A DNA stretch of 64,000 nt, from NCBI RefSeq assembly GCF_008017755.1, contig NZ_VRTS01000001.1:1-64000 (forward strand). Direction: 5' to 3'. Origin of the DNA: Alkalisalibacterium limincola. GTDB lineage: Bacteria; Pseudomonadota; Gammaproteobacteria; Xanthomonadales; Xanthomonadaceae. Below the pieces are notes generated by a model, which was not told the DNA's origin, did not search any database, and worked only from the letters and a program-made list of their open reading frames with translations. The translations under genes and the position numbers were made by a program. Positions 1 to 64,000 of this stretch are shown in pieces. The number at the start of each line of letters is the position of its first letter. The first letter of the stretch is position 1.

Positions 1-690
1 GTCGCCGACGAACAGCCAGTCGCGCACGTTGCTGCCGTCGCCGTAGACCGGCAGCGGCTCGCCGGCCAGCGCCTTCTGGATCACCAGCGGGATCAGCTTC
101 TCGGGGAACTGCAGCGGGCCGTAGTTGTTCGAGCAGTTCGTCGTCAGCACCGGCAGCCCGTAGGTGTGGTGGAAGGCACGCACCAGGTGGTCGGACGCCG
201 CCTTCGACGCCGAGTACGGCGAGTTCGGGGCAAACGGCGTCTCCTCGGTGAACTTGCCGGTCTCGCCCAGGCTGCCGTAGACCTCGTCGGTGGACACGTG
301 CAGGAAGCGGAACGCTGCGCGGCGGTCGTCCGGAAGGGCACGCCAGTAGTCTCGCGCGGCCTCCAGCAGGCTCAGCGTGCCGACCACGTTGGTCTGCACG
401 AACGCGGCCGGGCCGTCGATGGAACGGTCGACGTGGCTTTCGGCGGCGAAGTTCACGACCGCATCGGGCTGGTGCTCGGCCAGCAACTGGTCGACCAGCG
501 CGCGGTCGCCGATGTCGCCGTGCACGAAGACATGGTCGGCGTCCTCGGCCAGGGCCTCCAGCGAGTGTCGGTTGCCGGCATAGGTCAGCGCGTCGAGGTT
601 GACGATCTTCGCCTGCCCGCGCTGCCGCGCACCCAGCACGAAGTTGCCGCCGATGAAGCCGGCGCCGCCGGTGACTAGCCAAGTACTCAT
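1..690 (-). CDS. rfbB: dTDP-glucose 4,6-dehydratase (3' part cut by window edge)
   Basis: Converts dTDP-glucose to dTDP-4-keto-6-deoxyglucose, the common precursor of dTDP-rhamnose and of dTDP-3-amino sugars. The first 230 residues are present and the frame is open to base 1, so the C-terminal third is missing. The start [18 protein letters not shown] carries the Rossmann motif GGAGFIG. The SDR active site is seen as STDEVYGS near residue 130 and YSASKAASD near residue 155. It follows manC by 56 bases on the same strand. Its product is the substrate of the FdtA/FdtB-type pair near 24-25 kb, so it need not serve rhamnose synthesis; no rmlA, rmlC or rmlD is seen in the window. Confidence 0.93.
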
Positions 691-746
691 TTCAAATCCA
701 ATACTTCGAAAAATTAAGCTTCTTGAGTACCAGTGCAGCGGTTGAG

Positions 747-2144
747 TCACCCTCGCCCATAAACATCTTCGAAGCGGACGATATCATCCTCACCAAGGTA
801 GCTGCCCGACTGCACTTCGATCAGCTCCAGCGGGACGCGCCCAGGGTTTTCGAGGCGGTGCTTCACACCAAGGGGAATGTAGGTGCTCTGGTTCTCAGCG
901 AGCAAGATCACCTCGTCGCCGCGGGTGATGCGACCAGTACCACTGACTACGATCCAGTGCTCTGCACGATGGTGGTGCATCTGAAGGCTCAACGCGGCGC
1001 CTGGTTTGACGGTGATGCGCTTGACCTGGAAACGCTCGCCCATGTCGATGGAATCATAACTACCCCAGGGACGGTAGACCTTACGGTGCCAGGTGGGTTC
1101 ACTGCGACCCTGAGCCTTCAATGCGGATACGATCTCTTTGACATCCTGCACCTTGTCCTTATGAGCCACGAGCACAGCATCGTCAGTATCCACCACGATG
1201 ACGTCCTGCAGCCCCAATAGCGCCACAAGCCTGCCGTTGCCCCAGGCCAGAGTGTCACGGCAGCCCAGAGCGATGACGTCACCGTGGTGGGCATTGCCCT
1301 CGCCATCCTGCTGGGCCACCTGCCACAACGCGGCCCAACTGCCCACATCATTCCAGCCCATCTCAACCGGCAGCACGGCAGCGGCCTGCGTGTGCTCCAT
1401 CACCGCGTAGTCGATGGAGTTCGAAGGGGAGGCTTCAAATGCCACCTTGTCAAGGCGGACGAAATCTTCATCGCGTCGAGCCTTTTCCAGCGCTTCGCGG
1501 CAAGCCGCGAACATTGCCGGCTGCTCGGGCTCGAGCTCCGCCAGGAAGACGGAAGCGCGAAAGAGGAACATCCCGCTGTTCCAGAAATGATCGCCGCTGG
1601 ACACGTAGACTTCGGCGGTCGCTGCATTCGGCTTCTCTACAAAGCGAGCAACCTTGCGGACACCCTGCCCGGCCTCCGCTTTGATGTACCCGTAGCCGGT
1701 CTCTGGGCCGGAGGGGATGATGCCGAACGTCACCAGCACCCCACCCTCGGCCACTGGGACGGCCTGCGCGACGGCAGTGGTAAAGGCATCCACATTTGCG
1801 ATCACATGGTCAGACGGCAGCACCAACAGCAGTGGATCGTCGCCGTCCCGCATCGCCTCCAGAGCCGCTACGGTAATAGCGGGTGCCGTATTGCGGGCCG
1901 CAGGCTCCAACAGGATAGTCGCACCAGAACAGCCTGCCTCGCGGAGCTGCTCGGCCACCATGAATCGGTGGTCCTCGCCCGCGACCACGAGCGGCGCTGC
2001 CGATGCCAACGACCGCACACGCTGCCACGTGGCCTGCAGCATGGAGACTTCACCGACGAGGGGAAGAAATTGTTTGGGGAACGCTTCCCGGGATAGTGGC
2101 CACAGGCGGGTGCCCGAGCCTCCACAAAGGATGACAGGGATCAT
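747..2144 (-). CDS. manC: mannose-1-phosphate guanylyltransferase / mannose-6-phosphate isomerase
   Basis: Bifunctional type II enzyme that makes GDP-mannose from mannose-1-phosphate and GTP and interconverts mannose-6-phosphate and fructose-6-phosphate. The 465-residue length fits the family. The N-terminus [18 protein letters not shown] is the nucleotide-binding signature, FVEKP lies near residue 168, and the C-terminal cupin carries [10 protein letters not shown], the metal site of the isomerase half. The frame stays open upstream to 2264, but the ATG at 2144 starts exactly at the family N-terminus and the extension resembles nothing. Its product feeds gmd and fcl a few kilobases upstream in the same transcription unit. 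Confidence 0.95.
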
Positions 2145-2184
2145 TATGCTGCCTTGCTGAGTCGGGTGACGGAAATGGCAGGTG

Positions 2185-3279
2185 TCATTCGCATAGAAGA
2201 CGCTCGAGGTGAGCGACGATGCGCTCACCGGTCCGTCCATCCCAAAGCGGTGGCACGCTGCCACGCTTCCACTGCCCGGCGAACAGGCGGTCGAGGGCCG
2301 GCCCCAGTCTGACTGGATCGGTACCGATCAGCTCGTTCGTCCCGAGCTCCACTGTTTCCGGTCGTTCTGTGTTGTCGCGAAGGGTGAGGCATGGCACACC
2401 CATGACTGTGGTCTCTTCCGTGATGCCGCCGGAATCGGTTATCACAGCCTTCGCGTGCTTCACCAGCCAGTTGAATTCGAGGTAGGGCTGCGGATCGACC
2501 AAGTGAATGTTCGACGGGAGACCTGGCAGCGCACGCAGCGTCTTGGCAGAACGCGGGTGCACAGGAAACACCACCGGCAAACCACGGGTGCCTGCGCCAA
2601 TCGCGTCCAGCAATCGTGCAAAGCCGTTGCCGCTGTCCACGTTGGCGGGCCGATGAAGGGTGGTCACGAAATACTCGCCTGACTCCAACCCCAGCTCGTC
2701 AACGAATGCCGGTGCGCGCAGGCGTTGCATGTTCGCCAGCAGCGTGTCGATCATTGTATTTCCGACGAAGAAAATGCGCTCGTTTCCAACATTTGTCTGG
2801 CGCAAATTCGAGTTGGCCACTTCGCTGGTGGTGAAAAACCAGTCAGTCACCGCATCAGTGGCCAAGCGGTTTATCTCTTCAGGCATAGTCCAGTCGCCGG
2901 AGCGAATGCCGGCCTCCACGTGCGCCACCGGAACATGCAGCTTCTGTGCAGTGATCGCGCAGGCCATGGTCGAAGTGACATCGCCCACCACCAGACAGCA
3001 GGCGCTACGTTCTGCCATCAGCAACTTCTCGTAGCCCACCATGATTCCCGCGGTCTGTTCCGCCTGGGTGCCTGAGCCCACCTCCAGATTGACGTCCGGC
3101 GCGGGAATCCCCAACTGCTCGAAAAATTCCCCGGACATGCGCGGGTCGTAGTGCTGCCCGGTGTGCACCAGCCGCCAGTGCAGCGGACCGCCCTCTTCCG
3201 CGCGCGCCCGCATGGCGTGCAGGATCGGGGCGATCTTCATGAAATTGGGTCGAGCTCCTGCTATGACATCAACTAACAT
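2185..3279 (-). CDS. wecB: non-hydrolysing UDP-N-acetylglucosamine 2-epimerase
   Basis: Interconverts UDP-GlcNAc and UDP-ManNAc (or epimerises a 6-deoxy derivative, as FnlC does). The protein has 364 residues. GARPNFMK lies at residues 8-15, DVTSTMAC near residue 100, HVEAGIRSGD near residue 120 and PVHPRS near residue 240, all typical of the WecB/FnlC family. The start is supported by a GAGGAG ribosome binding site about eight bases upstream of the ATG. Together with the TviB-type dehydrogenase at 27.7-29.0 kb it could give an N-acetylhexosaminuronic acid. Acting after the 4,6-dehydratase is an alternative, and sequence alone does not decide. Confidence 0.9.
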   Translation of the reverse strand: MLVDVIAGARPNFMKIAPILHAMRARAEEGGPLHWRLVHTGQHYDPRMSGEFFEQLGIPAPDVNLEVGSGTQAEQTAGIMVGYEKLLMAERSACCLVVGDVTSTMACAITAQKLHVPVAHVEAGIRSGDWTMPEEINRLATDAVTDWFFTTSEVANSNLRQTNVGNERIFFVGNTMIDTLLANMQRLRAPAFVDELGLESGEYFVTTLHRPANVDSGNGFARLLDAIGAGTRGLPVVFPVHPRSAKTLRALPGLPSNIHLVDPQPYLEFNWLVKHAKAVITDSGGITEETTVMGVPCLTLRDNTERPETVELGTNELIGTDPVRLGPALDRLFAGQWKRGSVPPLWDGRTGERIVAHLERLLCE

Positions 3280-3290
3280 TGCAAAGCTCC

Positions 3291-3962
3291 TCAGCGAAGG
3301 TGCTTCAGTGAATCAGGGGGCGTCGGCAGGCCCGGAAAGCTCCGCCATGCCAGCCGCGATTCCGGTAGCACCACCACCCAGGCGGTGACAAAGATGCAGG
3401 CCAAGTAGGTCCAAAGTCCGCGATTCGCCACGTACCACTCTTCCAATGCGCCCTTGTACGGCATGATCACGTCGTCGTAGAAGCGCTCCGGGTCGTTCGC
3501 TTGGTGCATCAGTTCTTCTTCGTCGCGGAAAATGATCGAGCCGATGCCTGACAGCCCCGGGCGAACCTTTATGATCTCCGCCTTGGACTGTTCCGGGAAT
3601 GCCTCGAAGCATCGCGTTGTCTGCGGGCGCGGGCCAATCACGCTCATGTCACCGCGCAGGATGTTGATCAGCTGCGGCAGCTCGTTGAGCTTGGTCTTGC
3701 GCAGGAACTGCCCCACCGGCAACACCCGCGGGTCGCCCTTCACCGTCACGGTGCCGGTGGCCAGGTTGGGGCTGTCTTTCAGCATCGTGGCGAACTTCAG
3801 AAGCCCAAACAGCTTGCCGCCCTGCCCGATGCGCTGTTGCACGTAGAAGATCTCGCCCTCGCCAGAGAACCGCAGCACCAGCACGATCGGCACCAGCAAC
3901 GGCGACAGCACCAGCAAGGCCAATCCGGAAAAAACGATGTCGAGAAAACGCTGCATGGTCAC
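3291..3962 (-). CDS. initiating undecaprenyl-phosphate sugar-1-phosphate transferase (PglC/WcaJ-like)
   Basis: Transfers the first sugar-1-phosphate from a nucleotide sugar to undecaprenyl phosphate at the inner membrane face. The 223 residues correspond to the catalytic core of the bacterial sugar transferase family. It has one N-terminal hydrophobic segment (about residues 8-28), KFATML in place of the usual KFR-M, the basic segment RKTKLNELPQL and the signature GDMSVIGPRPQ. It overlaps the upstream dehydratase by four bases. The adjacent dehydratase and LegC-type aminotransferase suggest that the first sugar may be a 4-amino-4,6-dideoxy-HexNAc, as for PglC; this is an inference. A second initiating enzyme of the WecA type lies at 53.9 kb. 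Confidence 0.9.
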   Translation of the reverse strand: MTMQRFLDIVFSGLALLVLSPLLVPIVLVLRFSGEGEIFYVQQRIGQGGKLFGLLKFATMLKDSPNLATGTVTVKGDPRVLPVGQFLRKTKLNELPQLINILRGDMSVIGPRPQTTRCFEAFPEQSKAEIIKVRPGLSGIGSIIFRDEEELMHQANDPERFYDDVIMPYKGALEEWYVANRGLWTYLACIFVTAWVVVLPESRLAWRSFPGLPTPPDSLKHLR

Positions 3963-5146
3963 ATCCGGCTGTCGAGGTAGCGGCCGGTTTCCTTGTGCTG
4001 GAAGGCCGGAATCATCTCGTTGAACAGGTCGACGATCGGCGCCTTCTCCCAGGTGGGCTGTGCGCGGATCTCGACGATGCGGGTCAGAAAATGCTGCAGA
4101 ATCGCGTCATCGAACTTCGGCTCGTTCTTGATCACGCCGATGGTCTCAAAGCGGTCCATGTCCAGCGCCTCGGCGTCGGTGAAGAACTCCTCGAAGTCCT
4201 TCTCGCCGGTCGTGTCGCTGGCGAAGAAGTACACCGGCCAGCGCTTGGCGGCGATCAGCTCGGCCGAACGATCGCGCGCCTCGTCCTCGCTGTCGCACTC
4301 GTGCGGTGTGTAGCCCAGCGACTCCAGGTAGCGCACGGCGATGTCGGAGAACCGCGTGAGGTGCAGCGCCTCGCTGAGCTTTGGGAAGAAGATGTCACGG
4401 TTCTCGCCCAGCAGGCAGGAACTCAGGCACAGCTCGCCGGACTCCTGCGGGGTGACGAAGTAGCGGCGCACGTCGTTGGGCGCCGAGATCGGCTGGCGTT
4501 TGGCAAAGCGCTGGTTGAAGCCGTGCAAGAGCGAACCGTCGGAGAACGCCACGTTGGCGAAGCGCGCCGTGGAGATCGGCAGGTCCAGGCTGGCGCGCAT
4601 CAGGAACATCTCCATGATGCGCTTGCTGGCCCCCATCATGTTGACCGGGTTCGCGGCCTTGTCGGTGGACACGCAGAAGTACTTGCGCGCTCCGTTGGCC
4701 TTTGCCTGGGCTATCGTCGCGATTGTATTGAGGACATTCACCTCGACCAGGCGCATCAGCGTGAAGGGGTCCTTCTCGCTGCGCACGTGCTTCAGCGCCG
4801 ACAGATTCAGCACGTAGTCGTAGCCCTGCCCGGCGTTCATCAGCGCACCGAACTCGCGGCTGCCGCAGTCCAGTGCGAACGTGCGGAAGTCACCCTCAAT
4901 GTAGCCCAGCGTGCTGCGGATATCGCGCACCAGCTCGACCATGTTGTTTTCGCTGATGTCCACGACATGGAGCACCTTCGGGTGGCGCTTGAAGATCTCT
5001 CGTGTGACGGCCTGACCGATGGACCCGGCACCGCCGATCACCAGGAAGCGGCTGTCGCGCACACGCGAAGTCAGCGTGTCCTCCTCGCGAGCGATATCAG
5101 TCTCAAACAACGGTCGATCCCGCCCGATCAACTCCAGCATATTCAT
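3959..5146 (-). CDS. UDP-N-acetylglucosamine 4,6-dehydratase-like SDR (short CapD/FlaA1 type)
   Basis: Soluble extended SDR of 395 residues expected to dehydrate UDP-GlcNAc to the 4-keto-6-deoxy sugar. The nucleotide-binding loop GGAGSIGQA lies near residue 38, SALKHVRSEKDPF near residue 117 and STDKAANPVNMMGASK near residue 155; these are diagnostic of the PseB/FlaA1/CapD/LegB group. There is no N-terminal membrane domain, unlike WbpM or PglF. Genes on both sides overlap by four bases (aminotransferase upstream, sugar transferase downstream), so the three probably act in sequence. Retention or inversion at C5 cannot be read from sequence, so the exact UDP-sugar product is open. Confidence 0.85.
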   Translation of the reverse strand: MNMLELIGRDRPLFETDIAREEDTLTSRVRDSRFLVIGGAGSIGQAVTREIFKRHPKVLHVVDISENNMVELVRDIRSTLGYIEGDFRTFALDCGSREFGALMNAGQGYDYVLNLSALKHVRSEKDPFTLMRLVEVNVLNTIATIAQAKANGARKYFCVSTDKAANPVNMMGASKRIMEMFLMRASLDLPISTARFANVAFSDGSLLHGFNQRFAKRQPISAPNDVRRYFVTPQESGELCLSSCLLGENRDIFFPKLSEALHLTRFSDIAVRYLESLGYTPHECDSEDEARDRSAELIAAKRWPVYFFASDTTGEKDFEEFFTDAEALDMDRFETIGVIKNEPKFDDAILQHFLTRIVEIRAQPTWEKAPIVDLFNEMIPAFQHKETGRYLDSRM

Positions 5147-6327
5147 TGCTTCAACCTATGGAATTCGCTTTCCGGCACGCTGGACGGCAGATTGACCACT
5201 CGGGCCTCCAGCCAGCGCGAGTTCTTCAGACCGTCGTGCTGGCAGTGCTCGAACATGGGGAGTCGCGACATCAGGCGCCAGATGGGGCGGGTCATCACGT
5301 CGCGGCTGTTGGTGTACTCCAGCAGCGCGTCGCGGTCGGACTCCGACTCCAGCACGATGGCGTTCAACCACCAGTTGGCGGTGGTGCCCGGCAGTGGCTC
5401 GACGAAGCGCACGCCGGTGCCGGTGAAGAATTCGCGATAGCTCGCCGCCACCTCTGCCTTGATCTCCAGCATCTTCGGCAGCAGCTCCATCTGCGCACAG
5501 CCGAGCGCGGCATTGAGGTTGGGCATGCGGTAGTTGTAGCCCGCCTCGTCATGCACGAACTCGTACGGGTGCGGCACCTTGGCGGTGGTGGTCAGGTGCT
5601 TGGCCCGGCGTGCCAGCGCCTCATCATCGGTGATGATCATGCCGCCGCCACCGGTGGTGATCACCTTGTTGCCGTTGAAACTGAGGGTGGCTAGCCGACC
5701 GAATGTGCCGGTGTGGCGGTCACCCCCCCAACTGCCAAGTGATTCTGCGGCATCTTCGACCACGGCAATGCCGTGCGCGTCGCAGATCGCACAGATCTCC
5801 TCGATTCGTAGCGGAACACCGAAGGTATGCATGGGCACGCATGCGGAGATGCGCCGGCCGGTGCTGCGGTTCCAGGCCTGTCCGTCGCGCAGCTCGGCGT
5901 GCTCGGACAGCCAGCGGCTCAGCGCTTCCGGGCCAAGCCCCAGCGTGTCAAGGTCCACATCCACAAATACGGGATGTGCGCCCACGTAGCTGAGCGCGTT
6001 GCAGGTGGCGATGAAGGTCAGCGCCTGGGTGATGACCTCATCGTCGCGCTGCACGCCGGCCAGCTGCAGGGCCACGTGCAGGGCGGCGGTGCCGTTGACG
6101 GTGGCGATGGCGAACTTCGCACCAGTGTAAGCGGCGATGTGCTGCTCGAACTCCACCACCTTTGCCCCCACGGAGGAAACAAAGTTGGAGTCGATGCAGT
6201 CAACTAGGTACGGTCTCTCATTGCCCTCGAACACCGGACGGTGCAGCAACACCTTGCGTTCGGGCGCATAGAGCCCGGACACCATGTCCACGAGCCGCCG
6301 CGCGATATTTTCACCCTCACCGTTCAT
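5143..6327 (-). CDS. LegC-type PLP aminotransferase for a UDP-4-keto-6-deoxyhexose
   Basis: DegT/DnrJ/EryC1/StrS family aminotransferase of 394 residues. It is expected to add the 4-amino group to the product of the adjacent dehydratase, giving UDP-4-amino-4,6-dideoxy-HexNAc. The phosphate-binding loop is at VNGTAALHVAL (about residue 78), the metal/PLP aspartate region is VVEDAAESLGSW, and the internal-aldimine lysine is in SFNGNKVITTGGGGM. The N-terminal helix region and the opening RPVFEGNE match the LegC subgroup rather than PglE or FdtB. The four-base overlap with the dehydratase supports functional coupling. No PglD-like hexapeptide acetyltransferase is adjacent. Confidence 0.87.
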   Translation of the reverse strand: MNGEGENIARRLVDMVSGLYAPERKVLLHRPVFEGNERPYLVDCIDSNFVSSVGAKVVEFEQHIAAYTGAKFAIATVNGTAALHVALQLAGVQRDDEVITQALTFIATCNALSYVGAHPVFVDVDLDTLGLGPEALSRWLSEHAELRDGQAWNRSTGRRISACVPMHTFGVPLRIEEICAICDAHGIAVVEDAAESLGSWGGDRHTGTFGRLATLSFNGNKVITTGGGGMIITDDEALARRAKHLTTTAKVPHPYEFVHDEAGYNYRMPNLNAALGCAQMELLPKMLEIKAEVAASYREFFTGTGVRFVEPLPGTTANWWLNAIVLESESDRDALLEYTNSRDVMTRPIWRLMSRLPMFEHCQHDGLKNSRWLEARVVNLPSSVPESEFHRLKQ

Positions 6328-6339
6328 TGGCGCCCGCCC

Positions 6340-7287
6340 CTAAACCCTGGCCGTTTCGCGATTGTCGAGGAACCATTGGTACGCACCGCGAATCCCCTCC
6401 TCCAGCCCGATCGAGGCCCGCCACCCCAGTGCCTCGAGCCGCGATACGTCCAGCAGCTTGCGCGGGGTGCCATCCGGCTTGTCCGGGTCGGTCAGGATCC
6501 CTCCCTCGTAGCCCACCACGTCCGCAACCAGCTGAGCCAATTCGAGGATGGAGATGTCCTTGCCCACGCCCACGTTGACGAACTGCTCGCCCGAATAGCG
6601 TCGCATCAGGAACACGCAGGCGTCCGCCAGGTCGTCCACGTGCAGGAATTCACGCCGCGGCATACCGGTGCCCCAGATCACCACGTTGGCGCGCCCCTCC
6701 TCCCTGGCCTCGTGGAACCGCCGGATCAGCGCCGGCAGCACGTGCGAGTTCTCGGGGTGGTAGTTGTCGCCCGGCCCGTACAGATTGGTCGGCATCAGGC
6801 TGATCGCGTCGAAACCGTGCTGGCGGCGATAGGCCTGGCACATCTTGATCCCCGCGATCTTCGCTATCGCATACCACTCGTTGGTGGGCTCCAGCGGGCC
6901 GGTGAGCAGGTGGTCCTCGTTCATCGGCTGCGGCGCGTGCTTTGGGTAGATGCACGACGACCCCAGGAAGCAGAGCTTCTTCGCGCCGTTCTTCCAGGCC
7001 GAATGAATCACGTTGGCCTCGATCACCAGATTGTCGTGGAGGAAATCGGCCGGATAGGTGTCGTTGGCATGGATCCCGCCCACCTTTGCAGCGGCCAGGA
7101 ACACGTACTCCGGGCGATGGGCCTGGAACCAGGCCGCCACCCCCGCCTGATCCATGAGGTCGAACTCGGAGCGCGCGGGTGCCACCACGTTGCCAAAACC
7201 CTGCGCGGCAAGGGCCCGGACAATCGCACTGCCCACCATGCCGCGGCCGCCGGCCACGAAAATGCTGCTGTTGGACTCCATGCTCAT
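6340..7287 (-). CDS. fcl: GDP-L-fucose synthase
   Basis: Bifunctional 3,5-epimerase/4-reductase that makes GDP-L-fucose from GDP-4-keto-6-deoxymannose. The protein has 315 residues. The Rossmann motif GGRGMVGSA lies near residue 13, [13 protein letters not shown] near residue 105, and the SDR catalytic Tyr-Lys pair in [11 protein letters not shown] near residue 136. The start overlaps the gmd stop by four bases, so the two enzymes are translated together. This is the last dedicated step of fucose synthesis, so fucose is a probable component of the polymer. Confidence 0.94.
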
Positions 7288-8396
7288 TCCCGGAACCGGT
7301 AGGAGCGGTAGCCACTCTTCTCGATCAGCGCGTCACGCCGTGCCCACTCCAGATCCTTCTCCACCATCTCCGAGACCAGCTCGTCAAAGCTGATGCGGGG
7401 CTCCCAGCCCAGCTTCGCCTTCGCCTTGCTCGCATCACCCAGCAGCGTTTCAACTTCCGCCGGGCGGAAGTAGCGCTTGTCCACCACCACAATCCGGGCA
7501 CCCGGTCGGGCCTTGCATTCATCGGGAGCAGCAGCCAGCACGCCATGCTCGTCGGCGCCTTCGCCCTTCCACTCGATCTCCATACCAAGGCGCCTTGCGG
7601 CGGCCACCACAAAGTCGCGCACTGAATTCTGCTTACCCGTGGCGATCACGAAGTCCTCGGGCTGCTCCTGCTGCAGCATCAGCCACTGCGCCTCCACGTA
7701 GTCGCGCGCGTGGCCCCAGTCGCGCAGGGCGTTGAGATTGCCCAGATACAGACAGTCGTCCAGGCCCAGAAAGATCCGCGCCAGGGCCCGGGTGATCTTC
7801 CGGGTCACGAACGTCTCGCCACGCAGGGGCGACTCGTGGTTGAACAAGATACCGCTGCACGCAAACAAGCCGTAGGACTCCCGGTAGTTGACCGTGATCC
7901 AATGGGCGTAAAGCTTGGCGACCCCGTAGGGTGAGCGTGGATAGAACGGCGTGCTTTCCCGCTGAGGGACTTCCTGCACCTCGCCGAACATCTCCGACGT
8001 GGATGCCTGGTAGAACTTCACCCGGTCTTCCATCTTCAGGATCCGGATCGCCTCCAGCAGCCGCAGCGTGCCCATGGCGTCGCTGTTGGCGGTGTACTCC
8101 GGGCTCTCGAAAGATACCGCCACGTGGCTTTGAGCACCCAGGTTGTAGATCTCATCCGGCTGGACTTCCTGCACTACCCGGATCAAGTTAGTGGAGTCGG
8201 TCAGATCCCCGTAGTGCAGCACCAGGCGCTGATCGGGCTCATGCGGGTCCTGATAGATATGGTCGATGCGCTGCGTGTTGAACTGGGATGCGCGGCGCTT
8301 GATGCCGTGCACCTGATAGCCCTTCTCGAGCAGGAACTCGGCCAGGTAGGCCCCGTCCTGGCCGGTGACTCCGGTCAACAATGCTTTCTTGGTCAT
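7284..8396 (-). CDS. gmd: GDP-mannose 4,6-dehydratase
   Basis: Converts GDP-mannose to GDP-4-keto-6-deoxymannose, the first step towards GDP-fucose. The motif [15 protein letters not shown] begins at residue 7, [14 protein letters not shown] lies near residue 125 and the catalytic [10 protein letters not shown] near residue 150. Length is 370 residues from the ATG at 8396, which has a GGAAG Shine-Dalgarno-like sequence upstream. The frame can be extended eight codons to a TTG at 8420, but the extension is not part of the family. The gene sits upstream of fcl in the same overlapping run. Confidence 0.94.
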
Positions 8397-8446
8397 CTGG
8401 TTGTCGCTTCCGTTCTTCAATCGTGAATGGTAGGTGCCGGCAGCCC

Positions 8447-9220
8447 TCAGGCCCAGCCGCGAATCCGGTAGTAGGCCAGTCCGATGTGCTCGTGCATGGC
8501 GCGCGTACTGCGTGAGAGTGCGTCAGCGCTTGGCAGCAGCCGTCGCAGCCGGAATTCCGGCTCGTCTGACACAGAGAAACCGGTAGCGACCGGCACAAGG
8601 GTCACTTCCAGCGCGGAAAGCGTGGCGATCGAGCGCCGCATGTGCGCGGCCGAGGTGACGACCAGCAGCGAGCTGATCCCATGCTCGGCCAGCAGCGGCG
8701 CCAGTTCCTCCACATGACCCCGGGTGGTCTGCGCCCGTGCTTCAAGGATCATGGCCTCCCGCGGCACACCCATATCGGCCAGGAACATCGCCCCGGCCTC
8801 GGCCTCGGTAAGCCCACCGGTGCGATGAGGCTGTCGACCTCCGCTGAGGATGACCTGCGGCGCCCGGCCTGCATGGTAGATCCTGGCCCCATGCCAGTAT
8901 CTGTCGACCGCCCCGCCGGCAGAGGGGTAAAGGAACTGGCCGTTGCCGGTGCCGAACGCCCCGCCAAGTACCAGAACCGCGTCTGCCTCGGGCAGCGACT
9001 CCACTGGCACATCAGACCAACCACGCTCAAGCGCTGCCATCATGCGGTCGGCCACCGCAGGCATCGAGAAGACCCACAGGACCAGGATCGCCGCCCCCAG
9101 TGCGACAGCGCCGGGCCGCTGCCGCCCAAGATGCCAAAGCGCCAACGCGACCCCAGCGAGCGACAACCCCAGGCCCAACGGATAGAAAATTAGCGAGATC
9201 GACTTCACGAACTCGTACAT
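8447..9220 (-). CDS. YdcF/ElyC-like DUF218 membrane protein
   Basis: DUF218 domain protein of 257 residues. Two hydrophobic segments lie at about residues 9-27 and 38-55, followed by the conserved core: [11 protein letters not shown] near residue 80, QVILSGGR near residue 122, the acidic loop TEAEAGAM near residue 135, and [13 protein letters not shown] near residue 185. E. coli ElyC (YcbC) affects undecaprenyl-phosphate-dependent envelope synthesis, so a role in lipid-carrier use or polymer assembly is plausible but not shown. The frame opens at 9271, but the ATG at 9220 begins directly at the first membrane segment and avoids overlap with the upstream GNAT gene. Confidence 0.8.
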
Positions 9221-9251
9221 CACACTGCTCACAAATCGGGACCCAAAGGAC

Positions 9252-9869
9252 TCACAGTCCCGTACCATCACCAGCAGCCAAGGGTACGAACTCCACGAGC
9301 AGATAATCGTTTGCCAACGAACCCACTACGCGGGCATGAGGGTTCCTCTGGTGAGACCGCATGATGGCTGCATTGTGCTTCGATATCGTTGTCAAGCACT
9401 TGAAGCCGGACCACCAGGCACAGTGGTACAGGATCTGGTTCATCACTCTGCCGATCCCCCGTCCCTCGTACGGCTCATCAATCAAACGCCCGACAAAGCA
9501 CTTGCGGTTCCAGAAGCAACGAAGAAAGAAGTAGCCCACGAGTCGCTCCCCGCAGAATACGCCAAACATCAGGAACGCTGAGTTTGTGTGCATGCGCTTC
9601 AGACTCGCCATATCAAAGCCATGAGGTCGGAAGTAGCGAAGTCGCTCCTCACCCTGTGATCGAATCAGGGATTGAAGATCGTGCAGGTCTGTGTCACTCA
9701 ATGGTCTGAATTCGAACCCCCTCAACTCAAAGTTGGCAAAGGCTCGTTTAACCTGCAGCTGCATGTCTCTACGACAGAGCAGCCCGTACACCAGTGTATT
9801 GAGCCTCTCTACGACTGCCCAAAGCCAAGGCAATCGGTGTTTTATCACTAGCAGAACGCGGGTGATCAT
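9252..9869 (-). CDS. GNAT-family N-acyltransferase
   Basis: Protein of 205 residues with a GNAT core. The acyl-CoA binding region is seen as RLIDEPYEGRGIGRVMNQIL near residues 130-150, with the R-x-x-G-x-G/A type loop EGRGIG. The substrate is unknown. It is translationally coupled to the ATP-grasp gene upstream (four-base overlap), and the two may act on the same amino sugar or membrane intermediate. It has no clear similarity to the second GNAT at 25.3 kb apart from the fold. A role in N-acylating the 4-amino-4,6-dideoxy sugar made at 4-6 kb is possible, since no dedicated acetyltransferase sits beside those genes. Confidence 0.75.
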   Translation of the reverse strand: MITRVLLVIKHRLPWLWAVVERLNTLVYGLLCRRDMQLQVKRAFANFELRGFEFRPLSDTDLHDLQSLIRSQGEERLRYFRPHGFDMASLKRMHTNSAFLMFGVFCGERLVGYFFLRCFWNRKCFVGRLIDEPYEGRGIGRVMNQILYHCAWWSGFKCLTTISKHNAAIMRSHQRNPHARVVGSLANDYLLVEFVPLAAGDGTGL

Positions 9870-10879
9870 GACGCAGCCAGCAAATGTTTAAGTCCTCGCT
9901 GCACCGGCAGCTGCCACACGAGCTTGCACCAGTCGTGATTCCCTTCAATCAGCCCGGGCCCCTCCGGTGTGATCACGATGTCCCAGCCGATCGAGCGGTT
10001 CTGCGGATGAAGCAGACTGGCGCGACGAACCATGTCCAATGTCTCCGGCCAGAACGGAACCTGGAAGCCAACGATCGGTGTCCGGGTGATGGGATGGAGG
10101 GACTCCGGCGCCTTGGTGATGTCCGAGTAGACGCCAGGGCCATTGACAATGCCCGTCGCTTCGTCGATCGGCGCGGCGAGATTACCTGCGGCCATGTTGT
10201 CAACCGGCGAGTTCACCGAAATCCTCAGTCGGCAGCCCAGAACGCGATACTGGCCCGCGCGGTCGACGAGCGTGAAGACGCGAACCGTATTCACGCCCGA
10301 GGGCGACAGCGCGCTGAGCAGCGAATGTTGTTCGACGAATGCCTCGACCATGTCGAACCCATGTTGCTGCATCCATTCGGCCAAATGCTCCGCCTGCAGC
10401 TCCGAACTGTGGTGGATCCGGACACTGGCCCCGCAGTTGCCGGTAGCATCCTTGAATACCAGTCGATCTTGCTGGGCGAGAACGCGATCCGCCAGACCGG
10501 GGTCTTGCCTGAACTCGTCGATACTCCACAGCGGATGTCGGAAGAACTCGCGATAGGCCAGGTAGAAGTGTCGCTTGTCGCTGAGTACGCCCCGGCTTGG
10601 CCGGGGGTTGGACAGCAACTGGAACTCGTACATGGTGCCAGTTCCCGCCCAGAGAGACTTGGCGGCGGAATCCATCCCGAAGAATCCGAATTGGTACCAC
10701 TCGAGCGGGGCAATGTTGTATCGCAGCGAGTCTCGCACGACAGCCAGGGCTTGCCGAACATGGCCGATGCCATGGCGTGTATTGACGTGACCCATGAATC
10801 GCCACAGCGTCGCCCACTGCATTCGACGCAGATAGTAGCCAAGGTAGGCGATCCTTCGGACAAAGCTCATGCGCTGCAA
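9866..10879 (-). CDS. sugar-transfer-associated ATP-grasp protein
   Basis: Protein of 337 residues assigned to the ATP-grasp fold found in polysaccharide clusters. Features include the lysine-containing strand DRLVFKDATGNCG near residue 140 (nucleotide binding), MVEAFVEQH near residue 180, NTVRVFTLVD near residue 200 and the metal-ligand motif VITPEGPGLIEGNHDW near residue 305. ATP-grasp enzymes form amide bonds through acyl phosphates, so this one may attach an amino acid or similar acid to an amino sugar; that is an inference from the fold. It overlaps the NodB-like gene upstream (bases 10867-10879) and the GNAT gene downstream. Confidence 0.8.
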   Translation of the reverse strand: MQRMSFVRRIAYLGYYLRRMQWATLWRFMGHVNTRHGIGHVRQALAVVRDSLRYNIAPLEWYQFGFFGMDSAAKSLWAGTGTMYEFQLLSNPRPSRGVLSDKRHFYLAYREFFRHPLWSIDEFRQDPGLADRVLAQQDRLVFKDATGNCGASVRIHHSSELQAEHLAEWMQQHGFDMVEAFVEQHSLLSALSPSGVNTVRVFTLVDRAGQYRVLGCRLRISVNSPVDNMAAGNLAAPIDEATGIVNGPGVYSDITKAPESLHPITRTPIVGFQVPFWPETLDMVRRASLLHPQNRSIGWDIVITPEGPGLIEGNHDWCKLVWQLPVQRGLKHLLAAS

Positions 10880-11993
10880 TCCATTTCTCGCACCAGATGA
10901 TCGACACTGACGAACTCGGCGTCCGGCCAGCGCTGCACAATGTCCGACAAGAGAGCGCGCAACGCAGACAGACTGTTCTTGCGATGCGACTCGCTCAAGT
11001 GACCGCAGAAGTTGACCCGATGCGAGCTTATGATGGCGGGCCGTCGCCAGCGAAAAGCCGCGGACACCTGTTGCACGGCGTGCGCCACGGGCTCATAGCC
11101 CCGTTCGCTGGCCGGCTCGAACACGACATTCCTGACCACGGTAACGTGGCCTTGACCGGATTGCCGACCACTACAGTTGAACTCACGGCGGCTTGTACCG
11201 TTGCCCATGGGTCGGGTGCATCGGAACGGCTTGTCGATCGCCAGCACGCCAGCCGACCCGGCCACGTCGAACAATGAGGGATGCAGCGTCTGTGCGGGCG
11301 GAGTGAACGTCTCCGAGCGGAAGCCCCAGTTCCTTGCAAAGACGTCGAGGCCATCCCGGATGATCCGTGCATGGCTGTCGAGTTCGCCGACGTCATGGAA
11401 CGCAAATGCCTCGGTGAAGCCAACGCCCGGCATTTCCGGATCGTCGGCAAGCGCCGCCATGCAACCGTTCTCCAGGTTAGTTCTCAAGTCTGACGCACCC
11501 GACCGCAACTTCCGCTCGAACAACTCGACATTCAGGTGTTCGCGGCCATGGAACTGCGGCCGGATCAGACCGCGATCGCGCCCTTCCTGCCACAGTGCCC
11601 AGGCGCCTTCATAGGCGGCGGGCTGCTCAGCCGCTAGACGGGCGAACGTGACAGGAACGGACTCATACTCGTAGCCTCGCCTAGTAGATCGGATTCGGGC
11701 GAAATCAGGATTGGCGGAGACCGCATAGGCCGTGAAAACCGCGGGTCGCCTGTGCCGTCACGAACGCTATCCAGCACTTCGAAGAGCGCTTCCAGGTCTT
11801 GCCGGGTTTCCATCGCGTCGAACTGGTCGAAGTGCGACGACAGGTCGAGGCCAGAGGCCGCCAAGCGGTCGCGCGCTACGCGCGAGGCCACTCGCACATT
11901 GCAATAGTCGTCCACCGCTAATGCCACGAGCTTGCGATTGCTGCGCCAACCGCGCAGGTTCTTTAGGTTGTCGAGCAGCTTCTGCTTGATCAT
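10867..11993 (-). pseudogene. NodB-like polysaccharide (de)acetylase-type protein, single frameshift
   Basis: The gene reads as two pieces. Codons from the ATG at 11993 give MIKQKLLDNLKNLRGW and run to about 11744; the rest, down to 10867, is in the +1 frame and contains GLIRPQFHGREHLN, then SSHRVNFCGHL and the C-terminus. Adding one base in the short run at about 11741-11745 gives a 375-residue protein that aligns end to end with the intact paralog at 17.6-18.7 kb. Candidate active-site features are VDDYCN (Asp pair), HGREH and SSHRVN, placed as in NodB-fold enzymes. No other stops are present, so this is a recent lesion or a sequencing indel. Overlaps with both neighbours are normal operon junctions. 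Confidence 0.75.
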
Positions 11994-13162
11994 GGCTCGT
12001 GGTCGGGCTCGAAGTAGAGGTCGGCGAAACGATCGGCATTGGCCCGTGAAAACCGGGCTGCAGCCGCCCTGGCGTTCTCCGCCATCTGGTCCAGTTCGGG
12101 CGGGCGAGAGGCCAGATGCTCTATCCAGCGGACGATCTCGTCTATGTTCGCCGCATCGATGCAGCGGGCGTGCCCGAACCGCTCGGCATCACGCGCCAAT
12201 TGGCTTTCGGGTGGCGCAACATAGAGCGACGGAACGCCCATGCTCATCAAATTATAGGCCTTGCTCGGCACCGAGCCTTGGGCTACACGCGCGTCCAGCA
12301 CGACAACGCCCAAGTCGGCCGCGGACAACGAGTAAGGGAACATGTCATCGGACTGAAACGGCAACATCTGCACATTGGCCAGACCGGCTTGCTCAACACG
12401 GCGACGGATTGCGGGCTCACGTGGACCTCGACCGATGATCTGGAACAGGATACGCGTATCGCCCTTCAGTCGCTCGGCTACGTCTATGAGCAATTCGACG
12501 TTGTGCGTCACGCCGATGTTGCCCGAATACTGCACCACGAATCGCCCTCCTACAGCCTGATCCCTGAGGAAAGGATTCTCTTCCCTAGCAATTCGCTCGC
12601 CGCCCTGGAACATGGCCCAGATCGGCTGGATCAGGAGGCGTTCGCGCCGCACATAGACAGCCAGTGCGTCCGCCATCACCTCGCTGATGGTGAAGATCCG
12701 GTGGGCCTTGCGGAATGAGCGACGGTTCAACCAAGCCCATGCGCGGTACAAGGGGTGAGAATCTCGCATTCCCGTGATCTTCAGCGTGTCAGGGTAGATG
12801 TCCCAGATCACCATGCTGAATCGGTGCGGCAAGACCAGGTTCAATAGGTAGCCCATGGGCGGGACCGAGACGAACAGGACCTCATGCCCGCGATAGCGCG
12901 TCATCAGCAACCACCACATGCGTGCCAGCGCCCCAGCGAACGAGACCGCTTTTCTTAGCGCAGGCCGCTCGTGCCAGCGGTTGATGTGCCGCACCTTGAT
13001 GTCCGGAGCCAAAGATTCGCCCTGAACATGTACGCTACCCGCGATCAGCGTGACCGATTCGAATCGGCGGTTGAACGCATTGGCGAAGCCGATAGTAAGG
13101 TAGTTGGCGGCCTGATTGACGATAACCAGGCGCCGAATAGTGGCCAAAGGCTTTGGGTTCAT
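11990..13162 (-). CDS. GT4-family glycosyltransferase
   Basis: Cytoplasmic glycosyltransferase of 390 residues with the GT-B layout. The N-terminal half begins RRLVIVNQAANY; the second half carries VVQYSGNIGVTHN near residue 235 and the donor-site region SKAYNLMSMGVPSLYV near residue 330, where an E-x7-E type motif is expected. VIWDIYPDTLKITG near residue 115 is typical of WbuB-like GT4 enzymes. The open frame extends to 13276, but the ATG at 13162 removes a basic extension without family similarity that would overlap the next gene. Donor and acceptor are unknown. The stop overlaps the NodB-like start by four bases. Confidence 0.85.
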   Translation of the reverse strand: MNPKPLATIRRLVIVNQAANYLTIGFANAFNRRFESVTLIAGSVHVQGESLAPDIKVRHINRWHERPALRKAVSFAGALARMWWLLMTRYRGHEVLFVSVPPMGYLLNLVLPHRFSMVIWDIYPDTLKITGMRDSHPLYRAWAWLNRRSFRKAHRIFTISEVMADALAVYVRRERLLIQPIWAMFQGGERIAREENPFLRDQAVGGRFVVQYSGNIGVTHNVELLIDVAERLKGDTRILFQIIGRGPREPAIRRRVEQAGLANVQMLPFQSDDMFPYSLSAADLGVVVLDARVAQGSVPSKAYNLMSMGVPSLYVAPPESQLARDAERFGHARCIDAANIDEIVRWIEHLASRPPELDQMAENARAAAARFSRANADRFADLYFEPDHEP

Positions 13163-13226
13163 ACGCTTAGCATGCCTTCTGGCAAATAGGAAGATGCATT
13201 GAACGGCATAACGCAATGCCGACAAT

Positions 13227-14441
13227 TCAATGCGAAGAGCCGCCTTCCGACAGCAGTTGTTCGAAAAGGATGGCATAGTCGAAGAATCGCTCGTCGCGGT
13301 TGAAATGCTTTACCGCATGCACCCGACAATCCTGACGCATCTTCTCTCGATTCATCGCACAAACATCGATGATTGCTTCAGCCATCGCACGAACATTTCC
13401 TTTCTCGACGACTTTTCCTACATGAGGCTCCAATGACTCCGGACTGCCTCCGGTGTCGTAGGTAACCACCGGCGTACCGCTCGCCAGGGCTTCGAGGTTA
13501 GTTGTCGGAAAGTTGTCGCTGTAAGTCGGATTCACGAAAACCCGAGCGTCTGCGTAAAGTTTAGCCAGAGCATGGATGTCCTGGGTTCGGGGGAGACCCT
13601 CCACGCCTTCGGCAAGACGACTCCGATGTTTGGCCTCAACACCCACCAGCACCACTCGGTAGAAGTCAGGCAGCAGCTTGCGCAATGCAGAAAAGTCTGC
13701 CAAACCCTTGGCGTCGCTCCAATGGTTTGCAACGCCCAACACGACCGGGCGGTTATCATCGTTGGGTCTCGGATCGTTGGCTCTCGGAACAAAGACATCC
13801 AGATCAATTCCATTCGGAATGCAGTCGATCCGGAAACTGCCAAGAAAAGACTGTCGAGCGATGCTCTGCAGCCACCGGCTTGGCGTAATGATCGTCACGT
13901 TATCAAGCTGCGTGAAAAGATCCCGCTTCCAAACCCAATTTTGCGCGCTCCTGTCTGTAAGGCTGCGTGGATAGAAGGAAGTCATCGGGCAACCCCCGCA
14001 ACCATTCCGCCATTTCTCGCAACCGAAACGATCAAAGTTGGCACAGTGCCCTGTGAGCGGCCAGCAGTCATGAAGCGTCCACACAACGGCCGTGCGTGTT
14101 CTCCGCAACCAATCAAACAGGATCGGAATGTTCAGATAGTAGCCATGCACATTGTGCAAACACACCAGGTCCGGATTAAGACTGTCCAACCAATGAATCA
14201 TCCGCTGCGTCGACGTCGCTGAACCCAAGCCGTGACCATCCAATGCAAGCGAATATAGGCCGTGCATCGCATGATCCAAGGGTCCAGAAATTCGATACGC
14301 TTCGGTCGGGCCGGGGTTTGATGGTCTCCCGTAGGCAACCCAGGTGCGGTGACCACGCAAACGGGCCGCCATGGCGATCCCTTCGACGATACGGCCGGTG
14401 CTGCCCGTGTTGTAGACCGAGTTGACCTGTACAATTCTCAA
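13227..14441 (-). CDS. GT4-family glycosyltransferase with TTG start
   Basis: Glycosyltransferase of 404 residues. The N-terminus LRIVQVNSVYNTGSTGRI includes the glycine-rich loop of GT4 enzymes. WTLHDCWPLTGHC and GCEKWRNGCGGCP near residues 120-145 form the Cys-rich segment found in WcaC-like transferases, and TTNLEALASGTPVVTYDTGG near residue 320 is the donor-binding region with E and the following glycines. No ATG fits the N-terminus. A TTG at 14441 lies nine bases after GGAGAG, a good ribosome binding site, and begins exactly at the conserved strand. The frame remains open to 14597 but would run into the upstream gene. Confidence 0.85.
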   Translation of the reverse strand: MRIVQVNSVYNTGSTGRIVEGIAMAARLRGHRTWVAYGRPSNPGPTEAYRISGPLDHAMHGLYSLALDGHGLGSATSTQRMIHWLDSLNPDLVCLHNVHGYYLNIPILFDWLRRTRTAVVWTLHDCWPLTGHCANFDRFGCEKWRNGCGGCPMTSFYPRSLTDRSAQNWVWKRDLFTQLDNVTIITPSRWLQSIARQSFLGSFRIDCIPNGIDLDVFVPRANDPRPNDDNRPVVLGVANHWSDAKGLADFSALRKLLPDFYRVVLVGVEAKHRSRLAEGVEGLPRTQDIHALAKLYADARVFVNPTYSDNFPTTNLEALASGTPVVTYDTGGSPESLEPHVGKVVEKGNVRAMAEAIIDVCAMNREKMRQDCRVHAVKHFNRDERFFDYAILFEQLLSEGGSSH

Positions 14442-14520
14442 GATCGAAAGCTCTCCGCAGTATTGCCGTCTATGGCCATCGGCAATGACGCGGTCCCGTT
14501 GAATTCTGTCGATGCAGTCA

Positions 14521-15603
14521 TTACGCGCCTTCGCATACGCGCAGGAACTCACTCGCGATCCGGGCACTGGCCAGATGCCCCACGGACGACCTGGCATTCG
14601 TTGCCAACTTCGCGCGCAGGTCTTGATCAGCCATGAGCTGAGTTAATCTTTGCGTGAATTTCTGCTCGTCATGCGTCTTCACCAGATAGCCATTGAATCC
14701 GTCGATCACGAGATCTCCGGGGCCGGCGTCGCAGTCATATGCAATGCAAGGCAAACCAAAAGATAATGCTTCAGATAGCGCATTTGGAAATCCTTCGGAA
14801 TCCGAGGCAAAAGCGAAAATCGAAGCGCGGCTATAATAATCAGCTACCTTCCTTTGTTTTCCTTCCAAGCTTACCCATCGATCGATCTTGAGTGTCGACA
14901 CTATTTGCCTGAGCTTTTCCATCTCGGAGAACCCTTGGGCGTCATCACCGACGATGATGAGTCGCCAGTCGGCAGTCCGCGCGGCAGCAAACATGCGCAC
15001 CAGTCGATCGACATTCTTGGAAGGGATGAGGCGTCCGACGAAGAGAACTTCCCGCCTCCTGGGCATCCCTGACGCGTTTGGCCAAGATACGAGCGGGTTG
15101 GGTATGATCTCGATCTTGCGGTGCTTTGGGATCTTCTCTTTGAGTACGCGTGCTGCACGGCCTGTTTGGACAATGACACACGATGCGGCTCCATACAGCC
15201 ACGTCCGCAAGAATTCGTGAAGAGCGCCTAGCGATTTCTTCGGGTTAGAGCGATCGGCCACAACGGTTTCGACACCAAGACCCTTGACGGAAAGCAAGGC
15301 TAGATTGTTCCAGTATTCTCCAAAATTAAGAAATACTGAGGGCTGGGTTTGACGGACAACGCGGCGAATGAAGACCATGGTCCTGAGTGTTGATAATATT
15401 CTTTGTCGCCCGGAAAATTTGAAATCTGGGGTATGCATCTTAACTTTTGGCGAAATTTCGTAGTAAACCTCAGGATTGTTGCCGTACAGAATGCAGTGCA
15501 CCTCTAAGTTGGGTAATTCTGAAAAATCATTCAGTAACGTCGATGCCACACGTTCGGTGCCACCAGTGCATAGCGAATGGAGACCGATCAAGATCGTTTT
15601 CAA
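14521..15603 (-). CDS. GT4-family glycosyltransferase
   Basis: Protein of 360 residues with a GT-B fold. The start MKTILIGLHSLCTGGTERV has the GGTERV loop common to WbnH/RfaB-like transferases. The C-terminal half has LFVGRLIPSKNVDRLV near residue 190, FAFASDSEGFPNALSEALSF near residue 270 (the E-x7-E donor motif) and IAYDCDAGPGDLV near residue 295. Base composition is noticeably lower in GC than in the sugar-nucleotide genes, as is usual for serotype-specific transferases. It lies 63 bases downstream of the asparagine-synthase-like gene and 79 bases before the next transferase. Confidence 0.88.
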   Translation of the reverse strand: MKTILIGLHSLCTGGTERVASTLLNDFSELPNLEVHCILYGNNPEVYYEISPKVKMHTPDFKFSGRQRILSTLRTMVFIRRVVRQTQPSVFLNFGEYWNNLALLSVKGLGVETVVADRSNPKKSLGALHEFLRTWLYGAASCVIVQTGRAARVLKEKIPKHRKIEIIPNPLVSWPNASGMPRRREVLFVGRLIPSKNVDRLVRMFAAARTADWRLIIVGDDAQGFSEMEKLRQIVSTLKIDRWVSLEGKQRKVADYYSRASIFAFASDSEGFPNALSEALSFGLPCIAYDCDAGPGDLVIDGFNGYLVKTHDEQKFTQRLTQLMADQDLRAKLATNARSSVGHLASARIASEFLRVCEGA

Positions 15604-15666
15604 GGATTTATCTCTGTTTTGCTTGATGCCATCCGCTTCTATCGCTGATCAACTTCTTACGACTTA

Positions 15667-17565
15667 CTATGGCAAAGGTTTAGACCACCTAACTGCCCAC
15701 AGTTGATAGATGAAGATGCGCCATATGAGCGGCGAATAGTGAAAGCGACCGTCTTTGAAGCTCTTGATCCAAGACTCGGCGACGTGCGGATCTAGGATGT
15801 TTGAGTTACGAAGCTGATCGGGTGAGCATGTTTCAGACAAAAGCTCGCTCAGCTCGCCTCGGAGCCATTTCATGATCGGAAGCGAGAACCCTGCCTTAGG
15901 TCGCGTCATCATCTCCTTCGGGACATGACGATGCACGATATGCTTAAGGATGCGCTTCGTCGTGTAACCGTCATACTTGAAATCGAAGGGAAGACGAGCC
16001 GCAAATTCCGCGACGCGATGGTCGAGGAGAGGTTCCCTTCCCTCCAATCCTACGGACATCGTAGCCCGGTCAACCTTGGTGAGAATGTCGTCTTTGAGAT
16101 AGGTCTGGTAGTCCAGACCCATCGCTGCCTCCACCGGGTCCATCCCACGAGGCCAGCGTTGCTGACTTGGGATTCGCGACTCACGATCACCGGGTAGAAG
16201 CTGGTCGAGCATAGACCGCGGAACTTTCTTTGAACGCTCATGGAGGCGTTGAGCCATCAGGGCGTTGTTGGGCACGAGACTCTCCCCCAACCCAAGTATC
16301 TGGTGTCGCAATGCGTGTCTTGACTTTGGAAGAAGATGCTCGGCCACCTTCAACGATCGACTTGCGACACCGCGCAGCCCCGGGGGAATCAGGCTCATGC
16401 GCGCGATCCGGCGTGCTGTGGTCGGATACGAGTCGTAGCCGCAGAACAGTTCGTCACCCCCATCAGCCGACAAGGCGACTTTCACACTATTCCGCGCCAG
16501 GCGGCTAACCAGAAGTGTCGGGATTGCAGAACTGTCCGCAAATGGTTCGTCGTACACTTCGGGCAGCTGGCTAATCGTCTGCAATGCGTCGGCCGGCGAG
16601 CAGTACAATTCATGATGATCCGTGCCCAGCAAGCGCGCCGTTGCGCGGGCATGCGGGGCCTCGTCGTTTCCCTCGGTAAAACCGATGGTAAACGTCTTGA
16701 TCCTCGATGATGCAGCGGACTGCAACAGGGAGACGACAGCCGTGCTGTCGTAGCCGCCGCTCAGAAAAACTCCTACCGGCACGTCTGCCACCATCCGATA
16801 GTCACAAGCGGACTTCAACAACGCTTCCAATGCGTCGGCTGCGTCCTCGAATTCTAGTGCCAGCTTGGGCGCTTCATGGAGACGCGCGTAATCCCACCAA
16901 AGAACACGTTCACATCGCCGCGTCTTCAGGCTAAGAACCCAGTAAGTTCCCGCATCCACCTTGTTGCAGTTCTCATAGATGCAGCCGTCGTCCGCGACAT
17001 AACCATTCTCGAAGAATGACCTCAGGCCCGACTGACTCACTTGGGCATCGAACGCCTGGTTGGCCCTGAGCGCCTTTAATTCGGAGCCGAACAGCCAGCA
17101 ATCTTGGTGTTGATAGACATAGAGAGGTTTTACGCCCACCCGATCCCGGACGAAATATACCTGCTCGCTTCGCGCGTCGCACAGGACAAACGCAAACATG
17201 CCTATGAAGCGATCAAGGCACCTGATCCCCCATTCTGAGAATGAATGAAGAATCACTTCGGTATCTGATTCCGTTTGGAATGCGTGGCCGCGTGCAATCA
17301 ATTCCTTTCGAATCTCGCGGTAGTTATAGATCTCTCCATTGAAGACGATTGAAAGCGGCCCGCGGCACATCGGCTGACGACCGGCTACGGTGAGGTCCAG
17401 AATAGACAGCCGCGCGTGTCCCAAACCGACCCTTGTCGCAAGGCCATCAATCACCAGAACGTCTTCGTCGTCCGGCCCCCGGTGCCGCAAGCTGGCCACC
17501 ATAGATCGCACGTCAGGCTCACCCAGCCGGCCGGCAAAGTCGACGAATCCCGCGATTCCGCACAT
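15667..17565 (-). CDS. asnB: asparagine synthase-like glutamine amidotransferase
   Basis: Glutamine-hydrolysing amidotransferase of 632 residues. The mature protein begins Cys-Gly-Ile-Ala-Gly after the initiator Met, the Ntn nucleophile of class II glutaminases; RLSILDL and FNGEIYNY are glutaminase landmarks. The synthetase half has the PP-loop SGGYDSTAV near residue 265 and SADGGDELFCGYD near residue 370. Enzymes of this type in O-antigen loci (for example WbpS) are thought to amidate hexuronic acids, and the TviB-type dehydrogenase here could supply the uronic acid. Housekeeping asparagine synthesis is the alternative. The ATG at 17565 overlaps the upstream TGA by one base. Confidence 0.88.
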   Translation of the reverse strand: MCGIAGFVDFAGRLGEPDVRSMVASLRHRGPDDEDVLVIDGLATRVGLGHARLSILDLTVAGRQPMCRGPLSIVFNGEIYNYREIRKELIARGHAFQTESDTEVILHSFSEWGIRCLDRFIGMFAFVLCDARSEQVYFVRDRVGVKPLYVYQHQDCWLFGSELKALRANQAFDAQVSQSGLRSFFENGYVADDGCIYENCNKVDAGTYWVLSLKTRRCERVLWWDYARLHEAPKLALEFEDAADALEALLKSACDYRMVADVPVGVFLSGGYDSTAVVSLLQSAASSRIKTFTIGFTEGNDEAPHARATARLLGTDHHELYCSPADALQTISQLPEVYDEPFADSSAIPTLLVSRLARNSVKVALSADGGDELFCGYDSYPTTARRIARMSLIPPGLRGVASRSLKVAEHLLPKSRHALRHQILGLGESLVPNNALMAQRLHERSKKVPRSMLDQLLPGDRESRIPSQQRWPRGMDPVEAAMGLDYQTYLKDDILTKVDRATMSVGLEGREPLLDHRVAEFAARLPFDFKYDGYTTKRILKHIVHRHVPKEMMTRPKAGFSLPIMKWLRGELSELLSETCSPDQLRNSNILDPHVAESWIKSFKDGRFHYSPLIWRIFIYQLWAVRWSKPLP

Positions 17566-18692
17566 CAACTTGACTCCATTTGCGTCAACAAATCATCGGA
17601 AGACAGGAATTCGACGGACGGCCAGAGCCTTCGAATGTTCTCTAACAGTTCGTCGAGCAGCCGAACGCTCCGTGCCGCATGGACGCGATCCATTCCGGAG
17701 ACATAATTGACGCGGTGCGTGGACACAATCGCGGGCTTGCCCACCGCGAAGGCTTCCTGAACGCCGCGGAGCGTGCTGGCCAGCCAGTCGACATTCTGGC
17801 TTTCGAAAGGCTCGAACGAGACATTTCGCACCGAGTACAGCAATCCTTCGGGGCTCTTCATGCCCGTGTAGTAGCGTCGTACCCGCCCTTCGGGCCGGTC
17901 GCCCGCCGGGACGTACTGGCCCCTCTGCGCCTGAATGAGGCGGACCCCCGAATCCGCCAGGGTCATACGCAATTGATCCGGAAACGTGTAGTTGCAGGGA
18001 ATAAATGTCTTTGATCCAAAGCCGAAGGTTTGGCCGAACAGATCGAGACCCGCCTTCAGGCGCGAGCGGGCATCCTCGACTTCATCGGGATTCTCGGCCC
18101 AGAAAGCCGCAAGGTAGTCGCGCTGCCGCGGCGACGAGGTGGACGTCGTGAGTCCATAGAATCGGTACTGAAACGCGATCCTGGTCTCCAGGCGCTCGTG
18201 GCGTAGGTCAGACATCCACCGTGGCACGTTCAGATGTTCGCGCCCATGGAACTGAGGCCGAATCAACCCTTGTTCCATCGCCTGTCGCCAGCTGTCTGCC
18301 ATGCTTTCACCATGATAGTGCTGATACGAATCCCAGAGGTGTTGGTGATGAAATCGCTGGAAGTCGTCGCGTTCGATGGCATCGAAGTCGGGATTGCCCA
18401 AGATCGTGTTAAACGTGAACACCGCGGGACGGCCGTTTGCGTCGCGATGAGCATCGATAACGTTCATTAGCGCATCGAAGTCGCTGCGGTTTTCGAGGCA
18501 GTCCAGGCGATCGTAGGGTGAACGATCCACGCGAATGCCGGCCGTCAGAAGCGCGTTGTAGGCGCTCCGGCTCGGCATTCGGATGGCGCCCCAGTCGTCA
18601 CTTTCGAAGACGACTAGTTTGCGCCGCGTACGCCATCCGCGCAGATTCGAATACAGCCAGAGGCCCCTTTCTTTGAGCGATTGAGGAGTCAT
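17565..18692 (-). CDS. NodB-like polysaccharide (de)acetylase-type protein, intact paralog
   Basis: Protein of 375 residues. The N-terminal LVVFESDDWGAIRMPS supplies a possible catalytic Asp pair, LIRPQFHGREHLNVP near residue 165 a possible His pair for a metal, KTFIPCNYTFPDQL near residue 235 an aromatic groove motif, and IVSTHRVNYVSG near residue 325 the last conserved His. The arrangement suggests a NodB-type fold, but the motifs are divergent and activity is not proven. A TTG start at 18704 with a GGGGGA site upstream is an alternative; the ATG at 18692 matches the paralog better. The frameshifted paralog is at 10.9-12.0 kb. Confidence 0.75.
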   Translation of the reverse strand: MTPQSLKERGLWLYSNLRGWRTRRKLVVFESDDWGAIRMPSRSAYNALLTAGIRVDRSPYDRLDCLENRSDFDALMNVIDAHRDANGRPAVFTFNTILGNPDFDAIERDDFQRFHHQHLWDSYQHYHGESMADSWRQAMEQGLIRPQFHGREHLNVPRWMSDLRHERLETRIAFQYRFYGLTTSTSSPRQRDYLAAFWAENPDEVEDARSRLKAGLDLFGQTFGFGSKTFIPCNYTFPDQLRMTLADSGVRLIQAQRGQYVPAGDRPEGRVRRYYTGMKSPEGLLYSVRNVSFEPFESQNVDWLASTLRGVQEAFAVGKPAIVSTHRVNYVSGMDRVHAARSVRLLDELLENIRRLWPSVEFLSSDDLLTQMESS

Positions 18693-18700
18693 GATTCCAT

Positions 18701-19993
18701 TCAACCCAGAATCCCCCGCATTCCCCGCATCACGTAGAAAATCAGTTCATATAGGCTTTGATCGGCATTGACGAACGGTGCGAGGAAGAAATTCCCCGAC
18801 ACCAGCCAGATAGACGCGAAGCCGAGAACGAAGCGCACACCCAAGACCAGGTTGAGCACCAGCATCATTGAAGCTGCTCCAATGACCTGACGATCTAGAC
18901 GCTTGCGCCCGGCCCCAACCGCAACAAACAGGATTAGGGCAGCCAACAGCAGCATCTCAGCCAAGGCATAAAAGCGGCCCAGCGACGGAATGTAGCTAAC
19001 GAAGTTGACCACCCCGTAGAGGAGCATTCCGAACACAAGCAGGCTGCGCACCAGGCCCTGATCGCGCAGGCCGCCGCGCCAGACCATCCAGCTGGCGCTG
19101 ACGGTGAAGAAAGCGGCCGTGAGCCAGTGGTTTATTTGCAGGAACCAGATCGCAGAGTTCTTGCGGTCCTCCATTACGTCTGGGTTGGTGTCTACGGCGC
19201 CGATATAGCTGGATGCGCGCTCCTCGATCGGCAAGGGAAGATAGCCCATCAAGGTCTGCACAGCAGCCAGGTCAAGCGCCGAACCCACCATCGACACCAG
19301 GAAGAAAACATAGACGGCGATCCCAAAGCGACGAACCAGGAAGTAAATGGCCGTGACGGCGCAAGCAAGCCAGAATGAGAAGTGGATGAAGGGAGTAGCC
19401 AAAATAACGAGCAGATACTTGCCCCTCCCGGTCGCATGGTAGTGCAGGAAACCAAACACGAAGACGTGAAGCGCAGTCCACATTCGCACCCCGTTAAGAC
19501 CCATGCCGATGTTGACATGGAAGGCATACGCCACAAGTAGGAAAACCAGCAGGGCGCCAATCCGTCCGGGGATCCGATCAATCAAGAACCATACGTTGCG
19601 TGTGTATACATAGCCAAAAAGTATCCCGAATGAAGCGAAGAGCACCCACTGCTCGTCGGTCACTCGCGAGATGACATAGGTAAGCAAGGGCTGGTAGAGG
19701 TCTTGGTAGTGGCTGCCTTGCGCGAAAAACAAACCAAGGAGTTCGCTCAGCCTAAGGTCAGCCTGGTGAAACTCCCGCAGCCACTCAGCATACCTGACGG
19801 AATCAGATGCTGAGTTCGCTGCAATATAGAAAACCGCGCCGAAGTAGACGGTGAATATCCACACCAGATTGCGCGACGCTGGATCTCGCGGACGCATGAG
19901 CGCCAACACGACTGCCACGAAGGGTGCCAGCAGCGCCAGCAGGTACAGGCGCGCGGATCGACCTGGTGTCGATCTCAAGACTACGCGCTGCAT
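18701..19993 (-). CDS. wzy: EpsG/Wzy-like polysaccharide polymerase candidate
   Basis: Very hydrophobic protein of 430 residues with about ten to twelve membrane segments, resembling the EpsG family of polymerases. Family-like features are the segment FGAVFYIAANSASDSVRYAEW with a periplasmic loop after the second helix, YQPLLTYVISRVT, and the short motif ATPFIHFSFWLA, which places a His at a membrane boundary. Such proteins join repeat units in the periplasm in Wzx/Wzy-type systems. It is the only polymerase candidate among the transferases, which supports the role. The ATG at 19993 gives MQRVVLRSTPGRS just before the first helix; the longer frame to 20197 overlaps the upstream gene and is not hydrophobic. 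Confidence 0.78.
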   Translation of the reverse strand: MQRVVLRSTPGRSARLYLLALLAPFVAVVLALMRPRDPASRNLVWIFTVYFGAVFYIAANSASDSVRYAEWLREFHQADLRLSELLGLFFAQGSHYQDLYQPLLTYVISRVTDEQWVLFASFGILFGYVYTRNVWFLIDRIPGRIGALLVFLLVAYAFHVNIGMGLNGVRMWTALHVFVFGFLHYHATGRGKYLLVILATPFIHFSFWLACAVTAIYFLVRRFGIAVYVFFLVSMVGSALDLAAVQTLMGYLPLPIEERASSYIGAVDTNPDVMEDRKNSAIWFLQINHWLTAAFFTVSASWMVWRGGLRDQGLVRSLLVFGMLLYGVVNFVSYIPSLGRFYALAEMLLLAALILFVAVGAGRKRLDRQVIGAASMMLVLNLVLGVRFVLGFASIWLVSGNFFLAPFVNADQSLYELIFYVMRGMRGILG

Positions 19994-20030
19994 CGCGCTG
20001 ACTCCGCCGTAGTCTGCATATCCATCATGC

Positions 20031-21164
20031 TCAGCGCCGCAGCCCGCACGCCAACGCGTCATCCGCCAAGCGATCAAACTCCCGGACCACGTTAGAGATG
20101 TCATATTGCTCCGGCCGCTCGATCTGCAGTGCCTCGTCGTATTGGCCGGACAGGAACTGTTCGATAACCTTGACCCCCAGCTTATTGCCGTGAACATTGA
20201 GGATCGGTCGCCCGCACAGCCAGTAGTCGATCAACTTGCTGGGCGTTTGTCGGGCACCAACGTTTTCGAAGTTGACAACGAAGTCCATGGATGCGAGAGC
20301 CTCCATCACCTGCGGTCGTGGAAGGACCCCACGTAGAATGATCCGCGGATCTCGCTTAGCAAATGGGGCCACCAGCTCCGGGCTCTTGGTGAATACGTGA
20401 AACTCGAAAGCTCCCTTCCGCTCAACCAGATGCTGGAGAAAGCCACTAGGGTCGCGTCGCCCCGGTATGAACAGTCCGGCGTAGGCAAACCGCACCACTC
20501 CATCACTTCGCGGCGAGATCGCCTTGAGGTGCGCGTAATCGGCAATGCGAAAACCCTGCGGTATCACGTGGATCTTGTCGCGGAATTCGGGGTAGTAAGC
20601 GACCCTGGCCCCCTCCACAGGCACCACGATGGCGTCGGCACGCCGGCAGAATGACTTCTCCGGAAACCGGAAGTAGGGCATAACAGGAAAAGAGTCATTC
20701 TCCGCGCCCATGTAAGGGTCACCACAATCTGCGAGCCACACATCCGCAGGTAGGCGTCCGCGGCGATGCGCGCGCGCCACCCCCCAGTGGACAGGATGCG
20801 GCGCGGCGATTGAAATCAGTACGTCATGCCGAGGCAACGATTCCAAAGCCTTGGCCGTCCGCCAGAGCAGCTGAATAGAGGGATAATCGAATGCCAGGAG
20901 CAGCGCTCGCCGCACCGCGCGCAGCACCAAGTTCTGCTTGCCACGGAACGAAGTGGGAATCTCGGGCCACGACTCCTGAGCCAGATCGACCATCGTCATT
21001 CCATACTGGCGCGCAAGGGCCTCCTGTTCTGGATGACGAGGCGTCAGCACGGTCACCAGGTGACCCTGCCTGCACAGTTCCTTGGCCAGTTCCGTTGTGC
21101 GGTTAGCACGAGGAGAGTTGCCCGGGTGGAACGAGCGGCTGACAAGCAAGTACCTTTTAGCCAT
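20031..21164 (-). CDS. GT4-like glycosyltransferase
   Basis: Protein of 377 residues beginning MAKRYLLVSRSFHPGNSPR, with the N-terminal loop of the GT-B glycosyltransferase superfamily. The C-terminal domain includes VRFAYAGLFIPGRRDP near residue 225, and the stretch TPSKLIDYWLCGRPILNVHG near residue 320 corresponds to the donor-binding helix and strand, with K-x-x-D-Y instead of the usual E-x7-E. Sugar donor and linkage are unknown. The stop codon lies about 37 bases upstream of the polymerase ATG. Confidence 0.8.
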   Translation of the reverse strand: MAKRYLLVSRSFHPGNSPRANRTTELAKELCRQGHLVTVLTPRHPEQEALARQYGMTMVDLAQESWPEIPTSFRGKQNLVLRAVRRALLLAFDYPSIQLLWRTAKALESLPRHDVLISIAAPHPVHWGVARAHRRGRLPADVWLADCGDPYMGAENDSFPVMPYFRFPEKSFCRRADAIVVPVEGARVAYYPEFRDKIHVIPQGFRIADYAHLKAISPRSDGVVRFAYAGLFIPGRRDPSGFLQHLVERKGAFEFHVFTKSPELVAPFAKRDPRIILRGVLPRPQVMEALASMDFVVNFENVGARQTPSKLIDYWLCGRPILNVHGNKLGVKVIEQFLSGQYDEALQIERPEQYDISNVVREFDRLADDALACGLRR

Positions 21165-21223
21165 CGCTACACTGACCCGTTAGAGATCGCTGAGCGACCA
21201 GATGACTTCTGAGATCCCGCACG

Positions 21224-22267
21224 TCAGAGATCTTCGTAAATTGAAACGAGTTTTCTGACAACCACCGAGGCATCATGGACACTCTCGACAAATTCGCGCC
21301 CCTGTTGCGCCGATTCCTGGAGCTGCATCGGCGTCAACCCAAGTACGCTTTTGAGGACTTCGTATATCGAATCTGGATCCGCGTTAAAGAACGGCAGCTC
21401 GGGTCCAACGGGGAAATGCTCTAGATAGGAATCTCGAATGGAAACCACAGTGGGACGACCAATAGCAAGGGCCTCGATGGATGCAGTTCCGTACCAGCCT
21501 CCAACGATTTGATCGATGAAGATGTGACATTTCCGGTATCGACTTTTCAATTCCTCATGCGACACGCCTTCAACAAGGTCAAGTTCTATCGCATAACCTT
21601 CGTCTTTTAATCGCTCAACTGCATCAAGTATGTACGATGTACCCTTATTCCCCCGATGGGTGGGGGCGTGCATTAGCCTAAAGGATCCATCGAATTCCGG
21701 CAAAGGCGTGAAGTCGTATTGCTCCATGTCGATTGCCAACGGCAGCAATTCTGAGTCAGTAACAAACTCCGAATAGCAAGGGGCGCAGACCAACAACTTA
21801 TCTACGTATTTACGCTCGCGCGCCAGACGCTTATCAATCATACGATCAGTGACCACGCCTTCCTCTGGCGTCTGCTTGTAACGAACATTTGTCCACTTAT
21901 ACTTGCCAACACTCACTCCATATTTTTGAACGTCACTACCTAGATATTCCATCACCACCTTCTTTCCAAGCATTCGATAAAGCGGCAAATCCCATTGACC
22001 CTTGGCCAGCGTTATTCCAAAGTAGAAATGGAATATATCATAGGCAAAAAAACAATACCCAAGGTAGATGCGCGTCCATGCATGCCTTGTAATTTTTTGA
22101 AACAGATTCCCTCCATGAGGCAATGAGACGTCTGTCACCCTGCAAAATGAATCTGGTCTGGTTACCGATACCGCCTCATAGCCGAACCGACGAAGGTACA
22201 TGGCGAGAACGCCGGACTGAGTTCCGTAATTAACCAGCCCGTGAAAGATTCGCGGCTTCGTTTTCAC
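21224..22267 (-). CDS. glycosyltransferase, low-GC
   Basis: Protein of 347 residues that looks like a GT-B glycosyltransferase. The N-terminus is KPRIFHGLVNYGTQSGVLAMYL, and the donor side includes FRLMHAPTHRGNKGTSYIL near residue 200 and GGWYGTASIEALAIGRPTVV near residue 265, with the conserved E-A-L-A-x-G-x-P element. This gene is clearly richer in A+T than its neighbours, which suggests a different origin. Its ATG overlaps the stop of the flippase gene by four bases. The acceptor is unknown; the protein is one of five non-initiating transferases in the locus. Confidence 0.8.
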   Translation of the reverse strand: MKTKPRIFHGLVNYGTQSGVLAMYLRRFGYEAVSVTRPDSFCRVTDVSLPHGGNLFQKITRHAWTRIYLGYCFFAYDIFHFYFGITLAKGQWDLPLYRMLGKKVVMEYLGSDVQKYGVSVGKYKWTNVRYKQTPEEGVVTDRMIDKRLARERKYVDKLLVCAPCYSEFVTDSELLPLAIDMEQYDFTPLPEFDGSFRLMHAPTHRGNKGTSYILDAVERLKDEGYAIELDLVEGVSHEELKSRYRKCHIFIDQIVGGWYGTASIEALAIGRPTVVSIRDSYLEHFPVGPELPFFNADPDSIYEVLKSVLGLTPMQLQESAQQGREFVESVHDASVVVRKLVSIYEDL

Positions 22268-23780
22268 TTGCTTTCCCCAAGAAATAGAAGGTAGCGCATC
22301 CCAGGGATCCGCTTTGCTATTGTGATTAGAGGGTTTTCTGCCGGGAGTCTATGAGCAAGACCGCGCATGCTCCAGAGTGCACCACTAACGCAGATCGTCG
22401 CACCGGATATCAGCGCCATTGCTCCGTCAAGGAAGTGCTGACCGACGAAAGCCAATGTAATTAGACTTGCCGCCGACACCACCATGCGAATAACTGCACG
22501 TGACCAATGGAAGCCGATCAGCCGGTATCCAACCCACGCCATGCCCGCTGTATAGAACAGATAGCAAAGGGCGAAAGCATACGCCGCGCCTACCACACCG
22601 TGCCGTGGCACCAGCCAAGTTGCCAGCAATGCCTGAAGGGACAGGAAGATAGCCTCCGTCGCCATGAACCAACGCCCCGCGCCCATCGAGAGCTGGATGA
22701 ACCCCATCGGCCAGGACAGTACCCGTCCGAACACGCCCAGCACCATCCACACCAGCACATCCGCCGCAGGCGCGAACTCGGCCGAATAGAGCGCCCACAC
22801 CACCCACTTCGCGATGCCAACGTGCCCAGCAACCCCGGCAGGGCCAGGAGTATGCCGATTTCGGTCTGTTCGTTGACCGCGCGCATCGCGGCCGCGCGGT
22901 CATGAATCACGGACGTCAAGCGCGGATAGAAGTCGGCGCCCATCGCGCCCAGCACGAAGCCCGCAAACAGGCCGGACAGAGCCCAAGCGGCCTGGTAGAT
23001 GCCCGCCGCGTCCACGCCCAAGGTGCGCGCGATCAACGTGCGCGTGTACAGGTCAAGCGCAAGGGTGAGCACACCGCCCCACATCATCGCAGCGCCGAGC
23101 CCCAGAAGCGGCTTGGCTTCGGCGATGGCTACACTCCAGTCCATCGCCACCGCTGGCACTTCCACGCGGCGTGCAAACCACCAACTGCACAGCAAGGTCG
23201 CCGCCGCATTTGCCAGCAGCACCGGCACGATGCCGTCCTCGCGCAGCCAGGAGTACAGGGCGATGGTGATGGCGGTGTTAAGTACCGCCGCAGCCACCTG
23301 CACGCGGGCGATATCGCCGATCCGGCGCAACCCCTGCAACAAACCCAATTGCCCGTTGCTTACTGCAGTCAGCAGCAACATGCCGCCCAGCACCGCCAGC
23401 GCCCAGGCATGCTGCGTGGACTCGAACATCAGGCGGCTCAGAGGGATCGCCAGCGCGATGCTGGCCAGCCACCCCAATGCGCCGGTGGCCCAGACCAGCC
23501 GTCGCAACATGCGGACGGTGCGTGCCACGGCCTGCGGATCGTTCTTGCCCTGCGCCTGGGCGATCGCGCGCACCGCGCTGCCCTGCAAGCCAAGACCGGT
23601 GACGGTGCCCAGCAGGCTGGTAGCCGAGGTGTACAAGCCGATCACACCCACGCCTGCCGGCCCCAGCAGCACCGCAACCACCTTTACGCGGAGCAAAGCC
23701 ACCAAATAGTTGATCGCCTGCGCGCCGCCAATGATGGAAGACGAGCGCAGGATCTGGCCGTAGGAATTGCCTTGGGACAT
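22264..23780 (-). pseudogene. wzx: Wzx-type oligosaccharide flippase, single frameshift
   Basis: Polytopic membrane protein of the MATE/polysaccharide-transporter superfamily that would move undecaprenyl-linked repeat units to the periplasm. From the ATG at 23780 the frame gives IIGGAQAINYLVALLRVKV, RTLGVDAAGIYQAAWALSG and onward to ILLALPGLLGTLA, then changes frame at about 22812-22818. The second frame continues with KWVVWALYSAEFAPAADVLV to the stop at 22264. Adding one base gives about 505 residues with some 12-14 helices, similar to WzxE-type translocases. There are no other stops. The locus needs a flippase and no second copy is seen, which favours a sequencing indel over loss of function. 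Confidence 0.8.
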
Positions 23781-23784
23781 GGGA

Positions 23785-24879
23785 TCAAGCGGCTGCCCGC
23801 ACCGCCTCCATCACCCGCGCCGCATCATCCATATGCAAATGCGGCCCCATCGGCAAACTCAACACTGCATCCGCCATGCGCGACGCAACCGGAAACGCGT
23901 CCGGCGCAAACCCCGCCTCCGCGTATGCGGCCTGCCTGTGCGGTGGAATCGGGTAATGGATCAGCGAACCCACGCCCGCCTCGGTCAACTTCGCCTGCAA
24001 GGCATCGCGCTGCGCATGCCGCACCACGAACAGGTGCCAAACGGGCTCCGCCCACGCGGGCACTTCAGGCAGAACCAAATCCGTCGCTGCCAGCCCGTCT
24101 AGATACTGGCGCGCGATGGCCGCACGCCTCACGTTCCATGCATCGAGATGCTTCAACTTGACGCGCAGCACCGCCGCCTGAACTGGATCCAGACGGCTGT
24201 TCCAGCCCTGCACTTCGTTGACATACTTCACCCGCGAACCGTAGTTGCGTAGGACGCGCAGACGGTCGGCGATAGTGGGATCGTTGGTGGTGACCGCGCC
24301 ACCGTCGCCCAGCGCGCCCAGGTTCTTGCCGGGATAGAAGCTCCATGCAACCGCATCACCATGCCCGCCGATGCGCGTGCCCTTGTAACGCGCGCCATGA
24401 GCCTGCGCGCCGTCTTCCAGCACACGCAAACCGCGCTTGCGGGCGATGACGAGAATCGCATCCATGTCCGCAGGCTGGCCATACAGGTGCACCGGCAGGA
24501 TGACCCTCGTGCGTGGCGTAATGGCGGCTTCGATCAGCGACGGATCGAGATTGTAGGTGCCCTCGACTGGCTCCACCGGCACCGGCGTCGCACCGCACTG
24601 GCTGACTGCGAGCCAAGTGGCGATGTAAGTGTTAGACGGGACGATAACCTCATCGCCCGGGCCGACTTCCATGGCGCGTAACGCCAAGTGCAGCGCATCC
24701 AGCCCATTGGCCACGCTGACGCAATGAGCCGCGCCGCACCATTGGGCGTATTCCGCTTCGAATGCATCGACTTCGGGCCCGAGGATGTACCAGCCCGAAT
24801 CGACTACGCGGGCTATCGCCTCAGCGATCTCCTCGCGCAGTTCCACATGCGGAGCTTTTAGGTCGAGGAACGGGATCAT
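23785..24879 (-). CDS. fdtB: FdtB/QdtB-type dTDP-3-keto-6-deoxyhexose aminotransferase
   Basis: DegT/DnrJ/EryC1/StrS family enzyme of 364 residues. The N-terminus [17 protein letters not shown] is characteristic of 3-aminotransferases for dTDP-3-keto sugars. [12 protein letters not shown] near residue 55 is the cofactor phosphate loop, [15 protein letters not shown] near residue 155 carries the PLP-contacting Asp, and [15 protein letters not shown] near residue 185 holds the Schiff-base lysine. It overlaps the isomerase gene by four bases; the pair makes dTDP-Fuc3N or dTDP-Qui3N from the product of rfbB. Which epimer is made depends on the isomerase and cannot be told here. Confidence 0.87.
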
Positions 24880-25286
24880 GGCTTGGCGCCCACCAGTTGC
24901 AGGAATTCGCTGTAATCGCGGATGTAGTCGTTCGCGTCGTAGTAGTGCGAGGCGAAAACCAGCAGCACGGCATCGGGGGAATATTTGTACTGCGTGCCCC
25001 AGGTCATCGGGGGCATGTAAAAGCCGACATTGGGCCGATCTAGTACAAACTCTTCTTGGCGCTGACCATCATCACCAATCACCGAGATTCGGCCACGAAC
25101 ACAAACCAGAAATTGATGGCATTCGCGGTGCGCATGTTCACCACGCCTCTCCACCAACGGCACTTGATAGACGATGAAGTATCTGGCAACGGCGAATGGG
25201 ATTTGCCGCTGAAACTCACCAACCGTCAAGTTCCCTCGCTCATCAATTACGTTCGGTAACTCTATGAGCTGGAATTCGTTATTCAT
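24876..25286 (-). CDS. fdtA: dTDP-4-keto-6-deoxyglucose 3,4-ketoisomerase (FdtA/QdtA cupin)
   Basis: Small cupin of 136 residues. The signature [17 protein letters not shown] near residue 48 supplies the His residues used in catalysis, with [11 protein letters not shown] near residue 15 and [19 protein letters not shown] near residue 93. It isomerises dTDP-4-keto-6-deoxyglucose to the 3-keto sugar, which the adjacent aminotransferase then aminates. FdtA and QdtA give galacto and gluco products, and I cannot separate them by eye. Overlaps of four bases on both sides place it inside the acyl-amino-sugar block. Confidence 0.87.
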
Positions 25287-25867
25287 GCATGCAGGCCCTC
25301 CACTCGGACCGATTTTGAAAGAAATTCCGGATAGCTCTGCAATGCAAAACGTATACGTTCATTACTGATAACGAAGTGCAAGTCGTCCTCTACCGCAATA
25401 ATCTTATTTGCGCCAAAGCGCTCGTGAAAACTGACGACCTTTTCGTTCCCTGCTTTAACCGAGAAATGGCACTCGTGAAAACCGAGATGACGCAAGGCGT
25501 AGGCATATACCATGAGTGCGGACTCCATCGCCGCGCGCCGAGGCCGCCCATCTATCAGTATCCAAGAGCCCCAGCAAAAGCTTTTGCCTTGCGCGTCATA
25601 GAGGCGGACGGTGCCGATCGGCTTATTTTCACACTCGATAATGAAATAAGCTTGGCCTTCTGATGCGGCGTAGCGTTGGAGCCACGCGCGCTGCGCGCCG
25701 AGATCCTTCGTGGTTACACTGAGAAAGCGAGATTTTTCGGAATCAGTTCTCAATGAGAGGATGAACTCGGCATCGGACACCTTGGCGTCGCGGAATACGA
25801 GCGTATCCCCTACTATCCTAGCCGCCTTGCGGATCACCGGGGCACGATCAACCTTCGATTCATCCAT
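25283..25867 (-). CDS. GNAT-family N-acyltransferase, probably for the 3-amino sugar
   Basis: GNAT protein of 194 residues. The core is seen in LVFRDAKVSDAEFILSLRTD near residue 22, FIIECENKPIGTVRLYD near residue 75, the acyl-CoA loop region around DGRPRRAAMESALM near residue 105, and LGFHECHFSVKAGNEKVVSF near residue 130. It lies between a MaoC-type hydratase and the FdtA/FdtB pair with overlapping ends, so N-acylation of dTDP-3-amino-3,6-dideoxyhexose is the likeliest role. Known FdtC and QdtC enzymes have a left-handed beta-helix fold, so this would be a different solution. The ATG at 25867 is preferred over an in-frame TTG at 25876. Confidence 0.75.
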   Translation of the reverse strand: MDESKVDRAPVIRKAARIVGDTLVFRDAKVSDAEFILSLRTDSEKSRFLSVTTKDLGAQRAWLQRYAASEGQAYFIIECENKPIGTVRLYDAQGKSFCWGSWILIDGRPRRAAMESALMVYAYALRHLGFHECHFSVKAGNEKVVSFHERFGANKIIAVEDDLHFVISNERIRFALQSYPEFLSKSVRVEGLHA

Positions 25868-26324
25868 GAACTTCAAAACCTTGAGGTGTTTTTACTAGAG
25901 CCTTTCCGCTGATGACCACCACGGCTTCCTGATTCGTGCACGTGGTCTCCAGAACCAATCTCCCGGGACGGGGTGTTTCAATTACTCGGGCCATAACTGT
26001 GATTCTGTCGCCAATGAAGACAGGCGCCTCAAATTTCAATTCCTGTTGCAAGTAGATGGCACCGGGCCCAGGCAGATCATTGGCGATTACGGCGCTGATA
26101 TAGCTGGCTACCATCATCCCAGGGGCAATCCGCTTGCCAAAAATACTTTTTCGGGCAATAAATTCATCGGAGTGGATGGGATTTCGGTCGCCCGAAAGTT
26201 CCACAAACCGCTGGATATCGTCTGCGGTGATTTCGACTACTTTGATTGCGCCTCGGGATAGGTAAGGATCGTTGTTTACGTTCATCCAACTGTGCTCCGG
26301 TTTCGACCAGACATCAGGCTTCAT
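25860..26324 (-). CDS. MaoC-like hot-dog hydratase
   Basis: Hot-dog fold protein of 154 residues. The hydratase signature is complete: ITADDIQRFVELSGDRNPIH near residue 35 contains the D-x4-H catalytic pair, followed by IAPGMMVASYISAV near residue 67. Such R-specific enoyl-CoA hydratases convert crotonyl-CoA to (R)-3-hydroxybutyryl-CoA. In this context, next to a GNAT gene and amino-sugar genes, it may supply a 3-hydroxyacyl-CoA for N-acylation of an amino sugar; that is an inference. It overlaps galE by 11 bases and the GNAT gene by about 8, so it is part of the same operon and not a stray lipid gene. Confidence 0.85.
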   Translation of the reverse strand: MKPDVWSKPEHSWMNVNNDPYLSRGAIKVVEITADDIQRFVELSGDRNPIHSDEFIARKSIFGKRIAPGMMVASYISAVIANDLPGPGAIYLQQELKFEAPVFIGDRITVMARVIETPRPGRLVLETTCTNQEAVVVISGKALVKTPQGFEVHG

Positions 26325-27330
26325 TTATAAACCCGTTTGGATTCTGCTGCTGCCAACGCCAGACATCTGCGCACATCGCACTGAGTTCAAGCTTCGCGTG
26401 CCAGGACAGTCGTGCATTCGCCTCGAACGGATCGGCAGTTAACTCGGACACGTCGCCGGACCGCCGGTCTTCCACCTGCGAAGGAACTGGTCGCCCAGCC
26501 GCGATTTGGAACGCGTTTACCATCTCTCGTACGGAATAGCCGCGCCCCGTACCCAGATTGAACGCTTCGCATCCGGAGTGGGCCGCCGTGTAGTCCAGCG
26601 ACTTTAGATGTGCCACGGCCAGGTCCACTACATGCAGGTAATCCCGAATGCCGGTGCCGTCTGGCGTCGGGTAGTCGTCACCGTAGATGCGCAGGAACTC
26701 TCGCTTGCCCACCGCCACCTGCGCGATATAGGGCATGAGGTTGTTGGGTTCGCCACGTGGATCTTCGCCAATGCGCCCGCTGGAATGGGCACCCACCGGG
26801 TTGAAATAGCGCAGCAGTACCGCGCTCACTTCCGGCCGCGCAGCACACCAGTCCTGGATGAGCTGTTCCATCACCAGCTTGGTCCGGCCGTAGGGGTTGG
26901 TCGCGCGCAGCGGCGCGTTTTCCTTGATCGGAACACTGTCCGGTTGACCGTATACCGTGGCGGACGAGGAGAAGATGAGGCGCTGCACACCATGTGCTTC
27001 CATAGCCTGCATCAGGGTGATGGTGCCGCCGATGTTGTTGTCGAAGTAGCGGAGCGGCTGTTCGCAGCTTTCGCCCACCGCTTTCAGTGCGGCGAAATGG
27101 ATGACGGCATCGATACCGCCTTCGAAGACGCGGTCCAGGTCCGCGCGGTTGCGGATGTCGCCTTCCACGAAGCGCAGCGGTTTGCCGGCCAGTTCCTGCA
27201 CGCGCTCCAGCGCGATGGCGGAACTGTTGCAGAGATTGTCGATGACGGTGACGGTGTGGCCGGCTTCCAGCAGAACCACGCAGGTGTGGCTGCCGATGTA
27301 GCCAGCGCCGCCAGTGACAAGAATTCTCAC
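26314..27330 (-). CDS. galE: UDP-glucose 4-epimerase
   Basis: Extended SDR of 338 residues that interconverts UDP-Glc/UDP-Gal or the N-acetyl forms. TGGAGYIGSHTCVVLLE starts at residue 6, SSSATVYGQPDSVPI lies near residue 123 and the catalytic NPYGRTKLVMEQ near residue 146. The start is a GTG at 27330, with GGAG eight bases upstream; the frame stays open to 27762 but that stretch overlaps the ugd remnant. The downstream MaoC gene overlaps its stop. It may provide UDP-Gal or, with the TviB-type dehydrogenase, UDP-GalNAcA. Confidence 0.93.
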   Translation of the reverse strand: MRILVTGGAGYIGSHTCVVLLEAGHTVTVIDNLCNSSAIALERVQELAGKPLRFVEGDIRNRADLDRVFEGGIDAVIHFAALKAVGESCEQPLRYFDNNIGGTITLMQAMEAHGVQRLIFSSSATVYGQPDSVPIKENAPLRATNPYGRTKLVMEQLIQDWCAARPEVSAVLLRYFNPVGAHSSGRIGEDPRGEPNNLMPYIAQVAVGKREFLRIYGDDYPTPDGTGIRDYLHVVDLAVAHLKSLDYTAAHSGCEAFNLGTGRGYSVREMVNAFQIAAGRPVPSQVEDRRSGDVSELTADPFEANARLSWHAKLELSAMCADVWRWQQQNPNGFINEA

Positions 27331-27715
27331 AAGAACGACTCCGCGCCAACTCTGCCCCGCACCGAACGCCCGCGCCCGATGCCGTACTCGGCCAGCCCAG
27401 CCGCTTCGACATCCGCCGGCTCGTAGACGTTGCGACCGTCGAACGCCACGCCATCGGCCAGCGCGGCCTTGACTCTGGTGAAGTCCGGGCTGCGGAACTG
27501 CTTCCACTCGGTCACCGTTACCATAGCGTCGGCACCCTGCAGTGCGTCGCCCGCCGAATCGCAGAGCACCAGGTCGTCGCGATCGCCAAAGATCCGACGG
27601 GCCTCGTCCATCGCTTGCGGGTCGTAGGCACGGAGCTGGCGCCCGCTTCCCACAACTGCTGCAGCAGGCGGCGGTTGGAGGCCTCGCGCATGTCAAGGGC
27701 GTGGGGGTTGCGCAT
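27327..27715 (-). pseudogene. 3' remnant of a UDP-glucose 6-dehydrogenase gene
   Basis: Only the last third of a Ugd protein is encoded. The first recognisable codons read NPHALDMREASNRRLLQQLW, equivalent to the NTDDMREAPSRVL region of the intact Ugd at 43.9 kb. At about 27637-27643 the frame changes by one base, and the C-terminal domain continues with LRAYDPQAMDEARR, TVTEWKQFRSPDF and FDGRNVYEP. Nothing upstream of 27715 encodes the NAD domain, because the TviB-type gene ends at 27723. The remnant is too different from the intact gene to be a recent duplicate. It probably marks an old recombination point at the edge of the sugar block. Confidence 0.75.
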
Positions 27716-27722
27716 GGAGGCG

Positions 27723-29015
27723 TTACAGCCGGCCGTCGACGGCATCGCGGGGCAATAGGCACTTCACGTCATACACCACGTTGCCCGCCGCACTGCCGAA
27801 CGCCCGCACACCGTCCCCGCCCAACGTGCGGAACTCGTCATGCCCGACCGCCAGAACGATGGCGTCGTACACGCCCTGCTCCGGCTGGTCGATTGGGCTC
27901 AGGCCGTATTCGTGCCGCGTCTCGTCGGCATCCACCCACGGATCGAACACCTCGACCCGCGCGTTGTAGCTCTGCAGCGCCTGCACGATGTCCGTGACGC
28001 GGGTGTTGCGAAGGTCCGGGCAATTTTCCTTGAAGGCCAGGCCCAGCATCAGGATTCGCGCGCCCACAGGGTTGATGCCCTTGCGCACCATCAGCTTGAT
28101 CACCTGGTCGGCCACATAGGCGCCCATGCCGTCGTTGGTACGCCGTCCCGCCAGGATCACATCCGGATGGTGCCCCACCTCCTGCGCCTTGTGCGTCAGG
28201 TAGTACGGGTCCACGCCAATGCAGTGCCCGCCCACCAGGCCGGGTCGGAACGGCAGAAAGTTCCACTTTGTTCCGGCCGCTTCCAGCACGTCCAGCGTGT
28301 CGATGCCCAGCTTGTTGAACAGGATGGCCAGGTCGTTCACCAGCGCGATATTCAGGTCGCGCTGGGTGTTCTCGATCACCTTGGCGGCCTCGGCCACCTT
28401 GATGCTGGGCGCCTTGTGGGTGCCGGCGGTGATCACGCGGCGGTACAGCGCGTCCACGAAGTCGGCCGCTTCCGGCGTCGAGCCTGAGGTCACCTTCAGG
28501 ATGTTGGTGACGCGGTGTTCCTTGTCGCCGGGGTTGATGCGCTCGGGACTGTAGCCGCAGCTGAAGTCTTCGTTGAACGTCAGGCCCGACTCGCGCTCCA
28601 GCACCGGCACGCACACCTCTTCGGTGGCGCCGGGGTACACGGTGGATTCGTAGATCACCACGTCGCCGCGCTTGAGCGTCTTGCCGATCGTCTCGCTGGC
28701 CTTGATCAGCGGGGTCAGGTCGGGCCGCTTGGCGCTGTCGATCGGGGTGGGCACGGTGACGATGTACACGTTGGCTTGGGCCAAGTCGTCGCCGCTAGTG
28801 GTGTAGGTCAGCTGCTTGGCCTGGGCCAGCTCGTCGGGCTCCACTTCCAGGGTGTGGTCCCTGCCCTGCTTGAGCTCATCCACGCGGCCGGTGTTGATGT
28901 CGAAGCCCAGCGTATCGAACTGCTTGCCGAACTCCACCGCCAGCGGCAGGCCGACATAGCCCAGGCCGATGATGGCGATGCGGGTGGTGTCCAGGGTGGG
29001 AAGGGTGGCGCTCAT
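27723..29015 (-). CDS. tviB: TviB/WbpO-type UDP-N-acetylhexosamine 6-dehydrogenase
   Basis: NAD-dependent four-electron dehydrogenase of 430 residues that oxidises C6 of a UDP-HexNAc to the uronic acid. The NAD motif [15 protein letters not shown] starts at residue 16. [19 protein letters not shown] lies near residue 120, [19 protein letters not shown] near residue 210, and the active-site cysteine is in [14 protein letters not shown] near residue 258. [18 protein letters not shown] and the PTPID loop assign it to the TviB/WbpO group rather than to Ugd. It is the first gene of the 29-kb minus-strand run, so the main promoter of the locus should lie in the 382-base gap upstream. Confidence 0.9.
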
Positions 29016-29397
29016 GTGGGTGGTTTTCCTTTACCGGAAGGCTGGGGCGCCCCAAAGCACGCACGGCGCCGGGGTCGGCGCGAGGGAGGTCTTCGGGACG
29101 CGCTTGGCCGCTCAAACGGGCGTTCCAAGGGTCGGGGGACATTCTGACACGTCGATGTGACGTGAACAGCCCGGAAAAAGTCTGGTTTGTGGGCCGGTTC
29201 ACACGGTGCAAGGGAGTTGGCGCGTTATTCGCCGAACTCGGGTAGGCTTCCGCGGCCCCTCCACGGGCGCCCAATCCACTCGACGCGCCTTCTGGGGAGA
29301 ATCAACGCGTTACCGGTTTGCGCGGCCGGTAACGAACCTGCCTTGGATGGTGTCGTAAACTGCCAGGCATCTTTGGGGAACACCGGGGACGCTGTAT
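29016..29397. other. divergent intergenic region between the polysaccharide operon and the propeller genes
   Basis: This 382-base gap separates the minus-strand sugar operon from the plus-strand propeller genes and must contain promoters for both. Weak AGGA-like sequence precedes the TviB-type start on the minus strand, and GGGGA lies about nine bases before the plus-strand ATG at 29398. A perfect inverted repeat is listed separately. I could not find a convincing sigma-70 pair or a JUMPstart (ops) element by eye, and no small gene is apparent. Confidence 0.6.
29308..29334. promoter_or_regulatory. perfect 9-bp inverted repeat, operator or hairpin candidate
   Basis: CGTTACCGG at 29308-29316 and CCGGTAACG at 29326-29334 are exact complements around a nine-base loop. 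The repeat lies in the divergent promoter region, 64 bases before the first propeller gene. No T-tract follows on either strand, so a regulator site or an mRNA leader hairpin is more likely than a terminator. Confidence 0.45.
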
Positions 29398-31791
29398 ATG
29401 AACGCATGGACTCGCGGGGCCGCCACGCGCGGCGGTTGCTTCATCGGGCTGTTGGGTGTGCTGCTGGTGGCCGGCACCGCACAGGCCCAGCGCATGGACC
29501 GGTCGGCGCCGCACGGCGACGCGAGCGAGCGTGCCGCCGGGCCGCAGCCGCAGGAGACGGAAACCACCCCCTGGCAGGGTGTGTCGCTGTGGCGCGGTGA
29601 AGGCATGGCGGTGGCGCTGAGCCCCACGCTGCCCGGCTGGGCCGCCGCCACGGTGGACCACCAGCTGGCCTGGGACCAGCACGCGGCGGTGTATTTCTCC
29701 GACGACTTCGGCGCCCAGTGGGACTGGGCCCGTATCAACGACCAGCGCGGCACCCCCAGCCCGGGCGCCCTGCACTTCCTGCCCAACGGCCGGCTGGTGT
29801 CCGGCGGCGTCGGCGTGGTGAATCGCAAGACCTCGCCCTCCTCAACCTGGAGCGGCTCGGGGATCGGCTTCCAGGACAGCCATGCCCATCAGATCGCCTC
29901 CTCCCGCGTGGACGGCACGCCGCTGATCGTGGCGGTGCGCGCCGCCCACGGCTGGCCGGGCGGCATCGTGCGCGGCGGGCAGTTCGGCATCGGCTTCATC
30001 GACATCACCCCGACCGGTTTCGACGATCACGACGGCACTGCGGTGGCGATGCATGCCACCAATATCGACCGCATGGCCGCGGCGCTGGTGTCGCCCCTCG
30101 GCGTGGTGTCGGTGATGCAGTCGCTGGACGGCGGCGGCAGCTGGCAGAACCTGACTTCGGGCCTGCCGGCCGGGGGCCAGGTGACGGCGCTGACCTATGT
30201 GGGTGACCGGCTGCTGGCGGCCGTGGACGGCCGCGGCGTGTACTCGCGCGCCTCCGGCGCGGGCACGGCCTGGACGCAGGTGGGCGGTGCTTCGGCGGTG
30301 CTGCACCGGGTGCACCGGCTGCATGTGGCCCACGCCAACCCGCAGCGCGTGTTCGCCGCCACCGCCAGTGGGCTCAGCACCAGCCACGACGGCGGGCTGA
30401 GCTGGCGCCACGCGGCCATCGGCACGGCCGGGCTGGACGTGCGCGGCGTGGACACCACGCCGCTGGATCCGGACCTGGTGCTGCTGGCCGTGGCCGGCGT
30501 GGGCACGATGGCCTCGGTCGATGGCGGGGCCAGCTTCGAGGCCAACGCGCAGGGCATCGCCGACGCGGTGGTGGACCAGGTGGCCGCGCATCCCACGCGA
30601 CCGCTGCAGCTGGCGGCCACGGTGCAGCACAACGGGCGCTGGCGCCTGGTGGAAAGCTTTGATGGTGGCGAGGGCTGGGTGATGGCGCGCGGGGCGCCGG
30701 GCGATATCGCGCAGCTGTGGTTCGATCCGGAAGGGGGTCTGTGGGCCACCACGCACGGCCCCGACGACGCCCGGCCGCTGCACCGGCGCCTGGCCTCGGG
30801 ACAGTGGCGGCGGGTGGAGCTGCATTCCCTGCACGCGGTGCACACCCTCGCCTTCGATCCGGGCACGCCGGGGCTGGTGTGGGCCGGCGGCGTGGGCTCG
30901 GTGCACGGGATGAGACGCGCAGTGACGTGGAGCAGCACCGACGGCGGCGACGCCTGGTGGCTGGAGTGGATCGGGCCGGCGTTCCATGCCGTGGCCAGCA
31001 TCGGCCTGATGCCCGGCACCTCGGGCCAGCAGTTGCTGGTGTCCACCCGCAACCTGGGCGGGGGCATGCCGGCCCAGTTGCGGATCTCGCTCAATGGCGG
31101 GGGTGGATACCAGAGCATCGAGGGCACGCCGGCCGGTGACTGGTCGTCCATCGAGATGTGCACGCACGCGGGCAACGGCGGCACGGCGGTGCTGCACTTC
31201 CGCATGGAGCCGGACGGCGAGCCGCCCTACACGCTGCGCGGCCAGGACCTGGAGCAGATCGCCAGTGGCGGCGAGTGGGTCTATGAAGGAGGCCTCTACC
31301 AGGGCCTGCTGGGGGCGCCGGTGTGCCACCAGGAAGGCGACACGCTGCAGGTGTACACGCTGCTGGAAGGGTCGAACGACAGCGGCATGGTGGTCTTGCG
31401 CCCGACGTCCGCCGGCAACCTGGCCGCCTACGGCGAGTGGGACTTCGACGCCAAGCGGCCCTCCCGGGCCCATGCGCTGGCCTTCAACGATTCCGGCGTC
31501 TACCTGGCCAGCAACCGCGGGCTGTTCCGCAATACCGCGCCGGTGCAGGCCGATGCGCCGCAGTTCACCAACGCCAGCTCGGTCGACGGCCGCGCCCAGC
31601 GCATCGTCAGCCTGGCCTGGACCGCGGGCGGCGAGTGGGTCGACGTGCTGCGCGATGGCGAAGTGGTGGCCTCGCTGCGCAACAGCGGCAGCTTCTCCGA
31701 GCGCCTGCTGCGCGATGGCAGTGCGCCGGAATACCAGGTGTGCAATCGGTTTGGTGAGGGCTGCAGCGAGACGGTGACGCTGGCGCCCTGA
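29398..31791 (+). CDS. exported Asp-box (BNR) propeller protein, paralog 1
   Basis: Protein of 797 residues with an N-terminal signal peptide (positive start, hydrophobic core around residues 14-26, AQA-QR cleavage site). The body consists of propeller blades with Asp-box type motifs: SLDGGGSW near residue 241, SHDGGLSW near 329, SVDGGASF near 373, SFDGGEGW near 420 and STDGGDAW near 513. The last 80 residues form a fibronectin-III-like domain with DVLRDGEVV, SFSERLLRDGS and a Cys pair in YQVCNRFGEGCS. Sialidases and VPS10/photosystem-assembly-type propellers share this repeat, but the catalytic Arg triad of sialidases is not evident, so binding or scaffolding is more likely. It heads the five-paralog array and is most like paralog 3. 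Confidence 0.82.
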   Translation: MNAWTRGAATRGGCFIGLLGVLLVAGTAQAQRMDRSAPHGDASERAAGPQPQETETTPWQGVSLWRGEGMAVALSPTLPGWAAATVDHQLAWDQHAAVYFSDDFGAQWDWARINDQRGTPSPGALHFLPNGRLVSGGVGVVNRKTSPSSTWSGSGIGFQDSHAHQIASSRVDGTPLIVAVRAAHGWPGGIVRGGQFGIGFIDITPTGFDDHDGTAVAMHATNIDRMAAALVSPLGVVSVMQSLDGGGSWQNLTSGLPAGGQVTALTYVGDRLLAAVDGRGVYSRASGAGTAWTQVGGASAVLHRVHRLHVAHANPQRVFAATASGLSTSHDGGLSWRHAAIGTAGLDVRGVDTTPLDPDLVLLAVAGVGTMASVDGGASFEANAQGIADAVVDQVAAHPTRPLQLAATVQHNGRWRLVESFDGGEGWVMARGAPGDIAQLWFDPEGGLWATTHGPDDARPLHRRLASGQWRRVELHSLHAVHTLAFDPGTPGLVWAGGVGSVHGMRRAVTWSSTDGGDAWWLEWIGPAFHAVASIGLMPGTSGQQLLVSTRNLGGGMPAQLRISLNGGGGYQSIEGTPAGDWSSIEMCTHAGNGGTAVLHFRMEPDGEPPYTLRGQDLEQIASGGEWVYEGGLYQGLLGAPVCHQEGDTLQVYTLLEGSNDSGMVVLRPTSAGNLAAYGEWDFDAKRPSRAHALAFNDSGVYLASNRGLFRNTAPVQADAPQFTNASSVDGRAQRIVSLAWTAGGEWVDVLRDGEVVASLRNSGSFSERLLRDGSAPEYQVCNRFGEGCSETVTLAP

Positions 31792-31808
31792 GCGTCGGCG
31801 ATTTGGCA

Positions 31809-31840
31809 GGAACCCGGCAGCGGGCTACGCTCCGGGTTCC
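31809..31840 (+). terminator. 9-bp hairpin between propeller genes 1 and 2
   Basis: GGAACCCGG (31809-31817) pairs exactly with CCGGGTTCC (31832-31840). It begins 18 bases after the stop of gene 1 and ends 26 bases before the start of gene 2. The run after the stem is ATTGGGG rather than T-rich, so it may be a stabilising or attenuating hairpin rather than a full intrinsic terminator. Confidence 0.45.
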
Positions 31841-31866
31841 ATTGGGGAACACAACTGGGGAACACA

Positions 31867-34157
31867 ATGATCACAAGGACGTGGCGCGTCGCCGCGATGG
31901 CGACGCTGGGGATGCTGTGCACGGGGGCGCTTCAGGCGCAGTCGCAGCCGGCACCGGAATGGACCTATCTGGGTGCGGCCCAGCCCGATGTCACCTCGCT
32001 GGTGACCTCACCGACGAACCCCGATTTCGTGCTGGCGCGCGTGAGCCGCGACAGCGCGCTCCCGGTGGCGCGCACTCTGTGGATGTCGCCTGATGGCGGC
32101 ACCAACTGGCGGCCGGTGGAGGACGCCGGCATCTGGTTCGCGGCCAGCTGGCCTTCACCAGCGACGGCCGTGGCCTGGCCGCCGACGAGGGCGTGGTGCA
32201 CATCAGCCAGATGGACGGCCTGTGGTGGCAGCCGTGGGTGCCTGCCCAGCCCTGGATGGTGTTCGAGGACGTATCCGTCGGCGCCGGCGACGTGGTCTAT
32301 GCCACCGCGGCGGAGATGAGCGGCCCGTATCTGCACTGGGGCGTGTACGAGCTCGAGCTGGACGGTGACCAGCTGCATCCGCGCAACCCGCCACTGCCGC
32401 CCGAGCACCAGGGCATCAAGCTGCTGGAGGCCGACCCGGACCAGGCCGGCGTGGTGGTGGCGGTCAGCGACGTGTGGAACAGCCCGTGGCCGCAGGACCC
32501 GCGCCTGTGGGTGAGCACCGACGGTGGCCTGTCGTGGTCGGACCGCACCGCCACGATGCCCTCGCGCGAACTCTCCAGTCTGAGCTTCACCGACACCGGC
32601 TGGCTGGCGACCTTCACCTTCGACAACACCGGCGGCGAGCCGGGCGTGTACCGCAGCCTGGACCAGGGCCAGAGCTGGATCGCACTGGCACCGTACCTGC
32701 CTGACCTGGCCACCGACGCCGCGCAGGACCCCACCGATCCGCAGCGGCTGGTGGTGACGGGCGAGGACGGTCTGCACCTGAGCGAGGACGGCGGCTTGAA
32801 TTGGCAGTCCGGCATGGCCGGCACCACCGGGCGCCATTTCTCCAGCGTGCAGTTCGCGCCGGGCGGCGGCGTGTACGTCACCGAGTTCCTGCAAGGCGGC
32901 CTGTTCCATGCCGATGCCTCGCTGCACACACTGCAGCGCATCGCCCCGCAGCTCGGGGCGATGGCCACCACGTCGGTGGCGATCAATCCGGCGGACCCGG
33001 TCGATGTGGCGGCGCTGGGCCACACCAGCATGTACAGCGTTGCCACGTCCGGGGATGGCGGCCTGACATGGGGGCCCGGGGGCGTGGCGCCCTACCATGC
33101 GCGCCAGGTGCGCTTCGGACCCGACGGACGCCTGTACCTGGCCGGTCGCAACCACAACAGCTCGCTGTTGGTGCGTGACGCCGACGGCAACTGGAGCGGA
33201 CTGATGCCACACGTGGGCACCCTCTCCGACCTGCACTCGCTGGCCTTTGGCGCCAGCGCGCAGCACATGCTGGTGTCGGCAAGGATTTCGACGGGCTCGG
33301 GTTCCGAGAACCAGATCCGCCGCAGCACCGATGGCGGTGCGACGTGGTCGGTGGTGCATGCATCGTCGACGCCAGCGCGCGACGTGAGCGTGGTGCTCAA
33401 TGGCTCCGGGCCGTCGGGTGGACGCTTCCTGACGCTGCTGGCCGACACCGTGCTGCACGATCCGATGCTGGTGCTGAGCACCGATGGCGGGCAGGTCTGG
33501 AACCCGGCGCGCGGGCTGCCCCAGGGGCTGCGGGGTGCGCAGGTGTGCACCACCGGTGCCGGTGCCCCGCGGGCCTACCTGGCCGCGCGCGAAAACAACC
33601 AGCAGCGCCTGTTCCGCAGCAGCGACGACGGTCTGACCTGGCAGCCCACCGCATGGCAGCCCGGCTGGCCGGGCGCGCACATCGGCCGGGTGACGGCCCT
33701 GCGGTGCGACCCGGACCGGGCCGACGTGGTGGTGATGGGCGGCGAGTACGGCACCGTGCTGCGCTCGACCGACGCCGGCGACAGCTTCGCGCTGCTGGGC
33801 GACGACCTGGCCCAACGCACCCATCGGATCAATGACTTCGCGGCCTCGCCGGCGGGGCTGCTGTATGCCGCCACCAATGAAGGCAGCTGGGCGGTGGAGC
33901 TGCCCGACGATGCGCCTGTCGGCCCCGGCAACTTGGTGGTGACCGCCACCGGTTCGCACGCCCGCCCCTGGATGACGCTGGAATGGGACGGTGGCCAGGA
34001 GCAGGTGATGGTGCGCCGCAATGGCGCGCTGCTGGCCGTGGTTGCGAACACCGGCAGCTTCCAGGACCGCCCCGCCCCGCGCGACATGCCCGCCAGCTAC
34101 CAGGTGTGCAACGCCGATGGCAGCCACTGTACGGGGGCGGCTGCGGCACGCCGCTGA
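31867..34157 (+). pseudogene. exported Asp-box propeller protein, paralog 2, single frameshift
   Basis: The ATG at 31867 follows the site GGGGAACACA and starts a signal peptide ending ALQAQS; then WTYLGAAQPDVTSLV, the family N-terminus. At about 32142-32145 the frame changes within GCGGCC, and the protein continues with QLAFTSDGRGLAADEG and VVHISQMDGLWW to the stop at 34157. Adding one base gives about 763 residues. Asp boxes include STDGGLSW, SEDGGLNW, STDGGATW, STDGGQVW and SSDDGLTW. The C-terminal domain ends with YQVCNADGSHCTG, the family Cys pair. No other stop breaks the second frame, so the lesion is a single indel, natural or technical. Confidence 0.75.
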
Positions 34158-34174
34158 CGACTTGGGCACGCGCA

Positions 34175-34205
34175 AGGAATGGCCCCGTGCATGCGGGCCA
34201 TTCCT
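34175..34205 (+). terminator. 11-bp hairpin after propeller gene 2
   Basis: AGGAATGGCCC (34175-34185) and GGGCCATTCCT (34195-34205) form a perfect stem with a nine-base loop, 18 bases after the stop of gene 2. It is strong enough to terminate or to protect the 3' end of the mRNA, although only a short pyrimidine run follows. The remaining 150 bases before gene 3 hold no other clear signal. Confidence 0.55.
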
Positions 34206-34354
34206 CTGCCGCACGCGGAAAGGGCGGCGCACCCGCGCGCCCGCCGGAACTGGAAAATTTCTGGTTTGGGCGCTGGATCCCACCCATGACGACACCCCTC
34301 GGGTAAGGTGCCCTGCGGGCCGACATGAGCCCGGGACATTCATAGGGGAACGAC

Positions 34355-36670
34355 ATGCTGGAAGCACTTGCCTTGGCCACGATCCTGGGCGGATCGGGAC
34401 TCGTCTCAGAACCAAGGCAGGCTTCGCCGCGTCCGGTTCCCGCGGAAGCCGCATTGGCGGACTCACCCGGCTGGGAGACAGGAGGCCTGTCCGGCGGTGA
34501 CGTCACGGCGCTTGCCATTTCCCCCACCGAGCCCGGCGAGGCATTCGCCGCAGTGCGCTGCCTGTTCGTCGACGGCTGCGAACTTCCGGTCTACCGGACT
34601 GCCGACCTGGGGGCGACATGGGACACGTTCCCGACCTGGTTTTATGAGAATTCCCTGTCCAAGCGTGCGGTGGTCACCCAGGAGGGCTACCTGCTGCTGG
34701 CCGACCGATCGGGCGTGCGCTTCCGCCACCCCATTGGGACCTGGTCCAGGGCCATCTTCTATCCCGCGCCCATCCGCTATGGCGAACCGGTCGACCTGGC
34801 CGTTAGCGCGCAGCTGGACGGGCCGGGCATGATCGCAGTCGCCCGCACCGAACTGGGTACCGGTGGCCTGGCCATGGCGAACGCGACGATCGGGATGTAC
34901 CAGGACACCACCCCGGCACCCGCGGTGGGCCTGGACGGGTCCGCCGTGGCCATGCACCCGCAGCTGACCGACAACCGTGCCGCGGCCTTCCGCGGCGCCC
35001 AAGGCAATGCCCGGGTATTCCTCACCAGCGATGGCGGCACCACGTGGCTTGAACGCTCCGCCGGCTTGCCGGCAGCCCCGGTGGCGTCCATGGCCTATCA
35101 GGGCGTGCGCGTGGTGGCGGTCGTCGAGGGCCATGGCGTCTTCGCCATCCAGCCGGGGCAGACCGCCTGGTCGGCGATCACGTCCGCACAGGGCCCACTG
35201 CGCGCGGCCACCCGCATCGTGGTGTCTCCCCACGACACGCAGACCCTTTGGGTGGCCACCCGGGGCGGGCTGAGCCGCAGCCACGATGGCGGCGTGAACT
35301 GGCAGCACCAAGTGCCCGGAACGCGGGGACTGAACGTGCACGACATCGCGCCGAGCCCGACCGACCCCGAGCTGGTGCTGATTGGCACGGCTCATTGGGG
35401 CGTGCTGTCCTCGCTCGACGGCGGGCAATCGTTCGTGCTGTCCACCGACGGCATCCAGAACCTGGACGTGCGTGACGTCGCCGCCGCGCCGAGCGACCCG
35501 CGCCGCATGGCCGCCATCGTGCAGACCACGGCCGCGGCCCGGCTGATGGAGTCCTTCGATGCCGGCACCACCTGGCGGGTGGGTTTCTCCCTGCCCCGCC
35601 ACACCCGTTCGCTGCACTTCGACCACCAGGGTCAGCTGCATGCGCTGGCCCGAGCCAATGCCGGCTCGGCCGCCACGCTGTACCGGCTGCAGGACGGACG
35701 CGCCTGGCAGGCGCTGCGTGCGCCGTTGCGCGGTGCGGACATCCAGGCCGTTCACTTCGACGCAGGCCAGGCCGGTGTCATCCGCGTGGCCGGTGCAGCG
35801 TCGACGGCCCCCGGCGCACGCGCGATGACCTGGAGCAGCCGCAACGGCGGCGTGGATTGGGAACTGGATTGGCAGGGCCCGCAGGACCACGTAGCCACAC
35901 AGATCCTGGGCTTTGCCGATGACAACGGCGATTGGCTGCTGGTGCCCACCGCCAGCCGGGCCGACGCCGCCGGTGTCATCGCCATCAGCCACGACGAGGG
36001 CGCGACCTGGGCCGAAACGATCATGGGTTTCCCGCGCAGGGACCGCCACATCCAGTTGTGCCGCCACGACGGCAGCCAGACCGTGTTCGCCTACACCCGC
36101 AACGTCAACGGCTTCGGTGACCTGTTCACCTATGGCCTGGGGAGTGGCGCCGACGAATGGCAGCACGAGTCGGGAAGCGCGGGCCAGGCCAATGCCGGCT
36201 TTACCTGTGGCGATCCGGCCACCGAGGAGCTTTTCGTGGGCTCCGAGCAGCGCGTCGTCGAGTTCCACGATCCCGTGCTGCGCAAGGTGGCGGGAGAGCA
36301 GTTCGAGGCCTATGACGAGAACTTCCCGCTCAGGCCGCCCCACCGTGCCACGCGAATGATCCTGACCCCGGCCGGCCTGTTCCTGGGCAGCGAGAACGGC
36401 CTGTTCCGAAACCGCGCACCGGTGCACGCGCCCGCGCCGCACTCGCTGCAGGTGAGCGAGCAGCGCAGCCGGATGGCGCGCTCCATCGAGGTGACGTTCC
36501 AGGCGCAAGCGTCCTGGGTGCGGGTGCTGCGCGACGGCGAGGAAGTCTTCGTGGGCCCCAATGCGGGCAGCTTCTCCGAGCGCCGCCTGCTGGACGGATC
36601 CACGCCTGCCTACCAGGTGTGCAATGCGTTCACCGAAGGCTGCAGCGCGCCGGCCACGGCTTCGCGCTGA
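34355..36670 (+). CDS. exported Asp-box propeller protein, paralog 3
   Basis: Protein of 771 residues; the ATG at 34355 follows AGGGGAACGAC, a good ribosome binding site. The N-terminal hydrophobic stretch (LEALALATILGGSGLV) is short for a signal peptide, so export is likely but less certain than for the others. Asp boxes include TSDGGTTW near residue 228, SHDGGVNW near 310, SLDGGQSF near 355, SFDAGTTW near 402 and SHDEGATW near 548. The C-terminal domain matches paralog 1 closely (WVRVLRDGEEVF, SFSERRLLDGS, YQVCNAFTEGCS). The next paralog starts 25 bases after its stop, so the two are probably cotranscribed. Confidence 0.82.
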   Translation: MLEALALATILGGSGLVSEPRQASPRPVPAEAALADSPGWETGGLSGGDVTALAISPTEPGEAFAAVRCLFVDGCELPVYRTADLGATWDTFPTWFYENSLSKRAVVTQEGYLLLADRSGVRFRHPIGTWSRAIFYPAPIRYGEPVDLAVSAQLDGPGMIAVARTELGTGGLAMANATIGMYQDTTPAPAVGLDGSAVAMHPQLTDNRAAAFRGAQGNARVFLTSDGGTTWLERSAGLPAAPVASMAYQGVRVVAVVEGHGVFAIQPGQTAWSAITSAQGPLRAATRIVVSPHDTQTLWVATRGGLSRSHDGGVNWQHQVPGTRGLNVHDIAPSPTDPELVLIGTAHWGVLSSLDGGQSFVLSTDGIQNLDVRDVAAAPSDPRRMAAIVQTTAAARLMESFDAGTTWRVGFSLPRHTRSLHFDHQGQLHALARANAGSAATLYRLQDGRAWQALRAPLRGADIQAVHFDAGQAGVIRVAGAASTAPGARAMTWSSRNGGVDWELDWQGPQDHVATQILGFADDNGDWLLVPTASRADAAGVIAISHDEGATWAETIMGFPRRDRHIQLCRHDGSQTVFAYTRNVNGFGDLFTYGLGSGADEWQHESGSAGQANAGFTCGDPATEELFVGSEQRVVEFHDPVLRKVAGEQFEAYDENFPLRPPHRATRMILTPAGLFLGSENGLFRNRAPVHAPAPHSLQVSEQRSRMARSIEVTFQAQASWVRVLRDGEEVFVGPNAGSFSERRLLDGSTPAYQVCNAFTEGCSAPATASR

Positions 36671-36695
36671 AACCCGAACACTACAGAGACCAACG

Positions 36696-39046
36696 ATGAC
36701 GACATGGATGATGGTGCTGGCCCTGGCCGCCGCAACGGACGGGGCGAATGCCCGCGCACGCCTGGCAGCCGGGCCTGCTGCCCCGCAGGTGGTGGTGGCG
36801 CAGGAGGACACGCCGCGCATGGCCGCGGAAGCTTCGCAGTGGACCTACCTGGGCCCGGACATGGCAACGATCGTCGAATTCGAGATCTCGCCGACGGACC
36901 CGGACCACATGCTGGTCGCAAACACACCGTTCTCCACCATCCCGCACAACAGCCAGATGCTCGAAACACGCTCGGGTGGTGAGCAGTGGCAGCCCATCGA
37001 GCCGCTTCGTGATGTGCAGGGGCTGGTCGGATTCATGGCCGATGGTCGCGCCGTGGTGGCTCGTAACGGCGTGTTTTCACAAGCACCTGGCGCATCCACC
37101 TGGACCCATCACCCCCGTCCCGGCGCGGGAACCGCGTTTTCCACCTATCACATGGCCATCAGCCGCCCTGACGGCACGGTCTGGGTGGCTGGCGAGGAGA
37201 ACTTCCAACTACGCGTGTTCCGCATCGACGACCTCGATGCGACCTGGACCGATGTCACGCCCGCCGGCTCGACCGCGGAGGCGTACACGCAATAGCGCCC
37301 TCGCCCACGACCCCAGGCCTGGTGGCCATGGTGTTCTCAAGGCCGGGACACGACGGCATGCGCACGGCAGTGTCCACGGACGGAGGGAACACCTGGCAGG
37401 AGAACGAGACGGTAACCGGCATCGGGAACACGGACGTGCGCGCCTTCGAGATGCAGGGGGACTCGTTGTATCTGGTTGCGTCCTTCCACACCACCAGCCA
37501 CTCGCTCTACCGCAGCGACGATCTCGGTGCGTCATGGAAGTTCCTGCACTGGGACAGCGGGCCCAGCGCGTTCGATCTCGCCTTCGATCCGCGAGACACT
37601 TCGAGGCTGTGGGTGGCCACGCCGTCCGGCGTGTGGCACAGCACCGACGGTGGCGACACGCTGGAACGAGGCGACCACCGGGTGGTTCGCTCCTCGGCCG
37701 GAAAGGTTGTCTTCGACGCCTCGCGGGAGCGCTTGTGGGTTGCGATCCAGTTCTATGGCGTGTGGATGAGCGAGGACGGTGGCGAGACGTTCGAGCGCCA
37801 CAGCCGAGGCCTCAACACCCTGTCGAGCGCCTCCGTTTCCATTGATCCGCGCGATCCGGCAGGGATCGCGTTGATGATTGCCCGGGAGCCCAACCGGGCC
37901 AAGTACGCGATGACCTCGCCCAACGGCGGGCTGGGTTGGCATCTGCCATTCCATCCAAGCGGTCGGACGGCCACACGCGCCATCTACGGCGACGATGGCG
38001 CGATGTACATGGCCTTCGCCAGTGGCCAGACGCTCAGTGTCTATCGGCGACCAGCCGGCACGTTCTACAACTGGCCAAGGCAGGTCCATGCGTGGGACAG
38101 CGGTGCGGCCTACACGGATGCACTCGACCTCGCCCTGGGGCGCGACCCAGGCACGTTGCTGCTGTCGGCGCGACGCTTCGATGACGAGCTCTCTCCCCGA
38201 GAACCAGGGATCCATCGTTACAATCCAAGCCATGGGGCGTGGTCCCTCGTACTGGAGGGTATGACCGACGGCAGGGGCTTCAACCAACTGGAGCGAATCG
38301 AGACCGCTACGGGCGTACGCCTGCTGGCCCACGAAACCAGCACGCTTGGCCAGGGCCACAGCCGTTTGTTCGGCAGTGACGATGACGGCCTGACCTGGAG
38401 CGGACTGCACGACGGCCTTCCGGCCTGGAATGAAGGCCTGCTCTGCCTGGGCGACGAGGGCCGGGTGAGGCTGTTGCTGGAGGAAGCCGGCGTACCCCGG
38501 CTTTACCGCAGTGAAGACGCCGGTAGCACCTGGTCGCGTAGCGCCTGGACTGCCACGGCACTGCAGGCCGCAGGCACCCCCTTCACCAGCATCCACTGCC
38601 CCGAGGACACTCAACAGGTCTTCCTAGGCGACCAGCAGGGGAATCTGTGGCAGTCGACCGATGGCGGCGACAGCTTCGATGCACTGGTTGGCGACACGGA
38701 AACCTGGGGGCCGGTGGTGCCCAACGACGTCCGGTCCTCCATCGTGGGGCTGTACGTGGCCACCAGCAGCGGCCTGTGGGTGAACACAGCGCTGGCACGC
38801 CCGAGCCAGGCGCCAACGAGCCTGGGCGTGACGATGGAGAGCGGGCGGATGCGCTCCTTGGCCAGGCTGGCCTGGGAGGGCGGCCGCTCTCGCGTGGAGA
38901 TCCGGCGCAATGGCGCGAGCGTCGCCGAGGTGTCCAACACCGGCCGCTTCATCGATTCCATGCTGACACCGCTGCGCCCGCTCGAACTGCAGTGGCAGAT
39001 ATGCAATGCGGGCACCGAGGAGTGTTCGGACGTGGTGTCGCACTGA
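36696..39046 (+). pseudogene. exported Asp-box propeller protein, paralog 4, single frameshift
   Basis: Starts at the ATG at 36696 with a signal-like segment (TTWMMVLALAAATDGANA). The family N-terminus follows as WTYLGPDMATIVEFEISP. At 37288-37291 the frame meets TAG, but one added base restores AIAPSPTTPGLVAMVFSRPG and the protein then runs to 39046, giving about 783 residues. Asp boxes are STDGGNTW, STDGGDTL, SEDGGETF, SDDDGLTW, SEDAGSTW and STDGGDSF. The tail has VEIRRNGASVAEV and WQICNAGTEECSD with the conserved Cys pair. It belongs with paralogs 2 and 5 by its W-x-YLG opening. Confidence 0.75.
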
Positions 39047-39072
39047 CCTGGAAGGCCCGCCGGCCGTGCTCT

Positions 39073-39657
39073 TTAGTCCACGCGGGTCGCCAGGAGGCCG
39101 GGAAGGCTGCGCAGGAACCACGTCTGGGTCGGCACGGCAATGCTCTCGCGATAGAAGCTGTAGGCCAACAGGCCGTGCTCGAGGCTGAAAAAGAAGACGT
39201 TCTCAACACGAGCGTTTCGACTGGCATCAATGATGACCACGTCGAAACCAGCCCCGAGGATTTGCAGATGCGTTTGAGCGCTGGCCGCGTAGCGCCGGCC
39301 ATTGAACTGCCACTCTGCGCCCACCTCGAACCCCTGCCTGGGCACCGCGAACTCCACGTCCTCGAACGCAATGCATTCCAGCGCAGGTTCCTCCGGACAG
39401 CGGCGGAGGGGCTCGACATGACTACCCGAGAAGTATTGCCCCTCCGTCTCGAATACGATGACGCCCAACTTCCCGCCCCATCCCTGACCCGGCAGACCAA
39501 AGGTATCGTAGTGGGCGCGCACTGGCGAAGCCGGCGACATGTCGCCTTCGACCCTGCCGGAGGACTCCCGGTCGGGTGCGTGCGTCAGGCCCGCCGCAGC
39601 GGGAATGTCCGCCACCAGCAACAGAGCCGAAAGAACCAGAAATCCCCAACGCGTCAT
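39073..39657 (-). CDS. small exported protein of unknown function
   Basis: Protein of 194 residues with a clear signal peptide (TRWGFLVLSALLLVADIPAAAG). I do not recognise its family. The mature part is rich in aromatic and acidic residues and includes FGLPGQGWGGKLGVIVFETEG, a pair of cysteines (RRCPEEPALECIAF) that may form a disulphide, and a C-terminal hydrophobic stretch VENVFFFSLEHGLLAYSFY. It lies on the strand opposite to the propeller genes, between paralogs 4 and 5, and its stop is 26 bases from that of paralog 4. Upstream, 188 bases with no obvious feature separate it from the nuclease gene. Confidence 0.7.
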   Translation of the reverse strand: MTRWGFLVLSALLLVADIPAAAGLTHAPDRESSGRVEGDMSPASPVRAHYDTFGLPGQGWGGKLGVIVFETEGQYFSGSHVEPLRRCPEEPALECIAFEDVEFAVPRQGFEVGAEWQFNGRRYAASAQTHLQILGAGFDVVIIDASRNARVENVFFFSLEHGLLAYSFYRESIAVPTQTWFLRSLPGLLATRVD

Positions 39658-39845
39658 AGAGCCCCCGCTTCGTCCTGTGGTCCGACACCCGAGCGCCAGG
39701 GCGCGTCAGGAGCACGCGATCAATCTAGCCTCGCCGTTCAGGGGTTCGCTGGCACCGGCTCGATGACCAGCGCACCGGCTTCCCCTTCTGCCCTGTTCTC
39801 CCTCTGGACCAATCAAAGTATCGGCCGGCTGTTCGGATCCAGACA

Positions 39846-41276
39846 TCAATGGTCCGGCACAATCAAATTACACGACGCGCACTTCTTGCTGTAGCGATTC
39901 CGTAGGGACGCAACCAGCGCCCGCTTCGCCCCCGGGTCGCCGTGCACCACCCGGATCTCGGAAGGCCAACGGCGCATGCCGGTGACGAACTTGAGCAGGC
40001 CCTTCTGGTCGGCGTGCGCGGAATAGCCGCCGATCGTGTCCACGTTGGCGTGGATGTTGAAGCGCTCGCCGTCCAGGTCCACCCAGCCGCCCTGCCCGCG
40101 CTGCTGGATCGCGCGCCCGGGCGTGCCGCGGCCCTGGTAGCCGACGAACAGCACGTCGTGGCGGGCATCGCCCAGCATCGCCTTGAGATGGTTCACGATG
40201 CGGCCGCTGGTGCACATGCCGCTGCCGGCGATGACGATGGCCGGGCGGCCGCTGTGGGCCAGGTGGGTGACCATGCGCTGGTGGTCGGCGTGGCTGTCGA
40301 CGGTGATGAGTTGCTCGAAGGCCAGCGGCCGGCGGCCCTGGCTGACCCGCTTGAGCGCCTCGACATCCCAGAACGGCTTGAGCTCGCGATAGACGCCAGT
40401 GAAGCGGCTGGCCAGCGGTGAGTCCAGCACCACGGGCAGGTTGTCCCAGGCCAGGCCGTCGCGGATCTTCGCGCCGGCGCGGCGGTGGATGATGTCCTCG
40501 AGTTCGTACAGCAGCTCCTGCGTGCGGCCGATGCTGAAGGCCGGCACCATGACCGTGCCCTGGTCCTGCAGGGCGCGCTCGAGCACCGCTTCCAGCCGCT
40601 GGCGTCGCGTGCGGCGGTCTTCGTGGTTGCGGTCGCCATAGGTCGATTCGATGACCAGCGTGTCGCAGCCGTGCGGTGCCTTTGGGGCGGCCAGGATCGG
40701 CGAGTGCGGCGCGCCGAGGTCGCCGGAGAACACGTAGCGGTGGCGGCTGCCATCGGGCGTCGGCGCGTCGACTTCCACGTAGGCCGAACCGAGGATGTGC
40801 CCGGCCGGCTTCAGCCGCACGCGCGCCATCGCCCCGCCCTCGCCCGCCACCTCGTGCCACTTGCCGTAGGGCAGCGCCACGATGCGCTGCTGCACCAGGT
40901 CGACGAAGCGTTCCACCGTGGCGGCCTGGCGCGTGAAGCTGAGCTTGAACGCGTCCTCCAGCACGATCGGCAGCAGCTTGGCCGAGGGTTCGCTGCACAG
41001 GATCGGGCCTTTAAAACCCGCCGCCAGCAGCCACGGGATGCGGCCGACATGGTCGATGTGCACGTGCGTGGCGACGAGCGCACGCAGCGTGGAAATATCG
41101 AAGTCGATCTGCAGCGCATCGGCATTCGCATCACCGCCGGGCGAGCCGTCCTCGCCCTGGAACAGGCCGCAGTCGATCAGCAGGCTGTTGCGCGCGTCGG
41201 TGTGCAGGTGGTGGGCGGAACCGGTAACGCCGCGAACGGCGCCGTGGTGTTGCAGGTGCGGGTACTGCGCGCTCAT
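39846..41276 (-). CDS. metallo-beta-lactamase-fold beta-CASP RNase-like protein
   Basis: Protein of 476 residues with the metallo-beta-lactamase core and an inserted beta-CASP domain. The zinc motif THVHIDHVGR lies near residue 90, the LFSGDLG-type third motif appears as VFSGDLGAPHSP near residue 190, STYGDRNHE follows near residue 215, the GxGMCTSGRI motif is near residue 350, and the C-terminal HADQKGLL motif near residue 420 completes the RMMBL region. These are hallmarks of RNA-processing exonucleases related to CPSF73 and to bacterial YSH1-like proteins. The substrate is not known. It sits alone on the minus strand within the propeller array and is divergent from paralog 5. Confidence 0.88.
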   Translation of the reverse strand: MSAQYPHLQHHGAVRGVTGSAHHLHTDARNSLLIDCGLFQGEDGSPGGDANADALQIDFDISTLRALVATHVHIDHVGRIPWLLAAGFKGPILCSEPSAKLLPIVLEDAFKLSFTRQAATVERFVDLVQQRIVALPYGKWHEVAGEGGAMARVRLKPAGHILGSAYVEVDAPTPDGSRHRYVFSGDLGAPHSPILAAPKAPHGCDTLVIESTYGDRNHEDRRTRRQRLEAVLERALQDQGTVMVPAFSIGRTQELLYELEDIIHRRAGAKIRDGLAWDNLPVVLDSPLASRFTGVYRELKPFWDVEALKRVSQGRRPLAFEQLITVDSHADHQRMVTHLAHSGRPAIVIAGSGMCTSGRIVNHLKAMLGDARHDVLFVGYQGRGTPGRAIQQRGQGGWVDLDGERFNIHANVDTIGGYSAHADQKGLLKFVTGMRRWPSEIRVVHGDPGAKRALVASLRNRYSKKCASCNLIVPDH

Positions 41277-41445
41277 CCGTGAGCCTCCGGTGTGATTCGG
41301 AGGCAGAGGATAGCAGTCACGTAGTCGGGCGCATCGGAAAGATGCTTTTGGCCTTGGGTCAACGAGAAAGATTCAAGGTCTACGTCCCGGTTCGCGCATA
41401 TCGGGCATGGGATGATCTGTTCGATCAAAAACAGGGAATTCCCAC

Positions 41446-43833
41446 GTGCAGTCATCACTCTTTCGCAGGATCCCGACCTTTCTCGTACTTGCAGCTGGAA
41501 CAGCTTTGCTGCTTGGGCCTACGCAGGCGGCGTCCGAGACCGAGAGGCGCTCGAGGTCGATCGAACAAGCAACACCGGCGGTGGAACTCCCGGTGCTTGG
41601 CGACGGTGACAGCTACAGCCCGTGGGTTTACCTGGGACCAGACTATGCCCCGGTTTCCGCGCTCGCTGTTTCACCCCAGAACCCCGAAGCTTTGCTGGCG
41701 TCGATCGATGGGCTGGATGAGATCCCGGTCGCGTACACGGCCTACCTGTCGGTAAACGACGGTGAGGAATGGACGCACACGCCGTTCCGAGCTCCGACAT
41801 TGCATGTGGCCTATACGCCTCAGGGCAACCTGCTGGCGCTGGGCGTCCGAAGGGTTGAGTACAGCGAGGACGGCGGCCAGACCTGGTCGAGTCATTCGAT
41901 GGATCCCATTGGCAGCTTCATGTATCACTACAGCCAGGTCGATTTCCGTGATGACGGACAAGGCGACCTGTGGATTCGGACCGGGCGTTTTCCCGAAAGC
42001 GAAGTCCTACGGGTCGCCCAGGACTTCAGTGAATGGAACGATGTCACGCCCCCGATGCCGGAGGGCTTCTACATCCATCGGATTGCAGTCTCCCATCAGG
42101 AACTGGGAACCGTTGCGGTGGCGGCCACCAGCAACTCTGGCCAACAAACCCGGGTATGGATCACCACCGACGATGGCGCCACTTGGACCATGGGTGGCAG
42201 TGGCCTGCCGCTCGGCAACGTCTCGGACTTGAAATGGCAGAACGGTCGACTGCTTCTTGCCATGGGGCCACGCTGCTGCTCCAGTCACTCCGGCCTCTTC
42301 GCAAGCAACGACGTGGGACTGACTTTTCAAGCCTTGTGGGCGGGCAGCAGTCACGCGCCTGTCAACACCGTGACCTTCGATCCCGACGATGATCGCCGCC
42401 TTTGGATCGCAACCGAGTACGAGGGAATCCACTACAGCGATGACGCCGGCCTGACCTGGGCAGCAGGCATCGGCGGCACGTTCGGACTCCAGATACGGTT
42501 GGTTCATTTCGATCCAGCCACCTCGCGACTGTGGGCGGCCCTCGGAAACGACGGGCTTTTCGTGAGTGAAGACGGTGGCGGCTCGTTCGAACGGCGCAGC
42601 GTGGGGCTCAACGCGCTGCCTGTGACGGATATCGCCTCGGTGGCCGGGGCGCCTCATCGAATGGCGATGTCGGCGGAGTCGACGACGATTGGACGCAGCC
42701 GACTGCTACTTTCGCAAGACGGTGGCGTCTCCTGGGACTTCAAGGATCACGCGTACGAACTGTGGGCAAGTCGTGTGCGGTATGACGCGTCGGGACGACT
42801 CCATGCCACCATGCATACGCTTTCGCGAAATGTGCTGATTCGACGCGAGTTGGATGGCAGTTGGTCGGAGGTTGGGTTTGAATGGCCCTCCGACGAGTTG
42901 GGGAAGGTGGTCGACGTCCACTTCGGTCAGGAGCCTGGAGTGCTCTTGTTGGCTGGCTATCGCCAATCGAACTCACAGCATCCCAGGATGCCTGCCATCT
43001 GGCGTTCGGGTGACGATGGTCTGCGCTGGGAGGCCGTTCTCGAAGGTGATTCCGAATCAGTCCAGATCGATCACCTGGTGAAGCTTTCGTACCCGCGGTT
43101 TACTCGATTCATCGCGCTTGAGAGGTCGAACAGGCCCCTCTCCCCCACCGGGCGGATTGTGTTGAGCAATGACGACGGACGCACTTGGGATGAACCCGCC
43201 GCTGGACCTCCGCCGTTCGTGCACGGAGCCCTGTGTCAAACCGAAGACAATGAGCTCTATCTGATTGCCGACGTTTCCCAGACAACCAAGCTGTTCAGCA
43301 GTTCCGACGGCGGAGTGAGCTGGGTGACCACTGGGTGGAGCCATCCGAATTCGTGGCAGGACGGAGGCCCCTACACTGCTTTGCAATGCGGCGGAGAGCC
43401 CGGGTCGATCGTAGTCGGGAATCGACTTGGTGAGATGCTGCGCTCACTCGATGCTGGCGAGACGTTCCAACCATTTAATCAGGGGCTTGGATTGGTTGGC
43501 GATCAGGTGAACGCGTTGAGGACCACGGAAGCGGGGCTTTACGCAGCAACGGTCAACGGGCTCTGGTTCAACCCAGATGTGCGGTCGGGGCCTGAAAAGC
43601 CACGAATGCTTGAAGCAACGACTCTCCGTTCGCACATGAGATCGCGTGTCGAACTGGCATGGATCGGCGGAGCCAGTTCGGTGGACATTTGGAAGGATGG
43701 CGCACGCGTTGCCACCGTAGAAAACGCTGGACAGTTCCGAACGACTTTGCTCAATCTTGGCGGTAGTGGAACGTCGGCCTGGACTGTGTGCAACGCCGGT
43801 CGCCAGTCCTGCTCCTCGACAGTGACCCACTAG
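41446..43833 (+). CDS. exported Asp-box propeller protein, paralog 5
   Basis: Intact 795-residue member of the array. It starts at a GTG (41446) after AGGGAAT, and the signal peptide core is IPTFLVLAAGTALLLGP, ending TQAAS. The family N-terminus is WVYLGPDYAPVSALAVSP near residue 62. At least eight Asp-box-like motifs are visible: SEDGGQTW, TTDDGATW, SDDAGLTW, SEDGGGSF, SQDGGVSW, SGDDGLRW, SNDDGRTW and SSDGGVSW. A Cys pair in MGPRCCSSHSG near residue 280 is peculiar to this copy. The tail ends with WTVCNAGRQSCSSTV. Its GC content is lower than in the first four copies, so it may have a separate history. Confidence 0.82.
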   Translation: MQSSLFRRIPTFLVLAAGTALLLGPTQAASETERRSRSIEQATPAVELPVLGDGDSYSPWVYLGPDYAPVSALAVSPQNPEALLASIDGLDEIPVAYTAYLSVNDGEEWTHTPFRAPTLHVAYTPQGNLLALGVRRVEYSEDGGQTWSSHSMDPIGSFMYHYSQVDFRDDGQGDLWIRTGRFPESEVLRVAQDFSEWNDVTPPMPEGFYIHRIAVSHQELGTVAVAATSNSGQQTRVWITTDDGATWTMGGSGLPLGNVSDLKWQNGRLLLAMGPRCCSSHSGLFASNDVGLTFQALWAGSSHAPVNTVTFDPDDDRRLWIATEYEGIHYSDDAGLTWAAGIGGTFGLQIRLVHFDPATSRLWAALGNDGLFVSEDGGGSFERRSVGLNALPVTDIASVAGAPHRMAMSAESTTIGRSRLLLSQDGGVSWDFKDHAYELWASRVRYDASGRLHATMHTLSRNVLIRRELDGSWSEVGFEWPSDELGKVVDVHFGQEPGVLLLAGYRQSNSQHPRMPAIWRSGDDGLRWEAVLEGDSESVQIDHLVKLSYPRFTRFIALERSNRPLSPTGRIVLSNDDGRTWDEPAAGPPPFVHGALCQTEDNELYLIADVSQTTKLFSSSDGGVSWVTTGWSHPNSWQDGGPYTALQCGGEPGSIVVGNRLGEMLRSLDAGETFQPFNQGLGLVGDQVNALRTTEAGLYAATVNGLWFNPDVRSGPEKPRMLEATTLRSHMRSRVELAWIGGASSVDIWKDGARVATVENAGQFRTTLLNLGGSGTSAWTVCNAGRQSCSSTVTH

Positions 43834-43858
43834 CGTACCCGGGCGCTGACGGTATGGC

Positions 43859-45277
43859 TCAAGCCCTGTTGAGCCTGACCGGTCGCGACGCGCAGGGCGC
43901 GCCCGCGACCGGTACTCCCGCTGGTGCCTTGGTGCTGACACTGCGCCCTCGGCCAATGCCGTGGTACGCCAACCCGGCGGCCTCGACCTCCCACGGCTCG
44001 AACACGTTGCGCCCGTCGAAGATGACGCGATCGGAGAGCGCAGCGTGCAGGTGGTCGAGCCGCGGGCGCCAGAACTGCTTCCACTCGGTGACCAGCGCGA
44101 GAGCGTTGGCGCCCTCCAGGGCGTCGGCGGCGCTGTTGCACACCTCCACCTGCGGCTCGTCGGCAAACAGGGTCCGTGCGTGGTCGCCGGCCTGGGGATC
44201 GTAGGCGCGCACACGCGCACCTGCGGCCACCAGGCGCTCGATCAGCACCCGGCTGGGCGCCTCGCGCATGTCGTCGGTGTTGGGCTTGAACGCCAGCCCC
44301 CACAGCGCAAAGGTTCGCCCGGCGAGTGCGCCGTCGTAGTGGCGCTGGATGTGCTGGAACAGGCGCGACTTCTGCCGCCGGTTCACGCCGTCCACCGCCG
44401 CCAGCAGGTCGGGCGCGTAGCCGTTGCTGCGTGCCATGTGTGCCAGCGCCTTGACGTCCTTCGGGAAGCACGAGCCGCCGTAGCCCATGCCCGGGTAGAT
44501 GAACTGGTAGCCGATGCGCGGGTCGGAGCCGATGCCGCGGCGCACCGCCTCGACATCCGCCCCCATGCGCTCGGCGATGTTCGCCACCTCGTTCATGAAA
44601 CTGATCTTCGTGGCCAGCATCGCGTTGGCGGCGTACTTGGTCAGTTCGGCCGAGCGCTCGTCCATGACCAGGATGCGCTCGTGCTTGTGGTTGAACGGCG
44701 CGTACAGGCGCTTTAGCGCCGCGGCGGCCAGGCCGCTGCGGGTGCCGAGGATGATGCGGTCGGGCTTCATGCAGTCGGCCACCGCAGCGCCCTCCTTCAG
44801 GAACTCCGGGTTCGACACCACCTCCACGTCGAACACCAACCCGCGCTGGCGCAGGTGGAAGTGGATGACTTCACGCACGCGATCGGCGGTGCCCACCGGC
44901 ACGGTCGACTTGTTCACCACGATCACCGGGTGCGTGACCTGCTGGCCAATCGTGCGCGCCACGTCCAGCACGTGGCCCAGGTCGGCACTGCCGTCCTCGT
45001 TGGGCGGAGTGCCGACGGCGATGAAGACGATGCCGGCGCCTTGCAGCGCCGCGGGGGCGTCGGTGGTGAAGGCCAGCCGCCCCTCGCGCAGGTTGCGCGC
45101 CACCATCGGCGCCAGGCACGGCTCGTGGATCGGGATCTCGCCGCGGCACAGGCCCTCGACCTTTTGCGCATCCACGTCGACGCAGGTGACGTGGTGCCCC
45201 ACCTCGGCCAGGCACGTGCCAGTGACCAGGCCCACGTAGCCGGTTCCAAACAGGGTGACGCCGCTGTGCTGGTCCAT
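43859..45277 (-). CDS. ugd: UDP-glucose 6-dehydrogenase
   Basis: Oxidises UDP-glucose to UDP-glucuronate with two NAD. The protein has 472 residues from the ATG at 45277. The NAD motif FGTGYVGLVTGTCLAEVGH starts at residue 10, NKSTVPVGTADRV lies near residue 122, ANAMLATKISFMNEVA near residue 210, and the active-site cysteine in GMGYGGSCFPKDVKAL near residue 260. The same frame is open far upstream, but that part lies over the next gene and is not family sequence. It is the intact counterpart of the remnant at 27.3 kb. Its stop is 25 bases from the stop of propeller paralog 5. Confidence 0.93.
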   Translation of the reverse strand: MDQHSGVTLFGTGYVGLVTGTCLAEVGHHVTCVDVDAQKVEGLCRGEIPIHEPCLAPMVARNLREGRLAFTTDAPAALQGAGIVFIAVGTPPNEDGSADLGHVLDVARTIGQQVTHPVIVVNKSTVPVGTADRVREVIHFHLRQRGLVFDVEVVSNPEFLKEGAAVADCMKPDRIILGTRSGLAAAALKRLYAPFNHKHERILVMDERSAELTKYAANAMLATKISFMNEVANIAERMGADVEAVRRGIGSDPRIGYQFIYPGMGYGGSCFPKDVKALAHMARSNGYAPDLLAAVDGVNRRQKSRLFQHIQRHYDGALAGRTFALWGLAFKPNTDDMREAPSRVLIERLVAAGARVRAYDPQAGDHARTLFADEPQVEVCNSAADALEGANALALVTEWKQFWRPRLDHLHAALSDRVIFDGRNVFEPWEVEAAGLAYHGIGRGRSVSTKAPAGVPVAGAPCASRPVRLNRA

Positions 45278-45345
45278 GGTGCGCTCGCATCGCAACGCGG
45301 GGGTGCGTTGACTGCTTACGCTAGGCGCTGTTCGGGACGCTTCGA

Positions 45346-46395
45346 TTACGACTGGACGACGCTCTCGTGACAGTGGGCTGCCAGACGGGATGTCAGCCCC
45401 GCCAGGCTGCGGATGTCCTGGTCGTTGTGCGCCAGCACGCGCTTGAGGTCGGTGGCATCCGGGGGTGAGTCCGGGCGTGCGGTGCGGGCCCGCAGGTAGC
45501 GCAGCCACACGCCGGGGGCTTCGCTGCCGGGCAGGTCGTCCTCGCGCACCACGCCCAGCAGGCGGTGCTCGGCGGTGGCCAGGCGGCAGTTCGGCCAGAC
45601 ACTGCGGTACATGCGCCGGGTGGGGTGCAGCAGGTCCAGGTGCAGCAGTTCCGGCAACGGGCTGCGACGCCGCGCCAGGCGGTACCGGGTGTTGAGCAGC
45701 GGGGCGTCGTAGCTCTTGCCGTTGTAGCTGACCAGTACTGTTTCCGGGGTGATCCAGCTGGCGAACACGTCCAGCATCGTGCGCTCGGCTGACAGCGCTG
45801 TAATCATCAGCTGCCGCATCCGCAGCCGGCCATCCGCCAGCCAGTCGCCGGCGCCGATCATGAAGGCGCGGGTGCCGGTGCCGCCGGCCAGGCCGGTGGT
45901 TTCGGTGTCGAAGTGCAGCAACTGCGAAGGCGCCAGTTCGGCTGGACCGATCCAGCGCGGGCCCGCGAACGTGGTGTCGATGGCCTCGGGTGGCGCCGGC
46001 CAGGCGTAGGTGCGCTCGACCAGGTGGAGGCCGGGGCTGAGCTCGATGCCGGGCAGGACCGGATCGATGCGTCTCGCGCGGCAGATGCCGACCCCGGCTG
46101 CACTGCCTGTGGACGACGCCGAACCCGGCGCTGGCGGCACCCTGCCCTGGGCGTCTGCCCGGCCGACCGGCGTGCGCTCGCGCTGTGCGATCAGCCTGCG
46201 CAGCGCATCGATATCGACCAGCCCGTTGGGGCGGCCCACGACGCCGCCCGATACGCCCTCGGCGCCGGCGGATCCATGGCCACTCGTGCCTGCCGAGGGC
46301 TCGCGTCGACCAGCCGTTGGGCCCAACGACTGCGCGACGGACCGATCCCCGCCTCCGGCCTGCCGGCTCAGCCGACGTAGCTTTTCCGCCAGCAT
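45346..46395 (-). CDS. mrfB: RNase H-like exonuclease, YprB/MrfB type
   Basis: Protein of 349 residues. The first 120 are low in complexity and variable; the rest is a DnaQ/RNase H-like nuclease domain. LLHFDTETTGLAGGTGTRAF near residue 165 supplies the D-x-E metal ligands, SYNGKSYDAPLLNTR near residue 222 the second Asp, and LAHNDQDIRSLAGL near residue 325 the final acidic region. The B. subtilis homologue MrfB (YprB) is a 3'-5' exonuclease needed with the helicase MrfA to repair mitomycin C lesions. Here the helicase gene ends two bases upstream, so the same pairing holds. Confidence 0.83.
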   Translation of the reverse strand: MLAEKLRRLSRQAGGGDRSVAQSLGPTAGRREPSAGTSGHGSAGAEGVSGGVVGRPNGLVDIDALRRLIAQRERTPVGRADAQGRVPPAPGSASSTGSAAGVGICRARRIDPVLPGIELSPGLHLVERTYAWPAPPEAIDTTFAGPRWIGPAELAPSQLLHFDTETTGLAGGTGTRAFMIGAGDWLADGRLRMRQLMITALSAERTMLDVFASWITPETVLVSYNGKSYDAPLLNTRYRLARRRSPLPELLHLDLLHPTRRMYRSVWPNCRLATAEHRLLGVVREDDLPGSEAPGVWLRYLRARTARPDSPPDATDLKRVLAHNDQDIRSLAGLTSRLAAHCHESVVQS

Positions 46396-46397
46396 GC

Positions 46398-48854
46398 TCA
46401 GGCGCCCAGCAGTGCGAGCACGCGCGCGGCCAGCGCCTTCGGGGCGTCGGCGGCATCGCGCCCCTCCTCCACCGCCAGCACCGGGCCGACACAGGCCGGG
46501 CAGCCACCGCGGCAGTCGCACTGCTCGACCAGTTCGCGGCCGCGCTGCAGCAGTTCGGCGCGGCGCACGTACAGCGGCTCGCTCAGGCCGATGCCGCCAG
46601 GGTAGTTGTCGTACAGGTAGATGGTCGGCTTGAAGCTGTCCATCGCGTCGGGGACGCCGGGCTGGCCGTCGGTGCCGCGCAGCTGGCCGCGGCCGCCGGC
46701 ATCGCCGCTGGCGAACCAGGCGCCGTCGCTGCTGCCGACCGCCTTCTGCAGGTCGCGCGCCTCGGCCATCACCGACACCGTGGCCACCAGGTGCAGCGCG
46801 TGCGCGGCGGCCAGGAAGCCGTCCAGCGCCTGCTGGCGGCTGGCGAAGGCGCCCTCCAGCACGTCCTGCGGCAGCTGCCACCACAGCGAGGTGGTATGCA
46901 ACTCCTGGTCGGGCAGGTTCACCGGACCATATCCAATGTTTTCATGGGTATAGAAGCGAATCTTCTTGTAACCACTCACCCGCCGTACCACATGCACCTC
47001 GCCGTGCCGGGCGCTGCCCTGGCCGGCATTGGTGCCGTCGAACTGCTCGAGCACCTTGAGCTTGGTGTAGTCGATCGCGTCGGTGTAGTAGTCCACGTGC
47101 GTGCGGGTGACGAAGGCCTTGCGCCCGGTCCAGTCCAGCCGCTCCACCTGGTAGGGGGTGGACTGGATCATGTGGATGGCGCCCTCGTACAAGGTGAGTG
47201 CGGCAGCGGAGTAGTCCACCTCGGCGATGATCTGCTGGCGGCCGTCGCTGCGGTCGACCACGACGAAGTTGCCGTCGGCCACGCTGCGCAGGTTCACCGC
47301 GTTGGCCGGGTAGCTGTCGGCGATCCATTCCCAGCGCCCGCCCTCGCCGTGCAGCACGCCGCTTTCAGCCAGCACTTCCAGGAACGGGGCGCTGTCGATC
47401 GGGCCGAAGCGCTCGCCTTCCAGGAACGGCAGCTCGAACGCGGCGCAGCGGATGTGGTCGAGCAGCACCAGCGGCTGGTCCGGGGCGATGCGGGCGTGTT
47501 CGGGGCTGGCCGCTTCGAAGAATTCGGGATGGCGGACCAGGTACTGGTCCAGCGGCGCGCTGGACGCCACCATGACACCGAGGCTGGGCTGCTGCCGGCG
47601 GCCGGCGCGGCCGAAGCGCTGCCAGGTGGCCGCCACCGAGCCGGGGTAGCCGTTGAGGATGACGACATCGAGCGCGCCGATGTCCACGCCCAGTTCCAGC
47701 GCCGAGGTGGAGACGATGCCATCGACGTCGCCGGCACGCATGGTCTTCTCGACCGCGCGGCGCTCGGTGGGCAGGTAGCCGCCGCGGTAGGCGCGGATGC
47801 GCGGTGGCTTGCGGGGGTCGGAATCGAACACGTCCTTGAGGTACTTGGTCAGCACCTCGACCATCGTGCGGCTCTGGGCGAACACCAGGGTCTTGAGCCC
47901 GGCACGGATGGCCAGACGGGCGATGCGGTTGGACTGCGAGCGCGCCGAGGCGCGCAGGCCCAGGTCGGGGTTCACCACCGGCGGGTTCCACAGCAGCACG
48001 TGCTTGTCGCCGCTGGGCGCGCCGGATTCGGTGATGGCATGCACGTCGGCCTCGATCAGCGCCTGGGCGTGTTCGCGCGGGTTGCCGATGGTGGCCGAGC
48101 ACAGGATGAATTGCGGGTTGGCGCCGTAGAACGCGCACACGCGCTTCAGGCGCCGCAGCACATTGGTGAGGTGCGAGCCGAACACGCCGCGGTAGCTGTG
48201 GATCTCGTCGATGACGATGTATTTCAGGGTCTCGAAGAACTGCGCCCACTTGGTGTGGTGCGGCAGGATGGCCTGGTGGAGCATGTCCGGGTTCGACACC
48301 ACGATGTCGCCGTGCAGGCGAATGGCCTGGCGCGCGTCGCCCGGGGTGTCGCCGTCGAAGGTGAAGGCCTTGAGGCCCAGGTTGCCGGCACGCGAGAGCT
48401 CCAGCAACTCCGACACCTGGTCCTGCGCCAGCGCCTTGGTGGGGAACAGGTACAGCGCCTTGCCGCGGTCGCGCATGGCCGCGGTGGCCACCGGCAGCGT
48501 GTAGCACAGCGTCTTGCCCGAGGCGGTCGGGGTGACGACGACCACGTGCTTGCCCTCGGCCACCGCCTGCCAGGCCTCGGCCTGGTGGCTGTAGAGCTGG
48601 CCGACCCCGCGGCTGGCCAGCGCCCGCGCCAGCGGGGTGGGCAAGTCGGTGGGCAGCGGGGCCATGCGCCCCTCGCGGCCGGGCACGGTGATCACGCCGG
48701 TGATGCGGTCGTGGTACTTGCGCTGAAGCTTCGTGGCCAGCGCCTGGCCGTCGAGCCGCGCCGGCAGCGCGTGGGCACCGGGCACCGGCCAGGCCGGGGT
48801 GGTGGCGGGCGGGACGGTGGCCGGGGGATGGATCGTGGGGGCAGGCGCGGCCAT
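46398..48854 (-). CDS. mrfA: DEAD/DEAH superfamily 2 helicase with DUF1998 zinc domain, MrfA/Hrq1 type
   Basis: ATP-dependent DNA helicase of 818 residues. Walker A is TPTASGKTLCY near residue 108, the Walker B box is IDEIHSYRG near residue 200, motif III is CSATIGN near residue 235, and motif VI is QRFGRAGRRQQPS near residue 420. The C-terminus carries the four-cysteine zinc cluster CDCRGGCPACVGP near residue 785, which defines the MZB/DUF1998 domain. B. subtilis MrfA (YprA) works with MrfB in excision repair of crosslink-type damage. The ATG at 48854 is preferred; the open frame reaches 49376 but that part covers arsC and shows no family similarity. Confidence 0.9.
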   Translation of the reverse strand: MAAPAPTIHPPATVPPATTPAWPVPGAHALPARLDGQALATKLQRKYHDRITGVITVPGREGRMAPLPTDLPTPLARALASRGVGQLYSHQAEAWQAVAEGKHVVVVTPTASGKTLCYTLPVATAAMRDRGKALYLFPTKALAQDQVSELLELSRAGNLGLKAFTFDGDTPGDARQAIRLHGDIVVSNPDMLHQAILPHHTKWAQFFETLKYIVIDEIHSYRGVFGSHLTNVLRRLKRVCAFYGANPQFILCSATIGNPREHAQALIEADVHAITESGAPSGDKHVLLWNPPVVNPDLGLRASARSQSNRIARLAIRAGLKTLVFAQSRTMVEVLTKYLKDVFDSDPRKPPRIRAYRGGYLPTERRAVEKTMRAGDVDGIVSTSALELGVDIGALDVVILNGYPGSVAATWQRFGRAGRRQQPSLGVMVASSAPLDQYLVRHPEFFEAASPEHARIAPDQPLVLLDHIRCAAFELPFLEGERFGPIDSAPFLEVLAESGVLHGEGGRWEWIADSYPANAVNLRSVADGNFVVVDRSDGRQQIIAEVDYSAAALTLYEGAIHMIQSTPYQVERLDWTGRKAFVTRTHVDYYTDAIDYTKLKVLEQFDGTNAGQGSARHGEVHVVRRVSGYKKIRFYTHENIGYGPVNLPDQELHTTSLWWQLPQDVLEGAFASRQQALDGFLAAAHALHLVATVSVMAEARDLQKAVGSSDGAWFASGDAGGRGQLRGTDGQPGVPDAMDSFKPTIYLYDNYPGGIGLSEPLYVRRAELLQRGRELVEQCDCRGGCPACVGPVLAVEEGRDAADAPKALAARVLALLGA

Positions 48855-49022
48855 GCGGGCTCCGGAGCAAGGGCGGAAGCGCAGCGTGGCCCGCGGGGGT
48901 CTCACCAAGTGAGACGCCCGCCGCCCTGCCGCCCCCGGTGCACCTGTCCGCCACCCGAACAGCGCGACGGGGTGGCCCGGCCCTCGCCGTATACTGGAAG
49001 GCCCACCCGCCACGGAGGCACC

Positions 49023-49373
49023 ATGGGCAAGCCCGTGATCTACCACAACCCGCGCTGCTCGAAATCGCGCGAGGCACTGGCGCTGCTGGAAGCCGAGGGC
49101 GTGGAGCTGGAGGTGGTGAAGTACCTGGAGTCGCCGCCGGATTCCGCCACGCTGCGCACGCTGCTCAAGAAGCTGGGCGTGGGCCCGCGCGACCTGATGC
49201 GCACGAAGGAGCCGGAGTACCGCGACCTGGGACTCGACAACGAATCGCTGTCGGAAGCCGCGCTGGTGGCGGCGATGGTGGCGCACCCGAAGCTGATCGA
49301 GCGGCCGGTGTTCGTCAACGGCGAGCGCGCCGTGATCGGCCGGCCGCCGGAGAAGGTGCTGGAGATCCTCTAG
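49023..49373 (+). CDS. arsC: arsenate reductase (glutaredoxin-dependent ArsC family)
   Basis: Small thioredoxin-fold protein of 116 residues. The active-site region is IYHNPRCSKSREALALL (residues 6-22) with the single catalytic Cys12, and the oxyanion-binding end is HPKLIERPVFVNGERAVIGRPPE near residue 88. Members reduce arsenate using glutathione and glutaredoxin, but the chromosomal YffB/YfgD branch lacks a proven arsenic role, so the label is by family. It is the only plus-strand gene in this part of the window and is divergent from mrfA across 168 bases. A hairpin terminator follows. Confidence 0.88.
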   Translation: MGKPVIYHNPRCSKSREALALLEAEGVELEVVKYLESPPDSATLRTLLKKLGVGPRDLMRTKEPEYRDLGLDNESLSEAALVAAMVAHPKLIERPVFVNGERAVIGRPPEKVLEIL

Positions 49374-49395
49374 CACTGCTGCGCCGATGCCACCA

Positions 49396-49426
49396 CGAAA
49401 AACGCACCCCGAAGGGTGCGCTTTCG
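49396..49426. terminator. bidirectional intrinsic terminator between arsC and the collagen-like genes
   Basis: CGCACCC (49403-49409) pairs with GGGTGCG (49414-49420) around a CGAA tetraloop, and the flanking CGAAA and TTTCG extend the stem after a small bulge. The A-run on one side and T-run on the other let it work in both directions, ending arsC on the plus strand and the collagen-like operon on the minus strand. Confidence 0.75.
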
Positions 49427-49463
49427 ATCACCTGGGTGTTCCCGCGCGGACGCGGGACGCCAC

Positions 49464-51284
49464 TCAGTAGACGAGGTCGATGCTGACGCGGCCGTGGCCG
49501 GTGCGCACCGCTGCTTCGGTGGTGCCCTGCGGGTCGATGTTGAACGAGCCGCCACCACCGCCGCCGCCGCGGTCGGAGCGACCGCCGCCACCGCCGGAGT
49601 AGCCACCGCCGCCGGCTCCGCCGCAACCACCGCCACCGCCACCGCCGCCGAAGCCGCCCTGGCCCTGCGTGCGGTGGTAGCAACCACGCCCACCCACGCC
49701 GCCGGCAAGGAAGGACTTGCCACCAGCCGTGCGCATGCCGTTGGCATCCAGGCCGGTGTAGCCCTGTCCGCCGGTCACGTCATGGCAGGCCCACGAGGTG
49801 CGCGTACCGTACTGGCCGTCGCCGCTGAAGCCACCGCCGGCACCGCCGGGGAACTGGTCGGTCATCGCCGCACCACCAGACCCGTCGCTGCCACCGGCAC
49901 CGCCATCAAGCGTTGGGCTGAAGGCCCGGCCGATCAGGCCGCTGGTGCCGGCCGACCCGCCGGAGCCGCGCGAGAACTGCGAGGAGTCCGTGCCGCAGCC
50001 GCCGTGCGAACCACCGCCACCGGCAACGAACAGGGGCTCGCCGTTGAGCACCACGAAGCTGCCGCCACCGGCGCCGGCCTCGGTGATGCTGCCCAGCCAG
50101 CCCGACTGGCCGACCAGGATCTCGACCACGTCGCCGGCTTCCAGCACCACTTCGCCACTGACCCGCGCGCCGAGGCCACCGGCGGCGATGACGCTGCCCA
50201 TGTAGCCACCCTGGGCGCCTTCGGCCTGGATGCGGTAGGTGCCGGTGTGCGGCACCGTCCAGCGCTGGATGCCACCGACCACTTCCACCTCGCCTTCCAG
50301 GTCGGTGTCGGTGTAGGCGGCATCGCAGGCCGCCTGCGTGGGGCCGAAGCGCCCCGTGGTGCCGCAACTGGCGAAGGCCAGCGGCTGCGTCCAGCCCGGT
50401 GCGTGGCACAGGTTGCCCGTGGACTGCACTTCCTCGGGGTCCAGCACGCCGTTGCCGTTGAGGTCGATGCCGGCAGCCACCGCGGTGCCACCGAGCTTGC
50501 AGGTGGTGCCGGCCGGGATGACCGAGTGGGCCAGCAGCGGCACGCCCGCGTCGGCACCGGCCGGACCCTGCGGGCCCTGCGGGCCTTGCGGACCGGCCTC
50601 GCCGGGAGCGCCGGCCGCGCCGGCCGGACCCTTCGGGCCCGCCTCACCTGCCGCACCCTCTGCGCCCGGTGCACCGGCCACGCCGGCTTCACCCTGCGCA
50701 CCCATGGCACCCGCCACGCCGCGCTCGCCGGCGATGCCGATGTCGCCAGCCGCACCGTCGACACCGGCCGCGCCCTGCGCACCGATTTCGCCCTGCGCGC
50801 CCTGCGGGCCCTGGGCACCGGTTTCACCGGCCTCGCCCTGCGGACCCACCGGACCTGCGGCACCGACCGGACCCTGGGGGCCCTGCGGTCCCTGCGGACC
50901 CTGCGGACCCACCGGACCGGGTGCACCGATGCTCATCGGCAACTGGCTGGTGGCCAGGCCGGACTGGGTCGCCACTTCGATGACGTAGTCACCTTCCGAC
51001 GGCAGGCCACCGGGGAAGCGGCACTGGATCTGCGCTTCACCGGCCACCAGCGTGCCTGCATCGCACAGGCCGTCCAGGTCGATCCAGCCATCGACGCTGC
51101 CCAGGCGGACCTGGATGTCGCCGGCGTAGTCGCCCAGCCCGCTGGCGAACACCACCAGCGTGTCGTACTCGTGCAGCGCCACCGCGCCCCGGACCTGCGG
51201 ATCGGCAGCCAGCGCCAGCCCCGGCGCCGCCAGGGCCAGTGCGCAGGCCAGGCCCAGCGAGGCCCTCGTCATTGACGTCTTCAT
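49464..51284 (-). CDS. exported collagen-like protein with glycine-rich C-terminal domain
   Basis: Protein of 606 residues. It has a signal peptide ([19 protein letters not shown]), a globular N-terminal domain of about 95 residues ([20 protein letters not shown]) and 42 uninterrupted Gly-X-Y triplets, then a Ca-loop-like module [15 protein letters not shown] flanked by cysteines. The rest is a beta-rich, strongly Gly-rich domain with [10 protein letters not shown] and long Gly/Ser runs. Bacterial collagen-like stalks are usually surface-exposed and project a head domain. The ATG at 51284 has GAGGA eight bases upstream. The start lies 15 bases downstream of the stop of the second collagen-like gene, so the pair is cotranscribed. 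Confidence 0.83.
50550..50927 (-). repeat. 42 Gly-X-Y collagen triplets
   Basis: The stretch encodes 126 residues of unbroken Gly-X-Y. It starts with GPQ and GPV units, is richer in GAQ, GEA and GVA in the middle, and returns to GPQ near its end. Hydroxyproline cannot be assumed in bacteria, so stability would come from charge pairs and length. Repeated codons make this part of the DNA recombination-prone. Confidence 0.9.
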
Positions 51285-51298
51285 GTTGGGGGTCCTCA

Positions 51299-52051
51299 TC
51301 ACAGGCTGGCCGGACGACCGCCGCACAGCACGACGTTCTGGTCGACCTCGGCCGCGTCGAGGACGCCGTCACCGTCGGCATCGCGACCGGACAGGAAGCG
51401 CAGTCCGCCCTGCGGACACGTGGAGCCGGCTGCGACCTGCTCCATGCGCACCAGCGAGCTGCGACCGGCGGAACCCGCCGCGCCCATCGGCCCGATGGGG
51501 CCCTGCGCACCCGGAGCACCCTGCGGGCCGGTGTCGCCCTGCGGACCGACCGGACCCTGCGGGCCTTGCGCGCCCTGCGGACCCTGCGCGCCGGCCGGGC
51601 CCTGCGGACCCTGCGGGCCGGCCGGACCGGTCTCGCCCTGCGGGCCCATCGGGCCTTCCGGCCCCATCGGGCCTTCCGGGCCCTGCGGACCCGTCGCGCC
51701 CAGCGTCAGGCTGTGGTTGAGTTCCAGGCCATTGCGCAGGTTCGCGATGCGCAGCAGGTAGGTGCCGGCGGCCGGCAGCCCCTCGGGGAACGCGCACAGC
51801 ACTTCCGTCTGCTCCCCGGTTCCGTTGAAGCGGCACTTGCCGGTGATGTCACCCGGCCCGCCGTCGGCGCCCAGCCATACCCGGGTGTGCATGCGCGAGG
51901 CGTTCAGGCCCTCGGCCAGGATGACCAGCGCATTGTCGTCGTGCAGCGTGGTGACCCCGATGATGCTGGGGGACTCGGCGGCGGAGGCGGCACCCGCGAA
52001 CAGACCGGCGCAGGCAATGAAGAGCGGACGGAGCAGAAACGATCGCGACAC
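51299..52051 (-). CDS. exported collagen-like protein, shorter paralog
   Basis: Protein of 250 residues with a signal peptide ([19 protein letters not shown]), an N-terminal domain homologous to that of its neighbour ([26 protein letters not shown] and [14 protein letters not shown]), 27 Gly-X-Y triplets and a terminal module with [19 protein letters not shown] and VLDAAEV, ending in a Cys. The D-x-D-x-D-G spacing resembles a calcium-binding loop of the kind found after collagen repeats in secreted bacterial proteins. It lacks the Gly-rich head of the larger paralog. The two may form a heterotrimer or stack; that is a guess. Confidence 0.8.
51458..51700 (-). repeat. 27 Gly-X-Y collagen triplets
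   Basis: This 243-base segment encodes 81 residues of Gly-X-Y, dominated by GPQ, GPE, GPM and GAQ. It is separate from the longer repeat at 50.55-50.93 kb and lies in the upstream paralog. Confidence 0.9.
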
Positions 52052-52198
52052 GGGAACCCCCTACGGCGTTGAAGTTCCACAGACCAAGGCAATTTACGTG
52101 CCAGTCAGCATCGCCATTGGGGAACTATTCACATCGAGGGGTTTTTCTGCCTCCCTTCCTGCCCTGCAAGTCTGCGAGCCACGTCACGCTTTTCAAAT

Positions 52199-53854
52199 TC
52201 AGGTCAATAAATGACGTGAACTGCCCCAGACTTTTTCGCATTCACCCCGCGCCGCCGTCTCCCGCCGGATCGAGACCACCCCGTCCGGGGCGGTGAAGGC
52301 CTCCGCCCGCGCATGCCGCCAGTAGCGGTCGAAGACCTCGTGGCGGGTCTGCCTCTCGCGCCCGTCCAGCAGCTCGCCGGGCTGCAGCCGCGGGTACAGC
52401 CGGGCCAGCGAATGCACCTCGGTCTGCGACACCCGGCGGATGATGTGCTCCGGCGCCAGGTCGTCCGGGTGGGCCACGCCGGCGGCCTGCAGCAGCTGGC
52501 GCAGCGCCTCCATCGTGTTGCGGTGGTAGTGCTGCACCCGGGCGGACTTGTCGGTGACCACCAGCGAACGCTGGCGGGTGGGGTCCTGGGTGGCCACGCC
52601 GGTGGGGCAATGGTCGGTGTGGCACGAGCGCGACTGGATGCAGCCCAGCGCGAACATGAAGCCACGCGCGGAGTTGCACCAGTCCGCACCGATGGCCAGC
52701 GTGCGCGCGATGTCGAAGGCGGTGATGACCTTGCCGGCCGCGCCGATGCGGATCCTGCCGCGCAGGTCCAGCCCCACCAGCGTGTTGTGCACCAGCATCA
52801 GGCCTTCCTTGAGCGGCACGCCGACGTGGTCGCTGAACTCCAGCGGCGACGCCCCGGTGCCGCCCTCGCCGCCGTCGACGACGATGAAGTCCGGCTCGAT
52901 GCCGGTCTGCACCATGGCCTTGGCGATGGCCAGCCACTCCCAGGGGTGGCCGATGGCCAGCTTGAAGCCGGTGGGCTTGTCGCCCGAGAGACGGCGCAGG
53001 CGGTCGATGAACTCCAGCAGGCCGATCGGGGTGTCGAACTCCCCGTGCCAGGCCGGGGAATAGACGTCCTCGCCCACCGGCACGCCGCGTGCCTGCGCAA
53101 TCTCTTCGGTCACCTTCGCGCCCGGCAGCATGCCGCCCTGCCCCGGCTTGGCCCCCTGGCTGAGCTTGAGCTCGATCATCTTCACCTGCGGTTCGCAGGC
53201 GTTCTCGCGGAAGCGCTCCTCGTTGAAGCTGCCATCGTCGTTGCGGCAGCCGAAGTAGCCGGTGCCGATCTCCCAGACCAGGTCGCCGCCGTGCTCGCGG
53301 TGGAAGCGCGATATCGAGCCCTCGCCGGTGTCGTGGTAGAACCCGCCACGCTTCGCGCCGGCGTTCAGGGCCAGGATGGCGTTCGCCGACAGCGAACCGA
53401 AGCTCATCGCGGAGATGTTGAACACGCTGGCGTCGTAGGGCTGGGCGCGGCCGGCGCCGATGGTGATGCGGAAGTCGCGCGACTCGATGCGGGTCGGCGC
53501 CATGGAATGGTTGATCCATTCGTAGTCGTCGCCGTACACGTCGCGGTCGGTGCCGAAGGCGCGTGTCTGCAACTCGTCCTTGGCGCGCTGGTAGACGATG
53601 GCGCGCTGGTGGCGCGAGAACGGCACCTCGTCGTGGTCGTCCTCGATGAAGTACTGGCGCATCTCCGGGCGGATGGCCTCCATCAGGTAGCGCGCATGCC
53701 CGATCAGCGGATAGTTGCGCAGCACCGAGCGGTGCGCCTGGGCCAGATCGCGGGCGCCGACCAGCAGGCCCAGGCCCCCGGCCACGACCAGCACCCAGCC
53801 CCAGGCCCCGGCGGTGCCGGCGGTGGTGAGCAGCCATAGGCCGCCGCCCAGCAT
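52199..53854 (-). CDS. membrane-anchored FMN/Fe-S glutamate synthase-like protein
   Basis: Protein of 551 residues from the ATG at 53854. A hydrophobic segment begins at residue 5 (LWLLTTAGTAGAWGWVL) and is followed by the glutamate synthase central and FMN domains: SFGSLSANAI near residue 155, GGEGGTGASPLEFSDHVG near residue 330, and the cluster CIQSRSCHTDHCPTGVATQ near residue 400, whose cysteines match the 3Fe-4S site. There is no glutaminase domain. Related proteins usually have a longer N-terminus with two helices. Here FIIRNAGLLIAA is encoded just upstream in another frame, from a possible TTG at 53901, so a single-base frameshift at about 53855-53864 probably splits the real N-terminus. 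Confidence 0.85.
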   Translation of the reverse strand: MLGGGLWLLTTAGTAGAWGWVLVVAGGLGLLVGARDLAQAHRSVLRNYPLIGHARYLMEAIRPEMRQYFIEDDHDEVPFSRHQRAIVYQRAKDELQTRAFGTDRDVYGDDYEWINHSMAPTRIESRDFRITIGAGRAQPYDASVFNISAMSFGSLSANAILALNAGAKRGGFYHDTGEGSISRFHREHGGDLVWEIGTGYFGCRNDDGSFNEERFRENACEPQVKMIELKLSQGAKPGQGGMLPGAKVTEEIAQARGVPVGEDVYSPAWHGEFDTPIGLLEFIDRLRRLSGDKPTGFKLAIGHPWEWLAIAKAMVQTGIEPDFIVVDGGEGGTGASPLEFSDHVGVPLKEGLMLVHNTLVGLDLRGRIRIGAAGKVITAFDIARTLAIGADWCNSARGFMFALGCIQSRSCHTDHCPTGVATQDPTRQRSLVVTDKSARVQHYHRNTMEALRQLLQAAGVAHPDDLAPEHIIRRVSQTEVHSLARLYPRLQPGELLDGRERQTRHEVFDRYWRHARAEAFTAPDGVVSIRRETAARGECEKVWGSSRHLLT

Positions 53855-53950
53855 GCCGCCGCGATCAACAGGCCCGCGTTGCGGATGATGAATCCTCGCA
53901 ATGTCCTCTCCCGCCCAGCATCGACCGCCAAGGGTAGCGGCAGTGGCGGC

Positions 53951-55099
53951 TCAGGACGAGCGCGGCTGCTCCAGCGCGGGGATCACGCGGCCTAGCACGG
54001 GCAACGCCACCAGCCCCTCGTGCAACGCATGCAGTGCGCGCACCGCGCGTTCGCGGCGGGCGGTCAGCCAGTACCAGCCCACCGTCATCGACAGGAACGC
54101 CACCACGAACAGGGGATAGGGCAGGTCCGCCTTGAGGGCCAGCGCGGCCACGCCGCCGAGCAGCAACGAGAACGCGGTGATGACGAACACCGCGGTGGTG
54201 ACGCTGAAACCCGCATCGACCATGTAGTGGTGCATGTGGCCGCGGTCGGCCGAGAACGGCGAGCGGCCGTTGACCAGGCGGCGCAGCATCAGCACCAGGC
54301 AGTCGATGACCGGCGGCGCGATCAGGAACGGGGCCAGCACCGGGCTGACCGGGTGCCCCGGATTCTGGGTGAGGCGGAAGGCGGCCCAGGCGATGACCAG
54401 GCCCAGGAAGGCGCTGCCGGCATTGCCCATGAACACCTTGGCCCGGCGTTGGCCGGGGCGGCGAAGGTTGAACACGAGGAAAGCGGTGACCGCCGCGGAG
54501 ATCATGACCAGGCCATGCACCAGGCGCTCGTTGCCGGCGTAGTAGGCCGCGGCGGCCAGCATCAGCAGCGCCGCCAGCGACAGCATGCCGGCCAGGCCGT
54601 CGACGCCGTCGGACATGTTGAGCGCGTTGATGAGGCCGACCGTGGCGAACACGGTGAACGGCACCGACAGCACGCCCAGCGACATGGGCTGCAGGCCGAA
54701 CACCGGACCGATCTGGGCGATCTGCACGCCACCGACGTAAACAAGGATCAGCGCGGCGAAGACCTGGGCGAGGATGCGCAGGTACCAGCGCACGTCGAAC
54801 ATGTCGTCCAGCAGGCCGACCAGCACCAGCAGGCCCGAGGCGAGCATGAGCGCGCGCATCGGCGGGTGCGGGTTGACCAGCGTGAGCACCACGACCACCA
54901 GGGCGACGTACATGGCCAGGCCGCCGTGGTACGGGGTCGGCGTGCCGTGGTCCTTGCGACCGGCAGGACGGTCCAGCCACCCGATCCGGTGGGCCACCGG
55001 ATTGAACAGCCAGATCAGCAATGAGGTGAGCACCAGGACAGCGGTGAACTCGAGACCAATCGTGACGAACAACGTGAAACCCCTGGGTGATCGTTCCAT
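53951..55099 (-). CDS. wecA: WecA/MraY-type UDP-GlcNAc(HexNAc):undecaprenyl-phosphate transferase
   Basis: Polytopic phospho-sugar transferase of 382 residues with about eleven helices. DRPAGRKDHGTPTPYHGGLAM near residue 45 and the motif LLDDMFDVRWYLRI near residue 95 (Asp-Asp) are part of the active site; NALNMSDGVDGLAG near residue 155 and VFMGNAGSAFLG near residue 225 are the other conserved loops. A histidine-rich loop RGHMHHYMVDAGF near residue 290 is typical of WecA. It starts lipid-linked polymer synthesis with a HexNAc-1-phosphate. Because the PglC-like initiator is in the other cluster, this region may belong to a different polymer. Confidence 0.9.
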   Translation of the reverse strand: MERSPRGFTLFVTIGLEFTAVLVLTSLLIWLFNPVAHRIGWLDRPAGRKDHGTPTPYHGGLAMYVALVVVVLTLVNPHPPMRALMLASGLLVLVGLLDDMFDVRWYLRILAQVFAALILVYVGGVQIAQIGPVFGLQPMSLGVLSVPFTVFATVGLINALNMSDGVDGLAGMLSLAALLMLAAAAYYAGNERLVHGLVMISAAVTAFLVFNLRRPGQRRAKVFMGNAGSAFLGLVIAWAAFRLTQNPGHPVSPVLAPFLIAPPVIDCLVLMLRRLVNGRSPFSADRGHMHHYMVDAGFSVTTAVFVITAFSLLLGGVAALALKADLPYPLFVVAFLSMTVGWYWLTARRERAVRALHALHEGLVALPVLGRVIPALEQPRSS

Positions 55100-55213
55100 G
55101 AAGGGATGCGGGCGCGTGCATGGTAACGCCCGGCAGAGGCCAGAACTGTGTCCGTGTCGGCCTCTTCACTCTGAATTTTTCTAGGTTTACTGGGGGTTTA
55201 CATTCAGCCTGCG

Positions 55214-56876
55214 TCAGTTCTCCGCGCCCCCGAGCCAGCGTAGCACCGGTGCGGCCTCGTGCGGCGACACCGCCATGAGCGCGCGGTAGACGGCGACATG
55301 GCCCTCGCAGCGGCGGCGCGGGTCGTTGGCGTGGCGGCCGGCCACCTGGTGCAGGGTGCCGGCCAGCAGGGCCTGCCCGTCGCGTTCGGCGCCCTCCGGC
55401 AACGGGCGCACCTGCCACTGCTGTTCGGCCGCCGATTCCGCCAGCGCCAGCACCGCCGCCAGCTGCCCACGCACCTGCCCGGCCTCGGAACCGCCGCGCT
55501 CCGGCCACGGCCAGCCCTCGGCCAGCGCCTGGCAGTCCTGCCAGCGCCCGTCGCTGCCGAGTTGCTGCAGGGTGTCGAGGGTGCTGCGGTAGTAGGCGGT
55601 GACGGCATGGTCGTCGGCGGAGCGCAGCGCGTCGGTGAACACGTCGCCGGCGAAGCGGCCGATGAACTCACCCGCCTGGCCCATGGCCTGGGCGGCCCAG
55701 GCCGAGTGGATCGGCTCGGCCCAGCGCTGCATCAGGCCGGGGCGGGAGTCGCGCACCAGGGCCATCAGGGCGGCCACCGGGTCGTCGGGGTCGCGCCAGG
55801 CGTAGAGGCCCTCGAGGAAGCGCCACTTGCCCTCCTCGACCGGCACTTCGCGGCGGCCGCCATCGGTCAACCCGTGCAGCGCCCCGGCCTCGACCAGGTC
55901 GATGGCCGGCACCGGCAGCAGTTCGTTGGCCTGGTAGCCCTCGGCCTCGTCCAGCACGGCCTGCGGTATGCCCTGCGCGCGCATGAAGTTCCAGGCGCGT
56001 TCGGCCATGTTTTCCACCGCCGGCTGGCCGGCATCGGCGACATCGCGGCGCAGGTCGCTGACCGCGTGCAGGCCCAGGGCCAGGTCCCAGTCGGCCAGGC
56101 GCCGCTGGGCACCCAGCAGCAGGATGACGCAGGCGCTGTCGCATTCGCGCCGGGCGATGGCCGTCACCCCGGCCCCGTGCAGCACGCCCGCGCCCAGCAG
56201 GGCTTCGTCGACCAGGCCACCCGGGCTGGACAGCACCACGGTGTGTACGCCGGGGCTGGCAGCCAGTGCCTGCGAGAGGGACTGGCTGAAACCCGGCCCG
56301 ATCAATCCGGCTACCTGCAGTTGCCGGCCATCGCCGTCGTCGACCACCTCGATGCGGTAGTCGCGGAATCCCTCGCGCAGCAGCAAGGTGGGATAGAGCA
56401 CCGGCATGGTGACCGCCTGCACCAGGGCGACACCGGCGGCCAGCATCAGCACCACCAGCGAGGCCATGCGCTGGGGCGCGCCGCCAGTGGCCGGAAGGGT
56501 TGCAGGCGACGGGCCGACGCCAGCCGCGCCACGCCACCCAGAACGCCAGCGGCAGCAGCACCAGCAAGGTGGCGCCCCACACCGCCAGCCCGAGCCGCAG
56601 GCTGCCGAAGCGCTCCAGGCCGGTGAGGTGCAGGCCCACGCTGGCCGCGCCCAGAACGCCGACGCCGGCCAGCCCGGCCACCAGCTTCCAGGTGTCCGAG
56701 CGCCGCGGCAACGGCGGGAAGTGCATGACCAGCGGCTGCCAGCTGGGCAGGCCACGCCGCCAGGCCAGCGCACCGGGACCGAAGCGGCCCAGGCGCACGC
56801 CCTCGCGGACATCGCCATCGCGCAGCGGGCCCCAGCGGCCGCGCGGCGATCGCACGTGCCAGCAGGGCTCGCTCAT
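55214..56876 (-). pseudogene. GYF_2-domain membrane protein with ClpP-like periplasmic domain, frameshift
   Basis: From the ATG at 56876 the first 50 residues form a GYF_2-like domain (CWHVRSPRGRWGPLRDGDVR; WRRGLPSWQPL), followed by two membrane helices. Around 56460-56530 the frame changes by one base (one extra base, perhaps in GGGG at 56473-56476) into a helix MASLVVLMLAAGVALVQAV. The C-terminal part resembles the COG3904 ClpP-like family: VHTVVLSSPGGLVDEALLGAG and ARRECDSACVILLLGAQRRL. An alternative is two separate genes. The four-base overlap with the RDD gene upstream supports a single operon. Function is unknown; a membrane-associated peptidase-like fold is possible. Confidence 0.6.
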
Positions 56877-57641
56877 CCGCGCTGCACCACGAACAGCGCC
56901 GCCACCGCCACCAGCCCGGCCACGGCCAGCAGTCCCTGCGCCAGGCCCAGTGGCCGTGCCTGACGTGCAGGTCGAGGTCCTCGTCCCAGCGCGTCCGCCC
57001 GACCCGCACCAGGCGGCGGTAGGCCAGGCCCAGCGTGATCAGCGACACCACCGGCAGGCCAGCGGCCAGCCCCTGGCACAACACCCGCAGCTCCCGCTTC
57101 AAGGCCAGGGCCACGCCGATGGGGTGCCCGTCGCATCGACCACGCGGATGCCGAACAGCCATTTCCCCAGCGTGCTGCCGGTGAGGCCCAGCGGCAGCGC
57201 GGCCAGCAGGCTGCTGAGCACGACGGTCAGCAGCAGGTCCACGGTGCGGCCGCCGGTGGAGCCCAGCGCCTCGGTGAAACGCACGCCGGTTTCCGGAGCC
57301 GCGGCATACAGCACCAAAAACAGCGCCGACATGGCCAGCAGCCCGAACGCGCCGATGTCCACCAGCCGCGCCAGGTAGCGGCGCACCGGATGCGGCGCGG
57401 CATCGTCCCAGCGGCGACGGGCACCCTGCCCCGGCGCCGTGTCCTGGGCGGCGTGTTCGAGCAACCGTGGCAGGGGCAGCCAGCCCTCGGCGTCCTCGTG
57501 CCAGCCGCGGGTGTCGGTGGCCAGCTGGCCACGGCGAAGCCGGGCACGGATCTCCGACTCGGCGAAGGGGCCGTGCGCCTGATCATCACGAAGGTAGAAC
57601 CAGCGTCTGGACACGGCTTCAGCGGGCGGCGGGCGATGCAT
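56873..57641 (-). pseudogene. GYF_2-RDD domain membrane protein, two frameshifts
   Basis: The start MHRPPPAEAVSRRWFYLRDD begins a GYF_2 domain (residues 10-60), then an RDD domain: RRYLARLVDIGAFGLLAMSA gives the Arg-Asp pair and first helix, with further helices after TVDLLLTVVLSSLLAA. After KWLFGIRVVDATGTP the frame changes in GGGG at 57121-57124 (a base missing) and continues GVALALKRELRVLCQGLAAG. A second change near 56961 leads to LAQGLLAVAGLVAVAALFVV at the end. The repaired protein has about 256 residues and four helices. The end overlaps the start of the ClpP-like gene by four bases, so both GYF_2 proteins probably act together. Confidence 0.65.
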
Positions 57642-57719
57642 GGCAGTGTGCCAGCCCGGTGCCCGGAACGCCTGAACGCGGGGTGGCCCGGCGGCTGGTG
57701 GAGAAACTGCCGGAACGCC

Positions 57720-59115
57720 TCAGCGGGGCGGGTCGCGTGCCTCGGGCGCCGCACGCAGCAACAGTGCGCAAAGCAGCGCGAACACGCAGGCCAGCGCGGT
57801 GGTGCGCAGCGGGTAGTCGAGCAGCGAATGCAGCAGCAGCAGGCCCACGCCCAGCGATGCGGCGCGCGCCAGGCCGGCGTCGAGCGCCGATGCGAAGCGG
57901 GGCGCGATGCGCGACCCCCCGCCCGGCCCGGTTGCGCCACACCCGGATCGAGGCCCACAGCCACCACGCCACGAACGCACCCGCCAGCGCCAGGCCCGCC
58001 ACCCCCGCCTCCAGCCACAACTCCAGCCAGTCGTTGTGCGCCCGATTGACGTAGGCGCCCAGCATCACCTCGGCCGGCTCATTGGCCGCGTACACCGGCA
58101 CGAAGGTGCCCAGGCCGGTGCCCCAGGGCGCATGGGCCCGGGCCACCTCGCCCACCACCGAGGCGATCTCGAAGCGGTAGTCCTCCATCGGGTCGCGCTC
58201 GAGCCGCTGCAGGATGCCGAACAGGCCGAACTGCACCACCAGCACCACGCCGACCACGCCCATGGTCAGCACGGCCCGGGCCGCGACCCCGCGCCGCGCA
58301 CCGCCGCCCTGCCAGGCCATGAACAGGATGCCCACGCCGGCCAGCATGGCCAGCAGCAGGCCGGCGCGCGACACCGCCATGCCCAGCCCCAGCATCAGCA
58401 CCACGCCCAGCACGAGGCACAGGGCGACCGCCAGCACCCGCCCGGGCCGCTCGTCGTGAAGGCTGCCGATGGCCCAGGCCGCGGCCAGCGGCAGCAGCGT
58501 GTACAGCAAGGCGGCGTGGTGGTTGCGGTTGGCGAAGAAGCCGACCGAACTGCCGCGGTTGGTGATGTCGTGGAAGTACAGCGCGCTGTCGCGCCCGCCC
58601 ATCAGCTGGGCCAGGCCGATGGCCACGGCCAGCACCGCGAAGACCAGCAGGCCCAGGGTGATGAGCCGGCGCGCCCGGTTGTCGAGCTGCAGGCTGGCCA
58701 GGAACACCGCCGCGCCAGGCAGCAGGAAACTCCAGGCGTGCCAGGTGGCCTGCGGCGACACCGACCAGGCCAGCCATGGCAGCTCCATGCCGGCGGCGGC
58801 AAAACCCGCCTCCAGTGCCTCCCGTCCGGGCAAGCGGGTCCACAGCGCCGGCGGCAAGGGCAGCAACTGCAGCAGCGGCAGCAGGAAGATGGCGGCCAGC
58901 AGGGCCAGCGGCCAGCGCCACTCGCGCCGGCGCTCGCCGCGCACCAGCGCCAGCAGGCCCCAGGCAAGCAGCGGCAACGCCGCCAACTGCACGACGAAGT
59001 CGCCCGCCAGGCCCTGCCGCGTGCCACCCCCCAGCAGCAGCGCCAGCAACAACAGCGCCGCCACGCCGGCCACCAGGGGCCAGGGCGTTCGGGTGCGGAG
59101 GAAGTCAGGCAGCAC
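57720..59115 (-). pseudogene. waaL: O-antigen ligase/polymerase (WaaL family), single frameshift
   Basis: Polytopic protein of the Wzy_C/O-antigen ligase superfamily, about 464 residues and ten or more helices. The diagnostic periplasmic loop and motif is NRAHNDWLELWLEAGVAGLAL near residue 355. WGTGLGTFVPVYAANE precedes it, and ITNRGSSVGFFANRNHHAA near residue 185 is typical of the family. After IRVWRNRAGRG the frame changes in a run of six C at 57915-57920 (one base too many), and the true end is LLLHSLLDYPLRTTALACVF and the stop at 57720. GTG is the start; a ribosome binding site is weak. It could join polymer to lipid A or polymerise repeat units. Confidence 0.78.
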
Positions 59116-59143
59116 GGGAAGGACTCACGGGGGGCCTACATGG

Positions 59144-59176
59144 AAAAGGCCCTCCCCCATCGCTGGGGAAGGGCCC
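59144..59176 (-). terminator. intrinsic terminator downstream of the FecR-like genes
   Basis: GGCCCT (59148-59153) pairs with AGGGCC (59170-59175), and four C pair with four G inside, with one mismatch. On the minus strand a TTTT tract follows the stem. It lies between the stop at 59198 and the WaaL start at 59115, so WaaL and the genes below probably need their own promoter or read-through. Confidence 0.75.
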
Positions 59177-59197
59177 GGTGTGCGCACCGCGCCAGGA

Positions 59198-59701
59198 TCA
59201 GGGGCTGACCGGCGGCGGCGGGACGGTGGACTCGGTGATGGTGAGGTCGCCGTCGATGATCAGGTAGGCGATCGCTGCGGCACCGCTGCCGAACACGACC
59301 CAGGCAGTGGTGTCTGGAGCGCGGGTGGTCGTCGCGCCGCTGGCACCCATGGCCTGGGCGGTCATCGGGCCGACGCGGTTGACCTCGAGCTCCTGGCCGG
59401 CGCACGGCGAAGCTTCGCCGATGGTGATCATCGACTCGGCCTGCAGCGACACGTCGCAGCCATCGGCGAACAGCAGCTGTGCACTGGCCTCGTTCATCAG
59501 CAGCACGCGGTCGCCCGCGGCCAGCTGCGTGTCATCGCGGGTGTTCACGAAGCGCTCGCCGGTGTTGACCAGCACGGTGCCTTCGATGCCCAGCAAGGAG
59601 GCCTGGGGGGCCTTGGTGGCCTGCTCGCCTGCATCGCCGGCAACGGCAACACTGGAAAACAGGGCAAGGGCAACAGCCCCGGAGATGAGCGAGTTCTTCA
59701 T
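59198..59701 (-). CDS. small FecR-like exported protein, paralog A
   Basis: Protein of 167 residues with a signal peptide (NSLISGAVALALFSSVAVA). The mature part has the pattern LLGIEGTVLVNTGERFVNT, then LAAGDRVLLMNEASAQLLF, a Cys in FADGCDVSL and another in GEASPCAG, as in FecR-type beta-sandwich domains. A hydrophobic helix (AWVVFGSGAAAIAYLII) precedes a short tail ending TVPPPPVSP. I do not recognise a function; small proteins of this shape occur beside exopolysaccharide genes. The ATG at 59701 has AAGGAGGG upstream, a strong ribosome binding site. Confidence 0.72.
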   Translation of the reverse strand: MKNSLISGAVALALFSSVAVAGDAGEQATKAPQASLLGIEGTVLVNTGERFVNTRDDTQLAAGDRVLLMNEASAQLLFADGCDVSLQAESMITIGEASPCAGQELEVNRVGPMTAQAMGASGATTTRAPDTTAWVVFGSGAAAIAYLIIDGDLTITESTVPPPPVSP

Positions 59702-59732
59702 GAACCCTCCTTGGTTGGATGCAACAGGTGGA

Positions 59733-60218
59733 TCAGGGGCTGACCGGCGGCGGCGGCGGGGTGGAACTGCTGCCACCGGACGCGGCAAGCACCGCGACGA
59801 GGCCCACGCCACCCAGGATCAGCCAAGTGTAATTTTCGGTATCGGCGGTGTGCTGGCCAGCCACGCCGGTGTCCGCAACGGCCTGCGCCACCATCGGCCC
59901 AAGCTGCGTGACTTCCGCAGTGGTTCCCATGCACGGAGACTCCGCGCCGATGCTGAGCATCGATTCGGCGACCAGCGGCATTTCGCAGCCATCGGCCCAG
60001 ACCAGGCCGGCGCTGGCACCGGTCATGACCAGAACGCGGTCACCGGCCTTCAGTGCGGTGGCCTCATGCACGCTGACGAAGCGCTCGCCCTGGTTCACCA
60101 GGACGTTGCCTTCGATGTCGGTAAGCACCGCTTCGGGGGCCGTCGCTTCCGATGCGGAAACGGACGACGCAGCGAAAAGGGCGGCAACCAGCAGGGTGGG
60201 CAGTGCTTTCATGCGCAT
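59733..60218 (-). CDS. small FecR-like exported protein, paralog B
   Basis: Protein of about 161 residues with the same layout as the downstream paralog: signal peptide, VLTDIEGNVLVNQGERFVSV, ALKAGDRVLVMTGASAGLVW, ADGCEMPLVAESM, SPCMGTT, a membrane helix near the end (TWLILGGVGLVAVLAA) and the tail STPPPPPVSP. The shared spacing of the two cysteines suggests a disulphide. A second ATG at 60212 is equally possible. Only 31 bases separate the two paralogs, so they form a pair made by tandem duplication and share the terminator near 59.15 kb. Their function is unknown. Confidence 0.72.
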   Translation of the reverse strand: MRMKALPTLLVAALFAASSVSASEATAPEAVLTDIEGNVLVNQGERFVSVHEATALKAGDRVLVMTGASAGLVWADGCEMPLVAESMLSIGAESPCMGTTAEVTQLGPMVAQAVADTGVAGQHTADTENYTWLILGGVGLVAVLAASGGSSSTPPPPPVSP

Positions 60219-60315
60219 GGGCGATCCAATGGAATGGGATTTCACTCGCACAGCATACGGGCTGCGACCTGCCCAAACAACGACACAGCGCCCAGAAAAA
60301 GTCGTGGAGTGGGGT

Positions 60316-61515
60316 TCATTCAGCACGTGCGGCGCGATGGATGGCGATCGCATCGAACCAGGCGCGGCCGGAAACCTGCCGCTCGGAGTCGATGCGGGCG
60401 GGTATCTGCAGCCGCAACCACTGCGCCTCGCAGCCCTCGGCAGGCACGCTGAACTCCTCGCCGAAGCGGCCCCACGCCCGGGTGCCGCTGAAGCGTTCGC
60501 TGCGCAGCAGCTCCGTCCCCGGCGCCGGCGCGCAGTGGATGACCCATTGCAACCCGCGTGGATTGGCCAGGGATTCCAGCCTGACCCGACCTTCCAGCCG
60601 GTACTCGCCCGGGTCCAGCAACAGCAGTTGGCCGACGTGGTTGAAGGGGACGCGGCGGTTGAGGAACTCGATGCGCAGCCGGCGGCTGCGCTCGCCGTCG
60701 TCGTCCACGGCCTGCACCTGCTCGATCACGGCACCCGCCACGCGGCCGAACTGCCAGTCGAACGGCAACCCGCTGCTGTCGAGCTCGAACCCCCCGTTGA
60801 ACACGTTCCCCAGTTCGGCGATGCCCGGGCCGTCGAGCGTCGCGACGAACATCAGCCAGGCCTGGCGATATCGCCCCTCGCCCACCAGCCGCTGCAAAAG
60901 CGGCTGCCGCTCCTGCAGCGTGGGCGGGTTGGGGGTGTGCTCCAGGGCCGAGTAAAGCGCCAGCACCGCTTCGCTGCGGGTGTCCGCATCGCGCCCGACA
61001 TGGCTCAGGAAGCCCAGGCGCCAGGCGGGCGCCTCGGCCAGGCGGCCGGCCAGGGCCTCGACACCGGCAGCCGAATCGAGCAATTGCGCCAGCGCCGGGT
61101 ACAGGGAGTCGCGAAGATTGAAGTGTCCGCGCAGCAGCACGTCGACATGGTGCAGCGCCCCGGCGACATCGCCCTGCCCCCCGAGACGGGAGGCCAGCCA
61201 TGCGTGGCTCGTCACCGCCCGCTGCGAGCGTCGCGCCGCCTCGCCATGCAGCGCCTGCGCAGCCTCCAGGTCGTCCCGGGCGATCGCCACTTCGGCCAGC
61301 ACCACCAGTGCGTCCACGCTGGTGGGATCCTGGCCCAGCGCGGCACGTGCCCCCGCCTGCGCGGCGTCCAGCTGGCCCGCGGCCAGGGCCGCACGGGCCG
61401 ACGCCACCTGCGCGTCGCTTCCGAGTCCGGGGCCGCGCACGAGCAGCGCCACGCCCACCGCCAGGGCAACGCCGACCACGACCACGCCAAGCGCGGATTG
61501 AATGCCAGTGCGCAT
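60316..61515 (-). CDS. TPR protein with C-terminal carbohydrate-binding-like domain
   Basis: Protein of 399 residues with one N-terminal helix (ALGVVVVGVALAVGVALLV), so probably anchored and facing the periplasm. Residues 35-110 form TPR-like helices (AARAALAAGQLDAAQ-like spacing; ALVVLAEVAIARDDLEAAQA). The C-terminal 170 residues look like a beta-sandwich: NVFNGGFELDSSGLPFDWQFG near residue 235, YRLEGRVRLESL and a terminal WFDAIAIHR. Similar proteins occur in exopolysaccharide clusters, where a role in polymer handling is assumed. The start overlaps the stop of the J-domain gene by one base (TGATG), so the two are coupled. Confidence 0.75.
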   Translation of the reverse strand: MRTGIQSALGVVVVGVALAVGVALLVRGPGLGSDAQVASARAALAAGQLDAAQAGARAALGQDPTSVDALVVLAEVAIARDDLEAAQALHGEAARRSQRAVTSHAWLASRLGGQGDVAGALHHVDVLLRGHFNLRDSLYPALAQLLDSAAGVEALAGRLAEAPAWRLGFLSHVGRDADTRSEAVLALYSALEHTPNPPTLQERQPLLQRLVGEGRYRQAWLMFVATLDGPGIAELGNVFNGGFELDSSGLPFDWQFGRVAGAVIEQVQAVDDDGERSRRLRIEFLNRRVPFNHVGQLLLLDPGEYRLEGRVRLESLANPRGLQWVIHCAPAPGTELLRSERFSGTRAWGRFGEEFSVPAEGCEAQWLRLQIPARIDSERQVSGRAWFDAIAIHRAARAE

Positions 61516-62867
61516 CAGGGAACCTGGTCCTCGTGCCACAACTCGCGGATGCGGGCCTGCCCGCCCTGCTGCACCACTTCCACCCGGACCCGGCCGCGCA
61601 CGGTGTTGGTGGCGCCGCGCCGGGGCGTGATGCTGGCGACGAATCCGCCTTCGCCCCGCGCGTGGTCCGCGTCGGCCTGCCATTGCATCGAGTGCCATTG
61701 CAGGCGCCGCTGGCGGGAGGACCGGAACAGGCCGACATAGTCCTGCCGGATCGCTTCGCGCCCGCCCCGCCGGTTGCGTGCGTCAGCGGTGAACACTGCC
61801 ATCAGGGCCTCGATATCGCCGCGCTCGTAGGCATTCCGGAACCCGGACATGGCCGCCTCGATGGCGTCGGGATCGATGCGGCCGGTCGTCGGCGACCGGG
61901 GTGCGGGGACGGCAGACGCGGGCGCGACCGGATCCATTGCCACGGAAGCCATCGGCTCGGCCGGCTCGGCCGGCCTGGGATCGGCAGGCCTGCTGGCCGC
62001 CGGCGTTGGACGCGAAAAGACGGGCGATGCATGGTTGGCGGGTGGCGTGGTCGTGGCCGCTTCCCTTGCGGGTGGCCTCGGCTGCGCGCTGGGCGTGGGG
62101 TGCTCCCGGGGCGGGTGCTCGACCCGGGTCGCCACGGTTTCAACCTCGGCCTCGGCAGTCGCCCCGGCACCCGGTTCCACCCAGGGCACGCGCTCAAGCA
62201 CGTACGGGCCTTGCGCCGCCGCGGGTGATGTTCCCGTCGGGTACCCGGGAACGGTTCCACCGGGCCCACCGGGTCCCCACATCGACCACGCCGCACCAAG
62301 CGCCACAACAGAAACGAGCGCGCTTGTGATCCACGCGGCGCCGCGCCGAGACGGCGATGCCCTGTCCTCGGCCGGTAGCGCCTTGGCGGTCCACACCGGA
62401 CGCAATGCCTGCCCCGCCATCGCCGGGACCCAGTCGTCCGCGTCGGCGATGTCCTCGTCGTAACCCGCTCGACGCGCTGGATCGCGCAATTGCTGCCAGG
62501 CCTGCTGCACCCGGGCGGCGTACACGGCATCCCACTCGTCGGCCCGGTCGGGGTGCAGCCATTTCAGCAACCAGCGCCGGTGCTCGCGGATCTGCGCGCT
62601 GTCGGCATCGGGCGCCACCCCGAGCACCCGGTAATGGTCGGCATCGGGATCGAACAGCACGTGCTTGAGGTAGAGCTGCGCGGCCTCGCACACGACGGTG
62701 GCCTCGACCCCGCTGCGCGCCACGGCGGCATCGATGGCTTCGCCGTCGCCGGCGGCGATGCGGATGACTTCGAACACGTCCCCGGGCACCGGCCGCAGCC
62801 GCGTGGCGGCGGCCAGCGACGGAGCCTGGTACAGGGCCAGCGCGGTTTCAAGCGCGCCCGGGCCCAT
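61515..62867 (-). CDS. J-domain membrane protein with SnoaL-like C-terminal domain
   Basis: Protein of 450 residues. A J-domain-like segment near residues 75-135 has YRVLGVAPDADSAQIREHRR, the HPD loop in LKWLHPDRADEW, and the tail LRDPARRAGYDED; it would recruit an Hsp70. A single hydrophobic segment follows (AAWITSALVSVVALGAAW, near residue 185), then 130 residues rich in Pro, Ala and Thr, and a C-terminal domain (IEAAMSGFRNAYERGDIEAL; FTADARNRRGGREAIRQDY) resembling SnoaL/DUF4440. The first 70 residues are unassigned. It follows the Wzc gene by three bases, so it belongs to the same operon. Confidence 0.75.
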   Translation of the reverse strand: MGPGALETALALYQAPSLAAATRLRPVPGDVFEVIRIAAGDGEAIDAAVARSGVEATVVCEAAQLYLKHVLFDPDADHYRVLGVAPDADSAQIREHRRWLLKWLHPDRADEWDAVYAARVQQAWQQLRDPARRAGYDEDIADADDWVPAMAGQALRPVWTAKALPAEDRASPSRRGAAWITSALVSVVALGAAWSMWGPGGPGGTVPGYPTGTSPAAAQGPYVLERVPWVEPGAGATAEAEVETVATRVEHPPREHPTPSAQPRPPAREAATTTPPANHASPVFSRPTPAASRPADPRPAEPAEPMASVAMDPVAPASAVPAPRSPTTGRIDPDAIEAAMSGFRNAYERGDIEALMAVFTADARNRRGGREAIRQDYVGLFRSSRQRRLQWHSMQWQADADHARGEGGFVASITPRRGATNTVRGRVRVEVVQQGGQARIRELWHEDQVP

Positions 62868-62870
62868 CGG

Positions 62871-64000
62871 TCAGCGCCTCCCGAGGCGCGCGACCCGGGG
62901 TTCCTCCGCACCGTAGGCGTAGTAGCTGGCGTCACCGTAGCCGTAGCCGTAGGCGTGACCGGCCTTGCGCGCATCGAACTTGCTCAGCAGCGCGCCCAGC
63001 ACGCGCGCACGGGCCACGTGCAGGCGCTTGAGCGCCGCCTTGGCCACGGCATTGCGGGTGGATCCGGCCTCGATGACCAGCAGCGTGCCACCGGCGATGT
63101 TCGCCAGGATCGGCGCGTCGGCCAGGCCCATGACCGGGGGGCCATCGATGATGACCAGGTCGAACTTCTCCGAACCCACGGTGACCAGCGAGAGCATGCG
63201 CGGGCCCGACAGCAGTTCCGCCGGGTTCGGCGGCAGCGGACCCGAGCACATCACGCGCAGGCCCGGGGTCTCGGTTTCCTGGAACGCTTCCGGCGGGCGT
63301 ACCGCACCGGAAAGGTAGTTGGTCAGGCCGATGCTGTTGTCCAGGCGCAGCTGCTTGTGCAGCGACGGATTGCGCAGGTCGCCGTCGACCAGCAGTACGC
63401 GCTTGCCCAGCTGGGCGAAGTTGCGCGCCAGCGTGAGGGCCGTGGTGGACTTGCCTTCGGCCGGGCGCGGGCTGGTGACCAGCAGCGAGCGCGGCACGCC
63501 GGTCTCGGTCGAGAACTGCAGCGCGGTACGCACCGACCGGTACGCCTCGGAGAACGCCGAGCGCATGTCCAGCAAGGCCTCGGTCGGGGTGACCCCCTTG
63601 CCCAGCTTCGGGATGACGCCCAGAACGGCCAGGCCCAGCTGCTTCTCGACCTCTTCCGGCGACTTGATGCTGTCGTCCAGGAACTCCAGCACGAACGCGA
63701 TCAATACGCCGAGCATGCCGCCGACCACGAAGGCCAGCGCCAGGTTCAGCGACAGGCTGGGCTTGAAGCGGCCCATCGGCACTTCGGCGCGATCGACGAT
63801 GGAGATGTTGTTGGTGCCCACGCCACCGGCGACGCCGATTTCCTTGTAGCGCTGCAGCAGCCCCTCGTAGAGCTCGCGGTTGGTGTCCACCTCGCGCTGC
63901 AGGATGTTGTACTGGATGCTGCGGCTGCGCAGGTCCAGCACGTCGTCCTTGAGCTCGTCCACGCGCGTGGCCAGCAGCTGCTCCTGCGCCAGCGCGCCGT
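62871..64000 (-). CDS. wzc: Wzc-type polysaccharide co-polymerase/tyrosine kinase, C-terminal part
   Basis: The frame is open to the window edge, so only the last 375 residues or so are seen. They cover the end of the coiled coil (VDTNRELYEGLLQRYKEIG), the second membrane helix (NLALAFVVGGMLGVLIAFVL) and the BY-kinase domain: Walker A SPRPAEGKSTTALTLA, Walker A' LLVDGDLRNPSLH and Walker B DLVIIDGPPV. The C-terminus has a Tyr cluster in YGYGYGDASYYAYGAEEP, the expected autophosphorylation site. Such proteins control chain length and export of capsule or exopolysaccharide. It is upstream of the J-domain gene and starts the minus-strand run in this part of the window. Confidence 0.9.
   Translation of the reverse strand, partial: GALAQEQLLATRVDELKDDVLDLRSRSIQYNILQREVDTNRELYEGLLQRYKEIGVAGGVGTNNISIVDRAEVPMGRFKPSLSLNLALAFVVGGMLGVLIAFVLEFLDDSIKSPEEVEKQLGLAVLGVIPKLGKGVTPTEALLDMRSAFSEAYRSVRTALQFSTETGVPRSLLVTSPRPAEGKSTTALTLARNFAQLGKRVLLVDGDLRNPSLHKQLRLDNSIGLTNYLSGAVRPPEAFQETETPGLRVMCSGPLPPNPAELLSGPRMLSLVTVGSEKFDLVIIDGPPVMGLADAPILANIAGGTLLVIEAGSTRNAVAKAALKRLHVARARVLGALLSKFDARKAGHAYGYGYGDASYYAYGAEEPRVARLGRR

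Follow-up and report, generated by a model that had tools for sequence, protein, structure and literature searches.

A tandem array of five diverged Asp-box propeller genes with a predicted GH74-like fold beside polysaccharide genes of Alkalisalibacterium limincola

What might a row of five related propeller genes do in a bacterium where it stands among genes for polysaccharide biosynthesis? Such a row lies in the window analysed here, the whole stretch of DNA that comprises bases 1–64000 of contig 11 in the genome of Alkalisalibacterium limincola (3.03 Mb in 20 contigs). It occupies positions 29398–43833 of the plus strand and consists of five paralogous, diverged Asp-box genes (g1–g5), listed below with the features that adjoin or interrupt them:

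747–29015, minus strand: polysaccharide biosynthesis cluster to the left of the array (Pfam)
29398–31791, plus strand: g1 (type A), intact reading frame of 797 amino acids; putative double Asp-box propeller with a Cys-pair tail
31867–34157, plus strand: g2 (type B), architecture as in g1; split by a frameshift (three-frame translation of the DNA)
34355–36670, plus strand: g3 (type A), intact reading frame of 771 amino acids; start uncertain
36696–39046, plus strand: g4 (type B), split by a frameshift (three-frame translation of the DNA)
39073–39657, minus strand: reading frame for a 194-amino-acid protein between g4 and g5; outside the array count
39846–41276, minus strand: beta-CASP/RMMBL metallo-beta-lactamase-fold hydrolase between g4 and g5, interrupting the array (Pfam)
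41446–43833, plus strand: g5 (type B), intact reading frame of 795 amino acids; structure predicted
43859–45277, minus strand: ugd-like gene (UDP-glucose/GDP-mannose dehydrogenase family) directly to the right of the array (Pfam)

The original prediction of five large genes in a single orientation holds for the strand, but only g1, g3, and g5 are intact (771–797 amino acids). Likewise, the five genes are paralogs but do not form a contiguous array; a gap of 2.4 kb that holds two minus-strand genes separates g4 from g5. The 194-amino-acid protein encoded in this gap had no match in Pfam at a threshold of 0.001, and the beta-CASP hydrolase resembles the NCBIfam models for Cas14 and aCPSF1 at scores well below their cut-offs. 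A scan of positions 28900–44000 with Rfam yielded zero matches.

The repeats and the tail that define the family were both borne out. Asp boxes (BNR repeats) of the strict form S-x-D-x-G-x-T-W occur four to nine times per gene, with 5, 7, 4, 6, and 9 boxes in g1 to g5 (those of g2 and g4 counted in a partial frame), against means of 0.01–0.03 and a maximum of 2 in 2000 shuffles of each protein (mean for g1, 0.02); the model of g5 is a propeller. In the tail, for which the pattern VCN-x(4-5)-C had been proposed, C782, N783, and C789 (g5 numbering) are invariant in all five Cys-containing copies. Two other cysteines, Cys 597 and 648 of g5, which are invariant in the five proteins and kept in most relatives, likely form a disulphide. 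The W-x-Y-L-G opening ascribed to the whole array is present in g2, g4, and g5, whereas g1 and g3 begin otherwise. By eye, signal peptides are clear in g1, g2, and g5 and weak in g3 and g4, which makes the start of g3 uncertain; judging from their sequences, the array proteins are probably exported.

The split genes bear on the reading that the array is decaying, its members being frameshifted remnants of a gene duplication that have partly lost their function beside a variable polysaccharide locus. In g2, the two open frames overlap at 32094–32319 (open frame of 687 residues; ORF of 654 amino acids); in g4, the first frame stops at 37295, and the second is open from 37172 and runs to 39046 (open frame of 624 residues; ORF of 574 amino acids). 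The region holds another likely remnant: the stretch at 27367–27549, located between galE and a dehydrogenase gene, shares about 73% identity with the 3′ portion (43944–44126) of the intact ugd-like gene and is probably a truncated ugd copy. By contrast, the longer frames of g2 and g4 score as coding and retain Asp boxes and the tail, and other genes of this assembly are split as well. These include, by eye, tail-bearing genes elsewhere in the genome (L042, L043, and L044) and the single place found for lpxK in the genome, which is on the same contig:

75117–76067 of contig 11 (about 10951–12200 of the fetched region L045): lpxK, pieces in different frames

Because lpxK is expected to be essential and yet is split, the assembly probably carries indels, as far as can be judged from a few split genes, and g2 and g4 are therefore not callable pseudogenes. 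Decay and programmed shifts were both dropped as explanations of the two frameshifts, given that lpxK on the same contig is equally split, and we consider it very unlikely that the array as a whole is a decaying one.

The divergence of the five genes is considerable, with protein identities of 22–35%. In a tree of the five proteins and nine relatives, which has several long end branches, the array falls on one side of a branch supported at 87/89; g1 groups with g3 (100/100), g4 with g5 (95/93), and g2 with the latter pair (83/78). The tree agrees with the two subgroups that had been recognised (1 and 3; 2, 4, and 5), with the placement of g2 the weaker part. In blastn, g1 matched g3 in four pieces at offsets of 4879–4903 bases and g2 matched g4 in two pieces at an offset of 4889. 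The simplest history is probably a duplication of an A–B pair (g1–g2 and g3–g4) followed by one more copy of type B (g5), but equal spacing would also be expected from any A–B–A–B order of genes of similar size. GC3 falls steadily from left to right (0.914, 0.892, 0.850, 0.816, and 0.682 in g1 to g5; g2 and g4 taken from the longer frame), which could reflect separate acquisitions. Synonymous sites are expected to be saturated because protein identity is only 22–35%. Diversifying selection, which had been suggested by the number and divergence of the copies, is not supported; an old duplication would explain the divergence equally well.

The tail domain proved to be common to all five proteins but not specific to the array, since it is also present on exported subtilase-type proteins. 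A tail model of 83 positions, built from the five array tails and four others, recovers array and non-array tails alike: at 1e-5, the genome has 11 copies of the domain, 6 of them outside the array, and the sole non-array protein that was scanned carries Peptidase_S8 and PPC domains. At 1e-10, the domain was found in 12 of 60 relatives (own genome included). Eight of the 12 loci fetched had readable spanning frames, seven of which encode at least two of the three subtilase motifs; the eighth is a fragment from the own genome. The array tails have the VCN-x5-C signature of this subtilase-type C-terminal domain, which follows the peptidase in subtilases of the same order but follows the propellers in the array. 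Because the tail goes with exported proteins in general, it provides no link to polysaccharides. One locus (L042, 3300–8068) comprises two adjoining tail genes, the first subtilase-like and apparently split by a frameshift, the second with Peptidase_S8 and PPC domains.

The closest structural counterparts of the array proteins are found among the endo-xyloglucanases of glycoside hydrolase family GH74, which PMC2716378 classifies as type 3 Asp-box proteins. A model of residues 46–795 of g5, based on an alignment of 21 rows, reached a pLDDT of 85.4 and a pTM of 0.78. In a VIA comparison with 957 chains, the best 18 rows were all GH74 (nine identified by title and nine by E values below 1e-50 to true GH74), with Z scores of 27.0–29.4 and rmsd values of 3.8–4.4 Å over 586–602 residues; XccXeg74 of Xanthomonas (PDB 7kn8) aligned with a Z score of 29.1 and an rmsd of 3.8 Å over 587 residues at 15% identity. 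In rows 19–50 (Z scores of 25.8–26.9), either a single propeller was matched, or both were matched at 4.8 Å or more, as in the non-GH74 chain 9d5n_CH (574 residues aligned at 4.8 Å). Because Z scores do not separate the last of the GH74 rows from rows 19–50, the case for GH74 rests on aligned length and rmsd. Foldseek also ranked GH74 first, with TM-scores to the query of 0.25–0.60 for those rows. The packing depends on the deeper alignment, because an earlier model from five sequences (pLDDT 71.5, pTM 0.57) had an rmsd of about 8 Å to GH74.

The protein encoded by g5 is thus predicted to consist of two tandem Asp-box propellers that face each other across a cleft and are packed as in GH74; the same packing is inferred for g1–g4. 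Asp-box propellers had been anticipated from the repeats; the model of g5 retains them, and its structural matches direct them to the GH74 double propeller. The packing of the model is the same as that of XccXeg74 (7kn8) and Xgh74A (2cn2), but its identity to GH74 in structural alignments is only 13–16%, and the array differs from GH74 in its additional Cys-pair tail and in its tandem arrangement. The sequences are also not collinear: a profile of the five proteins matches Xgh74A in six pieces that are out of order, whereas a true GH74 protein from a relative (L085) is collinear with GH74 over about 690–700 residues. With a GH74 piece as query, a single match was obtained among 149 genomes of the family, and this was not in the own genome.

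The array proteins share Asp-box blades and partial Pfam matches also with Vps10/sortilin and Ycf48-type propellers. Four of the five scored above the cut-off of the Pfam model Sortilin-Vps10, and their tail is common to exported subtilases, which would suit secreted, Vps10-like propellers that bind proteins or peptides, either in adhesion or in partnership with the subtilases that have the same tail. The matches, by contrast, span single stretches and no more than a few blades (the best about 110–120 of the 446 model positions), and Vps10 is one ten-bladed ring (PMC2716378), whereas the g5 model has two rings with a predicted GH74 packing. In the Vps10/sortilin family, 10CC domains follow the ring. 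A Vps10-like role of the array proteins is improbable in our assessment. Sortilin is absent among the best 50 of the 957 VIA rows, which proves nothing by itself, and is ranked lower down by Foldseek.

A GH74-like packing of both propellers, as modeled for g5, would also be expected if the array encoded secreted glycoside hydrolases or lyases, diverged kin of GH74 that trim the polymer of the cell itself or of its food with differing specificities. According to PMC2716378, Vps10 was in 2009 the sole structurally characterised group of Asp-box propellers that is not carbohydrate-active, and all five proteins match the NCBIfam glycosylhydrolase model NF045728, albeit below its cut-off (49.8–94.4 bits; curated cut-off, 175). 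The Asp boxes themselves are silent on catalysis, since PMC2716378 describes them as structural elements for which a role in ligand binding is highly unlikely. Among alignment columns with at least five letters, which exclude the stretches around the frameshifts of g2 and g4, the only acidic residues invariant in the five proteins are the Asp-box residues 242 and 333. As to other Asp-box enzymes, the profile matches of the array to sialidases are weak; GH33 sialidases have an arginine triad, a catalytic Tyr/Glu pair and Asp, and a six-bladed ring.

The residues at the candidate catalytic positions vary among the five proteins. In the segment A-R-x-D-[IV]-G-G of GH74, chains 2cn2 and 2cn3 differ by D to A, which is taken as a catalytic mutant that marks the N-terminal acid of GH74. 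With the residue register to GH74 set by hand (the profile alignment of hhalign was judged out of register), the first candidate column reads D, D, R, T, and S in g5, g1, g3, g4, and g2, and the second reads E, E, G, Q, and Q in g5, g4, g2, g3, and g1, so that the two catalytic acids are not conserved across the five proteins in this register. The protein of g5 alone carries acids at both hand-aligned places (D88 and E411), near the catalytic acids of GH74, and the E at position 411 is also found in g4 and two homologues. Most of the 13 homologues with a letter in these columns have A at the first (10/13) and Q at the second (10/13; E in 2/13).

A GH74 mechanism common to all five proteins is unlikely, because no acid outside the Asp boxes is invariant where they could be compared. 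Together with the homologues found elsewhere, which are single genes beside which visual inspection revealed no polysaccharide cluster, this weakens the original prediction that the proteins trim the neighboring polymer, although the GH74 fold is in its favor. The lack of collinearity with GH74 also speaks against a set of hydrolases or lyases, which we regard as rather unlikely overall. We favor ligand binding over hydrolysis by a common mechanism; an enzyme is most conceivable in the case of g5. The homologues from other bacteria keep acidic residues that are missing from the array, perhaps because the wider family consists of enzymes and the array has lost this activity.

Few homologues of the propellers were found among related bacteria. 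When g1 and g5 were used as queries in the own genome, only the tail and not the propeller was found outside the array. At 1e-10, g5 matched 5 of 60 relatives, the own genome included, of which one other (G048) matched by its propeller and three by the tail alone. The family profile matched 2 of 247 genomes of the family at 1e-20 (the second match being partial), 7 of 398 genomes of the order at 1e-25, and only the own genome among 369 genomes of the class at 1e-40. These profile searches scored the best four (family) or two (order and class) candidates per genome, so that weak arrays could escape, and the relatives searched all belong to other genera than that of the array. A scan of the contig collection with g5 gave 11 pattern matches but no relative, and plasmids gave one partial match at 27.5% identity.

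A scan of the same collection with six homologues from the order recovered 14 loci. These include loci of Dokdonella, which NCBI assigns to the same order as Xanthomonas, of an uncultured member of the Rhodanobacteraceae, and of MAGs that carry the labels Acidobacteria, Verrucomicrobia, Planctomycetota, Phycisphaerae, and Pseudomonadota. Together with nine regions found earlier, they make up 23 loci at 18 distinct places (five contigs recur), and each of these places has one long propeller gene within a stretch of 4.4 to 22 kb. One locus (L036, identical to L054) has an additional short propeller-like match on the opposite strand, and in L033 and L062 the propellers belong to proteins longer than 2200 residues.

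Like the array proteins, the single propellers of Dokdonella and the soil MAGs (L033–L039 and L050–L061) are exported double propellers, and those of L033–L040 align with the array in BLASTP over 356–710 columns at about 25–33% identity. Six aligned homologues open with W-x-x-[LF]-G-P, like g4 and g5, and end in FA[DN]GF[DE], where the array has the subtilase-type domain instead. They also differ in gene number: the array has five propeller genes and each of the other places a single long one. The original reading knew of no described system with this layout; such an array was not met at any of the 18 places, and the literature matches listed include no report of one. In the Dokdonella-type loci L033–L036 and L050, the propeller gene adjoins, by eye, a gene for a large protein of the winged-helix/TPR type; the one neighbor scanned with Pfam (L034) has a winged-helix DNA-binding domain at its N-terminus and TPR repeats. 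The propeller gene and this neighbor are possibly a regulatory pair.

The array of A. limincola has polysaccharide genes on both sides, in agreement with the original prediction. The minus-strand cluster to the left encodes a manC-type mannose-1-phosphate guanylyltransferase, epimerases, aminotransferases, glycosyltransferases, a flippase-type protein, and a nucleotide-sugar dehydrogenase. To the right, the ugd-like gene, which has a match in 34 of the 36 genomes searched (own included), is joined by genes for RNase-H-type, HRQ1-type helicase, and collagen/DUF7151 proteins and a glutamate-synthase-domain protein, with glycosyltransferase-4 and O-antigen-ligase genes further right. The region at 49467–52051 encodes two adjoining proteins with collagen-like repeats and DUF7151. 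Because they are on opposite strands, the array and the adjoining polysaccharide genes have no common transcript. Four regions around the helicase gene and four around ugd were read in relatives; helicase and ugd are not adjacent in any of them, and the right-hand junction is therefore not conserved there. Its absence says nothing about function.

A link between the propellers and the polymer made next door thus has the adjoining genes in its favor but not the homologues elsewhere, which are single genes without a recognised cluster. At 16 of the 18 distinct places (all except L051 and L055), visual inspection of the protein starts revealed no polysaccharide cluster, with a sparse listing for L053 and several loci that are short or cut, and conservation was rejected as an argument for the link. 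The neighboring polysaccharide genes may supply the ligand of the propellers, a lead that is based on their position.

Taken together, the evidence gives about an even chance that the array is a lineage-restricted tandem expansion of secreted double propellers that bind ligands and are perhaps directed at glycans. Each protein would consist of two Asp-box propellers face to face, followed by a small domain with two cysteines, and the present set would have arisen when the A–B pair of genes was duplicated to g1–g2 and g3–g4 and a further B copy became g5. As extracellular binding proteins, they would hold an extended ligand, i.e., a polysaccharide or another surface polymer, in the groove between the propellers, and each copy would be tuned differently, rather than all five being hydrolases with one mechanism; the ligand may be provided by the adjoining polysaccharide genes. 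A more specific version, in which the proteins are catalytically silent, GH74-shaped receptors whose grooves match the surface polysaccharide encoded next to them or that of competitors, so that repertoire and polymer co-vary, is a long shot.

The array looks like a local expansion and not like a new type of system. Its structural kind is known, and what is new is the arrangement, in which double propellers shaped like GH74 have diverged, carry a tail of the subtilase type, and stand in tandem. It represents a family of GH74-like double propellers that has seemingly parted from the chemistry of GH74 and has multiplied beside genes for cell-surface polysaccharides. If the copies bind glycans, they would offer a case, open to testing, in which a scaffold with the shape of an enzyme became a binding repertoire; otherwise, they would represent a local expansion of paralogs.
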